Assembly (NCBI GenBank): GCA_019119205.1
Contig: DWXK01000048.1
Location: forward strand, 1-49,622
DNA length: 49,622 nucleotides
Reading direction: 5' to 3'
From: Candidatus Mediterraneibacter intestinavium
GTDB lineage: Bacteria; Bacillota; Clostridia; Lachnospirales; Lachnospiraceae
Below the pieces are notes generated by a model, which did not search any database, was not told the DNA's origin, and saw nothing but the letters and a program-made list of their open reading frames with translations. Made by a program: the position numbers and the translations under genes. Positions 1 through 49,622 of this stretch are shown piece after piece. How positions within the stretch are numbered: the first letter of the stretch is position 1; each line of letters begins with the position of its first letter.

Positions 1-629
1 AGGACAGGGCGAACTTTCCCGTAAAACCCCCCAACCATCGCCTGGATAAAAGGCGTATCGTATTCATCGATAAAGACCTTTACCTTCTTCCCGTAATACC
101 ATTCCAGCGCTGTACACAGCTCCGTCAGTGACTTCGTAAGATAAAGGTTCCTGTCCGGCGTTTTCCTGTTCCACAGAGACTCATAGATCTCGCTCAACGC
201 TCTGCTCATATTCTCCGGTACTTTTTTCTCCTCCCACAGAAATTCATACCGCATATACTCTTTTCGTACTTCTAATGCCAGAAAACTGAAAAGGAAATCT
301 TCGCTGTCTCCTCTTGCATTTCCAAAAGACAGACTGATGACCGGATAGCGGTTCATCTCAGATACCCACTTCGTCCCCATGATCTCCGTTCCCTCAAAGA
401 TATCCGACGAATCTTTTGTGATATCAAAAAACTCCGCCAGCATAGACATATTGAGAGTCTTTCCAAAACGTCTGGGGCGCATGAGCAAAGTCACCTTGTC
501 CCCAGCCTCCAGATATTCTGCGATCATTCTGGTCTTGTCCACGTAATAGTTTCCACTTTCCCGCATCTCTCTGAAATTTTCTATTCCGATTCCCATCCGT
601 ATTCTTTCCCGCTGCTCTGCCAATTTCAT
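1..629 (-). CDS. AAA-ATPase-like protein (PF09820/PD-(D/E)XK type), cut by window edge
   Basis: The reading frame opens at the ATG at 629 after a GGGGTG ribosome site and runs off the window start, so only about 209 N-terminal residues are visible. Near residue 50 it reads LLMRPRRFGKT, the unusual Walker A region of the AAA-ATPase-like family. Further on is KVKVFIDEYDTPF, its Walker B-like segment. The opening GIENFREMRESGNYYVDKT is also typical of this family. In anaerobes these proteins usually carry a C-terminal PD-(D/E)XK nuclease-like domain, which lies outside the window. Their cellular role is unknown, though a mobile or defence function is often suspected. The family call is firm and the function is not. 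Confidence 0.75.
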   Translation of the reverse strand, partial: MKLAEQRERIRMGIGIENFREMRESGNYYVDKTRMIAEYLEAGDKVTLLMRPRRFGKTLNMSMLAEFFDITKDSSDIFEGTEIMGTKWVSEMNRYPVISLSFGNARGDSEDFLFSFLALEVRKEYMRYEFLWEEKKVPENMSRALSEIYESLWNRKTPDRNLYLTKSLTELCTALEWYYGKKVKVFIDEYDTPFIQAMVGGFYGKVRPV

Positions 630-754
630 AAAGACACCCCGTTCGCTCCTCCAAATTTTTCCGCACAGTCGTCATATATCTCCCTCTTATCTGACAGTAT
701 AACCCACTGGCTTCGGTTTTTCAATTTCCTCCGGGTTCTAAGGACAGAAGCCAT

Positions 755-786
755 AGAAAAAGCGCCGGGTCTCCGACGCTTTTTAT
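755..786 (-). terminator. Intrinsic terminator after the YARHG gene
   Basis: The arms AGCGCCGG (761-768) and CCGACGCT (773-780) pair with one mismatch. They are flanked by A4 and T4, giving a compact hairpin with a U tract on the minus strand. It lies about 40 nt past the stop of the gene ending at 827. It is nearly symmetric, so it could also stop plus-strand transcripts. Confidence 0.7.
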
Positions 787-826
787 TCAGCAGTTTTCTT
801 TTCTGCCCTTTCAATATCGATCGCAT

Positions 827-1789
827 TTATTCATGTGCCAGGATAAACTCCACATTTTTGCTCTCGATCTCCGAGAGGGAACTGTCCTGGAATTCATCTG
901 AATCCGCAGTTCCTTTATACCAGGACTTGGATTCAAAGTACTCCTGCAGGTCCGAGCTGCCGAAGATCCTCCCGTGCCTTGCGAAGATCTCATTTCTGGC
1001 AAGCCTCAGCTGTTCCGACGAAAGCCCTTCCAGGTCTTCCTCGGTCAGGAGCCTCTTGCTGCTCTCCGGGATGATGTAATCTCCCGGATTCTCCTCTGCA
1101 AGGTCAGACCCGCCCTTTTTCTCATCATCCTTATCTTCATCCTTCTCTTCCCGGTCTTTCAGCCGGTCTGCAAGAAGGTTTACCCCGTTCTGATAATACT
1201 GTTCGGAGTTGTTCTGAACTTCTTCCTCGAACGGCGCATAATTCCTGCCCATTCCGCTGCGGTAGCAGATCAAGCTGCCGTCCTGGTAGAAATAGTGTAA
1301 GGTCTGCCCTTCGCTGTCCCTCACATAGATATATATAAGTTCTTCTCCATCACCGTAGAGATAGGTGTATGTCGCCCCCTCGGTCTCCTGGACAAACCGG
1401 ACCGCATTTCCATCTTTGTCACAGTAATCTGTCCTGGTATCGTCCGAATACTGAACACAGTCCGCACTCCTGATAAAGCTGCTGGACTGGTTCCACCTCT
1501 CAGCGATCTCATTTACTGTCGCATCCACCTGTCTGGGATCTGCCTGAGCCGTCTGGTCTGACTGTTCTGACTCTTCCCCCGTATCTGATCCATTCTGTGA
1601 CCCTTCCCGGGCATCAGTCTGCTCCTGGAGTGTCTCAACATCAACCAGCTGCCTGCTTTCCTTCGTCTCTGACTCGTTCTCCAGGTTCAGGTACATGACA
1701 CACGCTGCTGTGATCCCCGCGACCAGGATCAGGCATACCAGGATCGCCAGGATCAGTGGGACTCTGTTCTTTTTCTTCCGTTTTTCCAT
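827..1789 (-). CDS. Membrane-anchored YARHG-domain protein
   Basis: This is a 320-residue protein. A basic start (MEKRKKKNR) is followed by one membrane helix at about residues 10-31, then an acidic Ser/Thr/Gln-rich stretch to about 95. That pattern suggests a single-pass protein with its bulk outside the cell. Residues near 265-275 read NEIFARHGRIFG, the core of the YARHG domain (PF13308), and further family residues (ESKSWYKGT) follow. YARHG domains are extracytoplasmic modules of unknown function, common in Clostridia and often on cell-wall or sensor proteins. A second acidic-basic patch lies around residue 215 (KDREEKDEDKDDEKK). It follows lgt after an 86-bp gap and ends at its own terminator, so it may be the last gene of the lgt transcript. 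Confidence 0.75.
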   Translation of the reverse strand: MEKRKKKNRVPLILAILVCLILVAGITAACVMYLNLENESETKESRQLVDVETLQEQTDAREGSQNGSDTGEESEQSDQTAQADPRQVDATVNEIAERWNQSSSFIRSADCVQYSDDTRTDYCDKDGNAVRFVQETEGATYTYLYGDGEELIYIYVRDSEGQTLHYFYQDGSLICYRSGMGRNYAPFEEEVQNNSEQYYQNGVNLLADRLKDREEKDEDKDDEKKGGSDLAEENPGDYIIPESSKRLLTEEDLEGLSSEQLRLARNEIFARHGRIFGSSDLQEYFESKSWYKGTADSDEFQDSSLSEIESKNVEFILAHE

Positions 1790-1875
1790 CTTCCGTCACT
1801 TATCCTTTATCTGACGCATCTATGACGCGTTCATACCGCTTCGCGGTCTGGTTCCATCTTCCTTTGAAACCGGAC

Positions 1876-2835
1876 TCATTTGTCCCTGAATTTGAATATC
1901 TTGTCTTTCTTCTTCGGCGGCTTGCTGCCCACGATCTTATCCGGCATGGGTTCGTACTGCTTCTGGACTTTCAGGAGCGGCATGCGCTTATGGTTCTTCC
2001 TCAGATAGAGGAGTGCCGCCCCAGCAAAGATCACAACGCATCCCGCAAGGAGCTGGGATACCGGAAGACCGATTCCCGGGAGCAGCAGCTGGTCTGTCCT
2101 CAAGCCTTCGATCCAGACTCTGCCAAGCCCATATCCGAAGATATACAGAAGGAACCGTTCCCCTTCGTATTTCTTGTGTTTCCTGTACAGCGCAAGGATG
2201 ATCAGGAGCACACAGCACCACAGAGACTCATAGAGGAACGTGGGATGCACCTGGATATAGCTGACACCGTCGATCCGTTCGATATGCTGTCTCATCCTCT
2301 CCGTTACATCACCGGAGCGCACCGCATCCAGCGGCAGGCGCATGGCAAAGAGACTGTCCGTGTACTCTCCGAACGCTTCCCTGTTGAAGAAATTCCCCCA
2401 TCTTCCCAGCATCTGCCCGTTCAGGATAGCCATCGCAACAGTATCCAGAATCTGGAAGGGCGAAAGATGCTTTACCTTTGCCAGAATAAACACGGCCAGC
2501 ACAGCACCGATGACGCCTCCGTATATGGCAAGCCCGCCTTCCCGGAGGTTAAAGATATGGAGCAGGTTGTCCTTATACATATCCCACGAGAATATGACAT
2601 AATAGACCCTTGCCCCCACGATCCCGGCGATGACGCCGATGATCCCCATATCAAGATAATCTTCCGGATTCTGCCTCGTCCTCTTCGCCTCCGAAGTGGC
2701 GATCAGAAAACCGATCAGGATCGCGCAGCCGATGATGATCCCGTAATAGGCGATCTCGAAACCGAAAATACTGATACTCTTTCCTACATGGTCCAGATAG
2801 ATCCCAAGATGCGGAAAACTGATATCATAATGCAT
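1876..2835 (-). CDS. lgt: Prolipoprotein diacylglyceryl transferase
   Basis: Lgt moves a diacylglyceryl group from phosphatidylglycerol to the lipobox cysteine of prolipoproteins in the membrane. This is the first step of lipoprotein maturation. The 319-residue protein has about seven hydrophobic helices and the Lgt signature GRWGNFFNREAFG at residues 144-156. The second conserved block, IEGLRTDQLLL, lies near 250. A basic tail ends the protein (KPPKKKDKIFKFRDK). The ATG at 2835 is preceded by AAGGGGGT at good spacing. Likely local substrates are the lipoproteins NikA, ApbE and the flavodoxin protein, all encoded later in this window. Confidence 0.95.
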   Translation of the reverse strand: MHYDISFPHLGIYLDHVGKSISIFGFEIAYYGIIIGCAILIGFLIATSEAKRTRQNPEDYLDMGIIGVIAGIVGARVYYVIFSWDMYKDNLLHIFNLREGGLAIYGGVIGAVLAVFILAKVKHLSPFQILDTVAMAILNGQMLGRWGNFFNREAFGEYTDSLFAMRLPLDAVRSGDVTERMRQHIERIDGVSYIQVHPTFLYESLWCCVLLIILALYRKHKKYEGERFLLYIFGYGLGRVWIEGLRTDQLLLPGIGLPVSQLLAGCVVIFAGAALLYLRKNHKRMPLLKVQKQYEPMPDKIVGSKPPKKKDKIFKFRDK

Positions 2836-2930
2836 ATCTGTACCCCCTTGTTAATACTTCCCCTCACCGTTCCTTTCTCATCCTTCAGATGCGAAACCGG
2901 AACAACACGGTCCCCGCTCCGTCTCATACT

Positions 2931-4028
2931 CTATACATTGAAGCGGAACAGCATGATATCGCCGTCCTGCACGACGTAGTCCTTTCCTTCCAGGCGGATC
3001 AGTCCCTTCTCTTTCGCAGCGTTGTGAGAGCCGCAGGCGATCAGGTCGTCATAGCTCACCACCTCGGCGCGGATGAACCCCCTCTCAAAATCGGAATGTA
3101 TCTTTCCGGCTGCCTGAGGCGCCTTTGTCCCCCGCTTGATCGTCCAGGCGCGGACCTCCGGCTCTCCTGCTGTCAGGTAACTGATGAGGCCGAGCAGATG
3201 ATAACTTGCCCGGATCAGTTTCTCAAGCCCGGATTCCTTAAGCCCCAGGTCTTCCAGGAACATTGTCTTCTCGTCGTCATCCAGCTGGGAGATCTCCTCC
3301 TCTATCTCCGCGCAGACCACGAAGACTTCACACTCCTCTTCTTTTGCATACTCGCGGACTGCCTTTACGCCTTCATTAGATGCTCCGTCATCTGCAAGGT
3401 CATCCTCGGAAACGTTCGCCGCGAAGATCACGGGTTTTGCGGTGAGGAGGTTGTACTCGGCAAGCCATGCCTGTTCATCCTCGTCATCCGTCTTAAAAGT
3501 CTTTGCCAGTTTATTTTCTTCCAGGTGCGCTTTCAGCCGTTCCTGGAATGCCAGTTCTTTCGCAGCTGTCTTGTCATTGCGGGAAAGCTTGACCGTCTTT
3601 GACATCCTTCTCTCAAGGACTTCCAGATCTGAGAAGATCAGCTCCAGATTGATCGTCTCGATATCCCTCATCGGATCGATGCTTCCGTCCACATGGACGA
3701 TATTCGTATTCTCAAAGCATCTGACAACGTGGACGATAGCGTCCACTTCACGGATATTTGCAAGGAACTGGTTGCCCAGACCTTCGCCTTTGGAGGCTCC
3801 CTTGACCAGTCCTGCGATATCCACGAACTCGATCACCGCCGGGATGATCTTCTTTGTATGGTACATCTCTCCCAGAACGTCCAGTCTCTTATCCGGCACC
3901 GTCACGACACCCACGTTCGGGTCAATAGTACAGAACGGATAGTTTGCAGACTCCGCTCCCGCTTTTGTCAGGGAGTTAAACAATGTACTTTTTCCTACGT
4001 TTGGTAAACCTACGATTCCCAGTTTCAT
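2931..4028 (-). CDS. ychF: Redox-regulated ATPase YchF (OBG family)
   Basis: This 365-residue protein matches the usual family length of about 363-366. The P-loop GLPNVGKST is at residues 7-15, followed by the switch region NYPFCTIDPNVG. The G4 position reads FAANVSE instead of NKxD, which in this family goes with ATP preference. A C-terminal TGS domain covers the last 85 or so residues (SYLTAGEPEVRAWTI onward). YchF binds ribosomes and is linked to stress and redox responses. The ATG at 4028 follows AAAGGAGA. It stands 79 bp after thiN, with a small 16-bp duplication between them. Confidence 0.97.
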   Translation of the reverse strand: MKLGIVGLPNVGKSTLFNSLTKAGAESANYPFCTIDPNVGVVTVPDKRLDVLGEMYHTKKIIPAVIEFVDIAGLVKGASKGEGLGNQFLANIREVDAIVHVVRCFENTNIVHVDGSIDPMRDIETINLELIFSDLEVLERRMSKTVKLSRNDKTAAKELAFQERLKAHLEENKLAKTFKTDDEDEQAWLAEYNLLTAKPVIFAANVSEDDLADDGASNEGVKAVREYAKEEECEVFVVCAEIEEEISQLDDDEKTMFLEDLGLKESGLEKLIRASYHLLGLISYLTAGEPEVRAWTIKRGTKAPQAAGKIHSDFERGFIRAEVVSYDDLIACGSHNAAKEKGLIRLEGKDYVVQDGDIMLFRFNV

Positions 4029-4057
4029 ATATACTCAAATCTCCTTTGTCTTCAATG

Positions 4058-4089
4058 TTCTACGGCATCCTTATTCTACGGCATCCTTT
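4058..4089. repeat. 16-bp tandem duplication between thiN and ychF
   Basis: TTCTACGGCATCCTTA (4058-4073) is followed at once by TTCTACGGCATCCTTT (4074-4089), 15 of 16 identical. On the minus strand each copy starts with a purine-rich AAGGATG. It looks like simple slippage duplication in a spacer and no function is evident. Confidence 0.85.
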
Positions 4090-4107
4090 CTGCCGGCGTA
4101 TCTCTGT

Positions 4108-4761
4108 TCAGTCTTTCGTCTCCATCAGTATGACGATACCGAAAGAGAACTCGATCTCCACAGTGTCTTCTTTATATTCATTGCTCACGCAGAGGCTGTC
4201 ATAGGGCTTCAGGATGTGGTTCTTCAGCGGATATTTCGCGCCTCTGATATTAAAGTCATCCACAGGGATCTCCAGCGGAAACACGGAAAAGTATGGACCG
4301 AACGCCTCTTCCTTTTTGAGCGTGATCCCGTGATCCAGAAGCCTGATCTGATTATGACTGTCTATGATACGTGCATCCGCCCCTGCGTCAAGGGCGATCT
4401 TAAGGCACTGTACGTTTGCCCACAGATGGTCCACACGCTTGCCGGTCCCTCCAAGGATCCAGATCTCGTGTCTGTTCAGCCCGATGCACAGGCGCAGCGC
4501 AATCTCTGTGTCAGATGCGTCTTTCACCGGGTTAAACTCCCGGATCGGCACCTTTGTCTCTTCGCGGTAGTAAGTTACGATCTCGCCGGGGGTGCTGTCA
4601 AAATCACCCACGATATAATCGGGCTTGATCCCATGCTCATAGAGAAACACAAGCCCTCTATCCACGCCGATGATGAACTCTGTATCTTCGCTTTTTAAAA
4701 TAGGGAGGGCGAAATCTTCTTCCAGTATCCCGCCGCTCACGATCACTGTACGCTTACTCAT
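4108..4761 (-). CDS. thiN: Thiamine diphosphokinase
   Basis: This enzyme converts thiamine to thiamine diphosphate using ATP. The 217-residue protein shows family landmarks: IGVDRGLVFLYEHGIKPDYIVGD near the N terminus with the metal/ATP aspartates (DFDST), then DASDTEIALRLC and LGGTGKRVDHLWAN. Its start overlaps the end of rpe by 8 bp, so the two are translationally coupled. The rsgA-rpe-thiN order is standard in Firmicutes. No TPP riboswitch was seen upstream, as expected for a salvage or terminal-step enzyme in a housekeeping operon. Confidence 0.93.
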   Translation of the reverse strand: MSKRTVIVSGGILEEDFALPILKSEDTEFIIGVDRGLVFLYEHGIKPDYIVGDFDSTPGEIVTYYREETKVPIREFNPVKDASDTEIALRLCIGLNRHEIWILGGTGKRVDHLWANVQCLKIALDAGADARIIDSHNQIRLLDHGITLKKEEAFGPYFSVFPLEIPVDDFNIRGAKYPLKNHILKPYDSLCVSNEYKEDTVEIEFSFGIVILMETKD

Positions 4762-5416
4762 ATCTCCTCAAAATCTCCATGAAATCCTCAGTATTTTTTC
4801 TGATATCCCCTTTAAATACTCCCGATCCCGATACGATGATATTCGCTCCCGCTTCCAGCACTTCCGCCACGTTTGACTGATAGATGCCTCCGTCCACTTC
4901 GATGTCCGCTCCAAGTCCTCTCTCATCCAGAAGTTCCCTCAGGTGCCGGATCCTTTCCAGCGACTCCGGGATAAATGCCTGACCGCCGAATCCCGGCTCC
5001 ACGGACATGATAAGGAACAGTTCAGCCTGATCCAGATACGGGATCAGCTTCTCCACCGGCGTCTTCGGTTTGATGGATATCCCGGCCTTTACACCGCAGC
5101 TGTGGATCATGTCCAGCGCTTTCCCGGGATCCTCACATGCCTCCAGATGGACTGTGACTGAATCTGCACCACACCTGGCAAACTCTTCGACATAACGTTC
5201 CGGTTCCGTCACCATCAGATGTACGTCCATCACCTGTCCTGTCGCTCCTTTTATAGAAGAGAGCACCGGCATCCCAAACGAGATACTGGGCACGAACATT
5301 CCATCCATCACATCAAAGTGGATATACTGAGCCCCTGCCTCCTCCGTGATCCGCAGCTGTTCCCCAAGGATCTTAAAATCTGCGGAGAGTATGGATGGCG
5401 CCAAAATCATTTTCAT
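4754..5416 (-). CDS. rpe: Ribulose-phosphate 3-epimerase
   Basis: Rpe interconverts D-ribulose 5-phosphate and D-xylulose 5-phosphate in the cytosolic pentose phosphate pathway. The 220-residue TIM barrel is full length. It has ILAPSILSADF at the start, the metal-binding HFDVMDGMFVPSISFG, the phosphate loop MSVEPGFGGQ, and VDGGI plus IVSGSGVF near the end. The ATG at 5416 follows a purine-rich AAGGAAAAGG and lies 3 bp after rsgA. A second in-frame ATG two codons in is less favoured. Confidence 0.97.
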   Translation of the reverse strand: MKMILAPSILSADFKILGEQLRITEEAGAQYIHFDVMDGMFVPSISFGMPVLSSIKGATGQVMDVHLMVTEPERYVEEFARCGADSVTVHLEACEDPGKALDMIHSCGVKAGISIKPKTPVEKLIPYLDQAELFLIMSVEPGFGGQAFIPESLERIRHLRELLDERGLGADIEVDGGIYQSNVAEVLEAGANIIVSGSGVFKGDIRKNTEDFMEILRRYE

Positions 5417-5419
5417 AAA

Positions 5420-6301
5420 CTAATACCTTTTCCTTTCCTTCAGTTCACGGTACATCTCCGTATAGTCCTCATACCGCACTCTGTGTATCTTCCCGTCTTC
5501 CACTGCCGCCTTCACCGCACATCCCGGCTCATGGATGTGGTCGCATCCATTGAAACGGCAACGCCCTTCGTAAGGCGCAAACTCCGGAAAACAATACTTC
5601 AATTCCTCTTTTTCAAAATCATTTACATACAGCGAACTAAATCCCGGAGTATCCATGATATAGGAATCTTCCCCCAGGACGAGCAGCTCGGAATGTCTGG
5701 TCGTATGTTTTCCCCTGGCGATCTTCCGGCTGATGCTCCCTGTCTCCATCTTCACTTCGGACTGAAGGAGATTGATCAGGGAAGACTTGCCCACCCCGGA
5801 CGGTCCCGCGATCGCCGTTGTCTTTCCCTTCAGAAGATCTTTGAGTTTCCCGATATTCTCCTCTTCTCTGGCACTGGTAAAAAGGACCGGATACCCGCAT
5901 CCTCTGTAGATCTGTTCCAGTTCAGTGATCAAAGGCTCCTCCGCGATATCTGTCTTATTAAAACAAAGTACGGTGGGGATCTCTTTTCTCTCCATCATGA
6001 CAAGGAATCTGTCCAGAAGATTAAAATGCGGGTCCGGCTGCGTCACGGCAAAGACCACGAGCGCCTGGTCAATATTTGCCACCGCAGGGCGGATCAGATC
6101 GTTCTTTCTCGGCAGGATCTTCGTGATACTGCCTTCCATATCTTTTTCATCCAGCACCTCGATCTCCACATCGTCTCCCACAAGAGGTTTTATATTTTCT
6201 TTTCTGAAAACTCCTTTTGCCTTACACTCATAAACACCGGATCCTGCTACATGAACGTAGTAGAATCCGGCAATTCCTTTTACGATTTTTCCCTGCATCA
6301 T
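5420..6301 (-). CDS. rsgA: Ribosome small subunit-dependent GTPase A
   Basis: RsgA is a GTPase that checks late maturation of the 30S subunit. It has an N-terminal OB fold and a circularly permuted GTPase order: G4 (CFNKTD) precedes G1 (GPSGVGKSS) and G3 (DTPG). A C-terminal zinc knuckle, CRFNGCDHIHEPGC, completes it. The frame is open to a GTG at 6313 that overlaps the prkC stop. I prefer the ATG pair at 6301/6298, because MMQGKIVKGIAGFYYV lines up with the usual family start and AGGCGG lies just ahead. The start is uncertain by 1-5 codons. It is coupled to prkC/stp, as in Bacillus-type operons. Confidence 0.94.
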   Translation of the reverse strand: MMQGKIVKGIAGFYYVHVAGSGVYECKAKGVFRKENIKPLVGDDVEIEVLDEKDMEGSITKILPRKNDLIRPAVANIDQALVVFAVTQPDPHFNLLDRFLVMMERKEIPTVLCFNKTDIAEEPLITELEQIYRGCGYPVLFTSAREEENIGKLKDLLKGKTTAIAGPSGVGKSSLINLLQSEVKMETGSISRKIARGKHTTRHSELLVLGEDSYIMDTPGFSSLYVNDFEKEELKYCFPEFAPYEGRCRFNGCDHIHEPGCAVKAAVEDGKIHRVRYEDYTEMYRELKERKRY

Positions 6302-6309
6302 ACCGCCTG

Positions 6310-8436
6310 TCACTGCTGTATCGTTGTATCTGTTCCGTCACCGGAGGTATCTGTGCCCTCCTGACCTTCTCCCGAAGTATCCTCGACCGGCGGTTCCGGC
6401 TCGGAAGCCGGCTCAGGCCCAAGGCTGACCCAGAACTCAACCGTCGTGCCTTCTTCTACCTGGGTCCCCGAACTGCTGGACTGATAAAATACCTGTCCGG
6501 CCGGTGCTTCGTTGTATTCCTCTCCCGCAAAGGAAGCGGTGAGTCCTGCCTGCTGAAGTGTCTTCTCCGCCGTATTCCGGTCCATTCCGACCACGTTCGG
6601 TACACTTACCACTTTTATCTCAGGTCCTTTGCTGACCGTATAGCTGATGGTCGTCCCTTTAGAAACCTTCTTTCCTGCCGCTGTCCCCTGGGAGATAACA
6701 TAACCTGCCTCCACGCTGTCGCTGTACTCCTCCGTAGCGCTTCCGCTCAGTCCGGCATTAGAAAGCGCAGCCTCTGCATCTGACTGGCTCATCCCTTCTA
6801 TGGACGGCACTTCCGCCGGTTTGGAGCCAAGGCTGATAACGAGCTTGACTGTGCTCTCCTCGTCTACCTCCTGACCCACGCCGGGATCGCAGGAGATCAC
6901 ATATCCTTCCTCAACATCATCACTGTAGTCTGAATCCTTTGCAACCTTGAGATTCGCATCCGCGAGCATCTGTTCCGCGTCTGCCTCTTCTTTACCGACC
7001 ACATTCGGCACAGTAGTAGTCTGCGCCTCCTCGCCGCTGCTCAGCGTCACATGGACAGTTGTATGAGCGTCCACCTTCTCTCCGGACGCCGGATCCTGGC
7101 TGACAACTTCTCCCTCGGCATACTCATTGGAAGCAACTCTCTCGCTCTCCACCTTGATGCCGAGTCCAAGGCCATTAAGTTCTTCCTTCGCCTCGTCTTC
7201 CGTCATCCCGCGCAGATCAGGGACCTCTACCTGCTCTTCTTCCGTCGATGTAGCGAGTCCCGGTCCGCTGAAGATACCGACCGCACTTCCCACAAGGAAC
7301 ATGATCAGGAAGGCGATGATCACCGCCGCAACGATCATAAGGATCCTCATGATCTTTTTCGTGTCCGGATTTACATCCTTCTTTCTCCTGCGGTCATCAA
7401 GATCGTCTGACTCATCATCATAGTCGTCTTCGTCATCGTAATCATCATCGTAGTCGTCTTCGTCATCGTAATCATCGTCATACTCATCGTCGTAATCATC
7501 ATCCGAGCTGTACTGTTCATTCTGGATCCGGTCCAGTTCCTCCGTTGACATGACAACAGTACGGTCGGCACCGGCTGCCGCGGCAGCTCCTCCCGCCAGG
7601 ACAAAATCACCGTCCGGGTCCACCAGAGAACGTTTCAGGTCAAGAAGAAGTTCTTCGCAGCTGCTGTAACGTTTCTCCTGGCTCTTCTGGGTACATTTCA
7701 GGATGATGCATTCCAGGCTGTACGGGATGTCCGGCACTTCCTTTGAGGGTGACACGATTTCCTCCTGAAGATGCTTGAGCGCCACGGTCACCGTAGAATC
7801 CCCGTCAAACGGAACATGGCCGGTGATCATCTCATACATGGTGATACCGGCTGAATAAATGTCGCTGCGCTCGTCCACATGACCGCCCCTCGCCTGTTCC
7901 GGAGAGGTATAATGTACCGATCCCATCACACTTGCACTGATGGTCTGCGTCGATGTGGTCGCGCGGGCGATCCCGAAATCTGTTACTTTAACTTTCCCTT
8001 CCTTGGAGATAATGATATTCTGCGGCTTGATATCCCGATGGATGATATGCCTGTTGTGCGCCGCCTGGATCCCCGTCACCATCTGTATCGAGATGCTGAT
8101 AGTCTCCTTTGCCGAAAGCTTTCCTTTCTTTTCGATGTAATCCTTCAGAGTGATCCCTTCTACCAGTTCCATTACCATATAGTAAAGTCCCCGGTCCTGT
8201 CCCACGTCGTACACGTTTACCACATTGGGGTGCATCAGCCCGGCAGCAGCCTGCGCTTCGCTGACAAATTTCTGGATAAACACCTCGTCGGAACGATAAT
8301 CGCTCTTCAGTACTTTGATCGCCACATAGCGATTCAGCTTGTGGTCTTTGCCTTTATAGACATCCGCCATCCCGCCGGAACCGATGCGGCCCAGTATCTC
8401 ATACCTTTTCCCTAAAAAAACTCCTTCTTTGATCAT
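6310..8436 (-). CDS. prkC: PASTA-domain Ser/Thr protein kinase PrkC/PknB type
   Basis: This is a 708-residue membrane kinase that senses muropeptides or lipid II and phosphorylates cell-wall and cell-division targets. The kinase domain occupies about residues 10-270 with a Gly-rich loop (GRIGSGGMADVYKG), the catalytic loop HRDIKPQN and DFGIAR. A striking Asp/Tyr-rich linker follows at about 310-355, then one membrane helix at about 370-393. Outside there are four PASTA repeats, opening at VEVPDLRGM, TTVPNVVGK, AEVPSIEGM and VSVPNVVGM. A Pro/Glu/Thr/Gly-rich tail ends the protein. It overlaps the phosphatase gene by 4 bp (ATGA), so kinase and phosphatase are co-produced. The highly acidic juxtamembrane linker is encoded by tandem DNA repeats. 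Confidence 0.96.
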   Translation of the reverse strand: MIKEGVFLGKRYEILGRIGSGGMADVYKGKDHKLNRYVAIKVLKSDYRSDEVFIQKFVSEAQAAAGLMHPNVVNVYDVGQDRGLYYMVMELVEGITLKDYIEKKGKLSAKETISISIQMVTGIQAAHNRHIIHRDIKPQNIIISKEGKVKVTDFGIARATTSTQTISASVMGSVHYTSPEQARGGHVDERSDIYSAGITMYEMITGHVPFDGDSTVTVALKHLQEEIVSPSKEVPDIPYSLECIILKCTQKSQEKRYSSCEELLLDLKRSLVDPDGDFVLAGGAAAAAGADRTVVMSTEELDRIQNEQYSSDDDYDDEYDDDYDDEDDYDDDYDDEDDYDDESDDLDDRRRKKDVNPDTKKIMRILMIVAAVIIAFLIMFLVGSAVGIFSGPGLATSTEEEQVEVPDLRGMTEDEAKEELNGLGLGIKVESERVASNEYAEGEVVSQDPASGEKVDAHTTVHVTLSSGEEAQTTTVPNVVGKEEADAEQMLADANLKVAKDSDYSDDVEEGYVISCDPGVGQEVDEESTVKLVISLGSKPAEVPSIEGMSQSDAEAALSNAGLSGSATEEYSDSVEAGYVISQGTAAGKKVSKGTTISYTVSKGPEIKVVSVPNVVGMDRNTAEKTLQQAGLTASFAGEEYNEAPAGQVFYQSSSSGTQVEEGTTVEFWVSLGPEPASEPEPPVEDTSGEGQEGTDTSGDGTDTTIQQ
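7421..7480. repeat. 30-bp tandem repeat inside prkC (Asp-rich linker)
   Basis: Two adjacent 30-bp units (7421-7450 and 7451-7480) match at 28 of 30 positions. Shorter GAT/GAC/TAC triplet repeats flank them. In frame they encode Asp-Asp-Tyr-Asp-Asp-type repeats of the PrkC juxtamembrane linker. As multiples of 3, the units can expand or contract without breaking the gene. Confidence 0.9.
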
Positions 8437-9176
8437 AATACACTCACCTCATCCGCGAACGGTTCTACCAGCACAACTCCGATGTTGTCGGTGCCGCCGT
8501 TCTCTTTTGCCGCCTCGACCAGCGCCTGACCGGCCTCAACGATGTCTCTTCCTCCCTGCACGATATGGAAGAGTTCTTCATCCTCCACCATATTGCTCAG
8601 ACCGTCTGTGCACATCAGAATGATGTCTCCCCGCTTCAGACGGTGCTCATAAAAATCCACATCCACGTCGGCTTTTGCGCCGATCGCCCTTGTGATGATA
8701 TTCTTATCCGGATGATGCTTCGCCTCCTCCGGCTTGATCCCTCCGAGCCGGACCATCTCTTCTACCAGAGAGTGGTCTTTGGTGAGCTGCTGTATCCCCT
8801 GATTGATCAGATACAGACGGCTGTCACCCACATTTGCGAAATACATCATCTGGTTGATGATGGTCGCTGCCACCACGGTCGTTCCCATCCCCTTGAGATG
8901 GGCATCCCTGGACGCCTCTTTGATGATCTCGCGGTTCGCCGTCTTGATCGCGCCCACGAGCACCCGCTCCACGTCCTCTCCCTCGCTGAGTTTCAGCTCT
9001 CTTTGAAGGACTTCCACAGTATATTTTGAAGCGTAGTCTCCGGCCTGGTGTCCTCCCATGCCGTCAGCTACCACGAACAGATTGCGCAGGATACCAAGCG
9101 GCCTGTCGGTCGCAAAGACATAATCCTGATTCACCTGTCGTACCATTCCTACATCTGTAATTGAAAATGTCCTCAT
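8433..9176 (-). CDS. stp: PP2C-type Ser/Thr phosphatase (PrpC/Stp)
   Basis: This 247-residue PPM/PP2C phosphatase opposes PrkC. It opens with FSITDVGMVRQVNQDY, then has the metal-binding VVADGMGGHQAGDYAS, MCTDGLSNMVED and, near the end, GGTDNIGVVLVE. These carry the Asp residues that hold two Mn/Mg ions. The length is typical. Its end overlaps prkC by 4 bp and its start is 10 bp after rlmN, inside the long operon. Confidence 0.96.
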   Translation of the reverse strand: MRTFSITDVGMVRQVNQDYVFATDRPLGILRNLFVVADGMGGHQAGDYASKYTVEVLQRELKLSEGEDVERVLVGAIKTANREIIKEASRDAHLKGMGTTVVAATIINQMMYFANVGDSRLYLINQGIQQLTKDHSLVEEMVRLGGIKPEEAKHHPDKNIITRAIGAKADVDVDFYEHRLKRGDIILMCTDGLSNMVEDEELFHIVQGGRDIVEAGQALVEAAKENGGTDNIGVVLVEPFADEVSVL

Positions 9177-9186
9177 AGTCTTCTCC

Positions 9187-10224
9187 TTATATACCGTTTT
9201 TCACATAGCGGCGTCTCAGCTGACCGCAGGCTCCATCGATATCAGAGCCCATTTCCCTTCTTATAGTAACATTAATTCCGCTTTTTTCAAGTTTATTTTT
9301 GAAATTCAGGGCATTTTCCCGGCTCGGACGGACAAAATCACGTTCTCTCACCGGGTTCACCGGGATCAGGTTCAGATGGCATTTCCGTGGCCTTAAGATC
9401 GCTGTCAGTTCCCTGATGTCCTCCTCCGTATCATTCACGCCATGGACCAGGCTGTACTCAAACGTCACCCTGCGCCCTGTTTTTTCGAAATATCCGTCAC
9501 AGGCGGAAAGAACTTCGGAAAGTTCATATTTATTCGCCACCGGCATTAGTTTTCTGCGCTTCTCCTGGGTCGATCCATGGAGTGAGAGCGCCAGCGTGAT
9601 CTGCAGTTTTTCTTCCGCCAGCTTTCGGATCCCCGGAACGATGCCGCAGGTAGATACCGTCACATTTCTCTGGCTGATGTTCAGACCGTTCTCATCTGTC
9701 AGGAGACGGACAAAACGGAGGAAATTATCATAGTTGTCCAAAGGCTCTCCCGTTCCCATGACCACCACGTTGGACACCCGCTCCCCGGTGATCTTCTGGA
9801 TCTGGTAGACCTGCCCCAGCATCTCTGACGCCGTCAGGTTCCTCTGGAGCCCGCCGATGGTAGAAGCGCAGAAGGCACACCCCATGCGGCATCCCGCCTG
9901 TGAAGAAATGCAGACCGAATTCCCATGCTTATACTTCATCAGGACGCTCTCCACCATGTTCCCGTCAAAAAGCCGGAACAGGAACTTGTTTGTCCCGTCC
10001 AGCTTTGAGACCTGCCGTTCTTCCATCTGCACCGGCAGGATCTCATATGCGTCTGCCAGGCGCTCCCGAAGTGTTTTGGACAGGTTGGTCATCTCATCAA
10101 AACTGTCTGACAGTTTCACATGAAGCCACTCATAGATCTGTTTCGCGCGGAACGGCTTCTCCCCAATCTCCTGCATTTCCTTTTTCAATTCATCAAATGT
10201 CATAGAACGAATATCTTTTTTCAT
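9187..10224 (-). CDS. rlmN: 23S rRNA (adenine2503-C2)-methyltransferase
   Basis: RlmN is a radical-SAM enzyme that methylates C2 of A2503 in 23S rRNA and also acts on tRNA. The [4Fe-4S] motif reads CRMGCAFCAST (CX3CX2C). GEPLDNYDN and the C-terminal EMGSDIDGACGQLRRR, which holds the methyl-carrying Cys, are family-specific. The frame extends to 10281, but the start at 10224 (MKKDIRSMTF) is preferred. It has GGAAGAGCAGGA ahead, starts at the conserved N terminus and leaves a 16-bp gap to rsmB. Confidence 0.96.
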   Translation of the reverse strand: MKKDIRSMTFDELKKEMQEIGEKPFRAKQIYEWLHVKLSDSFDEMTNLSKTLRERLADAYEILPVQMEERQVSKLDGTNKFLFRLFDGNMVESVLMKYKHGNSVCISSQAGCRMGCAFCASTIGGLQRNLTASEMLGQVYQIQKITGERVSNVVVMGTGEPLDNYDNFLRFVRLLTDENGLNISQRNVTVSTCGIVPGIRKLAEEKLQITLALSLHGSTQEKRRKLMPVANKYELSEVLSACDGYFEKTGRRVTFEYSLVHGVNDTEEDIRELTAILRPRKCHLNLIPVNPVRERDFVRPSRENALNFKNKLEKSGINVTIRREMGSDIDGACGQLRRRYVKNGI

Positions 10225-10240
10225 GTCCTGCTCTTCCTTC

Positions 10241-11590
10241 TCACTCTGAACGCACCAGCCGCGCCAGAAAGAATCCGTCACATTTATGTATCCCGGGCAG
10301 AAGCTGGATACAGCCCCCGTCCCGGACGTCTTCCCGGAGTTCCGGGCAGAGCCGCCCTTTTATATCATCCAGCCTGAACTCCGAATGTTCCTCCAGGAAC
10401 CAGTACAGGTTTCCCATATTTTCCGCCTGGTCCACCGTACAGGTACTATAGATCAGAGTCCCTCCCGGCTTCACATAACGGTGTACGCAGTCCAGGATCT
10501 CTCTCTGGAGACGGACCAGGCTCTCCGTCCCCTCGGGTGATGCTTTGTATTTCAAGTCTGTCTTCCTGCCAAGGACGCCCAGTCCCGAGCAGGGAAGATC
10601 CGCGATCACAAGATCCGCTTTTCCTTCAGAATCATCGTCAAAAACTGTGGCATCCTGTACTTTTGCCTCAATGTTTTCCAGACCGGAACGCCCGATATTC
10701 TCCCGGATCAGGTCTGCCTTGTACTCAGTCAGGTCCCGTGCCTCCACATGTCCCGTCCCGCTTAAGCGTTCTGCAACATGGAGGCTCTTCCCGCCGGGTG
10801 CGGCACAGACGTCGATCACATATGCTCCCTCTTTCGGGTCTGCGATCTCGCCCACCAGCATAGAACTGACGTCCTGTACTGCAAACAAGCCTTCCTGGAA
10901 GCTCTCAAGCCCCTCCAGATAGTCATACCCTGATATAAAGAAAGCATAGGGCAGATAAGGATGGGCTGTGACCGTGACCCCTTCCTGTTCCAGACGTTTT
11001 TTCAGTCCCTCCGGCGCGATCCTGTTCTGACAGCACCGGATCGTCAGGGGCTTTTCCTCCTGAAAATCTCTCAGCATAGCTTCGATCACATCCGGCTCAT
11101 ACTCCTGCTGCCACAGTTTCAATATCCACTCGGGGCAGGAATATCTCACTGACAGGGCCGCCAGCCCCTCTGACGGATATTCCACACTGTCCAGTCCCCT
11201 CGCCACGCTGCGGAGGACGCCGTTCACATATCCCCGAAGTCCGGAAAATCCTTTTCTCACCGCCAGTTTTACCGCCTCACTGCACACGGCATGGTCCGGC
11301 ACAGTGTCCATATATTTGAGCTGGTACACTCCGCTCCTTAAAATATTGCGGATGACCGGCTTCATCTTTTTTACTTTAACTTTGGAAAACTGATCCAGAA
11401 TATAGTCGATCTCGATCATATGCTCCAGCGTTCCTTCCGTCACCCTGGTGATGAAGGAACGCTCTCTTTTATCGAGATACTGGTATTTGGCGAGCACGTC
11501 CCGGAGGATCCGGTGGCTGTACGCCCCATTCTCTGTCACTTCCATGAGGACCGCCAGGACGATCTCCCTCTCATTTATCGATTTACTCAT
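10241..11590 (-). CDS. rsmB: 16S rRNA (cytosine967-C5)-methyltransferase
   Basis: This 449-residue protein methylates C967 of 16S rRNA with SAM. An N-terminal NusB-like helical domain covers about residues 1-140, with the family stretch LRSGVYQLKYMDTVPDHAV. The Rossmann methyltransferase core follows, with the SAM motif VIDVCAAPGGKS. Catalytic cysteines are in ADLPCSGLG and the later IYSTCTV. Its start overlaps the zinc peptidase gene by 8 bp. Order and coupling match the fmt-rsmB-rlmN-stp-prkC operons of Firmicutes. Confidence 0.96.
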   Translation of the reverse strand: MSKSINEREIVLAVLMEVTENGAYSHRILRDVLAKYQYLDKRERSFITRVTEGTLEHMIEIDYILDQFSKVKVKKMKPVIRNILRSGVYQLKYMDTVPDHAVCSEAVKLAVRKGFSGLRGYVNGVLRSVARGLDSVEYPSEGLAALSVRYSCPEWILKLWQQEYEPDVIEAMLRDFQEEKPLTIRCCQNRIAPEGLKKRLEQEGVTVTAHPYLPYAFFISGYDYLEGLESFQEGLFAVQDVSSMLVGEIADPKEGAYVIDVCAAPGGKSLHVAERLSGTGHVEARDLTEYKADLIRENIGRSGLENIEAKVQDATVFDDDSEGKADLVIADLPCSGLGVLGRKTDLKYKASPEGTESLVRLQREILDCVHRYVKPGGTLIYSTCTVDQAENMGNLYWFLEEHSEFRLDDIKGRLCPELREDVRDGGCIQLLPGIHKCDGFFLARLVRSE

Positions 11591-12293
11591 TGTTGTTTCT
11601 CCGTCCTCCTATGATCATGAGCCGCAAAAGCTGCAGGATCGCAGATGCCGCGCTGGCCACATAAGTGAGCGCCGCAGCGCGCAGCACTTTCTTCACAGCT
11701 CCCACCTCGTCCGGATAGAGCATCCCGGAAGATTCCAGCACCTTTACCGCCCGCCCCGAAGCATTGAACTCTACCGGCAGAGTCACGATCTGGAACAGGA
11801 CCGCTGCGGAAAACAGCAGGATCCCCAGGTTGATCAGCAGGGATGACATCTCCCCGTTCATCAGAAGCCCGATCAGGATCAGCGGCCAGGATATGGCGGA
11901 CCCGAAGTTTGCCACAGGCACCAGGGCTCCCCGGATCGACAGCGGAGCATATCCCACAGAATGCTGGACCGCGTGCCCGCACTCGTGCGCAGCTACGCCG
12001 ATGGCCGCCACCGACGAGGAATTATACACCGTATCGGAAAGCCCCAGAGTCTTCTTCCCCGGGTTGTAGTGATCTGTCAGGTTCCCCGGGATATGGATCA
12101 CACGCACATCATAGATTCCGTTCATCCTGAGGATACGCTCCGCCGCCTCCTTCCCGGTCACACATGAGCGGCTGCGCATCCGTGAATATCTGGTGAACAC
12201 GCTGTTCACTCTCGCCGAGGCGAGCAGACAGATCAGTACGCCGATCAGTACCAGTGAATACGTCGGGTCAAAATAGTAATAAAACATGGGCAT
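11583..12293 (-). CDS. Membrane zinc metallopeptidase (YugP family, PF04298)
   Basis: The protein has 236 residues from the preferred ATG at 12293 (MPMFYYYFDPTY), which follows a strong AGGAGGA site. The frame is open 32 codons further upstream, but that part has no family character. An N-terminal membrane helix is followed by the zinc motif AAHECGHAVQH (HExxH) and two or more further helices. The TxxVEFxAS element reads TLPVEFNASGRA. Substrates are unknown. The gene stands between fmt and rsmB in many Firmicutes, as here. The 118 bp to fmt hold no recognisable gene. Confidence 0.9.
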   Translation of the reverse strand: MPMFYYYFDPTYSLVLIGVLICLLASARVNSVFTRYSRMRSRSCVTGKEAAERILRMNGIYDVRVIHIPGNLTDHYNPGKKTLGLSDTVYNSSSVAAIGVAAHECGHAVQHSVGYAPLSIRGALVPVANFGSAISWPLILIGLLMNGEMSSLLINLGILLFSAAVLFQIVTLPVEFNASGRAVKVLESSGMLYPDEVGAVKKVLRAAALTYVASAASAILQLLRLMIIGGRRNNNE

Positions 12294-12411
12294 AGTATCA
12301 TCCTCCTGAATTGTTTGATGCCTGCGCCCGGACTGCCACGGAAGCTCCCGCCGCGTTTTATCCCCGCGGGCAGCGAGCCAAGCGGACATGCTTTCTGCTA
12401 GAACTCATATA

Positions 12412-13371
12412 TCATTCCCGTGTGAACACAGTCCCTTCTTCCAGCGCATACCCCCTCAGGAACGCACCCGTCTCCATCCTTTTCTTTCCCGGAATCTGAA
12501 GTTCGTAGACTTTCAGGATCCCGTCTCCTGTCTGTACTGCAAAATGGTCTTTCGCTACAGAACGGACTGTCCCCGGCTCTGCCTTTGGAGCCCCGTTCTC
12601 TTTTCCTTCAGACCGGCTGCTCTCTGCCTTTGCCCGCCAGATCTTCACCACTTTCCCGTTCCAGTGGGTATAGGCACTGGGCCAGGGAGCCAGCCCCCGC
12701 ACCAGGCGCTCAATGCGCGCGGCGGGCTCATTCCAGTCGATATTCCCCAGCTTTTTATCCAGCATCCTGGCATAGGCAGTCGGGCTCTCTCCCTGCTTCT
12801 CAAACGACGCCGTTCCGTCTTCGATCGCTTTCAGCGTCTCAACGCACAGCTTCGCGCCGGCATCTGAAAGCTTATCATGAAGGGTTCCCCCGGTCTCGTC
12901 CTCCGCAATGGGGACCTCTGTCTTCATGATCATGTCGCCGGTGTCCAGCCCTTCATCCATCTGCATGGTAGTCACGCCGGTCACCGTCTCCCCCTCGATG
13001 ATCGACCACTGGATCGGCGCTGCACCGCGGTATTTCGGGAGGAGTGACGCATGGACATTGATACACCCGTATGGCGTCAGTTCCAGGATCGCTCTCGGAA
13101 GGATCTGCCCGAAAGCGATAACGACCATCACATCCGCCTGATATTTCTTCAGTTCTTCGACACACTGTGGATCTCTGATCTTCTTTGGCTGATAGACCGG
13201 GATCCCATGCCGCTCTGCCGCCTCCTTGACCGGAGTAGGCTGCATCTCCTTGCCCCTTCCCTTCGGCTTATCCGGCTGCGTCACTGCAAGGCAAACATCA
13301 TGCCCTGCATCCACCAGTGCTTCCAGGGTCCCCACAGAGAAGTCCGGCGTTCCCATAAATATGATCTTCAT
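12412..13371 (-). CDS. fmt: Methionyl-tRNA formyltransferase
   Basis: Fmt formylates the initiator Met-tRNA using 10-formyl-tetrahydrofolate. The 319-residue protein starts IIFMGTPDFSVGTLEAL. It holds the catalytic HASLLPKYRGAAPIQWSI region, with Asn and His positioned as in the family. A C-terminal OB-like tRNA-binding domain starts near residue 205. It lies 3 bp after def, the usual pairing because deformylase removes the group Fmt adds. Confidence 0.97.
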   Translation of the reverse strand: MKIIFMGTPDFSVGTLEALVDAGHDVCLAVTQPDKPKGRGKEMQPTPVKEAAERHGIPVYQPKKIRDPQCVEELKKYQADVMVVIAFGQILPRAILELTPYGCINVHASLLPKYRGAAPIQWSIIEGETVTGVTTMQMDEGLDTGDMIMKTEVPIAEDETGGTLHDKLSDAGAKLCVETLKAIEDGTASFEKQGESPTAYARMLDKKLGNIDWNEPAARIERLVRGLAPWPSAYTHWNGKVVKIWRAKAESSRSEGKENGAPKAEPGTVRSVAKDHFAVQTGDGILKVYELQIPGKKRMETGAFLRGYALEEGTVFTRE

Positions 13372-13374
13372 CGG

Positions 13375-13878
13375 CTATTCCTCCGTTTCTTCCAGGTCAT
13401 CCTCATCCTCCGGTTCCTCATATGACACATCGTGGAGACCATCCTCCGTTTTATCCACATAGAGCTGCCCGAAGAGATGATCGATCTCATGGCAGAACGC
13501 TCTCGCCAGAAGGCCCTCTCCCTCCATCTCGAAAGGTTCCATGTCCTGGTTCAGGGCACGCACCTTCACATGGTCCGGACGGGTCACATAGCCCCATTTT
13601 CCAGGGACGCTCAGGCATCCCTCTTCCCCTGTCTGCTCGCCGGATGTCTCGATGATCTCCGGATTGATCAGCACGATAGGACCTTCTCCCACGTCAATGA
13701 CCACGATCTGTTTGAGGACTCCTACCTGAGGAGCCGCCAGCCCGACGCCGTTCTTGTCATACATCGTCTCCAGCATATCCCCGATCAGGATTTTTGTCCG
13801 AAGCGTCATCTTCGGCACTTCTTTACACTTCTTTGTCAGTATCTCGTCTCCGATCTCTCTTATCTGTCTGATTGCCAT
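13375..13878 (-). CDS. def: Peptide deformylase
   Basis: Def removes the N-formyl group from nascent proteins. The three metal and active-site motifs are present: [19 protein letters not shown] and HEIDHLFG. The core is a type I-like deformylase. It ends with a very acidic tail of about 25 residues ([16 protein letters not shown]), longer than in most homologues. It lies 63 bp after priA and 3 bp before fmt. Confidence 0.97.
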
Positions 13879-13941
13879 ACTTATATCTCCTTCTGCACTT
13901 TCTTCCGGCGAAGCAGATCTCCTGCCGCCGCTTCGCTGTAT

Positions 13942-16233
13942 TTATATTCCCATTGGGTCAAAATCAAACTGGATCCTCATTTTGTCAAATCCTGAATTGA
14001 TCTCGATATATTTCTCCAGTCTGTCCTTGATCCCTGTAAGTGTATCATATTCCGGCGCTTTTATGTAGAGGACGCGCCGGTAGATATCCTTCACTTTATC
14101 GATCCCCGGGCTTGCCGGACCGATGATCTCTGCTTTTTCCTGCCCGGACCGCAGCATGGACTCCCGTCCGTCCGGATCCGTCCGCCGGTCCGCGCTCCCC
14201 CGTCCGTGCCCGATCACCCGGAGAGCATATTCTCTCAGATAACGGCACCCTTTGTCAAGGAGTCCCTCATCCTCACAGGATACGAGCACCGCGAGCAGAT
14301 GTTCCACAGGCGGATACCCCATCAGGTCCCTGTAGCTGATCTCCTGCTCATAAAACGCCTCGTAATCCTGTGCCGCCGCCGTGACCACCGCATAGTGTTC
14401 CGGGCTGTAGGTCTGGATCACCGCCTCACCGTGGCGGTCCCCCCGCCCTGCCCTGCCCACCGCCTGGGTCAGGAGCTGGAAGGTCCGCTCCCCGGAACGG
14501 TAATCGTCCGTATAAAGGGACATATCCGCCGCCAGCACTCCCACCAGGGTCACATTCGGGAAATCATGCCCTTTCACGATCATCTGTGTCCCCACAAGGA
14601 TATCCGCCTCCTCACCCACAAACGCCGAGAGGATCTTTTCATAGGAATCTTTCTGCCTGGTGGTGTCCATGTCCATGCGCAGGACTCTCGCTCCCGGGAA
14701 ACGTTCTTTGACGATATCCTCGATCTGCTGGGTCCCGGCGCGGAATTCTCCGACATGGCGGGAACCGCATTCAGGGCACACCGTCACCCTCGGCTGCGCG
14801 TACCCGCAGTAATGGCACCGCATCGTTCCGTCCCGGTGGACCGAGAGAGAGACGCTGCAGTGGGGGCATTTTACCACATGCCCGCACTCCCGGCAGGAGA
14901 CGAACCCGGAGTAGCCTCTCCGGTTCAGGAACAGCATAATCTGCTCCTTCCTCCCAAGCCTCTCCTCCATCAGTCCCTGCAGTTTCCTGCTTAAGATCGA
15001 ACGGTTTCCCTCACGGAGCTCCTCCCGCAGATCCACTGTATGCACGTCGGCAAGCCTCTGCATCCGGGAACGGTTCTTCATCTCCAGCAGGACATATTCC
15101 CCTTTCTTCGCCCGGTACATCGCCTCAAGGGATGGCGTAGCGCTGCCCAGGACGACACCGGCCCCCTCCATCTGCGCCCGTCTCACTGCCGTCTCCCTGG
15201 CGTGATACCGGGGCGTCTGCTCGCTCTTGTATGTGGGCTCATGCTCCTCGTCGATCACGATCAGCCCCAGGTCTGGAAACGGGGTAAACAGAGCGGAACG
15301 CGGACCGATCATCACATCCACCTCTCCGTTCTTTGCCCGCATCATCTGGTCATACCGTTCTCCCGGGGAGAGCCGGGAGTTCATGATAGAGACCCGGTCC
15401 CCGAAGTTCCGGTAAAAACGCATCACAGTCTGGTAGGTCAGTGCGATCTCCGGGATCAGGACGATCGCCTGCTTCCCCATATCGACCACAGCCCGGATCA
15501 TCTCCATATAGACCTCGGTCTTGCCGCTTCCTGTCACGCCGTACAGCAGATAGGTATTTCTTATTCCCTTTTCATAGTCTTGCCGGAAACGCCGGATGGC
15601 AGACATCTGTTCCTCTGTAAAGATGATCTTTTTCCCGGACCGCTCCGCCTGTTTCACAGGATTGCGGTAGACCTGCTCCTCCCGGATCTCGAGGACGCCC
15701 TGCTCCTCCAGAGCCCGGATCACCGGCAGCGTGATGTTCAGCTTCTTCGTCACGAGCTCATAGTCCAGAACTTTATCATCCAGCAGCGCCGCCATCAGCC
15801 TGGCGCGTGCCTTCTGGTTCTTTTCCAGATAGAACTCAAGTTTCCGCTTTCCCTCCTCCTCGGAGAGGATCAGGCACAGGCGGCGTTTCATCCTGGCATT
15901 TTCCTTCTGTTTGATGGGAAGGACCGTTTTGAGCGCCTGGATCATGGTCCCGCCGTAATTTTCTTTCATCCACGCTGCGAGGGCGACAAGCTTCGCCTCG
16001 ATCTCCACGCCCTCCCGGGAAATATCCTCGATCTCTTTGACCTTTGAAAGGTCATAGTCACAGGTCTCGGAGATCCCGATCACATAACCTTTTGTCCTCC
16101 GGTTTCCTTTTCCGAACGGCACCAGCACTTCCATCCCGATCTCCAGTTCTTCTAAAAGCCTCTCCGGGATCCTGTACTGAAATATTTTATCCAGTTTTTC
16201 ATGTTTAATGTCTATGATTATATCCGCAAACAC
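13942..16233 (-). CDS. priA: Primosomal protein N' (replication restart helicase)
   Basis: PriA is a 3'-to-5' helicase that reloads the replisome at stalled forks. The 763-residue protein has the N-terminal 3'-DNA-binding domain to about 115. Walker A follows as YGVTGSGKTEVY, with the DEEH box in VIDEEHEPTYKS. Paired zinc motifs read CRECGHVVKCPHC and CHYCGYAQ...CPECGS, followed by the helicase C domain (QAVGRAGRGDRHGE). A small Arg/Gly/Asp-rich insert sits near residue 690. It lies 4 bp after murE. Confidence 0.97.
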   Translation of the reverse strand: MFADIIIDIKHEKLDKIFQYRIPERLLEELEIGMEVLVPFGKGNRRTKGYVIGISETCDYDLSKVKEIEDISREGVEIEAKLVALAAWMKENYGGTMIQALKTVLPIKQKENARMKRRLCLILSEEEGKRKLEFYLEKNQKARARLMAALLDDKVLDYELVTKKLNITLPVIRALEEQGVLEIREEQVYRNPVKQAERSGKKIIFTEEQMSAIRRFRQDYEKGIRNTYLLYGVTGSGKTEVYMEMIRAVVDMGKQAIVLIPEIALTYQTVMRFYRNFGDRVSIMNSRLSPGERYDQMMRAKNGEVDVMIGPRSALFTPFPDLGLIVIDEEHEPTYKSEQTPRYHARETAVRRAQMEGAGVVLGSATPSLEAMYRAKKGEYVLLEMKNRSRMQRLADVHTVDLREELREGNRSILSRKLQGLMEERLGRKEQIMLFLNRRGYSGFVSCRECGHVVKCPHCSVSLSVHRDGTMRCHYCGYAQPRVTVCPECGSRHVGEFRAGTQQIEDIVKERFPGARVLRMDMDTTRQKDSYEKILSAFVGEEADILVGTQMIVKGHDFPNVTLVGVLAADMSLYTDDYRSGERTFQLLTQAVGRAGRGDRHGEAVIQTYSPEHYAVVTAAAQDYEAFYEQEISYRDLMGYPPVEHLLAVLVSCEDEGLLDKGCRYLREYALRVIGHGRGSADRRTDPDGRESMLRSGQEKAEIIGPASPGIDKVKDIYRRVLYIKAPEYDTLTGIKDRLEKYIEINSGFDKMRIQFDFDPMGI

Positions 16234-16237
16234 ACGC

Positions 16238-17725
16238 TCACACCATTCTCATGTCCTGCTGTTCTGCTTTCAGTTCTTCCAGCACTTCCGCGATCAGGAC
16301 GCGCTCATCCATGGGATACTTCACCCCTTTGATCTCCTGGTAGTCCTCATGCCCTTTTCCGGCGAGCACGATGACATCCCCCGGCTCTCCATGGGCGATG
16401 GCGTACTTGATCGCTTCCTTCCGGTCACAGATCTCCACATATTTTCCGTCTGTCTTTCCGATCCCGGTCTTGATATCGTCAATGATCGCCTGAGGCTCCT
16501 CAAACCTGGGGTTGTCGGATGTGATGATGGTCAGATCCGCAAGGCGCCCTGAGACCTCTCCCATCTCATATCTTCTGTCTTTGGACCGGTTGCCTCCGCA
16601 CCCGAACAGGCAGACAAGACGCTTCGGATGGTATTCTTTCAGTGTCGTCAGCAGGCTCTCCAGGCTCATCGCATTGTGCGCGTAGTCGATCATCAGGGTA
16701 AACTCATCAGACACCTTGATCATCTCGATGCGCCCTTTGACCTTTGCCTGTTTTAACGCCTCTTTGATCTTATCCACCGGCACCTGGAAATGGCGGCACA
16801 CAGCGATGGCAGTCAGCGAATTGTAAACGCTGAATGTACCCGGGATGTCGATCTCCACGTCGAAGTCCATCAGCCCCGCCACATGGTAGGCAACGCCCAG
16901 GTAGCCCGGTCTGGACACCAGCCGGACATCCTCCGCACGGAGGTCCGCTTTCTCCGAGAACCCAAAGGTCTCGATCCGGCAGGTGGAACCTTTGAAGACA
17001 TCCTCAAAATATTTGTCGTCCACGTTCGCGATCCCCAGCCTGCACTGTTTGAACAGAAGTCCTTTGCACCGCTTATAGTCGTCAAAATCTTTATGTTCGT
17101 TGGGTCCGATATGGTCATGCCCCAGATTGGTAAAAATACCGATCTCGAAGGGGATACCTGCCGTCCTGTGGAGCATCAGTCCCTGGGAGGACACTTCCAT
17201 GACCACACTGTCGCACCCTTCTTTTACCATCTCCGCAAAATACTGGTGGATCGTAAAGGATTCCGGAGTCGTGTTGGCCGCCGGGATCTTCCTGTCTCCT
17301 ATGATCGCCTCGATGGTTCCGATCAGTCCGACTTTATGTCCCACGCCCTCGAGGATGGACCTGATCATATAAGTCGTTGTGGTCTTTCCCTTTGTACCTG
17401 TGATCCCGATGATCTTGAGTTTCTCCGCCGGGTATCCGAAATATGCCGCAGACATGAGCGCCAGCGCATATCGGGTATCCGGCACACGGATCACGGTCAC
17501 ATCCGCCGGGACGTCAATCTCCTTCTCTACCACCAGGGCTGCCGCTCCTTTCTCCGCCACGTCCGGCGCGAACCTGTGTCCGTCAGAGACCGCACCGCTG
17601 ATGCAGACGAAAACAGATCCTTTCTCCACCTTTCTCGAATCGTTGACAAGAGTCGTCACCTCGGTCTGGTCGCTGCCCTGTACAACTTCGTATTCAAGAC
17701 GTTCCAATAATTTATCTAATCTCAC
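16238..17725 (-). CDS. murE: UDP-N-acetylmuramoyl-tripeptide synthetase, likely meso-DAP adding
   Basis: MurE adds the third amino acid to UDP-MurNAc-L-Ala-D-Glu in the cytosol. This 495-residue ligase has the ATP loop GITGTKGKTTTTYMI and the central lysine region. The substrate-selecting motif is SDNPRFEEP. DNPR is the signature of meso-diaminopimelate-adding enzymes, as against L-lysine ones, so the peptidoglycan is probably of DAP type. The start codon is GTG at 17725, 9 nt after a perfect AGGAGG. It is the first gene of the long operon reaching to thiN, with its own promoter. Confidence 0.96.
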   Translation of the reverse strand: MRLDKLLERLEYEVVQGSDQTEVTTLVNDSRKVEKGSVFVCISGAVSDGHRFAPDVAEKGAAALVVEKEIDVPADVTVIRVPDTRYALALMSAAYFGYPAEKLKIIGITGTKGKTTTTYMIRSILEGVGHKVGLIGTIEAIIGDRKIPAANTTPESFTIHQYFAEMVKEGCDSVVMEVSSQGLMLHRTAGIPFEIGIFTNLGHDHIGPNEHKDFDDYKRCKGLLFKQCRLGIANVDDKYFEDVFKGSTCRIETFGFSEKADLRAEDVRLVSRPGYLGVAYHVAGLMDFDVEIDIPGTFSVYNSLTAIAVCRHFQVPVDKIKEALKQAKVKGRIEMIKVSDEFTLMIDYAHNAMSLESLLTTLKEYHPKRLVCLFGCGGNRSKDRRYEMGEVSGRLADLTIITSDNPRFEEPQAIIDDIKTGIGKTDGKYVEICDRKEAIKYAIAHGEPGDVIVLAGKGHEDYQEIKGVKYPMDERVLIAEVLEELKAEQQDMRMV

Positions 17726-17778
17726 GGTTACATTCCTCCTGATCTGGATATTCTATACTTATTATTTACCTGTGTTAT

Positions 17779-17807
17779 AGAATACCACAATCTCTCCCGA
17801 GTTGCAA
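17779..17807 (-). promoter_or_regulatory. Sigma-A type promoter for the murE operon
   Basis: On the minus strand, TTGCAA (17802-17807) is followed by a 17-nt spacer and TATTCT (17779-17784). The perfect AGGAGG of murE (17735-17740) lies downstream. The -35 element is a palindrome shared with the start of the divergent region. Confidence 0.75.
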
Positions 17808-17822
17808 AAATTACAATTTTTC

Positions 17823-17851
17823 TGGACAAGGACCGCAGTTTACGCTATGAT
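17823..17851 (+). promoter_or_regulatory. Sigma-A type promoter for the AGCS symporter
   Basis: TGGACA (17823-17828), a 17-nt spacer and TATGAT (17846-17851) each differ from consensus at one position. The 5' leader to the TTG start at 17979 would be about 120 nt. It is back to back with the murE promoter only 16 bp away. Confidence 0.75.
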
Positions 17852-17891
17852 ATGGAAGCGACTGTATCAGGAAATCACATCATCAGGAATG

Positions 17892-17914
17892 CCGCGGTCC
17901 GGTACGGACTGCGG
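17892..17914 (+). other. Leader hairpin before the AGCS symporter
   Basis: CCGCGGTCCG (17892-17901) and CGGACTGCGG (17905-17914) pair 9 of 10 around the loop GTA. No U tract follows, so it is not a terminator. The 8-mer ACTGCGGT at 17909-17916 is complementary to ACCGCAGT at 17832-17839 in the promoter spacer, a possible operator pair. Confidence 0.5.
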
Positions 17915-17978
17915 TTCAGACATCTGCAAAAATACTCCGAAACAACAAAACAAAAAAGAGGAAAGAGAGGATTTTATA

Positions 17979-19382
17979 TTGTTCACAGATTTTATCAACA
18001 CACTGAGCGATCTGCTCTACAGTTACATCCTGATCATCCTGCTGTTGGGGACAGGTATCTATTTTTCGATCAGGACACGTTTTGTACAGTTCCGTCTTTT
18101 TCTGGAATCGATCCGTGTCGTGGCACAGCCCGGTTCTGACGAGAACGGTCTGTCTTCTTTCCAGGCACTGATGGTATCCACCGCCTCCCGCGTGGGAACC
18201 GGCAATATCGCCGGGATCTCCACCGCGATCTGCCTGGGCGGTCCGGGAGCTGTATTCTGGATGTGGCTGACTGCTCTTCTGGGAAGCGCGTCCGCCTTCA
18301 TCGAGAGTACCCTGGCACAGATCTACAAACGGCGCGCAGAGGACGGCAGTTCCTACGGAGGACCGGCATACTATATCCAGGCCGCACTGAAGAAGCACTG
18401 GATCGGTGTTCTTTTCGCCGCCTTCCTTATCCTGACCTATATGGGAGGGTTCAACCTTGTCGCCTCCTTTAACATTGCAGATTCTTTCCGGGCATACAGC
18501 TTTTTCAACGAGGCTTCCACACCGTTGATCGTAGGCATCATCCTTGCTCTGATATTTGCAGTCTGCATCTTCGGCGGCAGCAAGCAGATTTCCAGGATCA
18601 CCGGAGTCCTCGTACCCTTTATGGGGATCTTTTATCTGGCGGTATCACTCTTCATCGTGGTCACGCATTTTAACCTGATCCCGCAGATGTTCTCAGATAT
18701 CTTCACAAACGCCTTTGATTTCCGCGCGATCTTCGGCGGGTTCACAGGCTCCTGCGTGATGAACGGGATCAAGAGAGGACTCTTCTCCAACGAGGCGGGT
18801 GTCGGTTCTGCGCCGAACGCTGCGGCCAGCGCAGCGGTATCTCATCCGGTCAAACAGGGACTGGTCCAGATGCTGTCCGTGTTCATCGACACCATCCTGA
18901 TCTGTTCCGCCACTTCTTTCATGCTCCTCTGCTCCGGCGTAGCTCCCAGCGACGAGCTGAAAGGAATGCCCTGGGTACAGGCAGCAGCGTCAGAGTCTCT
19001 GGGTGGATTCGGGACAGTCTTTATCACCATCGCGCTCTGCCTGTTTGCGTTCACCACTCTGATCGGTAACTTCTACTATGCAGAGATGGGCCTGAAATAC
19101 CTGTGCGGACGCACTCCGGGGAAAGCGCTCCTCAATGCCTTCCGCGTCGTCGCCTCACTGATCGTGCTGGCAGGTTCGGTCATGGAGTTCGGCCTGGTGT
19201 GGAGCACTGCGGACGTACTGATGGGATTCATGGCGCTGATCAACCTGCCCGTCATCATCATTCTGGGCGGACCGGCGATCCGGTGTATGAAGGATTATGT
19301 GAAACAGAAAAAAGAAGGAAAAGATCCGGAGTTCCGTGCAAAGAGCATCGGACTGAAAGACAAGACGGATTTCTGGAACTGA
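17979..19382 (+). CDS. AGCS-family alanine/glycine:cation symporter
   Basis: This 467-residue membrane protein imports alanine or glycine with Na+ or H+. It has about 10-11 hydrophobic helices. The family landmarks are STASRVGTGNIAGIST near residue 75 and SNEAGVGSAPNAAASAA in the middle. The frame is open from 17802, but the likely start is TTG at 17979 (then FTDFINTLSDLL). It is 8 nt after the purine-rich AGGAAAGAGAGG and at the family's usual N terminus. It has its own promoter, divergent from murE, which is notable since alanine is a peptidoglycan precursor. Confidence 0.9.
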   Translation: MFTDFINTLSDLLYSYILIILLLGTGIYFSIRTRFVQFRLFLESIRVVAQPGSDENGLSSFQALMVSTASRVGTGNIAGISTAICLGGPGAVFWMWLTALLGSASAFIESTLAQIYKRRAEDGSSYGGPAYYIQAALKKHWIGVLFAAFLILTYMGGFNLVASFNIADSFRAYSFFNEASTPLIVGIILALIFAVCIFGGSKQISRITGVLVPFMGIFYLAVSLFIVVTHFNLIPQMFSDIFTNAFDFRAIFGGFTGSCVMNGIKRGLFSNEAGVGSAPNAAASAAVSHPVKQGLVQMLSVFIDTILICSATSFMLLCSGVAPSDELKGMPWVQAAASESLGGFGTVFITIALCLFAFTTLIGNFYYAEMGLKYLCGRTPGKALLNAFRVVASLIVLAGSVMEFGLVWSTADVLMGFMALINLPVIIILGGPAIRCMKDYVKQKKEGKDPEFRAKSIGLKDKTDFWN

Positions 19383-19406
19383 TATTTTGATTTAAGATAA
19401 AAGTCC

Positions 19407-19589
19407 ATCCCGCCGTGGGTGTCATATCGCAAAACCGTTCCGCTTTACCTCAAAGATTCGAATGGATGTAACACAGGAGGCAGATGTTCGTGCAATGGCA
19501 CTTCATCTGCCTCCTGCTAACATCCGGAACGAATGCTTTTCGGAACGCTCTCACTTGATGTTTTGCTCATATGGCACCCACGGCGGGAT
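19407..19589. repeat. 183-bp imperfect palindrome (MITE-like or structured RNA)
   Basis: The region folds back on itself over its full length. The outer arms, CCCGCCGTGGGTG from 19409 and CACCCACGGCGGG ending at 19587, pair perfectly and continue through CATAT/ATATG and CAAAAC/GTTTTG. The middle pairs CGTTCCG with CGGAACG, and ATTCG with CGAAT. The inner arms CAGGAGGCAGATG (19474-19486) and CATCTGCCTCCTG (19504-19516) pair perfectly around a 17-nt loop. No protein gene is evident. It lies right after the AGCS symporter stop, so it may also terminate that transcript, though no U tract follows. Confidence 0.8.
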
Positions 19590-19620
19590 TACTTTATCCA
19601 AAACGGACGGTCCTGGAATA

Positions 19621-19716
19621 GAAGCGGCAGGTTCACCTAACGTAAGATTATTAGAAAGAAGCGGCAGGTCCATCTGACGTAAGATTATTAGAGAGAAAGG
19701 GCAGGTTCATCCGGCG
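19621..19716. repeat. 37-bp tandem repeat, 2.6 units
   Basis: Units at 19621-19657 and 19658-19694 share most positions (both start GAAGCGGCAGGT and hold ACGTAAGATTATTAGA). A partial third unit (19695-19716) starts GAAAGGGCAGGTTCATC. The units touch with no spacers. The array fills the gap between the palindrome and the CPBP remnant. No other feature is seen at 19590-19788. Confidence 0.85.
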
Positions 19717-19788
19717 GAATGTCAGGACCGCATCGGTTGGTTGTACCGCACTGTTTAAAAAAGTTCATTCTTATCATCATAAATTTTC

Positions 19789-20613
19789 TTGTCCGCCAAA
19801 AACTCCTTCGTTATAATATATTCACACGGTATTACTCTCTTTATCCTTGATGAACATTCGGAAAATATGGAGTTTGATAATTGGAATTTCGGACAATTTG
19901 GATATCGGGTTTACAGTCTGGTTCATTCATTCCGGCAGTTTGCACTGAACCTCCCCTTTGCCATCTATATTTTATCTCCTTCTATTTCTTCCTATATCGT
20001 TTTGAAGAAGAACAGCCGGATAACCGGGTTTCGTGAATGGCTGAAAACAGTTTTTGAGACGAGAAACAAAAGTTTTGTTTATTTCATCATCTTCGCCGGT
20101 CTTGTACTGTATTTTGGAATGCATATAGCGATATCAGGGCGCATGGAAATGGCACTTCCCTTTTATATGTTCTTCCTTTCCCTGCCGGGTAATCTTTTTA
20201 TCGGCGGTTTGGAAGAGGCGGGCTGGACCTATGTACTCCAGCCCGGGATGGATCAAAGATATGGCTTTATTCTTTCTTCCATTTTAGTTGGAGTCATCTG
20301 GATTTTCTGGCATATCCCCCTCTTTTTCATCCCCGGGACCAGTCACTGTGAGGGGCTGATCGATTTTTGGATGTTCAATGTCCAGGTCATGTCATTGAGC
20401 TTTTTCAGTATTGATCGTTGGTGTATTCAACAGAACACAGCGTCCGGAAATGTGACCTGGAAGATAAAAGCATATGATCAGGAGATCATCCTCCCCCATT
20501 TGAACCGGTGCAGCAGCCAGATACATCCGAAGGACATTCCGGCTATCACCACGGTCAGCGCCGGGACGGCGACCCACGCCGGGAGGGCTGTCACCGGCAC
20601 AAATTTCCTGTAA
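19789..20613 (+). pseudogene. Decayed CPBP-family intramembrane metalloprotease
   Basis: The frame encodes several hydrophobic segments. Two CPBP (type II CAAX prenyl protease-like) motifs are visible: GGLEEAGWTYVLQP, where the usual EExxxR arginine is a threonine, and IFWHIPLFFIPG with the catalytic His. Family likeness stops near residue 205 (SLSFF, about position 20405). The rest of the frame is a shadow of the acyltransferase gene on the other strand, which ends at 20478. The last conserved helix and its Asn/His motif are missing, and the N terminus is also short. I read it as a remnant cut by the junction with the acyltransferase. Confidence 0.6.
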
Positions 20614-21491
20614 ATGTCCAAGAAGAAGATATGGATCAGGTAAATCCCAAAAGAAGCCTTTCCAAATGCATCGATCACCCGTCGTACTTTTTCGGATGGG
20701 GTATAGTTTGCCCCGTTCAGCCTGATCATAAACAGGAAAAAGGAAACGCTGCTCAGGATCATAAATGGTGTGCTGTAAGCCAGCATCTTATCACTGTGAG
20801 TATTGCCGGACAAAGTAGACCACATAGAGGAGCCGAAAGTAATCAGAAGGCTGACTGCCGAGATGATCACTGCCATTCTCTGGCTTACCCGGATATGCTT
20901 TCTGTATTTGAACAGATAGTATCCGATCAGAACATAATAGAAGTAAACCCGGTCGCCCACGACAGGGATGTCATAATAGAGCTGCCCCCCTGCCACACCG
21001 GCAAGATAGTTTATGAGCACCGCCGCGCTGATCAGGATCACAAATGCCTTTTCCAGCTTCATTGTCATGTTCCTGCAGAGGACCTGGAAGAATGGCAGTA
21101 CCAGATAGATTGGGATCATCGCGTAGAGATACCAGAGATGTGCCTTGGTAGGAACATACCAGATCTGCCTCAGGTCATAATCCCTCCCGTCGTAAAAAAT
21201 GTTCCAGACATAATATAGCAGACTCCAGAAGATAAGGGCTGCAAGAAACCGCAGGAGACGTTTTGCATGCTTTTCCAGAGGCTCTTCCCTCCCCAGTAGC
21301 AGCGCCCCTGATATCATGAAGAAACATGGAACACTTACTCTCGCCGCTGCATCCAGCAGCAGAGAAAACGTATAATCCGGCAATGTGATCTGTCGGAAAG
21401 ACCTGCAGTAAAAATTCGTGATATGGATGACAATGACAAAAAGAAATGATATCATCCTCACCAGTTCCAGGTTATAGTTTTTTCCTCTCAT
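20478..21491 (-). CDS. Membrane acyltransferase, family 3 (OafA-like)
   Basis: This 337-residue integral membrane protein has about ten hydrophobic helices. It opens with NLELVRMISFLFVIVIHI, where the conserved His of acyltransferase-3 proteins lies in the first helix. VPCFFMISGALLLG follows, then HLWYLYAMIPIYLVLPF, both typical of the family. Such enzymes transfer acyl groups to sugars or cell-surface polymers. The substrate cannot be told here. It follows dinB by 18 bp and seems to share its transcript. Its 3' end abuts the CPBP remnant. Confidence 0.85.
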   Translation of the reverse strand: MRGKNYNLELVRMISFLFVIVIHITNFYCRSFRQITLPDYTFSLLLDAAARVSVPCFFMISGALLLGREEPLEKHAKRLLRFLAALIFWSLLYYVWNIFYDGRDYDLRQIWYVPTKAHLWYLYAMIPIYLVLPFFQVLCRNMTMKLEKAFVILISAAVLINYLAGVAGGQLYYDIPVVGDRVYFYYVLIGYYLFKYRKHIRVSQRMAVIISAVSLLITFGSSMWSTLSGNTHSDKMLAYSTPFMILSSVSFFLFMIRLNGANYTPSEKVRRVIDAFGKASFGIYLIHIFFLDIYRKFVPVTALPAWVAVPALTVVIAGMSFGCIWLLHRFKWGRMIS

Positions 21492-21509
21492 CTGTTTTTC
21501 CCCTCATAC

Positions 21510-22733
21510 TCATTTTTCTGGCTTTTCTGCTCCGGGCCGTCTCATCAGACTTGCCTTCACAACGGCTCCACTGCCGTACCGGCTGTTCAATTCATCCAGT
21601 GCCTTTTTCAATTTCTTATGCTTCTCGTCCGGCTCCTTCGGGATCTCGATATCAAAGATCGAGAGCTGTTCCGGTTCCGCCTCATCCACCAGCTTTGAGG
21701 TCCGGATCCCCAGAAGGCGCACCGGTTCGCCGCTCCACGACTCACGGAAAAGAGTACAGGCGGTCTCGAAGAGGATATCCGGATCATTTGATGGCCTCTC
21801 AAGCCGGGTCTGGTGCGAGCTGGTCCGAAAATCATAGTATTTGATCTCCATACTTACCATCCCTGCCTTCTGTCCGGCTTTCTTAAGCCTCCTTCCCACG
21901 CTGCCCGCAAGTTCACGGAACACCAGTCTGGCGTCTTCATAAGTTTCAGCGTCTTCGGAGAGGGTGGTGGAATTCCCGATTCCTTTTGCCTGCTCCGGTT
22001 CCGCCTGGATCCGGTCCGTCCCGATCCCGTTTGCAAACTCCCAGAGCATCTTCCCATGACTCTTCAGATGGAGCATGATCAGCTTCAGGTCTGACTGGGC
22101 GAGGTCTCCGATGGTGTTGATCTCCAGCTTTTTCAAGACCTCTGCACTGGAGCGTCCCGCCATATACAGTTCACTGATGGGAAGAGGCCACATCTTCTCT
22201 TTGATCTCTTCCGGGAAAAGAGTGTGGACCCGGTCCGGCTTTTCAAAATCCGAAGCCATCTTCGCTAAAAGTTTATTGGTGGAGATCCCGATATTGACAG
22301 TAAAACCGAACCTCTCCCTGATCCCGTCCTTGATCTCCAGAGCGCCGTCTACGGGGGAGTTCCACCGATGAGCTATGGTAGTAAAGTCCATATAGCATTC
22401 ATCTACACTGACCTGTTCGATCTCTTTCGTAAATGTCCGAAGATATTCCATGAGCAGCCTGCTCTTCTCCCGGTACATCTTATGGTCCGGGGGCGCAGTC
22501 ACAAGATTCGGGCACTTACGAAAGGCATTCGCAACAGGTTCCCCCGTGCGGATGCCGAATTTTTTCGCGGCAGGGGACTTGGCGAGCACGACGCCATGGC
22601 GGGATTTCTGGTCCCCGCCGATGATCGCCGGTATCTCGCGCAGGTCCACTGCCGCGCCGTTTTTCAGTTGCTCTACCGCTGTCCAGCTAAGATATGCGGA
22701 ATTTACGTCGATATGGAAAATAATCGATGCCAT
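21510..22733 (-). CDS. dinB: DNA polymerase IV (Y family)
   Basis: This 407-residue translesion polymerase starts with IIFHIDVNSAYLSW (first catalytic Asp). The second catalytic pair is in EQVSVDECYMDFT (residues near 105). A helix-hairpin-helix region lies around 180-200 (LEINTIGDLAQSD) and the little-finger domain follows. No clear beta-clamp binding peptide stands at the very end; QLSIFDIE near residue 365 is the best candidate (QxxLF-like). It lies 34 bp after clpB with no terminator between, so it is probably read from the clpB promoter. Confidence 0.92.
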   Translation of the reverse strand: MASIIFHIDVNSAYLSWTAVEQLKNGAAVDLREIPAIIGGDQKSRHGVVLAKSPAAKKFGIRTGEPVANAFRKCPNLVTAPPDHKMYREKSRLLMEYLRTFTKEIEQVSVDECYMDFTTIAHRWNSPVDGALEIKDGIRERFGFTVNIGISTNKLLAKMASDFEKPDRVHTLFPEEIKEKMWPLPISELYMAGRSSAEVLKKLEINTIGDLAQSDLKLIMLHLKSHGKMLWEFANGIGTDRIQAEPEQAKGIGNSTTLSEDAETYEDARLVFRELAGSVGRRLKKAGQKAGMVSMEIKYYDFRTSSHQTRLERPSNDPDILFETACTLFRESWSGEPVRLLGIRTSKLVDEAEPEQLSIFDIEIPKEPDEKHKKLKKALDELNSRYGSGAVVKASLMRRPGAEKPEK

Positions 22734-22767
22734 CGGGCATTCTCCTTTTTGCAGGACTTATGCCGCC

Positions 22768-25371
22768 TTATCCTGCGGCAGTGATCTGTCCTTTGACCGT
22801 TGCCTGAAGCTTTCCGTCTGCCACGTCGATCAGGATCGCGTCTCCCCTCCCCACATTTCCTGCGAGGATCAGCCTTGCGGCAAGAGTCTCCACATTTTTT
22901 TGAAGGTATCTCTTCAGCGGTCTTGCCCCGTACATCGGCTCATATCCGCCCTCCACGACAAAATCTTTTGCCGCGTCAGTGAGTTCGACACGGAGTTCTT
23001 TCTCCACAAGACGCTTGTTGACGTCAGCTATCAGTAAGTCAATAATGGCATGAATATTCGTTTTCGTCAATGGTTTGAACATGATTATCTCGTCGAGACG
23101 GTTCAGGAACTCCGGTCTGAAGTGTGTTTTCAGTTCATTCATGGTCATCTCCTGACAGCTCTCATCCAGTGTTCCGTCCTCCTGGATCCCTTCGAGAAGA
23201 TAGTTTGCGCCGATGTTGGATGTCATGATCAGGATCGTATTCTTAAAGTCCACGGTCCGTCCCTGTGAATCCGTGATACGTCCGTCGTCCAGGACCTGAA
23301 GGAGTACGTTGAACACATCCGGGTGCGCTTTCTCGATCTCGTCAAAGAGTACGACTGAGTATGGTTTTCTCCGAACCGCCTCGGTGAGCTGTCCGCCCTC
23401 GTCATATCCCACATATCCCGGAGGCGCTCCGATCAGACGGGACACGGAGTATTTCTCCATATACTCACTCATGTCGATACGCACCATGTTGTTCTCATCA
23501 TCAAACAGGCTCTGGGCAAGTGCCTTTGCAAGCTCTGTCTTACCGACTCCGGTAGGTCCCAGGAACAGGAAGGATCCGATCGGCTTTGACGGGTCCTTGA
23601 TGCCCGCCTTGGAGCGGATGATCGCTTCTGTGACCAGTTCCACGCCTTCATCCTGCCCGATCACACGCTTGTGCAGTTCATCTGCCAGATGCAGCGTCTT
23701 GCTCCGCTCGCTTTCATTGAGTTTCGCGACCGGGATCCCTGTCCAGCGGGATACGATCCTTGCGATCTCATCATCCGTCACAGCTTCATGGACAAGGGAC
23801 AGATCTTTCTCCTTCACTTTCTCTTCCTCTTCTTCCAGCTGTTTCTGGAGCTGAGGCAGCCTGCCGTACTGGAGTTCCGCAGCCTTGTTCAGGTCATATT
23901 CCCGCTGCGCCTTCTGGATGTCCTTGTTGACCTGCTCGATCTCCTCGCGGATCTTCTGCACGCGTTCCACAGAGGTCTTCTCATTCTCCCACTGAACTTT
24001 CTTGCCCGCATACTCTTCCTTCAGGCCTGCCAGTTCTTCCTGAAGATGCTCCAGGCGTTCACGGCTTAAGCGGTCCTCCTCTTTCTTGAGGGCCTCCTCC
24101 TCGATCTCAAGCTGCATCACACGCCGTCTTAACTCATCCAGTTCTGTGGGCATGGAATCCAGCTCGGTCTTGATCAGGGCGCACGCCTCATCCACCAGGT
24201 CGATGGCCTTATCCGGAAGGAAACGGTCGGAGATATAACGGTGAGACAATGTCGCTGCAGCCACAAGGGCGCTGTCCGTGATCTTCACGCCGTGAAATAC
24301 TTCATAGCGTTCCTTCAGGCCGCGCAGGATCGAGATCGCGTCCTCCACCGTCGGCTCATCCACCATGACCGGCTGGAACCGCCGCTCCAGTGCCGCATCC
24401 TTCTCAATGTACTGGCGGTACTCGTCAAGGGTCGTAGCGCCGATACAGTGCAGTTCGCCCCTTGCCAGCATGGGTTTCAGCATGTTCCCCGCATCCATGG
24501 CACCGTCCGTCTTTCCGGCTCCCACAATGGTATGCAGCTCATCGATGAACAGGATGATCCGGCCTTCGCTGTTCTTCACTTCTTCCAGGACCGCTTTCAG
24601 ACGCTCCTCAAACTCGCCCCGGTATTTTGCGCCGGCGACAAGGGCTCCCATATCAAGGGAAAATATCGTCTTCTCTTTCAGTCCCTCCGGTACATCACCG
24701 CTGACGATCCGCTGAGCCAGCCCTTCCACGACCGCCGTTTTACCGACGCCCGGTTCTCCGATGAGGACCGGATTGTTCTTCGTCTTACGGGATAGGATAC
24801 GGATCACATTGCGGATCTCCTCATCACGCCCGATGACCGGATCCAGCTTCTGCTCTCTCGCCCGCTCTACCAGATCCTGCCCGTATTTGTTCAGTGTGTC
24901 ATAAGTTGCCTCCGGGTTGTCGCTGGTCACTCTCTGGTTTCCTCTGACAGTTGACAGTGCCTGGAGAAATCCTTCCCGGCTGATACCGAACTCACGGAAG
25001 ATCTGTTTCATCTCACGGCTGGCATATTTTAACAGTGCCAGGAAAATGTGTTCAACAGAGACATATTCGTCTCCCATCTGCTTTGCCTCATCCTCGGCAT
25101 GGATCAGGACATTGTTGAGGTCCTGTCCCACATACGCCTGTCCGCCCTGTACCTTCGGACGTTTACTGATCGCCTGCTCCACCCTGTCGATGAAAAGCTG
25201 TCCCTGGATGCTCATTTTCTCAAGGAGCTTTAGGATCAGGCTGTCGTCCTGCGTCAAAAGGGCGTAGAGCAGATGCTCCTGCGCCAGTTCCTGGTTCCCG
25301 TTGTCCGCTGCGATCTTCTCACAGTTCTGGACTGCCTGCAGCGAATTCTGTGTAAATTTATTGATATTCAT
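22768..25371 (-). CDS. clpB: ATP-dependent disaggregase ClpB
   Basis: ClpB extracts proteins from aggregates together with DnaK. The 867-residue protein has N-terminal Clp repeats (1-150), nucleotide domain 1 with [13 protein letters not shown], and a long coiled-coil middle domain at about 405-525. Nucleotide domain 2 follows with [14 protein letters not shown] and the pore loop [13 protein letters not shown]. The middle domain separates it from ClpC or ClpE. The preferred start is the ATG at 25371, 6 nt after AAGGAGGG. The ATG at 25377 is too close to that site. Upstream is a heat-shock type promoter with a CIRCE-like operator. Confidence 0.96.
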
Positions 25372-25418
25372 GGTCATCCCTCCTTGCTAACCACTACTTG
25401 TTTTCGTGTTCTAGTAGC

Positions 25419-25447
25419 AATATAGCAGAAGTTATTAGCCACGTCAA
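25419..25447 (-). promoter_or_regulatory. Sigma-A type promoter for clpB
   Basis: On the minus strand, TTGACG (25442-25447), a 17-nt spacer and TATATT (25419-25424) form a strong promoter about 50 nt ahead of the clpB start. The -35 element lies inside the CIRCE-like operator. Confidence 0.85.
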
Positions 25448-25461
25448 GCCTTGAGTGCTAA
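25435..25461. promoter_or_regulatory. Half-degenerate CIRCE (HrcA operator)
   Basis: On the minus strand it reads TTAGCACTC, nine bases, then CGTGGCTAA. The first half matches the CIRCE half-site at 9 of 9 positions. The second half keeps only its last five bases (GCTAA) of GAGTGCTAA. The 9-nt spacing is exact and the site overlaps the clpB -35, so HrcA control is likely, perhaps weak. Confidence 0.65.
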
Positions 25462-25542
25462 TTTGTTCTTTATTTTTTGCAAGCCCTGTAAATTCAAGAG
25501 TTTGCAAGCATTTATCACCTTTGAGCTTCCATATTTTAAAGA

Positions 25543-25848
25543 TCATAAGCCATAATCTTTGCGGATATCAACAAAAACCGTCTTTGCATCTTTGGCCTGC
25601 CCTGCTTTCATATCCGCTTATCCTTTCTCCAGTTCTGCGTGGAGTTCTTCCGTTCCCAGCGTACTTATGTCTGTTGGCGTTCTGTCTGGAATTTTCACTT
25701 CAAATGGAAGCCCTCTCTGCAAGATAATTTGTTTATAAAACATATTGATAGCGTTAGACGCAGGAATCCCCAATGTGGATAGGATCTTTTCAGCCTGTTC
25801 TTTAACCTCCGGTTCTATTCTCGCATATAAATTCGCTGACTTTGCCAT
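25543..25848 (-). pseudogene. RelB/DinJ-family antitoxin interrupted by in-frame stop
   Basis: The frame starts at the ATG at 25848 after GGAGAG and encodes a ribbon-helix-helix antitoxin: MAKSANLYARIEPEVKEQAE, then LGIPASNAINMFYKQII. After ELEKG it meets TAA at 25618-25620 (76 residues). The same frame then continues without a shift as ADMKAGQAKDAKTV and VFVDIRKDYGL to TGA at 25543-25545. That is the expected C-terminal end of this family, where the stop codon's position is usually Tyr. One base change (TAT to TAA) would explain it. No RelE/YafQ toxin gene follows, because clpB control DNA begins at once. It is an orphan, truncated antitoxin. A strong promoter survives. Confidence 0.75.
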
Positions 25849-25886
25849 AATAGCAACTCTCCTTTCTCGTGCATATCTTTTTCTTC

Positions 25887-25915
25887 ATTATAGGCAAATG
25901 TCCGCACAATAGCAA
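25887..25915 (-). promoter_or_regulatory. Promoter of the RelB/DinJ remnant
   Basis: On the minus strand, TTGCTA (25910-25915), a 17-nt spacer and a perfect TATAAT (25887-25892) lie 38 bp before the antitoxin start. Confidence 0.75.
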
Positions 25916-26096
25916 TACGTATTTTTACCTAAAATATAACTCTAGTTCACACCCCAACTGGCTTTTTCGGCCGCCTGGTACTATAATAGCATCTGAGGTA
26001 AGTCAGAAAACACATCACAGGGGAAACATCTTTCCCCAGTATCATTATCTGGATCAAAATATGAGCCGCACCCTCGCGGCAGAACGGAGGTATAGA

Positions 26097-26342
26097 ATGA
26101 ACATGAACTTTTCACAGCTTGCCAGATTACAGGAGATGAAAAAAAGGGTGGATACATTTCGGAGAGATCATCCGAAGTTTCCCCTCTTTTTGGACGCGGT
26201 AAACCGGGATGCCATGAAGGAAGGGACGATCATCGAGATCAGTGTCACTTCCCCCGAAGGGAAACACTACGAAACGAATCTGAAACTGAACCGGGATGAC
26301 CTGGAACTTCTCCAGGCGCTGGGGCAGCTGAACGGGCGCTGA
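26097..26342 (+). CDS. Small hypothetical protein, 81 residues
   Basis: It starts at the ATG at 26097, 7 nt after CGGAGG, and I do not recognise a named family. The N-terminal half is helical and basic (LARLQEMKKRVDTFRRDHP). The second half looks like a small beta unit (TIIEISVTSPEGKHYETNLKL) and ends in a leucine-rich helix. It has no signal peptide or membrane helix, so it is cytosolic. Upstream are TATAAT at 25982-25987 with only a poor -35, and a GGGGAAA/TTTCCCC hairpin at 26020-26037. A very strong terminator follows, so it is probably a single-gene transcript. Confidence 0.7.
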   Translation: MNMNFSQLARLQEMKKRVDTFRRDHPKFPLFLDAVNRDAMKEGTIIEISVTSPEGKHYETNLKLNRDDLELLQALGQLNGR

Positions 26343-26422
26343 TATACAGAACAGCCATCCCTTGTTGCTGCTGCCGGCATACCGCCGGGACCTGCCCCGG
26401 CGTCTGCACAGATATCTGTCAA

Positions 26423-26486
26423 AAGAAACAGAAGAAATCGGAAGCATAGGGAATACAGCCCACACTTCCGATTTCTTCTGTTTCTT
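26423..26486. terminator. Strong bidirectional terminator (22-bp perfect stem)
   Basis: The arms at 26423-26444 and 26465-26486 are perfectly complementary over 22 bp (core GAAATCGGAAG/CTTCCGATTTC) around a 20-nt loop. A pyrimidine-rich tract follows on the plus strand. It separates the small plus-strand gene from the convergent MATE gene and suits both. Confidence 0.85.
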
Positions 26487-26520
26487 CTCTTTCTTCTCTT
26501 TTTCTCTTTTCTTCTATAAA

Positions 26521-27858
26521 TTATGCGTTCTTATTTTTCAGTTCTTTTTTCCTCATCACTGCATACAGTCCCACTCCTACAACGCTGACAAGGAACTCCG
26601 TTGCCGGAAACGACGCCCAGACACCCGGAAGCCCCGCGATCGCGGACAGCAGGAAAGACATCGGTATGATAACGATAAATCCCCGCATGACAGAAATGAT
26701 CTGTGCCGGAAGCGGTCTCTCCGTGGAGGTAAAGTATACGGAGAGTATGATATTCAGCCCGGCAAACACACATCCGGTAAAATAGATCTTAAGACCGGCC
26801 TCGGCGATCTCCTGGAGGATCTGGTTTTTCTCGCTGTTGAATATTGCCGTGATGGGCTCCGCTCCGAAAAACATACAGAGGTAGACTCCTGCGGACAGTA
26901 TCACGACCGTTGTCGCCGCGTACCTTAGGATCGCCTGCACATTCTCCCGTATCCCTTTTCCGTAATTGCTGCTCAGGATCGGCTGGATCCCCTGGGAGAT
27001 ACCGGTGTAGATCGCGATCACGACCAGTGACAGGTTTGCGATGACGCCGTACGCCGCGACCCCGGTATTTCCATCCAGACCAAGGATGATCCTGTTAAAT
27101 ATGATGATGACGATGCCGGAGGAGACCTCCGTGATCAGCGAAGGCAGCCCGCTGGAGAAGATCCCCAGGGAAAGTCTGGCTGAGAGTCTGCATCTCACAA
27201 GATGGAACTGGTTCTTTTTCGTGAGCAGATACGGGGACTGCACAAGGATACTGATCACCGGCGCAAGCCCTGTCGCCAGCACCGCTCCGAAGATTCCCAT
27301 TCCCAACGGGAACATGAACACGTAATCAAGTACAACATTTGACAGGCTTCCCGTGATCATCGCAGCCATGGAGAGCTGCGGCGCTCCGTCATTTCTTATA
27401 AAGCAGAGCAGCAGGTTGTTGGTCATGAACATCGGTGAAAAGAGAAGCAGCACCTGCAGATATGTCCGACTCATCTCAAAAACGGTATCATCCGCTCCGA
27501 GCATCCTGGCGATGGGCGCGGACGCAAAAAGTCCCAGCAGGAAGAAGCAGGCAGCGATCAGGGCTGTGAGCGCTGCCGCATTGGTAAACGCCTGGCTCGC
27601 CTGCTTCATCTTGCCCTGACTTTTGGAAATGGCGTATTTTGTCCCGCCTCCCATCCCGATCATCAGCCCGCTCCCGTTGATGAAATTATAGACCGGGATC
27701 GCCAGGTTCAGCGCCGTAAGTCCGTTCGCCCCCAGCGCTTTGGAGACAAAGAACGTATCCGCCAGGATGTAGCAGGACAGTGCGATCATCCCCAGTACAT
27801 TGAGTGAGGAATATTTTAAGAACTCCCTGAAACATGATGATTCTTTCATTTCTCTCAA
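26521..27858 (-). CDS. MATE-family multidrug/metabolite exporter
   Basis: This 445-residue protein has about 12 hydrophobic helices in two halves, using an Na+ or H+ gradient to export drugs or metabolites. It opens with FLKYSSLNVLGMIALSCY and has LADTFFVSKALGANGL, the typical first-half MATE loop. Repeat features recur in the second half (GISQGIQPILSSNYGKG). The substrate is unknown. The gene has its own promoter and a long leader with a terminator-like hairpin, so expression may be attenuated. Confidence 0.9.
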   Translation of the reverse strand: MREMKESSCFREFLKYSSLNVLGMIALSCYILADTFFVSKALGANGLTALNLAIPVYNFINGSGLMIGMGGGTKYAISKSQGKMKQASQAFTNAAALTALIAACFFLLGLFASAPIARMLGADDTVFEMSRTYLQVLLLFSPMFMTNNLLLCFIRNDGAPQLSMAAMITGSLSNVVLDYVFMFPLGMGIFGAVLATGLAPVISILVQSPYLLTKKNQFHLVRCRLSARLSLGIFSSGLPSLITEVSSGIVIIIFNRIILGLDGNTGVAAYGVIANLSLVVIAIYTGISQGIQPILSSNYGKGIRENVQAILRYAATTVVILSAGVYLCMFFGAEPITAIFNSEKNQILQEIAEAGLKIYFTGCVFAGLNIILSVYFTSTERPLPAQIISVMRGFIVIIPMSFLLSAIAGLPGVWASFPATEFLVSVVGVGLYAVMRKKELKNKNA

Positions 27859-27940
27859 ACCTCCAGTATCATTGATTCACAGTGGTCAAACAGTCCCGCC
27901 GGACGCTCCCGCTGTCTGGAGCAGGTTAAAATCTGTTTTT

Positions 27941-28011
27941 AACAAAAGAAAACGTCTTATATCATCCCTTCTAAGGCCTATCGGAATGAATAAGACGTTA
28001 CCCGGCGGTAA
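27941..28011 (-). promoter_or_regulatory. Attenuator-like leader of the MATE gene
   Basis: On the minus strand, AACGTCTTAT (27990-27999) pairs perfectly with ATAAGACGTT (27951-27960) and is followed by the U-rich TTCTTTTGTT. Just upstream, TTACC-GCCG-GGTAA (27998-28011) forms a second small hairpin that shares two bases with the first. The two could compete. No known riboswitch consensus was recognised. Confidence 0.5.
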
Positions 28012-28040
28012 TCCGTTATGGATATATTAACACTTTGAAA

Positions 28041-28069
28041 AAAATATCACATTGAGACTTCAAAGTCAA
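28041..28069 (-). promoter_or_regulatory. Promoter of the MATE gene
   Basis: On the minus strand, TTGACT (28064-28069), a 17-nt spacer and TATTTT (28041-28046). It gives a leader of about 175 nt to the ATG at 27858. Confidence 0.75.
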
Positions 28070-28104
28070 GCGTTAGTTTTCAGATGTCTTTTATGTCCAT
28101 GTTT

Positions 28105-31100
28105 TCAGGCACCTTTTATGTTCATCACCAGCATCTGGAGCCGGTTCTCAATATTTGCAAAGCTGACATCCGGGTCATAGTCCAGAGGAAGGATCTGTGC
28201 ATCCGGATATTTCTCCTTCAATTTCTTTGATATTCCTCTTCCCACAACGTGGTTCGGCAGGCAGCCAAATGGCTGCAGGATGACAAAGGTGCGGCATCCC
28301 TTCTCTGCATGGTGCAGGATCTCTCCCGGAATCAGGATCCCCTCCCCTGCGTCAAAAGTACGCGGAATGATCGGGTCACTCTTCTCAGCAAGCTCTTCGA
28401 TCCTCCCTGCACGCTCATACAGCGGATGCGACGCAGCGATCCGGTCCGTCAGCTCATGGGCCATGTCAAAAGCCATGTCTGCCGTATGAAACCAGACCTT
28501 CTTTGCAAGCGGACGGTTTAAATGATACTCCTTGATCTGGCTGTCCTGGTAAAAATACGTCTTCTGTATCACGTCCGTCATCCTTGCTTCAATGATCTCG
28601 AATCCATTTTTTTCAAGATATTTCTCAATATCATGATTCGCCCCCGGATGGAAATTAAGCAGGTATTCTCCTACGATCAGCACCTGGGGCCTGCGTTTTG
28701 ATCTGTCGTATGGAATCTCTTTCATGATCTCTATCGCTTTCTTAAATCCGCTTTTTGCCCCCCGGATGCCGGATCTTTGAAGTCCGTTTATCACTTCATC
28801 CATCGCGCGGTCAAAAGCCCGGTCTGCGCTACCTTTTTCCAGTTCATATGGACGTATCTTCCGGAGCAGTTCCTCAAGCACATCGATCATAGGGAGCCCG
28901 AATGCAATACGCATGGAAGACACTATGTTCATGTGGAATCCGGGATGGATATTGTGGTGATCTACATCATCATTTGTCAGGATCGGGACATTTTTATAAC
29001 CTGCGTCGTCCAGTGCTTTCCTGAGGAGCGCACTGTAATGGGTCAGACGGCAGTCGCCTACATATTTTGCCATGGCGACTGCTGTATTCTCTGTATCATA
29101 TTTGCCGCTGTCCAATGCCGCCAGGATCTCTCCGATCACGATCTGAGCAGGGAAACAGATATCATTATGTACATAACGTTTCCCCATCTTAACCGCTTCT
29201 TCGCGTCCCAGTTCAAGGGGGACCGTACGGATCCCCTGAGTGGCAAATGCTGCAGCCATCAGACGGCTGAACGCATGAGATGTGTTTGGGACCAGCACCG
29301 TCTTTGTTTTTCGGTCTGCTTTTTCAAATTTGACCAGATACGGATCCTGCAGGGCATGTACTTCCCGCTTCCTTCCCTGCTCTCTTCTCATGATGACTGT
29401 CTCCAGGAAAGAACGGACACGAATGCGCAGCGGTCCCTGGATATCGCTTTCATCCACTTTCAGGACCAGCGGGGTTTTGCCTGATATCTCGCCCATCAGA
29501 CGTACGATCTCATCCGAAAGGTAGGCGTCATGCCCACAGCCGAAACTTACGATCTGGACATATTCCAGACTGTCTTTCTGTGCCGCCATGATGGCAGAGG
29601 AAAGCATCCTCGCGTGAAAATTGTTCACAACATCCAGCCGGCTCATACTCAGATCCTCTTCCTCGGTACCCGGAAGGGAATCTGCAGTCAGGACCGGGAT
29701 CCCCATCCCTGTAAAGATCTCCGGAAGTTCGTGGTTGACCAGGGTGTCATTCTGATAGGGTCTGGAAGCGAGCACCACTGCAAATTTTCCGGACGTTTCC
29801 ACCTGCTTTAAGACTTCTTCCCCCTTTTTCTTCAGATCCGTCCGAAACAGTTCCTGAGCCTGGTTTCCCGCCCGTATCGCCTGTTTTGTCTCCTCCGCAG
29901 AGATCCGGAATGTCTTTTCCATATATTCTGTGAGCTGGCGTTCCTGGTCTTCTGATGTATACCAATGGAAAAGAGGGGCGTCGAAAGGGATCCCCCACAT
30001 ACTCTCAGGATTGTCGGAATTTTTGATGACCAGCGGATATCCTTTGACCACAGCGCACATGGACTGGCTGGTCTCCTCCGTGTTTTCCGATGGCACGGTC
30101 GTGACCGCCGGCATGAAGATCCGGTCCACTCCTTTCTCCGCCAGGTTGCGGAGATGTCCGTGTACCAGTTTTGCCGGGAAGCAGACCGTATCCGACGTCA
30201 CTGCGGAGAGTCCGCTCTCGTAAATCTTTCTGGTACTCGGATCTGAGATCTTCACGCTAAATCCCAGCGTCCGCAGGAAGGTCCTCCAGAACGGCATCGT
30301 CTCCCAGAATGCGAGCACGCGGGGGATCCCGATGGTCACATTCCTTTTGCAGGAGGGCTCCGGATGGGAATATTTCCTCAGCAGCAGTTTCTCCCTGACG
30401 CGGAACAGGTTCGGAACAGAATTGGCTTTCTGTACCGTGTCCTTCAGTTTCTTCCTGACCTCTGAATCCCCGGGATCTCCCAGTATCTCTCCCCGCTCGC
30501 AGCGGTTATTGGTGATCCAGGAATTTCCGTTTGAGAAGGTCAGTATCGTCCGCTTGCAATGGTTTGTACAGAACGGACAGGGGGCGTTCGCCTCCTGGCG
30601 GTATGAGAATCCGTCCAGTTCATCCAGTCCGATAAACGTCCGGCTCTCCGGGTCTTTCTGATACCGTTCTCTGGTGATCAGCGCGATCCCGACCGCACCC
30701 ATCAGCCCGGGATAAGGCGCCCGGATCACTTCTTTCCCGATATATTCCTCCAGCGCCCGAAGGACAGCGTCATTGGCAAACGTTCCACCCTGGACAACGA
30801 TCCTGTCCCCGAGTGAGTCCACGTTAGAGAGGCGGATCACCTTGGTGAACACATTCTCTATGATGGATCGGCACAGTCCTGCCATGATATCCTCTGCGCG
30901 TCTTCCGTTTCTCTGTTCTGTGATAATGCTGCTGTTCATAAATACCGTGCAGCGGCTTCCCAGAACAGCCGGATGCTTCGACGAAAACGCCGCGTCGGCG
31001 ATATCTTCCGCAGAGATATTCAGAGACGATGCAAAGTTCTCGAGGAAGGATCCGCAGCCTGAGGAACACGCTTCATTGACGAGGATATTCGTGATGATGC

Positions 31101-32484
31101 CGCGGTCCAGCCACATCGCCTTCATATCCTGACCGCCGATATCCAGGATGAATGTGGCATCCTCCACATATTTTCCGGCAGCCCGGGCATGTGCCACGGT
31201 CTCCACAGTATGGTATTCTGCCTGGAATGCTTTCGCAAAGAGCATTTCCCCATATCCTGTCGTCCCTGCTGCCAGGATATGCAGTTTTGCCCCTGCCCTG
31301 CGGTAGCGGTCCCTCATCTCGATCAGTGCGCGGCGTGCCACATACAGAGGTTCTCCTTCATTTGGCGCATAGAATGCCCACAGGATCTCCTCCTGATCGT
31401 CCATCAGCACGAATTTTGTCGTCGTGCTCCCGGAATCGATCCCCAGATATGCATAGACTTCCTCTCCCGCCTTCGGCTCTCTCCATTTCATGGCAGGCAT
31501 GGCATGTCTCTTTTCGAATGTTTCTTTTTCTTCCTGAGATGCGAAAAACGGCTTCACATCCCCTGTTGACCCGCCGGCATTTTTGAAATCTTCTCCGCGG
31601 AGCAGGTCCAAAAGTTCTGACGGAGAGGCTTTCCGGCTCTTCTCCCCGAACATGGCATCAAGGGAAACTGCTGCTCCGATCGCTACCATCAGTTCCGGAT
31701 GGGGCGGGATGAGGATCTCGTCCTCTGCGAGTTCCAGTCTTTCCGCAAACACACGGATCAGTGTGGGATTGAATGTCAGAGGACCGCCCTCAAACGCAAC
31801 CGGCTTCCTGATCTCAAGCCCCTGCGCCAGACCGCCGATCGTCTGTTTTGCGATGGCATGAAAAGCAGACAGGGCGATATCTGCTTTCGCCACTCCCTGG
31901 TTCAGGAGCGGCTGGATATCTGTCTTCGCATACACTCCACACCGCCCGGAGATATCGTAAACGCAGGTTCCTTTCGAAGCCATCGTGTCAAACTCCCGGA
32001 CCGGGATCTTCAGTACAGAGGCGACCTCATCGACAAAGGCGCCTGTCCCGCCCGCGCAGCTTCCGTTCATGCGCATATCCGCCACTCCCAGTGCGCCGGT
32101 GGAGGGATTCTTCTGGAAGAAGATCATCTTCGCATCCTGGCCGCCAAGCTCGATCGCGCTGCCGACAGATTCATACCTGTCCTTCAGCGCAGCGGCATTT
32201 GCCGCGACTTCCTGGACGAACGGCAGGTCCAGCTTCTCCGCGATCGGCTTCGAGCCGGATCCGGTCAGTCCGAACCGGAACTGTGCACCCGGAAATTCTT
32301 TCTCCAGCTGCTCCATTATGTATATGACGCTCTTTACCTGGTCGGCATGATGCCTCCTGTAGTCAGAATATATGACGGTTCCGTCTTCCGGATCGAGAAC
32401 TACGATCTTTGTCGTAGTGGAACCGATATCGATCCCGGCTGTAAGTGTTTGTCCCGATAAATTTTTCTCTGTTCTCTTCATCAT
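28105..32484 (-). CDS. Giant fused 2-hydroxyacyl-CoA dehydratase activase/dehydratase-like protein
   Basis: This 1459-residue protein has two BadF/BadG/HgdC-type ATPase domains. The first starts GIDIGSTTTKIVVLD near residue 17 and the second GIDSGSTTTKFVLMD near 350. Each has its own cluster-loop cysteine: CAGGTGAFVDE in the first, CSSGCGSFLENF in the second. A CPFCTNHCKR cysteine motif follows near 645. Next comes a DUF2229-like and HgdB-like dehydratase part (TIGIPRVLAFWETMPFWRTF; RYVHNDICFPAQIVIGE). By family, activase domains use ATP and a shared [4Fe-4S] cluster to inject an electron into a dehydratase. The substrate here is unknown. It is monocistronic between hairpins. No confident promoter was found in its AT-rich upstream region. 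Confidence 0.9.
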   Translation of the reverse strand: MMKRTEKNLSGQTLTAGIDIGSTTTKIVVLDPEDGTVIYSDYRRHHADQVKSVIYIMEQLEKEFPGAQFRFGLTGSGSKPIAEKLDLPFVQEVAANAAALKDRYESVGSAIELGGQDAKMIFFQKNPSTGALGVADMRMNGSCAGGTGAFVDEVASVLKIPVREFDTMASKGTCVYDISGRCGVYAKTDIQPLLNQGVAKADIALSAFHAIAKQTIGGLAQGLEIRKPVAFEGGPLTFNPTLIRVFAERLELAEDEILIPPHPELMVAIGAAVSLDAMFGEKSRKASPSELLDLLRGEDFKNAGGSTGDVKPFFASQEEKETFEKRHAMPAMKWREPKAGEEVYAYLGIDSGSTTTKFVLMDDQEEILWAFYAPNEGEPLYVARRALIEMRDRYRRAGAKLHILAAGTTGYGEMLFAKAFQAEYHTVETVAHARAAGKYVEDATFILDIGGQDMKAMWLDRGIITNILVNEACSSGCGSFLENFASSLNISAEDIADAAFSSKHPAVLGSRCTVFMNSSIITEQRNGRRAEDIMAGLCRSIIENVFTKVIRLSNVDSLGDRIVVQGGTFANDAVLRALEEYIGKEVIRAPYPGLMGAVGIALITRERYQKDPESRTFIGLDELDGFSYRQEANAPCPFCTNHCKRTILTFSNGNSWITNNRCERGEILGDPGDSEVRKKLKDTVQKANSVPNLFRVREKLLLRKYSHPEPSCKRNVTIGIPRVLAFWETMPFWRTFLRTLGFSVKISDPSTRKIYESGLSAVTSDTVCFPAKLVHGHLRNLAEKGVDRIFMPAVTTVPSENTEETSQSMCAVVKGYPLVIKNSDNPESMWGIPFDAPLFHWYTSEDQERQLTEYMEKTFRISAEETKQAIRAGNQAQELFRTDLKKKGEEVLKQVETSGKFAVVLASRPYQNDTLVNHELPEIFTGMGIPVLTADSLPGTEEEDLSMSRLDVVNNFHARMLSSAIMAAQKDSLEYVQIVSFGCGHDAYLSDEIVRLMGEISGKTPLVLKVDESDIQGPLRIRVRSFLETVIMRREQGRKREVHALQDPYLVKFEKADRKTKTVLVPNTSHAFSRLMAAAFATQGIRTVPLELGREEAVKMGKRYVHNDICFPAQIVIGEILAALDSGKYDTENTAVAMAKYVGDCRLTHYSALLRKALDDAGYKNVPILTNDDVDHHNIHPGFHMNIVSSMRIAFGLPMIDVLEELLRKIRPYELEKGSADRAFDRAMDEVINGLQRSGIRGAKSGFKKAIEIMKEIPYDRSKRRPQVLIVGEYLLNFHPGANHDIEKYLEKNGFEIIEARMTDVIQKTYFYQDSQIKEYHLNRPLAKKVWFHTADMAFDMAHELTDRIAASHPLYERAGRIEELAEKSDPIIPRTFDAGEGILIPGEILHHAEKGCRTFVILQPFGCLPNHVVGRGISKKLKEKYPDAQILPLDYDPDVSFANIENRLQMLVMNIKGA

Positions 32485-32539
32485 CTTATCATTCGCTCTT
32501 TCCCAGACATATTCAGACGTTTGTTTCCGTCAAAAGCTT

Positions 32540-32564
32540 AAAAGACCCGTTTCCCGGGTCTTTT
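32540..32564 (+). terminator. Hairpin with T tract before the activase gene
   Basis: AAAAGACCCG (32540-32549) pairs with CGGGTCTTTT (32555-32564), followed on the plus strand by AGTTTTTTT. No plus-strand gene lies upstream. On the minus strand it falls in the leader of the activase gene, so it may be a leader hairpin instead. Confidence 0.55.
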
Positions 32565-32707
32565 AGTTTTTTTGTATTTAATTCTGATTATTAATAATGT
32601 TTGCAAAACAAGAAATTTTTTTCTTTCTGCATATGGTATGCTAACACAACATAAGAGCAAAATGCAAGTATTTAATATACTTTTTATAATTGTCAGACAG
32701 CGCGGTC

Positions 32708-32749
32708 AAAAGGTGCCGTGTACTTTTGAAAAAGTACACGGCACCTTTT
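32708..32749 (-). terminator. Terminator after the Nik-type transporter operon
   Basis: A perfect 20-bp inverted repeat (32708-32727 and 32730-32749, core GGTGCCGTGTAC) has only two bases between its arms. CAGACA/TGTCTG (32694-32699 and 32758-32763) closes an outer stem. It lies 20 nt past the stop of the last ABC gene at 32770. A TTTT tract follows on either strand. Confidence 0.8.
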
Positions 32750-32769
32750 AAAAGCATTGTCTGAATTTT

Positions 32770-33375
32770 TCACGGAAGTTCCACGATTCTGGTACACAGC
32801 CTCTCCATCAGCGCCTCGTTATGGCTCACGATAAGAAGCCCCAGGTTCCTCTTCTCCGCCTCTGCCAGAAGGAAATCCCAGATCTGTGCCTGTGTCACAA
32901 GATCCAGCATGGCCGAGATCTCATCGCAGAGGAGAAAACTTGTCCCCTTCCTGAGAGCCCTGGCGAGACAGAACCTCTGCAGTTCACCGCCGGAGAGTTC
33001 CGACGGAAACCGATCCATCCATCCTTCTTCAATATGAAGTTTCTCCGTCAGTTCCGGATCGATCCTTCCCGCCTCTTCCAGGGTATCTCTCAGTCTGAGA
33101 AGCGGATCCACCACAGTCTCCGGATGCTGCCACACCATCTGTACCGGACAGGCGCCTTTCTGTTCTCTCAGCGGCATGCCGTCCAGAAGTATCTCTCCCT
33201 TCTGAGGCTTCTCATATCCGGCCAGCAGCCGGCAGAGAGTTGTCTTTCCCCGGCCGCTCGGGGCTTTCAGCCCCACTCTCTCCCCGGATCCCACTGTGAT
33301 GCTGAAGTGTTCAATGACAGGAGTCTTCCGTCTCCCGGGATAATAAAAGGTGATGTCTCTCGCCTCCAGGATCAT
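32770..33375 (-). CDS. ABC transporter ATP-binding protein, NikE/OppF type
   Basis: The protein has 201 residues from the ATG at 33375, which overlaps the previous stop (ATGA). The frame is open further up but without family character. It has Walker A (APSGRGKTT), signature LSGGELQRF and Walker B (LLCDEISAMLD), then the switch His in IVSHNEA. It is short for a peptide-type ATPase because it lacks the C-terminal oligopeptide extension, as NikE-like subunits often do. It pairs with the adjacent NikD-like ATPase to power one importer. Confidence 0.88.
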   Translation of the reverse strand: MILEARDITFYYPGRRKTPVIEHFSITVGSGERVGLKAPSGRGKTTLCRLLAGYEKPQKGEILLDGMPLREQKGACPVQMVWQHPETVVDPLLRLRDTLEEAGRIDPELTEKLHIEEGWMDRFPSELSGGELQRFCLARALRKGTSFLLCDEISAMLDLVTQAQIWDFLLAEAEKRNLGLLIVSHNEALMERLCTRIVELP

Positions 33376-34325
33376 ACTGATTCCTCCTTTTCCCAGTCCC
33401 CGTGCGGATGCAGGCATCTCACCCTTCCGCCCCGGAATTCTCTGAGCCGGATCTCCCCGGCCTCTCTGCACTCCGGAAGACAGTCCGGACACTGTCCGGC
33501 AAAAGGGCATCCGGCAGGAACTGCCCCAGGATAAGGCTGGGCTCCCGGAATCGATTCAAAACCGTGTTCCGGCATTGCCCGCCAGAGAGCCTTTGTAAAC
33601 GGGTGTCGAAGCCGGTCCGGTTCCTTAAAATCTTCCGCGGAAGCCTCCTCGATCGTCTCCCCCGCATAAAAGACCGCCACCCGGTCCGCAACAGTCAGCG
33701 CCAGCTCCAGGTCATGTGTGATAAAGAGGACTCCCGCCCCCTCGTCCGCCAGTTCCCGGAAGTGCCCCAGGATCCGCTCTGCCGCCCGGGCATCCAGCCC
33801 CGGCGTAGGTTCATCCGCGATGATCAGCCTGGGGTTCTCTGCCACTGCGGATGCGATCAACACCCGGCGCGCCATCCCTCCGGAGAGTTCAAAGGGATAC
33901 ATCTCTTCCGTCTCCGCCCCCAGCCCGTATCGTTCCAGCGCCCGGCGGATCCGGCTGTGCGCTTTTTCGCTTCGGTCTCCTTTTCGCAGCTGGTCCCCCA
34001 CTTTCATCAGCGGATCCAGATAGGTAACCCCCTGGGGGATCAGCGCGATCTCCTTACCCCGGAGTTTTTTCGAGCGCCCGGGAGTCAGCGTCTCCCCCGC
34101 GTAACGGATCGTCCCTTCCATATGGCTGTTGTATGGAAGGATCCCCAGGATCCCGTGTGCAAGGAGGCTTTTCCCGGATCCGCTCGCCCCCACTACGGCA
34201 ACGATCTGTCCTGCTTCCACCGACAGGGACAGATCCCGGATGACCGGAAGGGTCCGTCTGCGGATCCCCCGTTCATATTGTGTAAAAAATACAGACATAT
34301 TCCTGATCTCTAATATCGGTTCCAA
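33372..34325 (-). CDS. ABC transporter ATP-binding protein, NikD/OppD type
   Basis: The protein has about 317 residues, with Walker A (GASGSGKS), Q-loop (LIPQGVTYLDP), signature ELSGGMARRVLIA and Walker B (LIIADEPTPGLD). The oligopeptide C-terminal extension holds a cysteine group (CPFAGQCPDCLPEC...RCLHP) that is common in this family. A GTG at 34334 is possible, but it sits inside the GGAGGTG ribosome site. The TTG at 34325, 8 nt after GGAGG, is the better start. Last gene but one of the lar-nik operon. Confidence 0.88.
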   Translation of the reverse strand: MEPILEIRNMSVFFTQYERGIRRRTLPVIRDLSLSVEAGQIVAVVGASGSGKSLLAHGILGILPYNSHMEGTIRYAGETLTPGRSKKLRGKEIALIPQGVTYLDPLMKVGDQLRKGDRSEKAHSRIRRALERYGLGAETEEMYPFELSGGMARRVLIASAVAENPRLIIADEPTPGLDARAAERILGHFRELADEGAGVLFITHDLELALTVADRVAVFYAGETIEEASAEDFKEPDRLRHPFTKALWRAMPEHGFESIPGAQPYPGAVPAGCPFAGQCPDCLPECREAGEIRLREFRGGRVRCLHPHGDWEKEESV

Positions 34326-34420
34326 TTCTGCCACCTCCGAATCCTTCTATCTATATGTACCTGCCGGTTTCCATGTCATGATCACGAATAGAAGACCGCA
34401 GAGCCACGGCTGCATCCTTC

Positions 34421-35326
34421 CTATTCATGGACACTTGCCGGATCCAAAAGCAGCCTTATCCTTTCTCCCAGAAGCGCGAACAGGATCACGGTCAGTACCA
34501 GAGCAAGCCCCGGGAACAGGGCGAGCCACCATCTGCCCGTCGTCAGGTACTGCATGCTCTCAGACAGGATCACACCGATCGCCGGCTGTTCCGAAGAAAG
34601 TCCGAACCCCAGAAATGTCACGCTCGCCTCATGCAGGATCGCATGTGGAAACAGCAGGATCAGCCCGGTCAGGAACTGGGGCAGAAGATGGGGGATCATA
34701 TGGCGCCTCACGTTCTGAAACTTTGAGACGCCCAGCTTCTCCGCCACAAGGATGTAAGGCGCCTGGCGAAGCTGGATCACCTCGCCGCGGATCACTCTGG
34801 CAAGGGAACACCAGTGGCTTAACGCCACGCCTGCCACCACGCCTGTGAACCCTCTGCCGCAGGCGATGGAGATCAGCATGACAAGAAGGATATGCGGGAT
34901 CCCCATCACCAGGTCGATACACCATGAGATCACCGCATCCGCCTTCCTGCCCAGCACCGCAGCTGCAGTCCCCGCCAGAAGTGCGATGACTGCGCTCACT
35001 GCCGCGGTAAGGACCCCGATGCGGATGCTCAGGGACAGTCCAGCAAGGGTCCGGGCGAGCATGTCCCGTCCCATCCAGTCCGTCCCGAACAGGTGTCCCG
35101 GTCCCGGAGCCAGATTGGTCCGGGTGAAATCTGTCTCTGTCGCCCGTCCCTCCAGCAGGATCCCTGCTGCCGTCACCGCCGCAAGGATCAGGACTGCCGC
35201 AGCCAGAAAAAGGAGCGTGCTCTTCCGCCGGTTGGATTCCTTTCCGTATGGGTTCTCTGCCTTTCTGTCCGGTCTTCCCTTCCTCACATCCGGCTGCATT
35301 TTCTGTGTATTTCCAAAATGTCTCAT
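34421..35326 (-). CDS. ABC transporter permease, NikC/OppC type
   Basis: This 301-residue inner-membrane permease has about six helices. The NikC-type loop GHLFGTDWMGRDMLARTLAG lies ahead of the transport domain. The EAA coupling loop reads AEKLGVSKFQNVRRHMIPHLLP. The long basic N-terminal tail (about 35 residues) is unusual. It overlaps the upstream permease gene by 4 bp and lies 95 bp before the ATPase gene, with no terminator seen. Confidence 0.9.
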   Translation of the reverse strand: MRHFGNTQKMQPDVRKGRPDRKAENPYGKESNRRKSTLLFLAAAVLILAAVTAAGILLEGRATETDFTRTNLAPGPGHLFGTDWMGRDMLARTLAGLSLSIRIGVLTAAVSAVIALLAGTAAAVLGRKADAVISWCIDLVMGIPHILLVMLISIACGRGFTGVVAGVALSHWCSLARVIRGEVIQLRQAPYILVAEKLGVSKFQNVRRHMIPHLLPQFLTGLILLFPHAILHEASVTFLGFGLSSEQPAIGVILSESMQYLTTGRWWLALFPGLALVLTVILFALLGERIRLLLDPASVHE

Positions 35327-36315
35327 CCCCGCGCTGCCCTCCTTCTTATCTTCGGGTCCACAACGCCGTAGAGCAGGTCCGCGATCAGATTACCCGTGAA
35401 AACAATGGCTGAGGTGATCACCGTGATCCCCAGGAGAAGGGGAAGGTCGCTGCCCAGCCCTGCATCCACTGCCGCCTGTCCCAGTCCCGGGTATGAAAAT
35501 ACCTGTTCTACCAGGACAGAACCGCCGATGATCTCACTGACCGAGGCGAACTGCAGCGTGATGGCGGGAAGAGATACATTCCGAAGCCCGTGACGCAGGA
35601 TGATCGAGCCTTCTGATTCTCCTCTGGCGCGCGCAAAAAGGACATAGTCCGACTCCAGGACGTCCACCATCTTCTCCCTGGTATGCAGGGCGATGTTCGC
35701 CACTCCGGTGATGCTCAAGGTCAGCGCCGGAAGGACCGCATGCCGCAGCCGGTCTGAAAGAGTCACCGCATCAGCCGACATTCCCGCCGGAACGGAAAGC
35801 CCGACAGGGAGCCAGCCCAGCCAGACAGAAAAGACAAGGAGCAGGAGGATCGCCAGCCAGAATGCCGGGGTAGAAGAAATGAGAAGACAGTATCCCCGGA
35901 TCAGTTTATCCGGCAGCTTTCCCCGGAACGCCCCTGCAGCCACGCCGAGGATGAGCCCCAGGGTCCCGGAGATCACCCAGGCTGCGGCAAGGAGCAGGAC
36001 GGAGTTGGCGAGGCGCTGCCCGATCACTTCAAGCACAGGCTGCCGGTAGAGCAGGGATGTGCCGAGATCTCCGTGGAGGACATCCCCAAGCCAGCCCAGA
36101 TACCTCTGTAGAGGCGGAGTGTCCACTCCCCAGTATGTTTCCAGCCGCGCCACCTGCTCCGGGCTCATAGAGCCCAGCGCCACCTGTCCCACATTGGTCT
36201 GAAGGGGATCGAGCGGTGAGGCGCTCATCAGCAAAAATGTGACCAGACTGACTCCCAGCAGGAGCAGCGCCATCCGGACCAGTTTTTTCCCCGCAAACTG
36301 AAGACGGTGTTTCAA
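35323..36315 (-). CDS. ABC transporter permease, NikB/OppB type
   Basis: This 330-residue permease starts at a TTG (36315) that overlaps the NikA stop (TTGA), 10 nt after AAAGGA. It has the family's N-terminal helix, a periplasmic-side segment (VARLETYWGVDTPPLQRYLGW) and the EAA loop ARARGESEGSIILRHGLRN. GGSVLVEQVFSYPGLG follows. By context it carries nickel or a nickel complex. Confidence 0.9.
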   Translation of the reverse strand: MKHRLQFAGKKLVRMALLLLGVSLVTFLLMSASPLDPLQTNVGQVALGSMSPEQVARLETYWGVDTPPLQRYLGWLGDVLHGDLGTSLLYRQPVLEVIGQRLANSVLLLAAAWVISGTLGLILGVAAGAFRGKLPDKLIRGYCLLISSTPAFWLAILLLLVFSVWLGWLPVGLSVPAGMSADAVTLSDRLRHAVLPALTLSITGVANIALHTREKMVDVLESDYVLFARARGESEGSIILRHGLRNVSLPAITLQFASVSEIIGGSVLVEQVFSYPGLGQAAVDAGLGSDLPLLLGITVITSAIVFTGNLIADLLYGVVDPKIRRRAARG

Positions 36316-38003
36316 AGTTCATCATTCCTTTCTGTCCATGACCACTGGTCTACGTTGTTGACCAGGGACCAGCCGTGCCCATGGGGATGGATCTTCTGGT
36401 CCGCCACCTGCAGCCCGTCTCTCACCCAGTAAAGATGGTCGATATTGACCAGCCATACCCACGGGATATCCCCCTCCTGGGTTACGCCTGTGGTCCCGTC
36501 CCACTGAGCCAGTTTCCACAGCTCGTAGGACTCTTCCAGACTGCTGCTCGCAAGCGCCCGGTCCATATACTCATCCACCGTCGGATTTGAGTAGGGAGAA
36601 TATTCCGCAGAATCCGTCCCTTCTATCGTATGATAGATATTATACAGTTCCATCGGGGTGTGGGCTCCCCATCCCCAGAGAAGAGGATCTGAGAGCGCTC
36701 GGTCATAGGCGGTATCCCAGCCCACGCCTTCCATGGTGCAGGAAATTCCCAGTTCTTCCATCTGGGCGGCGAAATCTGCAGTCAGTGCCTGACGAACGGA
36801 ATCACCGACAGCATACAGCAGGTTCAGTTCCGCTTTCACTCCGTCCTTTTCCCGGACGCCGTCCTCTCCCAGGGTCCATCCTGCCTGGTCAAGTAGGGCT
36901 GCCGCCCCTTCCGGATCATACTCCACCTCGGACGCCTCGTTGTACCAGGGGAGCTGGTCGCAGACACTGTAAGCAGGGCTTCCGTATCCGTTCAGCACAT
37001 TGTCGATCATCTCCTGACGGTCCACGCCGATGTTGATCGCGCGGCGCACCAGCACGTCTGAGGTAAGATCATTTCCCACGGTCCTTCCTTCTTCATCTGT
37101 TCCGGCTGATACCGCCGGAAGGTTGAAGCCCCGGTTATCCACACTTTCATACGCCGCCAGGCTGTATCCTTCCACCTCCTGATCGGAATAGGTGGCGGAA
37201 GTATACGCCACATCCACCTGTCCTGCCTGAGCAGCGAGGAAAGCGGCGTCTTCCTCCATGAAAAGGATGGTCACCTGCTTCATCTTCGGCGCCTCCCCGT
37301 AATAATCCGGGTTTGCTTCCAGGATGACCTGCTGCCTCCGGTCCCACTGCTTCAGGATATATCGCCCGGAACCGATGGGATTGGAACCGTACGTGGCGCT
37401 GTCATACGCATGCTCCGGGATGATCCCCACGATCGCCATGGTGTAAGCCCAGATAGAGAAGGGGCGGGTCATATGGAATATCACGGTCGTGTCGTCCTGC
37501 GCTTCCGCATAGTCCAGCATGGTGAGATCATTGACCGAACTTGTCTCTTTCACCGTATTGTATGTAAACGCCACATCCTCCGCTGTCAACGGCTCCCCGT
37601 CGGTGAACGATACATCATCACGTATCGTCACCGTCCAGGTCAGCCCGTCCTCACTAACATTGTGATCCGTAGCGAGATCATAGCCGATGGTCAGGTCCGT
37701 ATCCGTCACGGTCAGCGTGCTCTGGATCAGAGGCTCATGGACATGTTCCCCGGCTCCCCAGCCATAGGCAGGGTCAAAGCCCGCCTCAGGCTCGGAGTTT
37801 GGATCCATGGCAATGATCACAGAATCACTCTCCGCACCGGAACCCGCTGCATTTCCGGCATTCGTCTCATTTCCTGACGTCTGCCCGCCCGAAGCATTCC
37901 CGCTCCGGCATCCGGCAAGGAGTCCCAGCGCCAGGGCAGCGCTCAGAAGAACGGACGCCGCCTGCTTCATTTTCTTATTTCTCTTCCTCATCGTTTTCCT
38001 CAT
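36312..38003 (-). CDS. ABC transporter substrate-binding lipoprotein, NikA/OppA type
   Basis: This 563-residue SBP_bac_5 protein has a lipoprotein signal: basic start, hydrophobic stretch and lipobox LLAGC with Cys32 as the lipid site. The mature protein shows the family layout, for example DDVSFTDGEPLTAEDVAFTY. The C-terminal IHPHGHGWSLVNN holds two His, and AEHVHEP lies near the start of the mature part. These could take part in metal binding, but this is only a guess. The start overlaps larC by 4 bp, and coupling to larC argues for nickel as the cargo. A second start four codons on is possible. Confidence 0.85.
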   Translation of the reverse strand: MRKTMRKRNKKMKQAASVLLSAALALGLLAGCRSGNASGGQTSGNETNAGNAAGSGAESDSVIIAMDPNSEPEAGFDPAYGWGAGEHVHEPLIQSTLTVTDTDLTIGYDLATDHNVSEDGLTWTVTIRDDVSFTDGEPLTAEDVAFTYNTVKETSSVNDLTMLDYAEAQDDTTVIFHMTRPFSIWAYTMAIVGIIPEHAYDSATYGSNPIGSGRYILKQWDRRQQVILEANPDYYGEAPKMKQVTILFMEEDAAFLAAQAGQVDVAYTSATYSDQEVEGYSLAAYESVDNRGFNLPAVSAGTDEEGRTVGNDLTSDVLVRRAINIGVDRQEMIDNVLNGYGSPAYSVCDQLPWYNEASEVEYDPEGAAALLDQAGWTLGEDGVREKDGVKAELNLLYAVGDSVRQALTADFAAQMEELGISCTMEGVGWDTAYDRALSDPLLWGWGAHTPMELYNIYHTIEGTDSAEYSPYSNPTVDEYMDRALASSSLEESYELWKLAQWDGTTGVTQEGDIPWVWLVNIDHLYWVRDGLQVADQKIHPHGHGWSLVNNVDQWSWTERNDEL

Positions 38004-39370
38004 TCTCCCGGCTTTTCTCTTCTGTTTTCCACAGACTGCGCCCTGTTTTCCTCATATGTGTGGAGCGCGTCCTCAAAAACTCTTCCATAAGGGATCTGGT
38101 TCTTTTTCGCCAGCTCTGCCACATCCTCAAACTCTGGCTTGCTGTGGCGGATGCCAAATCCCTCTGCCGTCTTGATGCGCACCTCGCCCCAGCGGGTCTG
38201 CACCTTCTCTATACCTGGCTTGAGAAAATACTTGCCGCAGCGGTGCACTCTCAGCCCGTTGGTCGTAGTCTCGGCAATGATCTGTCTTGCAAGCGCTGCC
38301 TCATCTTCAGGTCTGCACAGTACTGTCAGCACATGACCGGGGCGTCCTTTCTTCATGTTCCCCGCCAGAGTGTACACATCCAGCGCTCCGTGCTCTAAAA
38401 GCCGGGAGCATGCATGGGCGAGGGCTTCCGGCTGCATATCGTCAATGTTGCACACCAGCTCCGTGATCTCCCCGTTTTCTCTCTCCCGGGTATCCCCGAG
38501 AAAAACGCGGATGCAGTTCGCCTGCTCAAATGTTTTTGTCCCGATACCGATCCCGGTCTTCTCCGTAGTCATCATTGGCATAGGACCGAAAGAATCTGCG
38601 AAATGCTTCAGCAGCGCCGCTCCGGTGGGCGTGCACAGTTCTCCCCGGATCTCCCCTCCGTAAAAGGGGATCCCTTCCAGCAGATTTGCCGTCGCAGGCG
38701 CAGGTACGGGCATGACGCCATGGGCGCAGCGGACCGTTCCGCTCCCCACATGGACCGGAGATGCACAGATGCGCTCTGCGCCGAGAAGATACATGGCATA
38801 ACAGACTCCGGTGACATCCGCCACCGCATCCAGCGCCCCCACCTCATGGAAATGAACATCTGAGACCGGACATCCGTGGGCTTTCGCCTCCGCCTGTGCG
38901 ATGTCATCGTAGACAGCGCGGGCATGGCGCTTCACTTCCTCCGGAAGGTCCAGTCCGCCGATCAGCTCTGCGATGTATCCCGGCGCAGCATGATGATGGT
39001 GCCCGTGGGGATGTCCCTCGCCATGTCCATGATGATGTTCTTCCCTATGTCCGTGATGGTGCTCCGCACTGTGTATCTCTTCATGCCCGTGGTGATGCGC
39101 CGCACTGTGTTCCTCCCCATGTCCATGGTGATGCGCTGTGCCGTGTCCTTCCTCCGGCTCCTTCTCTTCCTCGCCGTACACTTTCACAGCCATATGAGTC
39201 CCGGCGATCCCGCAGGTCTTCCCGGGCTGCGCCTCGATCTTTACCCCGGGCAGCCCCAGAGCGTTCATTTTATCGAGAAAGCCTTTCTTATCCTCCAGCA
39301 GCTCATACAGGGCGGACATGAGCATGTCCCCCGCCGCGCCCATATTGCACTCGATATATAATGTCCTCAT
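38000..39370 (-). CDS. larC: Nickel insertase LarC (NPN cofactor synthesis)
   Basis: LarC inserts nickel into the pincer nucleotide in a CTP-dependent step, completing the cofactor of lactate racemase-type enzymes. This 456-residue form is one continuous frame. It begins LYIECNMGAAGDMLMSALYE, typical of the family. A His-rich insert follows at about residues 75-130, with some 25 His in about 53 residues built of HHHGHxEExHSA-like units. The rest matches LarC: DVHFHEVGALDAVADVTG, LCTPTGAALL and a C-terminal part with ELVCNIDDMQPEALAHA. The His-rich stretch probably stores or buffers nickel. It overlaps larB and nikA by 4 bp each. Confidence 0.94.
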   Translation of the reverse strand: MRTLYIECNMGAAGDMLMSALYELLEDKKGFLDKMNALGLPGVKIEAQPGKTCGIAGTHMAVKVYGEEEKEPEEGHGTAHHHGHGEEHSAAHHHGHEEIHSAEHHHGHREEHHHGHGEGHPHGHHHHAAPGYIAELIGGLDLPEEVKRHARAVYDDIAQAEAKAHGCPVSDVHFHEVGALDAVADVTGVCYAMYLLGAERICASPVHVGSGTVRCAHGVMPVPAPATANLLEGIPFYGGEIRGELCTPTGAALLKHFADSFGPMPMMTTEKTGIGIGTKTFEQANCIRVFLGDTRERENGEITELVCNIDDMQPEALAHACSRLLEHGALDVYTLAGNMKKGRPGHVLTVLCRPEDEAALARQIIAETTTNGLRVHRCGKYFLKPGIEKVQTRWGEVRIKTAEGFGIRHSKPEFEDVAELAKKNQIPYGRVFEDALHTYEENRAQSVENRREKPGE

Positions 39371-40137
39371 ATCTGTTCCTCCTTTATCCCTTCCATCTGA
39401 TTGATCATACTGGCGAGATACCCCGCCCCGAATCCGTTATCAATGTTCACAACGCTGCACCCGGAAGCACAGGAATTCAGCATGGACAGGAGCGCCGACA
39501 AGCCTCCAAAGCTGGCTCCGTACCCCACGCTGGTGGGGACCGCGATCACCGGACAGTCCACGAGCCCTCCGATGACCGAGGCGAGAGCTCCTTCCATCCC
39601 TGCCACTGCCACAACGCACCGGGCGCTCATCAGGGGATCCAGGTTGGAGAGCAGCCGGTGGAGCCCCGCCACTCCCACGTCATAGAGACGTGTCACTTTG
39701 TTCCCCATGGCTTCCGCTGTCAGGGCTGCCTCCTCCGCCACCGGCATGTCGCTGGTGCCTCCGGTCGCCACGACGATGTTCCCTCTTTTCGGGCGCTCCC
39801 AGGGAAATGCCACCAGAAGCTTCGGCAGCGGGTGGTACTCGGCGGGAACATTTTCAGAGAGAAGTTCTGCCGCTTCCGGGCTGATCCTGGTCACCAGGAT
39901 ATTGCGGCATCCCCGCTCTCCCATTGCGGTGACGATCCCCAGGATCTGTTCCGGTGTTTTTCCCGCTCCGTATATCACTTCCGCTGCTCCCTGACGCACG
40001 CTCCTGTGGAGATCGATCTTGGCATAGTCCAGATCTTCAAACGGCGCCTCCTTTAAGTCCAAAAGCGCTTCCTCCGGCGAGGTGGTCCCGTCTGCCACAC
40101 TACGCAAAAGCTTTAAAATATCATGTTTATTGTCCAT
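39367..40137 (-). CDS. larB: NPN cofactor synthase LarB (P2CMN synthase)
   Basis: LarB carboxylates and hydrolyses nicotinic acid adenine dinucleotide to give pyridinium-3,5-biscarboxylic acid mononucleotide, the first step of NPN synthesis. The 256-residue protein has a short N-terminal helical part (LLRSVADGTTSPEEAL). Its AIR carboxylase-like (PurE-like) C-terminal half reads IVVATGGTSDMPVAEEAA, VAGMEGALASVIGGL and PTSVGYGASFGG. The ATG at 40137 follows GGGAG. It overlaps larC by 4 bp. Confidence 0.95.
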   Translation of the reverse strand: MDNKHDILKLLRSVADGTTSPEEALLDLKEAPFEDLDYAKIDLHRSVRQGAAEVIYGAGKTPEQILGIVTAMGERGCRNILVTRISPEAAELLSENVPAEYHPLPKLLVAFPWERPKRGNIVVATGGTSDMPVAEEAALTAEAMGNKVTRLYDVGVAGLHRLLSNLDPLMSARCVVAVAGMEGALASVIGGLVDCPVIAVPTSVGYGASFGGLSALLSMLNSCASGCSVVNIDNGFGAGYLASMINQMEGIKEEQI

Positions 40138-40244
40138 TTTTTCTCCCTTCTCTCAAGACGAACGCTCAGACGCTGCGAAGATCCGCCGCAGAGATCTGCT
40201 CGCACATGGCGGCATCCATGCTGTAACGCCCGTTATCTAAATAT

Positions 40245-41000
40245 TCACGCTGACGGCTTTCTGTCCTCCAGATCCAGCAGGACCGCCGGAAACAATGGCG
40301 TAAGCAGCGAACAGATCTCCCGCCTTTTTTCTACCGCCTGTGCCACTTGTCCTTCTGTAAACTGAAGGCGCGCCCCCTCAGGCAGGAGCCGCACCCTGAA
40401 ATCGGTAAATCCCATTTCCTCCAGCAGTATCTCAGCCTTCTCTACCCGTTTCAGGTCTTCCTCCGTGATCTTCATCCCGGTGGGGATCCGGGTGGCAAGA
40501 CAGGCGTAAGCCGGTTTATCCCAGGTAAATATCCCTGCCGCCTTTGACATTCTCCGTACTTCCGCTTTTGTGATCCCGCATTCCCGCAGGGGGGAGCGGA
40601 CTTCCAGTTCTTTGAGGGCGCGCATCCCGGGGCGGTCCCCCGCGTCATCCGAGACGTTGGTCCCATCTAAGAGAAGCGTATGCCCGTCACTGCGCACTTT
40701 TTCCCAGATCTTTGTAAACAGCGCTCTCTTACAGTAATAACATCTCTCCGGTCCGTTTGCTGCTGCTTCCGGCACCGCGAGGATATCCTCCCGGATCACC
40801 GTCATAGGGATCCCCAGCTCCTCTGTCAGCCGTTTCGCATCCTGAAGTTCAAACTCCGGCTGAAACGCCGTCTTTACATAGTAGGCATGTACGTCACACC
40901 CGTATTTCTTCGCCGCCCAGAGCAGGAACGCCGAGTCCGTCCCTCCGGAAAAAGCGACCGCAGCTCTCGGGGCAGCATAGAAAAATCCTTCCAGTGTCAT
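40245..41000 (-). CDS. larE: NPN cofactor sulfur transferase LarE, C terminus possibly lost by frameshift
   Basis: LarE is a PP-loop enzyme that activates the biscarboxylic intermediate with ATP and installs two sulfurs. The 251-residue frame starts with the PP-loop VAFSGGTDSAFLLWAA. It then has ERCYYCKRALF, the SPLRECGITKAEVR segment and PAYACLATRIPTG, whose Cys lines up with the functional Cys region of the family. The frame ends at TGA 40245-40247 after LLDLEDRKPSA. The +1 frame continues right there as EYLDNGRYSMDAAMCEQIS to a stop at 40166-40168. The joined length would be about 277 residues, near the usual LarE size, and would leave only 28 bp to larB. This suggests an indel near 40260-40280. 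Confidence 0.88.
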   Translation of the reverse strand: MTLEGFFYAAPRAAVAFSGGTDSAFLLWAAKKYGCDVHAYYVKTAFQPEFELQDAKRLTEELGIPMTVIREDILAVPEAAANGPERCYYCKRALFTKIWEKVRSDGHTLLLDGTNVSDDAGDRPGMRALKELEVRSPLRECGITKAEVRRMSKAAGIFTWDKPAYACLATRIPTGMKITEEDLKRVEKAEILLEEMGFTDFRVRLLPEGARLQFTEGQVAQAVEKRREICSLLTPLFPAVLLDLEDRKPSA

Positions 41001-41075
41001 ATTTTATCTCTTCCTTTCCGCAGACAGTTCCCGGATCTCTGTTCACATCTGTCAAGAACATGGACAAAACAGAAT

Positions 41076-41123
41076 AAAAAAAGATACCCGCCTTCTCCTG
41101 AAAGCAGATACCTTCCTGGTATC
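41076..41123 (-). promoter_or_regulatory. Alternative-hairpin element with T7 tract before larE
   Basis: On the minus strand, GATACC (41118-41123) can pair with GGTATC at 41107-41112 (5-nt loop). It can also pair with the second GGTATC at 41083-41088, which runs into TTTTTTTATT. The two pairings exclude each other, an attenuator-like layout. The terminator stem is only 6 bp, so this is tentative. Confidence 0.4.
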
Positions 41124-41226
41124 GATCGATCCTGTCTGTATTATCATCATATATTTTATTTATCGGCTTTCTGATATGCCCCTGCCTATATCCGCCGGCA
41201 CCCCTGGTATTGCGTCCGTCAAATGG

Positions 41227-41391
41227 ACAGACTGACCGCGCAGGATGCTTTTTGTCCCGCAAGTTCGGGAAAGCAGGCTGGCCGTCTGGCGCAGCTGTCT
41301 GTAAAACGGTGTGTTGAGTTCCTGTGTATTGAGTTCCTGTCCATGGCTTCTGCCATCTTCCCGGCTTCCTGCCGGCTGTTTATCCAGGACT
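41227..41391 (-). ncRNA. Hairpin-rich leader/candidate structured RNA between DUF3842 and larE
   Basis: No gene is seen at 41001-41394. On the minus strand the DUF3842-proximal part forms a closed multi-hairpin: CAGGACT (41385-41391) pairs, with one bulge, with AGTTCCTG (41333-41340). It encloses CCGGC/GCCGG (41361-41375) and ATGGC/GCCAT (41343-41356). A second domain is closed by ACAGAC/GTCTGT (41227-41232, 41297-41302) around TGCTTT/AAAGCA and CCCG/CGGG (41246-41275). A 15-bp tandem repeat (41311-41340, 14 of 15 identical) joins the two. No known riboswitch class is recognised. Confidence 0.45.
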
Positions 41392-41394
41392 TTT

Positions 41395-41838
41395 TTACAG
41401 GGACGTCACGCCGCTCTCACGGATCTGCGCCCGGTCCATGAGCGTTCCCAGCGCATCAACTGCATTCTGGACATTTCTGGACATGGATGAGTCCGAAACG
41501 CCCACGATGATATTGTCACAGAGATTGACCGGGATCAGGATCCGCTTTGCCCTGCTCTGTCCCACGGCAAGCGCCATTCCCGGCGTGATCTCACCCAGCA
41601 TGGAGTCCGCGATAACGATCCCCACCGGTCCCATGATCACATCCACTCTCCCGGAGGCGACTACGACCGAGTTCTCCCCTGTCGCCGCCTGGTCCGCGCC
41701 GGCACGCAGCATCGCTCCGGTTGCCAGGCTGTTGGTCCCTACCGCCAGCACTTCTGTCTGTGGATACCGTTCTTTTACCGCTGTAACAAGCTGACGTCCC
41801 AGACCTCCGCCCTGCCCGTCAATAATGAGTACCTTCAA
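41395..41838 (-). CDS. DUF3842 family protein, head of the lar-nik operon
   Basis: This is a 147-residue protein from a TTG start at 41838, 6 nt after a perfect GGAGGTGA. The frame is open further up, but the start fits the family N terminus (KVLIIDGQGGGLGRQL). That Gly-rich loop after a beta strand resembles a nucleotide-binding Rossmann motif. Further blocks are VLAVGTNSLATGAML, GPVGIVIADSMLGEITP and RILIPVNLC. The protein is soluble and has no assigned reaction. It has its own strong promoter and lies in line with larE, larB, larC and the importer. A role in nickel or NPN metabolism is therefore a reasonable guess from context only. Confidence 0.82.
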   Translation of the reverse strand: MKVLIIDGQGGGLGRQLVTAVKERYPQTEVLAVGTNSLATGAMLRAGADQAATGENSVVVASGRVDVIMGPVGIVIADSMLGEITPGMALAVGQSRAKRILIPVNLCDNIIVGVSDSSMSRNVQNAVDALGTLMDRAQIRESGVTSL

Positions 41839-41883
41839 GGGATCACCTCCGCCCTGTCTTTCTCTGTCTTTTACCACTTTACA

Positions 41884-41912
41884 AGTTTATAGAAAAGCAG
41901 GGTGGATGTCAA
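41884..41912 (-). promoter_or_regulatory. Promoter of DUF3842 and likely of the lar-nik operon
   Basis: On the minus strand, a perfect TTGACA (41907-41912), a 17-nt spacer and TAAACT (41884-41889). It sits right after the apbE stop, so the DUF3842-lar-nik block is separable from the apbE transcript. Confidence 0.75.
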
Positions 41913-41915
41913 TAT

Positions 41916-43016
41916 CTAATCGGCTGTGATCACATGCACTTCCATATTCCCAAAGCTGCCGTTCAGTTCAAAACGGTCCTGCACCCCTTCTGTCAGATAG
42001 ATCTGCCCGTCCTCTGTGATAAGGATCATGTCAAAATCCGGATGGGTTCTCCAGTATTCCTGCGCCTGCTCCAGCCCTTTTACAAACATGGACGTGGACA
42101 ATGCGTCGCCCTTCTTTCCTTCTTCCGTGATGATCGTGACAGAGGCGAGTCCGTTGTCCACCGGATACCCTGTCTCCGGATCTATGATGTGTCCGTACTC
42201 TTTCCCGTCCTCACCGATAAAATAGCGCTCATAATCTCCGGATGTCACCACTGCACAGTCCGACACGGAAAGGACTCCGATGCTCCCTTCTCCATACGGG
42301 TTCCGAAGTCCCAGCCTCCAGTCTGTCCCATCCGGTCTGGATCCGACCGCCTGGACATTGCCGCCGATATCAAGAAGAGCTGACGTGATCCCTTTCTCTT
42401 CCAGAAGTTCCGCTGTCAGGTCTCCTGCATAGCCTTTTCCGACTGCACCAAGATCCAGTTCCATCCCTGCCGGAAGGGTGATCTGGTTTCCATTCAGCTC
42501 CACCTTTTCATATCCCACATTTTCAAGGAGAGAGCGTAGTTCCTCCTCACCGGGGATGCGGTTCTCATCCGTCGTAAATCCCCATGCAGTCAGGACAGGA
42601 TAGATCGTCGGCTCCAGAGCGCCGTCTGTCTCCTCCGCCATACCGAGAGCAAACCGCACGATCTGCGCGGTCTCGTCACTGAGTGTTACCGGCTGTCCGC
42701 CGCTGTGGTTGATCTTCCAGATCTCACTGTCCTCATCTGTCACAGACCACTCGCTCTCCAGCCTCCGGATCTCTTCCTCAGCCAGAGTGAGTGCCTCCCG
42801 GGCCCTATCCCCGTATGCGGTGAACGTCATATAAGTATCCATTGCAAAAAAATCTGTCTGTACCGGGTCCTGCGCACCTTCTTCTGCGTTTCCGGCAGAA
42901 CTGCTGTCTCTGCCGTCATGTCCGTTTTCCACGCCCGCTGCCGTTCCCGCCGCAGAACACGCCGTCATGCACAGCATGCACAAAAGTGCAGGGATCACCC
43001 AGAGTCTTCTCTTCAT
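41916..43016 (-). CDS. apbE: FAD:protein FMN transferase, lipoprotein
   Basis: ApbE attaches FMN covalently to Thr/Ser of target flavoproteins, using FAD and Mg2+, on the outer face of the membrane. The 366-residue protein has a lipoprotein signal with lipobox MTAC (Cys20). It shows the family motifs FFAMDTYMTFTAYG, LDLGAVGKGYAGD, CAVVTSGDYERYF with HIIDPETGYPVD, and GDALSTSMFVKGLE. It lies 37 bp after the DUF4405 gene in a redox module. No RnfG/NqrC-type FMN-binding partner is present in the window. Confidence 0.94.
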   Translation of the reverse strand: MKRRLWVIPALLCMLCMTACSAAGTAAGVENGHDGRDSSSAGNAEEGAQDPVQTDFFAMDTYMTFTAYGDRAREALTLAEEEIRRLESEWSVTDEDSEIWKINHSGGQPVTLSDETAQIVRFALGMAEETDGALEPTIYPVLTAWGFTTDENRIPGEEELRSLLENVGYEKVELNGNQITLPAGMELDLGAVGKGYAGDLTAELLEEKGITSALLDIGGNVQAVGSRPDGTDWRLGLRNPYGEGSIGVLSVSDCAVVTSGDYERYFIGEDGKEYGHIIDPETGYPVDNGLASVTIITEEGKKGDALSTSMFVKGLEQAQEYWRTHPDFDMILITEDGQIYLTEGVQDRFELNGSFGNMEVHVITAD

Positions 43017-43053
43017 CCTTTCCTCCTGTCATCCTCTCCTAAAGCCGGAGCAT

Positions 43054-43734
43054 TTAACGTATAGGTTTCTTTGCCTGCAGATTCCTCAGTATCTTCGCCA
43101 GATAATGCCCGATCCACACGAACAGCCCCATGACTGCGATATAATCTGCATAAAACAGCACCAGGGGCTCCTCAAAGTCGAAAAATACAAACATATTCCT
43201 AAGGAACATATATCCTCCGATTCCCCGTTTTATAAAGGCGAACGCTCCGTATGCAGCGACTGCGGCTCCCAGGAGCCTCAGGATCCATGTGCGGAGTGCG
43301 GAAGGGGTTTTCACCGCTTTTCCCGCCATTCCCATCATCATGTTCCAGTGAACGCCCAGGTGGAGCGACATGAAGACGAATCCCCAGTAGGCGCCGATCA
43401 TATGGAGGACTCTCGCCCAGCTCCTGCCTCCCTCGATCGGCAGAAAGGCAAAGACATGCCTGGAGAGGACGATCCCGCTCACCATGGAGGACAGGATGCA
43501 GAGCAGGACCAGCACCACCAGGATCGTCTGAAACACCCGGACGGGCGTGTACTTTTCCTTCAAAAGGTGAGCAGTCCACCTGCGGTTTAAAATGTGATGG
43601 ATCACGAACATGACAAACATCCCCACGCCAAGCCACTCATGAGCGGTCCTCCCGATCAGCTCAAACGCCATCAGGAGCAGGAGCAGCACGGTCATGATCA
43701 CGTCAACTATGATTTTTACAGATTGCTTTTTCAT
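43054..43734 (-). CDS. DUF4405 membrane protein, possible cytochrome b-like
   Basis: This 226-residue protein has about five or six membrane helices. Histidines fall within or at the ends of helices: IHHILNRRW, RVLHMIGAYWGF, SLHLGVHW and WIGHYL. Such His pairs are typical of diheme cytochrome b-like membrane proteins, to which DUF4405 is distantly similar. Heme binding here is an inference. It sits between a flavodoxin-like lipoprotein gene and apbE with 37-bp gaps on both sides. That suggests one transcript and a role in moving electrons across or along the membrane. Confidence 0.8.
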   Translation of the reverse strand: MKKQSVKIIVDVIMTVLLLLLMAFELIGRTAHEWLGVGMFVMFVIHHILNRRWTAHLLKEKYTPVRVFQTILVVLVLLCILSSMVSGIVLSRHVFAFLPIEGGRSWARVLHMIGAYWGFVFMSLHLGVHWNMMMGMAGKAVKTPSALRTWILRLLGAAVAAYGAFAFIKRGIGGYMFLRNMFVFFDFEEPLVLFYADYIAVMGLFVWIGHYLAKILRNLQAKKPIR

Positions 43735-43771
43735 TCTGTCTTACCTTTCACCCTCGAGATAAAATCGATTT

Positions 43772-44862
43772 TTAATAACCCAGCCCTTCTAACCAGTCTG
43801 CGATGTCTCCCGCTGCATCCGGCACATCCCGCTCATTTACCGTAAATCCGTCCTCGATCACCTCTGCGTCCGGTTCCAGTTCCGCGATGGTCTCAATGGT
43901 GCCCGAAAAACGGCTTCCGAGTTCGGGACGCGCATCCTCATCCTGTTCCTCTGCTGCATAGTCGATCAGTTCGCCTCCGTCCGCAGGATAGGTCTCTTCA
44001 GTCTGTATCGAGAACAGATCGCCGCCTGTCTCCGCCTGGATCATCTCGGCAAGAGCCTGCATCCTGCCTTTTGCCTCTCCGTCCACCTCAGAATAGCTTG
44101 CAGACGCTTCCGCATCCACGCCGCTGTTTTCCGCCGCAGTAAAGTAGGCGATCAGGATACCGTCCCCGCCTTCTGCCGGCGTACCGGAAGCATCTGAGCT
44201 GTCCGATGCGCCATCATTCTGTTCCGGGGACGCATCCGGCTGGAGTTCCTCGATCGTCTGGATCGTCCTGGAGAATCCGCTTCCGCCGTGAGTCGTAAAG
44301 GGAACGATGGTCTTTCCGCCAAGATCATATTCTTCAAGGAATGTGTACATCGGCATCGGAAGGTCAGAGTTCCAGTTAGGATATCCAAGGAATATGGTAT
44401 CGTAACTGTCGAGATCCTCGATCTGGGACGCCAGTTCAGGTCTTGCGTCATCCATCATCTCATTGTAAGCAAATTCCAGGAGCGCGTCATGAGTCCCCGG
44501 ATATTCCTGGACCGTCTCGATGGCAAACAGGTCTCCCCCTGTCTCCTGCTGGATCAGATTTGCTATATACTCATTGTTTCCCATCACTGTGCCGTCCACG
44601 GCAACCCGGCTGGCTCCCGCCACCGTATCCACGCCGTCCGTCTCCGCACGGTAAAATAAGCGATCAGGATATTTTCTGCTCCGGAAAGCCCCGCCGAAGC
44701 ATCTCCCGCGCCAGATGCACTTCCCGCGCTGTCCGAGCCGGAAGAAGCCTCCGGCTGTGCCCCGGAGTCAGTTCCTCCGCCTGCTCCCCGAGTGCTGCAT
44801 GCCGTCAGAGAAAGTACGGCCGCTGTACAGAATATCATGGCTACTGTCTTTGTTCTTTTCAT
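43772..44862 (-). pseudogene. Tandem flavodoxin-like lipoprotein, frameshifted
   Basis: The 5' part (44862 to about 44650) encodes a lipoprotein signal with lipobox LTAC (Cys22), a Ser/Gly/Ala linker and the flavodoxin opening ENILIAYFT. It then slips out of frame. The second frame continues as RAETDGVDTVAGASRVAVDG, with IFLGYPNWNSDLPMPMYTFL and PFTTHGGSGFSRTIQTI. Loss of one C in ACC-CGT near 44649-44651 explains the break. A linker then leads to a second copy, starting GILIAYFTAAENSGVD. This copy lacks about 45 residues (the IFLGYPNW...THGG core), but keeps the C-terminal end DIADWLEGLGY that the first copy lacks. As sequenced it would not give a full protein. Confidence 0.8.
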
Positions 44863-44933
44863 TTTCCATTATCTCCTTCCCTGCTCCTGCCGGTGTTCCT
44901 CTTTTCTGTTACGTTCTCATTGTAAAAGAAGAC

Positions 44934-44976
44934 GGCGTGTTTGAGGCATTTCTGGTAAAATCAGGCTGTTTTGAGG
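44934..44976. promoter_or_regulatory. Direct repeats between flavodoxin and AraC genes, likely operator
   Basis: GGCGTGTTTGAGG (44934-44946) and GGCTGTTTTGAGG (44964-44976) are 30 bp apart, about three helical turns. GGTAAAATC (44954-44962, 44975-44983) is also repeated. On the minus strand, TACAAT (revcomp of 44921-44926 region) lies just downstream with no good -35. That fits a promoter activated by the adjacent AraC-type protein. Confidence 0.5.
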
Positions 44977-45093
44977 TAAAATCTGCACTTCATGACAATT
45001 CACGGCAGGATTGTGATAGAATATCCTCATATAAAAGATAAGACAAAGAAGGTTACTGTTCACCCCGAAGCCAGGACCAACGGAGGAAAGAAG

Positions 45094-46011
45094 ATGCATA
45101 TCGTCAGACATTTGGAATACTATTCCGGAAGCAAAGAAGAGAAGATCCCGGATTTTCGCCCGGATTTCCCATATATCTCCACACAGGTGGAACTGGATCA
45201 TTACAGAGGATCTTTCGTCCCATGGCACTGGCACAAAGCGCTGGAGCTTTTCTACATGGAGAGCGGAGAGCTCCGCTATCACACACCGGGCGGCACTTTG
45301 GTATTCCCTGCAGGCTCCGGCGGACTGGTCAATTCCAATGTCCTTCACATGACGGAGGTCCTCTCCCGCACCGGACCGAACATCCAGAAGATCCATTTTT
45401 TTGACCCGGTCCTTATATCGGGCTCATACGACAGTCTGATCGAACAGAAATATGTCACCCCCGTCACCTCCGCCGCACAGCTTGAACTGGTCCCACTGTA
45501 TCCCGATGACCCGGACCAGGCGGACATCCTCCGTCTGATCCGGCAGGCATTTCTTCTGGACGAGGATGGATTCGGATATGAACTCAGTCTGAGGGATCTT
45601 CTCTCGGAAATATGGTTTCAGCTGTTAAAGCACATCTCTCCTGTACTTCAGGAACCGTCCGCTCCTGCCGGCAGCGCCGGGGATAAGATAAAGACGATGA
45701 TGGTCTATGTGCACGAACATTTTTCCGAAAAGATCGCCGTCTCTGACCTTGCCGCATCCGCCTATCTCAGCGAAAGAGAATGCTACCGCGTCTTCCGCCG
45801 CTGCCTGCATATGACTCCTGCAGAATATGTGACCGGCTACCGGCTCCAGATCGCATGCCGGATGCTGGCGGAGGGCGGGGATCCTGTCACCTCCATAGGC
45901 CATGCATGCGGGCTGGGCAGCAGCAGCTATTTTGGAAAAACCTTTCGCAGCCATCTCGGATGCACGCCCCTTGAGTACCGGCGCAGATGGCAGGATAATG
46001 ACAAAAACTGA
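45094..46011 (+). CDS. AraC-family transcriptional regulator
   Basis: The protein has 305 residues from the ATG at 45094, 7 nt after CGGAGG. The frame is open earlier without family character. The N-terminal cupin-like sensing domain holds FVPWHWHKALELFYMESGEL, with metal- or ligand-binding style histidines. The C-terminal pair of helix-turn-helix motifs starts at about residue 205 (KIAVSDLAASAYLSERECYR) and ends SSSYFGKTFRSHLGCTPLEYRR, the AraC signature. It is divergent from the flavodoxin-DUF4405-apbE genes and likely controls them. A possible promoter, ATGACA (44992), 19 bp, TAGAAT (45017-45022), lies upstream. Confidence 0.92.
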   Translation: MHIVRHLEYYSGSKEEKIPDFRPDFPYISTQVELDHYRGSFVPWHWHKALELFYMESGELRYHTPGGTLVFPAGSGGLVNSNVLHMTEVLSRTGPNIQKIHFFDPVLISGSYDSLIEQKYVTPVTSAAQLELVPLYPDDPDQADILRLIRQAFLLDEDGFGYELSLRDLLSEIWFQLLKHISPVLQEPSAPAGSAGDKIKTMMVYVHEHFSEKIAVSDLAASAYLSERECYRVFRRCLHMTPAEYVTGYRLQIACRMLAEGGDPVTSIGHACGLGSSSYFGKTFRSHLGCTPLEYRRRWQDNDKN

Positions 46012-46095
46012 CAGAGAACAGATATCGTTCCCGCTTACCTGCCGCTATAGTAGTAACTGTGAATACGATCGATTTTTTAATGGAGGGCAGAACAG

Positions 46096-46905
46096 ATGGA
46101 TCATGACATTAAGATGGCAGCAGTGGACATAGACGGGACCTTCGTGCGGTCCGATTACACATATGATGTCCCGCGCTTCCGGCGTATCCTGGAGCGTATG
46201 AAAAAAGCCGGATGCAGTTTTGTGGTCGCAAGCGGGAACCAGTATTATCAGCTCCGGGATCTTTTCCCGGACTGCCACGAAGAGCTTTCCTTTGCCGCCG
46301 AGAACGGCGCGTTCGTGAAAGATAAAAAAGAGCTGGTCTTTGCGGCGGATATGCCGGAAGAGACCGTACATTCTGTCGTAGACCTGTGTCGGGAGTCCCC
46401 GGAGGTCCTGACCGTCATGTGCGGCATGGACAGCGCTTACTGTCAGCGAGGCACAGTAAGCCCCGAATTTTTTGAACTGACAAAGATCTACTGCCATCGC
46501 CTGAATTGGGTAGATGACCTGAAAAATGTTGACGACCGCATCCTGAAGTTCGCTGTAACGGTACCGGATGAAAAGACTTATTTTTATTATGAGCTGTTCC
46601 GGGACCGGCTGGCAGGAAAAGCAGAGCCCACTACCAGCGGACACGGCGCCATCGACCTGATCCTGCCCGGCTGCCACAAAGCGTCCGGACTGAAACGCCT
46701 CGCACAGCGGAAGGGGATCACTCCAAACCAGTGCGCCGCATTCGGGGACGGCGGGAACGATATCGAAATGCTCCAGTACTGCGGGTACAGCTATTCCATG
46801 GAAAACGCACCTCAGAATGTAAAGGACGCAGCGAGATATGTCTGTCCGTCCAACGAGGAGGACGGAGTGCTGGTCACCCTGGAGAAACTGTTCCCGGAAG
46901 ACTGA
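46096..46905 (+). CDS. Cof-type HAD-superfamily hydrolase
   Basis: This 269-residue phosphatase starts with MAAVDIDGTFVRSD, HAD motif I with nucleophile Asp and acid Asp. Motif II follows in FVVASGNQYYQL. The C2-type cap domain lies at about 80-195, and motif IV reads FGDGGNDIEMLQ. Cof-type enzymes dephosphorylate sugar phosphates, pyridoxal phosphate or flavin precursors. The exact substrate cannot be told. It follows the regulator by 84 bp with its own GGAGGGCAG site and is followed by a long terminator. Confidence 0.92.
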   Translation: MDHDIKMAAVDIDGTFVRSDYTYDVPRFRRILERMKKAGCSFVVASGNQYYQLRDLFPDCHEELSFAAENGAFVKDKKELVFAADMPEETVHSVVDLCRESPEVLTVMCGMDSAYCQRGTVSPEFFELTKIYCHRLNWVDDLKNVDDRILKFAVTVPDEKTYFYYELFRDRLAGKAEPTTSGHGAIDLILPGCHKASGLKRLAQRKGITPNQCAAFGDGGNDIEMLQYCGYSYSMENAPQNVKDAARYVCPSNEEDGVLVTLEKLFPED

Positions 46906-46924
46906 GCTGCGCTGACCTGGAAAG

Positions 46925-47083
46925 CTACGCCGGCGAATCCGGGACCGGAATCAGGATATCCAGCACAAACCGCTCCGCCTCTTTTTTCAGCACCATCTCT
47001 CCGCCGTACTTCTCTGTTATATGGCGGATGCTCCGTCCATACGCACCGGGCTGTAAGAACGGATCATAAAGGAAAAAGGACTG
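46925..47083 (-). pseudogene. Remnant of a GHKL sensor histidine kinase C terminus
   Basis: On the minus strand a frame ending at TAG 46925-46927 reads PGAYGRSIRHITEKYGGEMV, then LKKEAERFVLDILIPVP. This is the G2-box and C-terminal end typical of the GHKL kinases of LytTR-type two-component systems. Only about 50 codons remain. Upstream the frame runs into the terminator hairpin with no ATPase N-box or DHp domain, and no response regulator is adjacent. Confidence 0.55.
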
Positions 47084-47157
47084 CCGGAAAGTACGCCGTC
47101 CGGGGGAATCTGCAGATTTCCGCCGGACAGCGGCTCTCCGCCAGTCCTTTTATTTTT
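47073..47157 (+). terminator. Long branched terminator after the HAD gene
   Basis: AAAAGGACTG (47074-47083) pairs with CAGTCCTTTT (47142-47151), followed by ATTTTTT. Inside, GTCCGG/CCGGAC and GGAATC/GATTTCC add further stems. It lies about 170 nt past the HAD stop. The remaining stretch to 47258 shows nothing recognisable. Confidence 0.7.
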
Positions 47158-47258
47158 TCGCTATCTGGTTCAGCGCGTTATTCAGTTTGTGTTATAGCAA
47201 GTCCTGCAAGCACTAACATTCCATTCTTTGTGTCATTAAGGAAATCGCAGATAACCTC

Positions 47259-48122
47259 TCACAGCAGTGCCATCGCAACTGTCCCCGCTGTCAGCAGCAC
47301 CAATCCTGCCGCCTCCTTTTTCCCAAGCTTCTCACCAAACACGAAGTAGGAGAATGCCACTGTCACGAGAACGCTCAGCTTATCAACCGGCGCCACCACG
47401 CTTGCCGGACCTTCCTGCAGCGCCCGGTAATAGCACAGCCAGGATGCGCCGGTAGCGATCCCGGAACAACAGATAAACACAAGTTCTTTTCTGCCGATCT
47501 TCTTCACTTCGCCCTGCTTCCCGGTCACCAGGACCATGAGCCACGCCATGACCAGCACCACGCAGGTCCGGATGGCAGTCCCCAGGTTTGATTCCACACC
47601 GGTGATCCCGATCTTCCCCAGGATCGCCGTCAGGCTGGCGAAGAAGGCTGAACCTGCCGCGTAGAGGAACCACCCGCTTTTTCCGCTCTTTGTCTCCTCC
47701 ACGTCCTTCTTCTCGATCATCAGAAAGATGCCTGCTGCGATCACCACTACCGCCACAGCTTTTGGCAGAGAGACTCCCTCCCCGAGAAAGATCAGTGCGA
47801 GCAGGATCGTAAGGACTGTACTTGATTTGTCAATCGGGACCACCTTATTGATATCCGCGATCTGCAGCGCCTTAAAATAGCAGAGCCAGGATGCGCCCGT
47901 AGCTGCTCCGGAGAGGATCAGAAAGAGCAGAGTCCTTCCGCTGATCTCTGTGATCTGATCCTGGGAACCTGCTACGAACACCATGATCCAGGAAAAGACC
48001 AGAATCACGATGGTCCGTACTGCCGTCGCTACAGTTGAATCCGTCTTTCTGATCCCGCACTTTGCCAGGATAGATGTCACACCCGCGAAAAACGCGGAGC
48101 CGATGGCGTAAAAAAGCCACAT
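47259..48122 (-). CDS. EamA/DMT-family transporter
   Basis: This 287-residue protein has ten hydrophobic helices in two EamA halves. The internal repeat is clear: AIGSAFFAGVTSILAKCGI against AAGSAFFASLTAILGKIGI, and TGASWLCYFKAL against TGASWLCYYRAL. VVPIDKSSTVLTILLA against VAPVDKLSVLVTVAFS is a third repeated element. Family members move amino acids, nucleosides or other small molecules. The substrate is unknown. It stands alone between unrelated genes. Confidence 0.92.
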   Translation of the reverse strand: MWLFYAIGSAFFAGVTSILAKCGIRKTDSTVATAVRTIVILVFSWIMVFVAGSQDQITEISGRTLLFLILSGAATGASWLCYFKALQIADINKVVPIDKSSTVLTILLALIFLGEGVSLPKAVAVVVIAAGIFLMIEKKDVEETKSGKSGWFLYAAGSAFFASLTAILGKIGITGVESNLGTAIRTCVVLVMAWLMVLVTGKQGEVKKIGRKELVFICCSGIATGASWLCYYRALQEGPASVVAPVDKLSVLVTVAFSYFVFGEKLGKKEAAGLVLLTAGTVAMALL

Positions 48123-48200
48123 AACCGATTCCTTCTTTCCTTATTCAAAACATATTTATGAAGCATATGACCGACGTGAACATTCAGTTCATCAGCATCG

Positions 48201-48800
48201 TCAATCCGCACTTCCCGCAAGGCAGTTCATCACTACTTTCACCATCATGTCCTTCTCCTCTGGTTTTGACTCTGCGATCATGATCGTCAGTGCAGCCAGA
48301 GCATAATCGTCTATCCTCTTTTTCCCATTAGGGAAAAGCGCCTGGTTTCTATCCAGAAAATACAGGAAAAGTGCGGCGGCGATCCTTTTATTTCCATCCG
48401 AAAAAGAATGATTTTTCGTAAGGAAATACAGAAGATTCGCTGCTTTCTCCTCCAGAGTAGGATACACTTCTTCTCCTCCGAATGTCTGGTAGATCGCACC
48501 GATGCTTCCCCGGAAAGAATCATCCTTTTCATTTCCGAAAAGTTCGCTTTCCTCTCCAAATTTCATGCTGTCGATCACTTTTCTGCACTCCTCGTACTCC
48601 AGAACATAGACCGCCCGATTCCCTTTCGGCTTCTTCATCGTCTGATGGTCATACTCGTCTAAGAGTTCCAGCGCAGTATTGTACCGTTCAATAACGGAAA
48701 GCACCTGTTTTGCATCCAGCCTGTTTTCCACCCGCTTCATGATCCGTATCACCTCTCCCAGTTCATTGATACGGTTATGATTCACAGCATATCCTTTCAT
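48201..48800 (-). CDS. Fic/Doc-domain protein, N-terminally truncated RhuM family
   Basis: The 199-residue product keeps the Fic core. HSFSDGNKRIAAALF is the HxFx(D/E)GNxR-type catalytic loop with the Lys of Doc-like members, so nucleotide or phosphate transfer to a target is possible. Full-length RhuM-type proteins of Firmicutes are about 330 residues with an N-terminal DNA-binding-like part. This one begins at MKGYAVNHNRINELG, which falls in the middle of that layout. The start codon lies inside a 14-bp inverted repeat, so the gene was probably cut there by recombination. No clear ribosome site precedes the ATG. Confidence 0.75.
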   Translation of the reverse strand: MKGYAVNHNRINELGEVIRIMKRVENRLDAKQVLSVIERYNTALELLDEYDHQTMKKPKGNRAVYVLEYEECRKVIDSMKFGEESELFGNEKDDSFRGSIGAIYQTFGGEEVYPTLEEKAANLLYFLTKNHSFSDGNKRIAAALFLYFLDRNQALFPNGKKRIDDYALAALTIMIAESKPEEKDMMVKVVMNCLAGSAD

Positions 48801-48848
48801 GATGTAATGTATAGAGGGTGGAATACACCAAAAAACATTACATCATGA
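48797..48848. repeat. 14-bp perfect inverted repeat at the Fic start
   Basis: TCATGATGTAATGT (48797-48810) and ACATTACATCATGA (48835-48848) are perfectly complementary, with 24 nt between. The left arm holds the Fic ATG. It may be a recombination junction, an operator or an element end. Confidence 0.8.
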
Positions 48849-48876
48849 CTGACGGCTCATTTGTAGCGAATGAAAA

Positions 48877-48923
48877 GACAGTTATGATAAAGGAGGGATG
48901 CCCTCAAACCTACCGTAACTGTC
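48877..48923 (+). promoter_or_regulatory. Nested leader hairpin before tnpV
   Basis: GACAGTTA (48877-48884) pairs with TAACTGTC (48916-48923). Inside, GAGGG-ATG-CCCTC folds and would hide the AAAGGAGGG at 48889-48897. No U tract follows, so any effect would be on translation or as a recombination site. Confidence 0.45.
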
Positions 48924-48951
48924 AACCACATTCCCACGAAAGGAGCCTTGT

Positions 48952-49302
48952 ATGGAACTGACTTACACCAAATGCGGCAATTATCTCATTCCCGACCTTG
49001 TGTTATCGGACACCAAAGAGTACCATATCGGGAAATATGGCCGGTTGCGCCGTGCCTACTTAAAAGAACACCGGCCCATTCTGTATACCGATCTCATTGT
49101 CACTGAAAAGCTGTTTCCCCATTTGGAGGAAATCGACACCGCCTGCCGGGAGCGGCTGGAAATTATCGAAAAAGCCATGATGCAGCAAGAGGGTGTCACA
49201 GAAGCCCTGAAAGCTGCCGACCAGATGGCATGGGTGCGCTCCATGAACTCCATCCACAACAGGGCCGAGGAAATCGTCCTGGCGGAGTTGGTCTACTGTT
49301 GA
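48952..49302 (+). CDS. Transposon-encoded protein TnpV family
   Basis: This is a 116-residue protein with a GAAAGGAG ribosome site 6 nt ahead. YHIGKYGRLRRAYLKEHRP is the characteristic block of TnpV proteins found on Clostridial integrative elements. VTEALKAADQMAWVRSMNSI and NRAEEIVLAELVY follow at the end, as usual. The role is unknown. It marks the start of a mobile element running to the right. Confidence 0.85.
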   Translation: MELTYTKCGNYLIPDLVLSDTKEYHIGKYGRLRRAYLKEHRPILYTDLIVTEKLFPHLEEIDTACRERLEIIEKAMMQQEGVTEALKAADQMAWVRSMNSIHNRAEEIVLAELVYC

Positions 49303-49315
49303 GGGAGGGAACTCA

Positions 49316-49591
49316 ATGATTTTGGAAGCCATGTATAGCGGGGAGTTTTATCCCTGTGAAACAGTAGTGCCCACGTCCCCGGAATACCGCAAGGCGATCC
49401 AAACCTGTGCGGCGTTGATGGAGCAGTTATCCCAGCGGCTCAGCAAAGAGGACTATGCTCTGGTGGAGGAACTCCGGGCGCAGAATGCTATCGCTCAGTG
49501 CGAGGAAAGCGAGAGCCACTTCAAGTATGGCTTTTCTGCGGGGCTGATCGTCCGGCAGGAAGTCCATGAGCAGCTGCAAAACAAGAAATAA
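49316..49591 (+). CDS. DUF6809-like hypothetical protein of mobile elements
   Basis: This 91-residue protein lies 13 bp after TnpV, with GAGGGAGG ahead of the ATG at 49316. It has a short N-terminal part (ILEAMYSGEFYPCE) and two helices (PEYRKAIQTCAALMEQLS; EDYALVEELRAQNAIAQ). A C-terminal FKYGFSAGLIVRQEV follows, a pattern familiar from small proteins beside TnpV. The DUF6809 name is from memory and moderately sure. The last 31 bases of the window hold no complete feature. Confidence 0.7.
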   Translation: MILEAMYSGEFYPCETVVPTSPEYRKAIQTCAALMEQLSQRLSKEDYALVEELRAQNAIAQCEESESHFKYGFSAGLIVRQEVHEQLQNKK

Positions 49592-49622
49592 GTGATGGCC
49601 GAAAAAGCCCACGCAGCCGGAA

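Follow-up and report, generated by a model that had tools for sequence, protein, structure and literature searches.

Gene content and layout of the locus

The window (the whole 49,622-nucleotide stretch analysed, from Candidatus Mediterraneibacter intestinavium) carries on its minus strand, between positions 32770 and 41838, genes for DUF3842, LarE, LarB, LarC and a five-gene importer of the Opp/Nik type, as the earlier note had described. Listed in the order of transcription, these are:

41395..41838, minus strand: DUF3842 gene (PF12953 170 bits, gathering cut-off 28.5; model pLDDT 95)
40245..41000, minus strand: larE (TIGR00268 231 bits, cut-off 150)
39367..40137, minus strand: larB (NF033503 290 bits, cut-off 175)
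38000..39370, minus strand: larC, with a His-rich insert (TIGR00299 and NF052512 above cut-offs)
36312..38003, minus strand: nikA-like substrate-binding lipoprotein (SBP_bac_5 252 bits; TIGR02294 161 bits, under its cut-off of 393)
35323..36315, minus strand: nikB-like permease (BPD_transp_1; Opp4B/Opp2B/NikB models under cut-offs)
34421..35326, minus strand: nikC-like permease (BPD_transp_1; Opp4C/NikC models under cut-offs)
33372..34334, minus strand: nikD-like ATPase (ABC_tran and oligo_HPY; TIGR02770 161 bits, under its cut-off of 318.7)
32770..33375, minus strand: nikE-like ATPase, short at 201 aa (ABC_tran; TIGR02769 106 bits, under its cut-off of 332.55)

The 4-bp overlaps previously claimed for larB/larC, larC/nikA, nikA/nikB, nikB/nikC and nikD/nikE are exact, with spacings of 107 bp between larE and larB and 86 bp between nikC and nikD. 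The DUF3842 start codon is TTG at 41838, GTG at 41877 being a possible alternative. Whilst LarB, LarC and LarE are assigned to NPN biosynthesis by equivalog models that all score above their cut-offs, all five importer proteins fall under the NCBIfam cut-offs for NikABCDE. The transporter may be a nickel importer despite these scores, a substrate assignment that, because of them, rests on gene context. LarA (PF09861) was not found in the window's own genome (81.6% complete), and is above cut-off in 9 of 24 motif- or lar-bearing relatives.

Four further features frame or occupy the 394-bp gap between DUF3842 and larE, two of them copies of an RNA element that the earlier note had overlooked:

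41884..41912, minus strand: promoter-like TTGACA-17-TAAACT upstream of DUF3842 (10/12 matches)
41342..41376, minus strand: RNA site 1, tandem hairpins with loops AGGAA and AGAA (loop scan)
41090..41123, minus strand: RNA site 2, tandem hairpins with loops AGGAA and AGGA (loop scan; alternative structures)
41078..41117, minus strand: intrinsic-terminator-like hairpin between DUF3842 and larE, 18 pairs followed by a T-run (fold)

The TTGACA at 41912, from which DUF3842 had been placed first in the transcript, is present, and three of ten relatives inspected by eye (L101, L103, L104) likewise have a TTGACA plus a -10-like sequence 5' of DUF3842; promoter-like matches in the region show no excess over shuffled sequence (5 found, 5.1 expected). 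The predicted fold of the terminator region, 41070-41117, has an energy of -20.9 kcal/mol (z -5.5). Since this strong terminator-like hairpin precedes larE, a single transcript headed by DUF3842 would reach the lar genes only by read-through.

A tandem-hairpin RNA element downstream of DUF3842

The element consists of a hairpin with an ANGAA pentaloop followed by a hairpin with an NGAA-type tetraloop, the loop centres lying about 20 nt apart. Site 1 is predicted to adopt this structure (-16.1 kcal/mol, z -3.8), and in site 2 the 3' arm of the first hairpin is shared with the terminator hairpin; the RNA model R1 scores the two at 34.9 and 38.9 bits, respectively, both being among the sequences from which R1 was built. 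Hairpins with the loops C-ANGAA-G and C-WGAA-G are about 100-fold enriched within 450 nt downstream of DUF3842, and at least two such hairpins occur at 49 of 181 DUF3842 loci compared with 0.08% of 6210 control windows. Selection by loops and spacing alone gave 44 pairs at 37 of the 181 loci (0.26 expected), of which 33 have both stems of at least 4 pairs, as against 3 of 17 selected in the same way elsewhere. In 42 sites chosen for their stems, 94.1% of cells are paired with 193 two-sided changes, and stem covariation is 0.914 compared with 0.127-0.213 when the structures are slid. Sequence conservation is nearly confined to the loops and the pairs that close them, with free variation in stems and linker. 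At 22 of 47 sites, the sequence can form an alternative hairpin that takes in the 3' arm of the first one and precedes a T-rich tail.

Rfam, including the NiCo riboswitch, gave no match at gathering score in the window, three sub-threshold chance matches in the gap at E<=5, and tRNAs only in 15 motif-bearing sources. The element is therefore absent from Rfam, and a known riboswitch was rejected as its identity; the TwoAYGGAY motif was also set aside, being distinguished by its name and one table line of its source.

Association of the element with DUF3842

Among 342 sampled genomes of the class, 124 encode DUF3842. Strong matches to the RNA model (E<=1e-4) occur in 19 genomes from 14 families, all 19 of them DUF3842-positive (p 1.7e-9; kinship is handled in these p-values by counting families only). 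The model was trained solely on sites following DUF3842 and its E-values are rough (short calibration); 35 of 57 matches are model-building sites or a copy of one, and seven of the 19 strong genomes supplied sites. With those seven removed, 12 of 12 strong genomes are DUF3842-positive (p 2e-6), as are 18 of 20 at E<=1e-3 (p 2e-7), where both exceptions lie inside ORFs. The 22 matches near DUF3842 outside the training set comprise 18 just downstream of the gene, one upstream and three before other operons. Six DUF3842-negative genomes have a match at E<=0.01, of which G060 and G083 were inspected and G128, G170, G219 and G224 left out; the weak matches L197, L198, L200, L203, L204 and L205, which lie inside or across ORFs, were judged false. 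A majority of DUF3842-positive genomes show no site (25/124 have one at E<=1e-3 and 37/124 at 1e-2), and laxer filters on 40 of them (32 CooT-positive and eight others) found a site at 0.01 in seven.

The suggestion that DUF3842 is associated with lar and nickel genes beyond chance was borne out. The 66 genomes with both DUF3842 and larB exceed the 51.1 expected (p 9e-4), and in seven of the 66 larB lies within 10 kb, always on the same strand; of the 80 nearest DUF3842 loci that were found, 34 are followed by lar genes on the same strand at a distance of up to 10 kb, with lar genes upstream at none and on the opposite strand at one. Of 32 genomes encoding both DUF3842 and the nickel protein CooT, 31 have the two genes side by side, and a second branch of the family adjoins CooT, CooC, CODH/ACS and CbiMQO. 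At the cut-off used, larB is missing from 58 of 124 DUF3842 genomes and DUF3842 from 75 of 141 larB genomes.

Sites were also found away from DUF3842. Among the 12 best in 33 further genomes, 11 head operons, namely LarE-LarB (five), ECF-S/kinase (three), a NikA-like substrate-binding protein (two, one of them weak) and CbiO-CbiO (one), with no DUF3842 within the preceding 1.5 kb; further sites precede lar genes, CbiMQO and others. The ECF-S/kinase operon, the commonest target away from DUF3842, is assigned to general families only, and whilst its nickel role is unproven it is probably part of the same physiology as the nickel genes. One site (L187) is not fully unlinked, being immediately preceded by a 46-aa remnant that resembles DUF3842, and many genomes are fragmentary.

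Properties of the DUF3842 protein

DUF3842 is predicted to be a single Rossmann-like domain (model pLDDT 95), consistent with the nucleotide binding previously proposed from its Gly-rich loop, and the conserved residues D7, G10, G14, G34-N36, G54-E55, G82-E83 and P103 are near strand ends of the model. A Pfam scan at E<=0.001 returned PF12953 only, with no HutP or ANTAR family, and no solved structural relative was significant by sequence (best E 0.41); the best Foldseek match, UbiX-like 1sbz (E 7e-5, TM 0.44, rmsd 7.7), was set aside as a hint to function. With a net charge of -1 for the window's copy and a mean of -0.8 for 56 proteins of the motif type, the protein is not basic. This charge, a match to PF12953 alone and the many DUF3842 genomes without a site are counterpoints to a regulatory role.

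A narrow literature search found no account of RNA-binding attenuation or antitermination of nickel uptake, and DUF3842 was named in none of the papers searched. The hp gene of C. autoethanogenum, a CooT neighbour with a deletion phenotype, was considered as DUF3842 and rejected: Hp is described as histidine-rich in an excerpt of PMC10230548, unlike DUF3842, and that description fits instead a His-rich neighbour seen in this analysis; no phenotype is claimed for DUF3842.

Proposed mechanism and alternatives

The hairpins lie downstream of DUF3842 at 66 of 181 loci and upstream at six, and DUF3842 is therefore not itself under the control of the element, a position that suits a regulator. Because the same RNA heads other nickel-related blocks in DUF3842 genomes, DUF3842 probably regulates nickel genes instead of being one of the enzymes that they encode. 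Starting from these computed features, we infer direct RNA binding by DUF3842, together with the sign of control and the nature of the ligand. In the reading that we prefer, to which we give an even chance, conditional transcription termination governs an operon for nickel import and NPN synthesis, with DUF3842 acting as the sensor in trans. DUF3842 would be expressed from its own promoter, and polymerase passing beyond it would transcribe both tandem-hairpin sites; the RNA alone would fold the terminator, leaving larEBC-nikABCDE off. DUF3842 would grip both loops of site 2, probably in dimeric or higher oligomeric form, its state being set by nickel or by a nickel or pyridine-nucleotide ligand in the Rossmann cleft; binding would hold the first hairpin, keep its 3' arm from the terminator and so permit read-through, and the same protein would work in trans on sites heading other operons. 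NPN, raised earlier as something that DUF3842 might sense, is a possible ligand in some genomes and cannot be a universal one, given the 58 of 124 DUF3842 genomes without larB above cut-off.

The tandem hairpins might instead constitute a riboswitch whose two loops jointly bind nickel, NPN or a pyridine nucleotide, with DUF3842 making, storing or handling the ligand. The same terminator architecture would be expected, and guanidine-II provides a tandem-hairpin precedent; however, the near-confinement of conservation to loops and closing pairs, the restriction of strong matches to DUF3842 genomes (one weak match, E 0.007, in 40 larB-positive genomes without it) and the location of DUF3842 mostly outside the element, unlike that of a regulon enzyme, make this unlikely. 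That some other RNA-binding protein uses the sites, DUF3842 being a nickel handler such as a metallochaperone or insertase, would accord with its lack of basic character and its clustering with CooT, CbiMQO, CODH, CooC and ACS where no site is found; we nonetheless consider it rather improbable, as DUF3842 is directly 5' of the sites in most loci holding both, and ANTAR, the sole other family compared, does not track the motif (absent from 9 of 19 genomes).

The earlier proposal that DUF3842 handles NPN, as an enzyme or carrier in a plain biosynthetic unit, draws on its place in an operon with lar, its predicted Rossmann-like fold and the enrichment of larB in DUF3842 genomes. The comparison did not support it: each gene is often found without the other (see above), larB is present in only eight of the 19 strong motif genomes, and the RNA controls a part of the operon that does not include DUF3842. 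We regard this explanation as very improbable.

Extending the trans-sensor reading, we suggest, with rather less than even confidence, that DUF3842 is the first member of a new family of attenuation proteins that sense a ligand and bind RNA, in which a lone Rossmann domain would recognise an ANGAA-then-NGAA code about 20 nt apart and report nickel/NPN status to nickel import, NPN synthesis and the ECF-S/kinase pathway; its range would take in anaerobic Bacillota and at least one Treponema. The element offers a directly testable regulon, and a role for a domain that 124 of the 342 sampled genomes of the class encode.

Comparison with known systems

The lar operon of Lactiplantibacillus plantarum has an ECF-type nickel importer, regulation by LarR, and LarA within the cluster. 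The present locus resembles it in combining LarB, LarC and LarE with a (here putative) nickel importer, and differs in its Opp/Nik-type importer, RNA attenuator and DUF3842, with no LarA found in the incomplete genome. The CooT/CooC nickel accessory system of CODH/ACS finds a parallel in the gene neighbourhood of the other DUF3842 branch; however, an RNA site is found (E<=0.01) in only five of 32 CooT-positive DUF3842 genomes.

Mini-ykkC, now recognised as a guanidine riboswitch (guanidine-II), is similarly built of tandem small hairpins with conserved loops. Its loops are given as ACGR in part of the original description, which calls the motif suggestive of protein binding (PMC2864571), whereas those here are ANGAA/NGAA and have no Rfam match. 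Small repetitive hairpins have thus misled before, a caution for the reading preferred here.

As to proteins, the DUF3842 locus shares with the ANTAR systems (EutV, NasR, AmiR) a pair of small neighbouring hairpins, conserved residues in their loops, the overlap of one hairpin with an intrinsic terminator, and the presence of sites at several operons. ANTAR target loops are hexanucleotides with A at position 1 and G at position 4, according to an excerpt of PMC3369931; the ANGAA and NGAA or AGGA loops found here do not fit this pattern. An ANTAR protein was rejected as the binder on this misfit and on its absence from nine motif genomes, although the window's own genome encodes one. In the hut operon of Bacillus, the small protein HutP is encoded first, followed by its RNA site and terminator and then the controlled genes, and its action depends on metal and ligand. 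The DUF3842 locus has the same order of protein, RNA site, terminator and controlled genes, and differs in a protein matching PF12953 only, in a different RNA and in having targets away from its own gene. If the proposed mechanism is correct, DUF3842 and its element would represent another tandem-hairpin attenuation system beside ANTAR.

The nickel/NPN operon and its genomic setting

The window forms the entire contig C36 of its host genome (2.62 Mb, 81.6% complete), and the nickel/NPN gene row begins with the following feature:

41838-41395, minus strand: DUF3842 gene, first of the row

On the same strand follow larE, larB, larC and a five-gene Opp/Nik-type importer that ends at 32770, confirming the operon described in the earlier note, whose gene overlaps are exact by coordinates. 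LarB, LarC and LarE pass curated cut-offs, and LarC carries a long His-rich insert (38970-39150); none of the window's importer proteins passes a nickel equivalog cut-off, and nickel is accordingly assigned as substrate from context. A long near-perfect inverted repeat with a short T run, identified by eye directly 3' of nikE (32710-32755), is likely the transcript end; downstream, on the same strand, 28105-32484 encodes a 1459-residue protein with acyl-CoA dehydratase activase domains. Among the matches listed, the nearest DUF3842 outside the window (96% identity) is from Mediterraneibacter glycyrrhizinilyticus, where the gene order is the same. Despite the NPN synthesis genes, no LarA was found in the window's genome (81.6% complete), and nine of the ten nearest relatives searched (G375-G384) gave no match, or marginal Lar_N matches only.

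Across 342 genomes sampled from the class of the window, taken to be Clostridia on the evidence of named kin, DUF3842 is present in 124, LarB over cut-off in 141 and CooT in 39. Both DUF3842 and LarB are carried by 66 genomes (51.1 expected, p = 9e-4), DUF3842 and CooT by 32 (14.1 expected, p = 6e-10); the proposed link of DUF3842 to nickel/NPN genes is real. The two genes lie within 10 kb on one strand in 7 of the 66 genomes having both DUF3842 and LarB; in 31 of the 32 genomes with both DUF3842 and CooT, these two are adjacent and co-oriented, with domain matches 19-127 bp apart (e.g. loci L052, L017 and L048). The commonest neighbours within six genes of DUF3842, at 101 loci, are ECF ATPase (29), CooT (28), ECF S component (19), CbiQ-like (12), SBP5 (12) and CbiM-like (11) proteins, and 11 of the 100 loci L001-L100 have CbiM/CbiQ upstream in the same orientation; the DUF3842-CooT-CbiM/CbiQ neighbourhood is a nickel module. 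Of the named DUF3842 loci found, the nearest 80 were surveyed: lar genes lie within 10 kb downstream on the same strand in 34, upstream in none and on the opposite strand in one, and same-strand followers include NikABC-like (16), ECF-S/kinase (11), CbiM/Q (6) and BtuC/F-like (4) genes. DUF3842 is tied to nickel genes more widely than to lar alone.

One acetogen-like DUF3842 branch sits within a CODH-CooC-ACS-CooT cluster. At locus L071, His-rich/helical proteins without a Pfam match (8747-9121 and 9789-10013) flank CooT-DUF3842 beside CODH/ACS, and at L098 (10700-13618, start provisional) one frame joins a comparable His-rich stretch to the ACS domains that come after it. In a divergent branch (L073, L089, L093) DUF3842 is followed by nadD-like and yqeK-like genes, as judged by eye from L073 alone, which may connect this branch with the making of pyridine nucleotides.

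A tandem-hairpin RNA element follows DUF3842

DUF3842 and larE are separated by 394 bp, and this gap contains hairpins with loops AGGAA, AGAA and AGGA that are common to relatives, the last inside a terminator. A census of every 4-7-nt loop on stems of at least 6 pairs, comparing the 450 nt downstream of DUF3842 with the rest of the same loci, found C-AGAA-G, C-UGAA-G, C-AGGAA-G and C-AUGAA-G to be enriched about 100-fold in the former. With stems of at least 5 pairs, 66 of 181 loci have at least one such hairpin and 49 at least two (control windows, 1.84% and 0.08%); hairpins occur upstream in 6 of the 181. Among the named loci closest to the protein of the window 53/80 are hairpin-positive, against 12/100 in the wider sample. 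The order is pentaloop, then tetraloop, and in 33 of 38 consecutive pairs so ordered the loop centres are 17.5-21.5 nt apart. When pairs were picked on loops and spacing alone, so as not to select for stems, 44 were obtained in 37/181 loci (0.26 expected), and both stems reached at least 4 pairs in 33/44 picks near DUF3842 versus 3/17 elsewhere. In a covariation set of 42 sites, preselected for stems of at least 4, 94.1% of cells are paired, two-sided changes occur somewhere in 11 of 12 pairs, and covariation is 0.914 versus 0.127-0.213 for slid structures. The element has no match in Rfam, and we regard it as almost certainly real.

A covariance model (R1) was trained only on sites after DUF3842; in the window's genome it finds, above noise, the two known sites only. 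At E<=1e-4 it matches 19/342 genomes from 14 families, all 19 DUF3842-positive (p = 1.7e-9), falling to 25/27 at 1e-3 and 37/43 at 1e-2; without the seven model-donor genomes the counts are 12/12 at 1e-4 (p = 2e-6) and 18/20 at 1e-3 (p = 2e-7). The two DUF3842-negative exceptions at 1e-3 both lie inside reading frames. LarB is present in only 8 of the 19 strong-site genomes, and LarB-positive, DUF3842-negative genomes (40 searched of 75 such) gave one match (E = 0.007). Sites are lacking from many DUF3842 genomes, most of all from those with a CooT link (sites in 5/32 at E<=0.01); 40 other DUF3842 genomes gave sites in 11 at 0.01 and 18 at 0.05, some of which the 342-genome search had already found. 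Across the window and the 80 named loci, 53 of 57 R1 matches of at least 25 bits lie directly downstream of DUF3842; 35 of the 57 had built R1, and the remaining 22 divide into 18 downstream, one upstream and three before other operons. DUF3842 is thus the element's genomic companion, mostly not itself under its control. One genome (G237; loci L019 and L024) has two DUF3842 copies, one beside CooT and the second immediately preceded by an RNA site. The system reaches Spirochaetes: in a Treponema genome (L169), sites at 6424-6458 and 6911-6946 bracket DUF3842, and CbiMQO-larB-larC-larE lies beyond them.

Sites away from DUF3842

Twenty places with sites away from DUF3842 were fetched from the 342-genome search; six sites look false and one is ambiguous. 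Targets comprise larEBC-nik (L187), larC (L189), lar genes (L195 and, at a distance of 1 kb, L196), a Nik-like permease 0.85 kb from the site (L190), CbiMQO (L201) and ECF-S/kinase genes (L186, L188, L192, L193, L194, L199, L202; gene starts unrefined). At L187 a 46-residue DUF3842-like remnant (1679-1816) directly precedes the operon's RNA site, and an intact DUF3842 lies on another contig of that genome; no such remnant was found in the other 19 stretches. A second set took in 33 genomes that had supplied named loci lacking a strong site in the stretch; 19 of these genomes gave a match at E<=0.05, and a few of the matches may be weak sites next to DUF3842. The 12 best directly precede LarE-LarB (5), ECF-S/kinase (3), SBP (2, one weak), CbiO-CbiO (1) and an unassigned gene (1), with no DUF3842 within the 3 kb fetched. 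The element thus marks a regulon for importing nickel and making NPN. The commonest target away from DUF3842 (L186, L188, L194, L206, L213, L214) pairs an ECF S component with a uridine-kinase-like P-loop kinase encoded next to it downstream; the N-terminal part of the kinase-like protein has no Pfam match.

Probable regulatory role and comparison with known systems

At 22 of the 47 sites, from 22 loci of which two are one and the same contig, the pentaloop hairpin has a 3' arm that could alternatively pair beyond the tetraloop to give a hairpin with a T-rich tail. The 5' arm was left out of this fold, which shows that a terminator is possible and not that it prevails. In the window, fold energies are -20.9 kcal/mol (z = -5.5) for the terminator segment and -7.5 for the first hairpin, which competes with it; folding the stretch as a whole yields the terminator, and site 1 yields two plain hairpins. 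An attenuator role is highly likely. With promoter-like sequence before DUF3842 and a terminator after it, DUF3842 can be made with the rest of the operon off.

The suggestion that DUF3842 could be an NPN-handling or NPN-sensing part holds as to the link with nickel/NPN genes; the more probable role of DUF3842 is a regulatory one. None of the papers searched names 'DUF3842'. The element might instead be a riboswitch: mini-ykkC was reportedly later identified as a guanidine riboswitch. We retain this alternative on the strength of that precedent, mini-ykkC (PMC2864571) serving as a warning that RNAs of this kind can be riboswitches. A riboswitch alone, however, leaves unexplained the restriction of strong sites to DUF3842 genomes, and a functional tie between element and DUF3842 is very probable; for direct RNA binding by DUF3842 we put the chances as even. 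The nearest mechanism is ANTAR antitermination, in which, according to PMC3369931, dimer-bound paired small hairpins with conserved loops overlap a terminator. The ANTAR loops differ from those of the element, and ANTAR proteins are absent from 9 of the 19 motif genomes. DUF3842 is placed in the way typical of regulator genes, hutP being an example.
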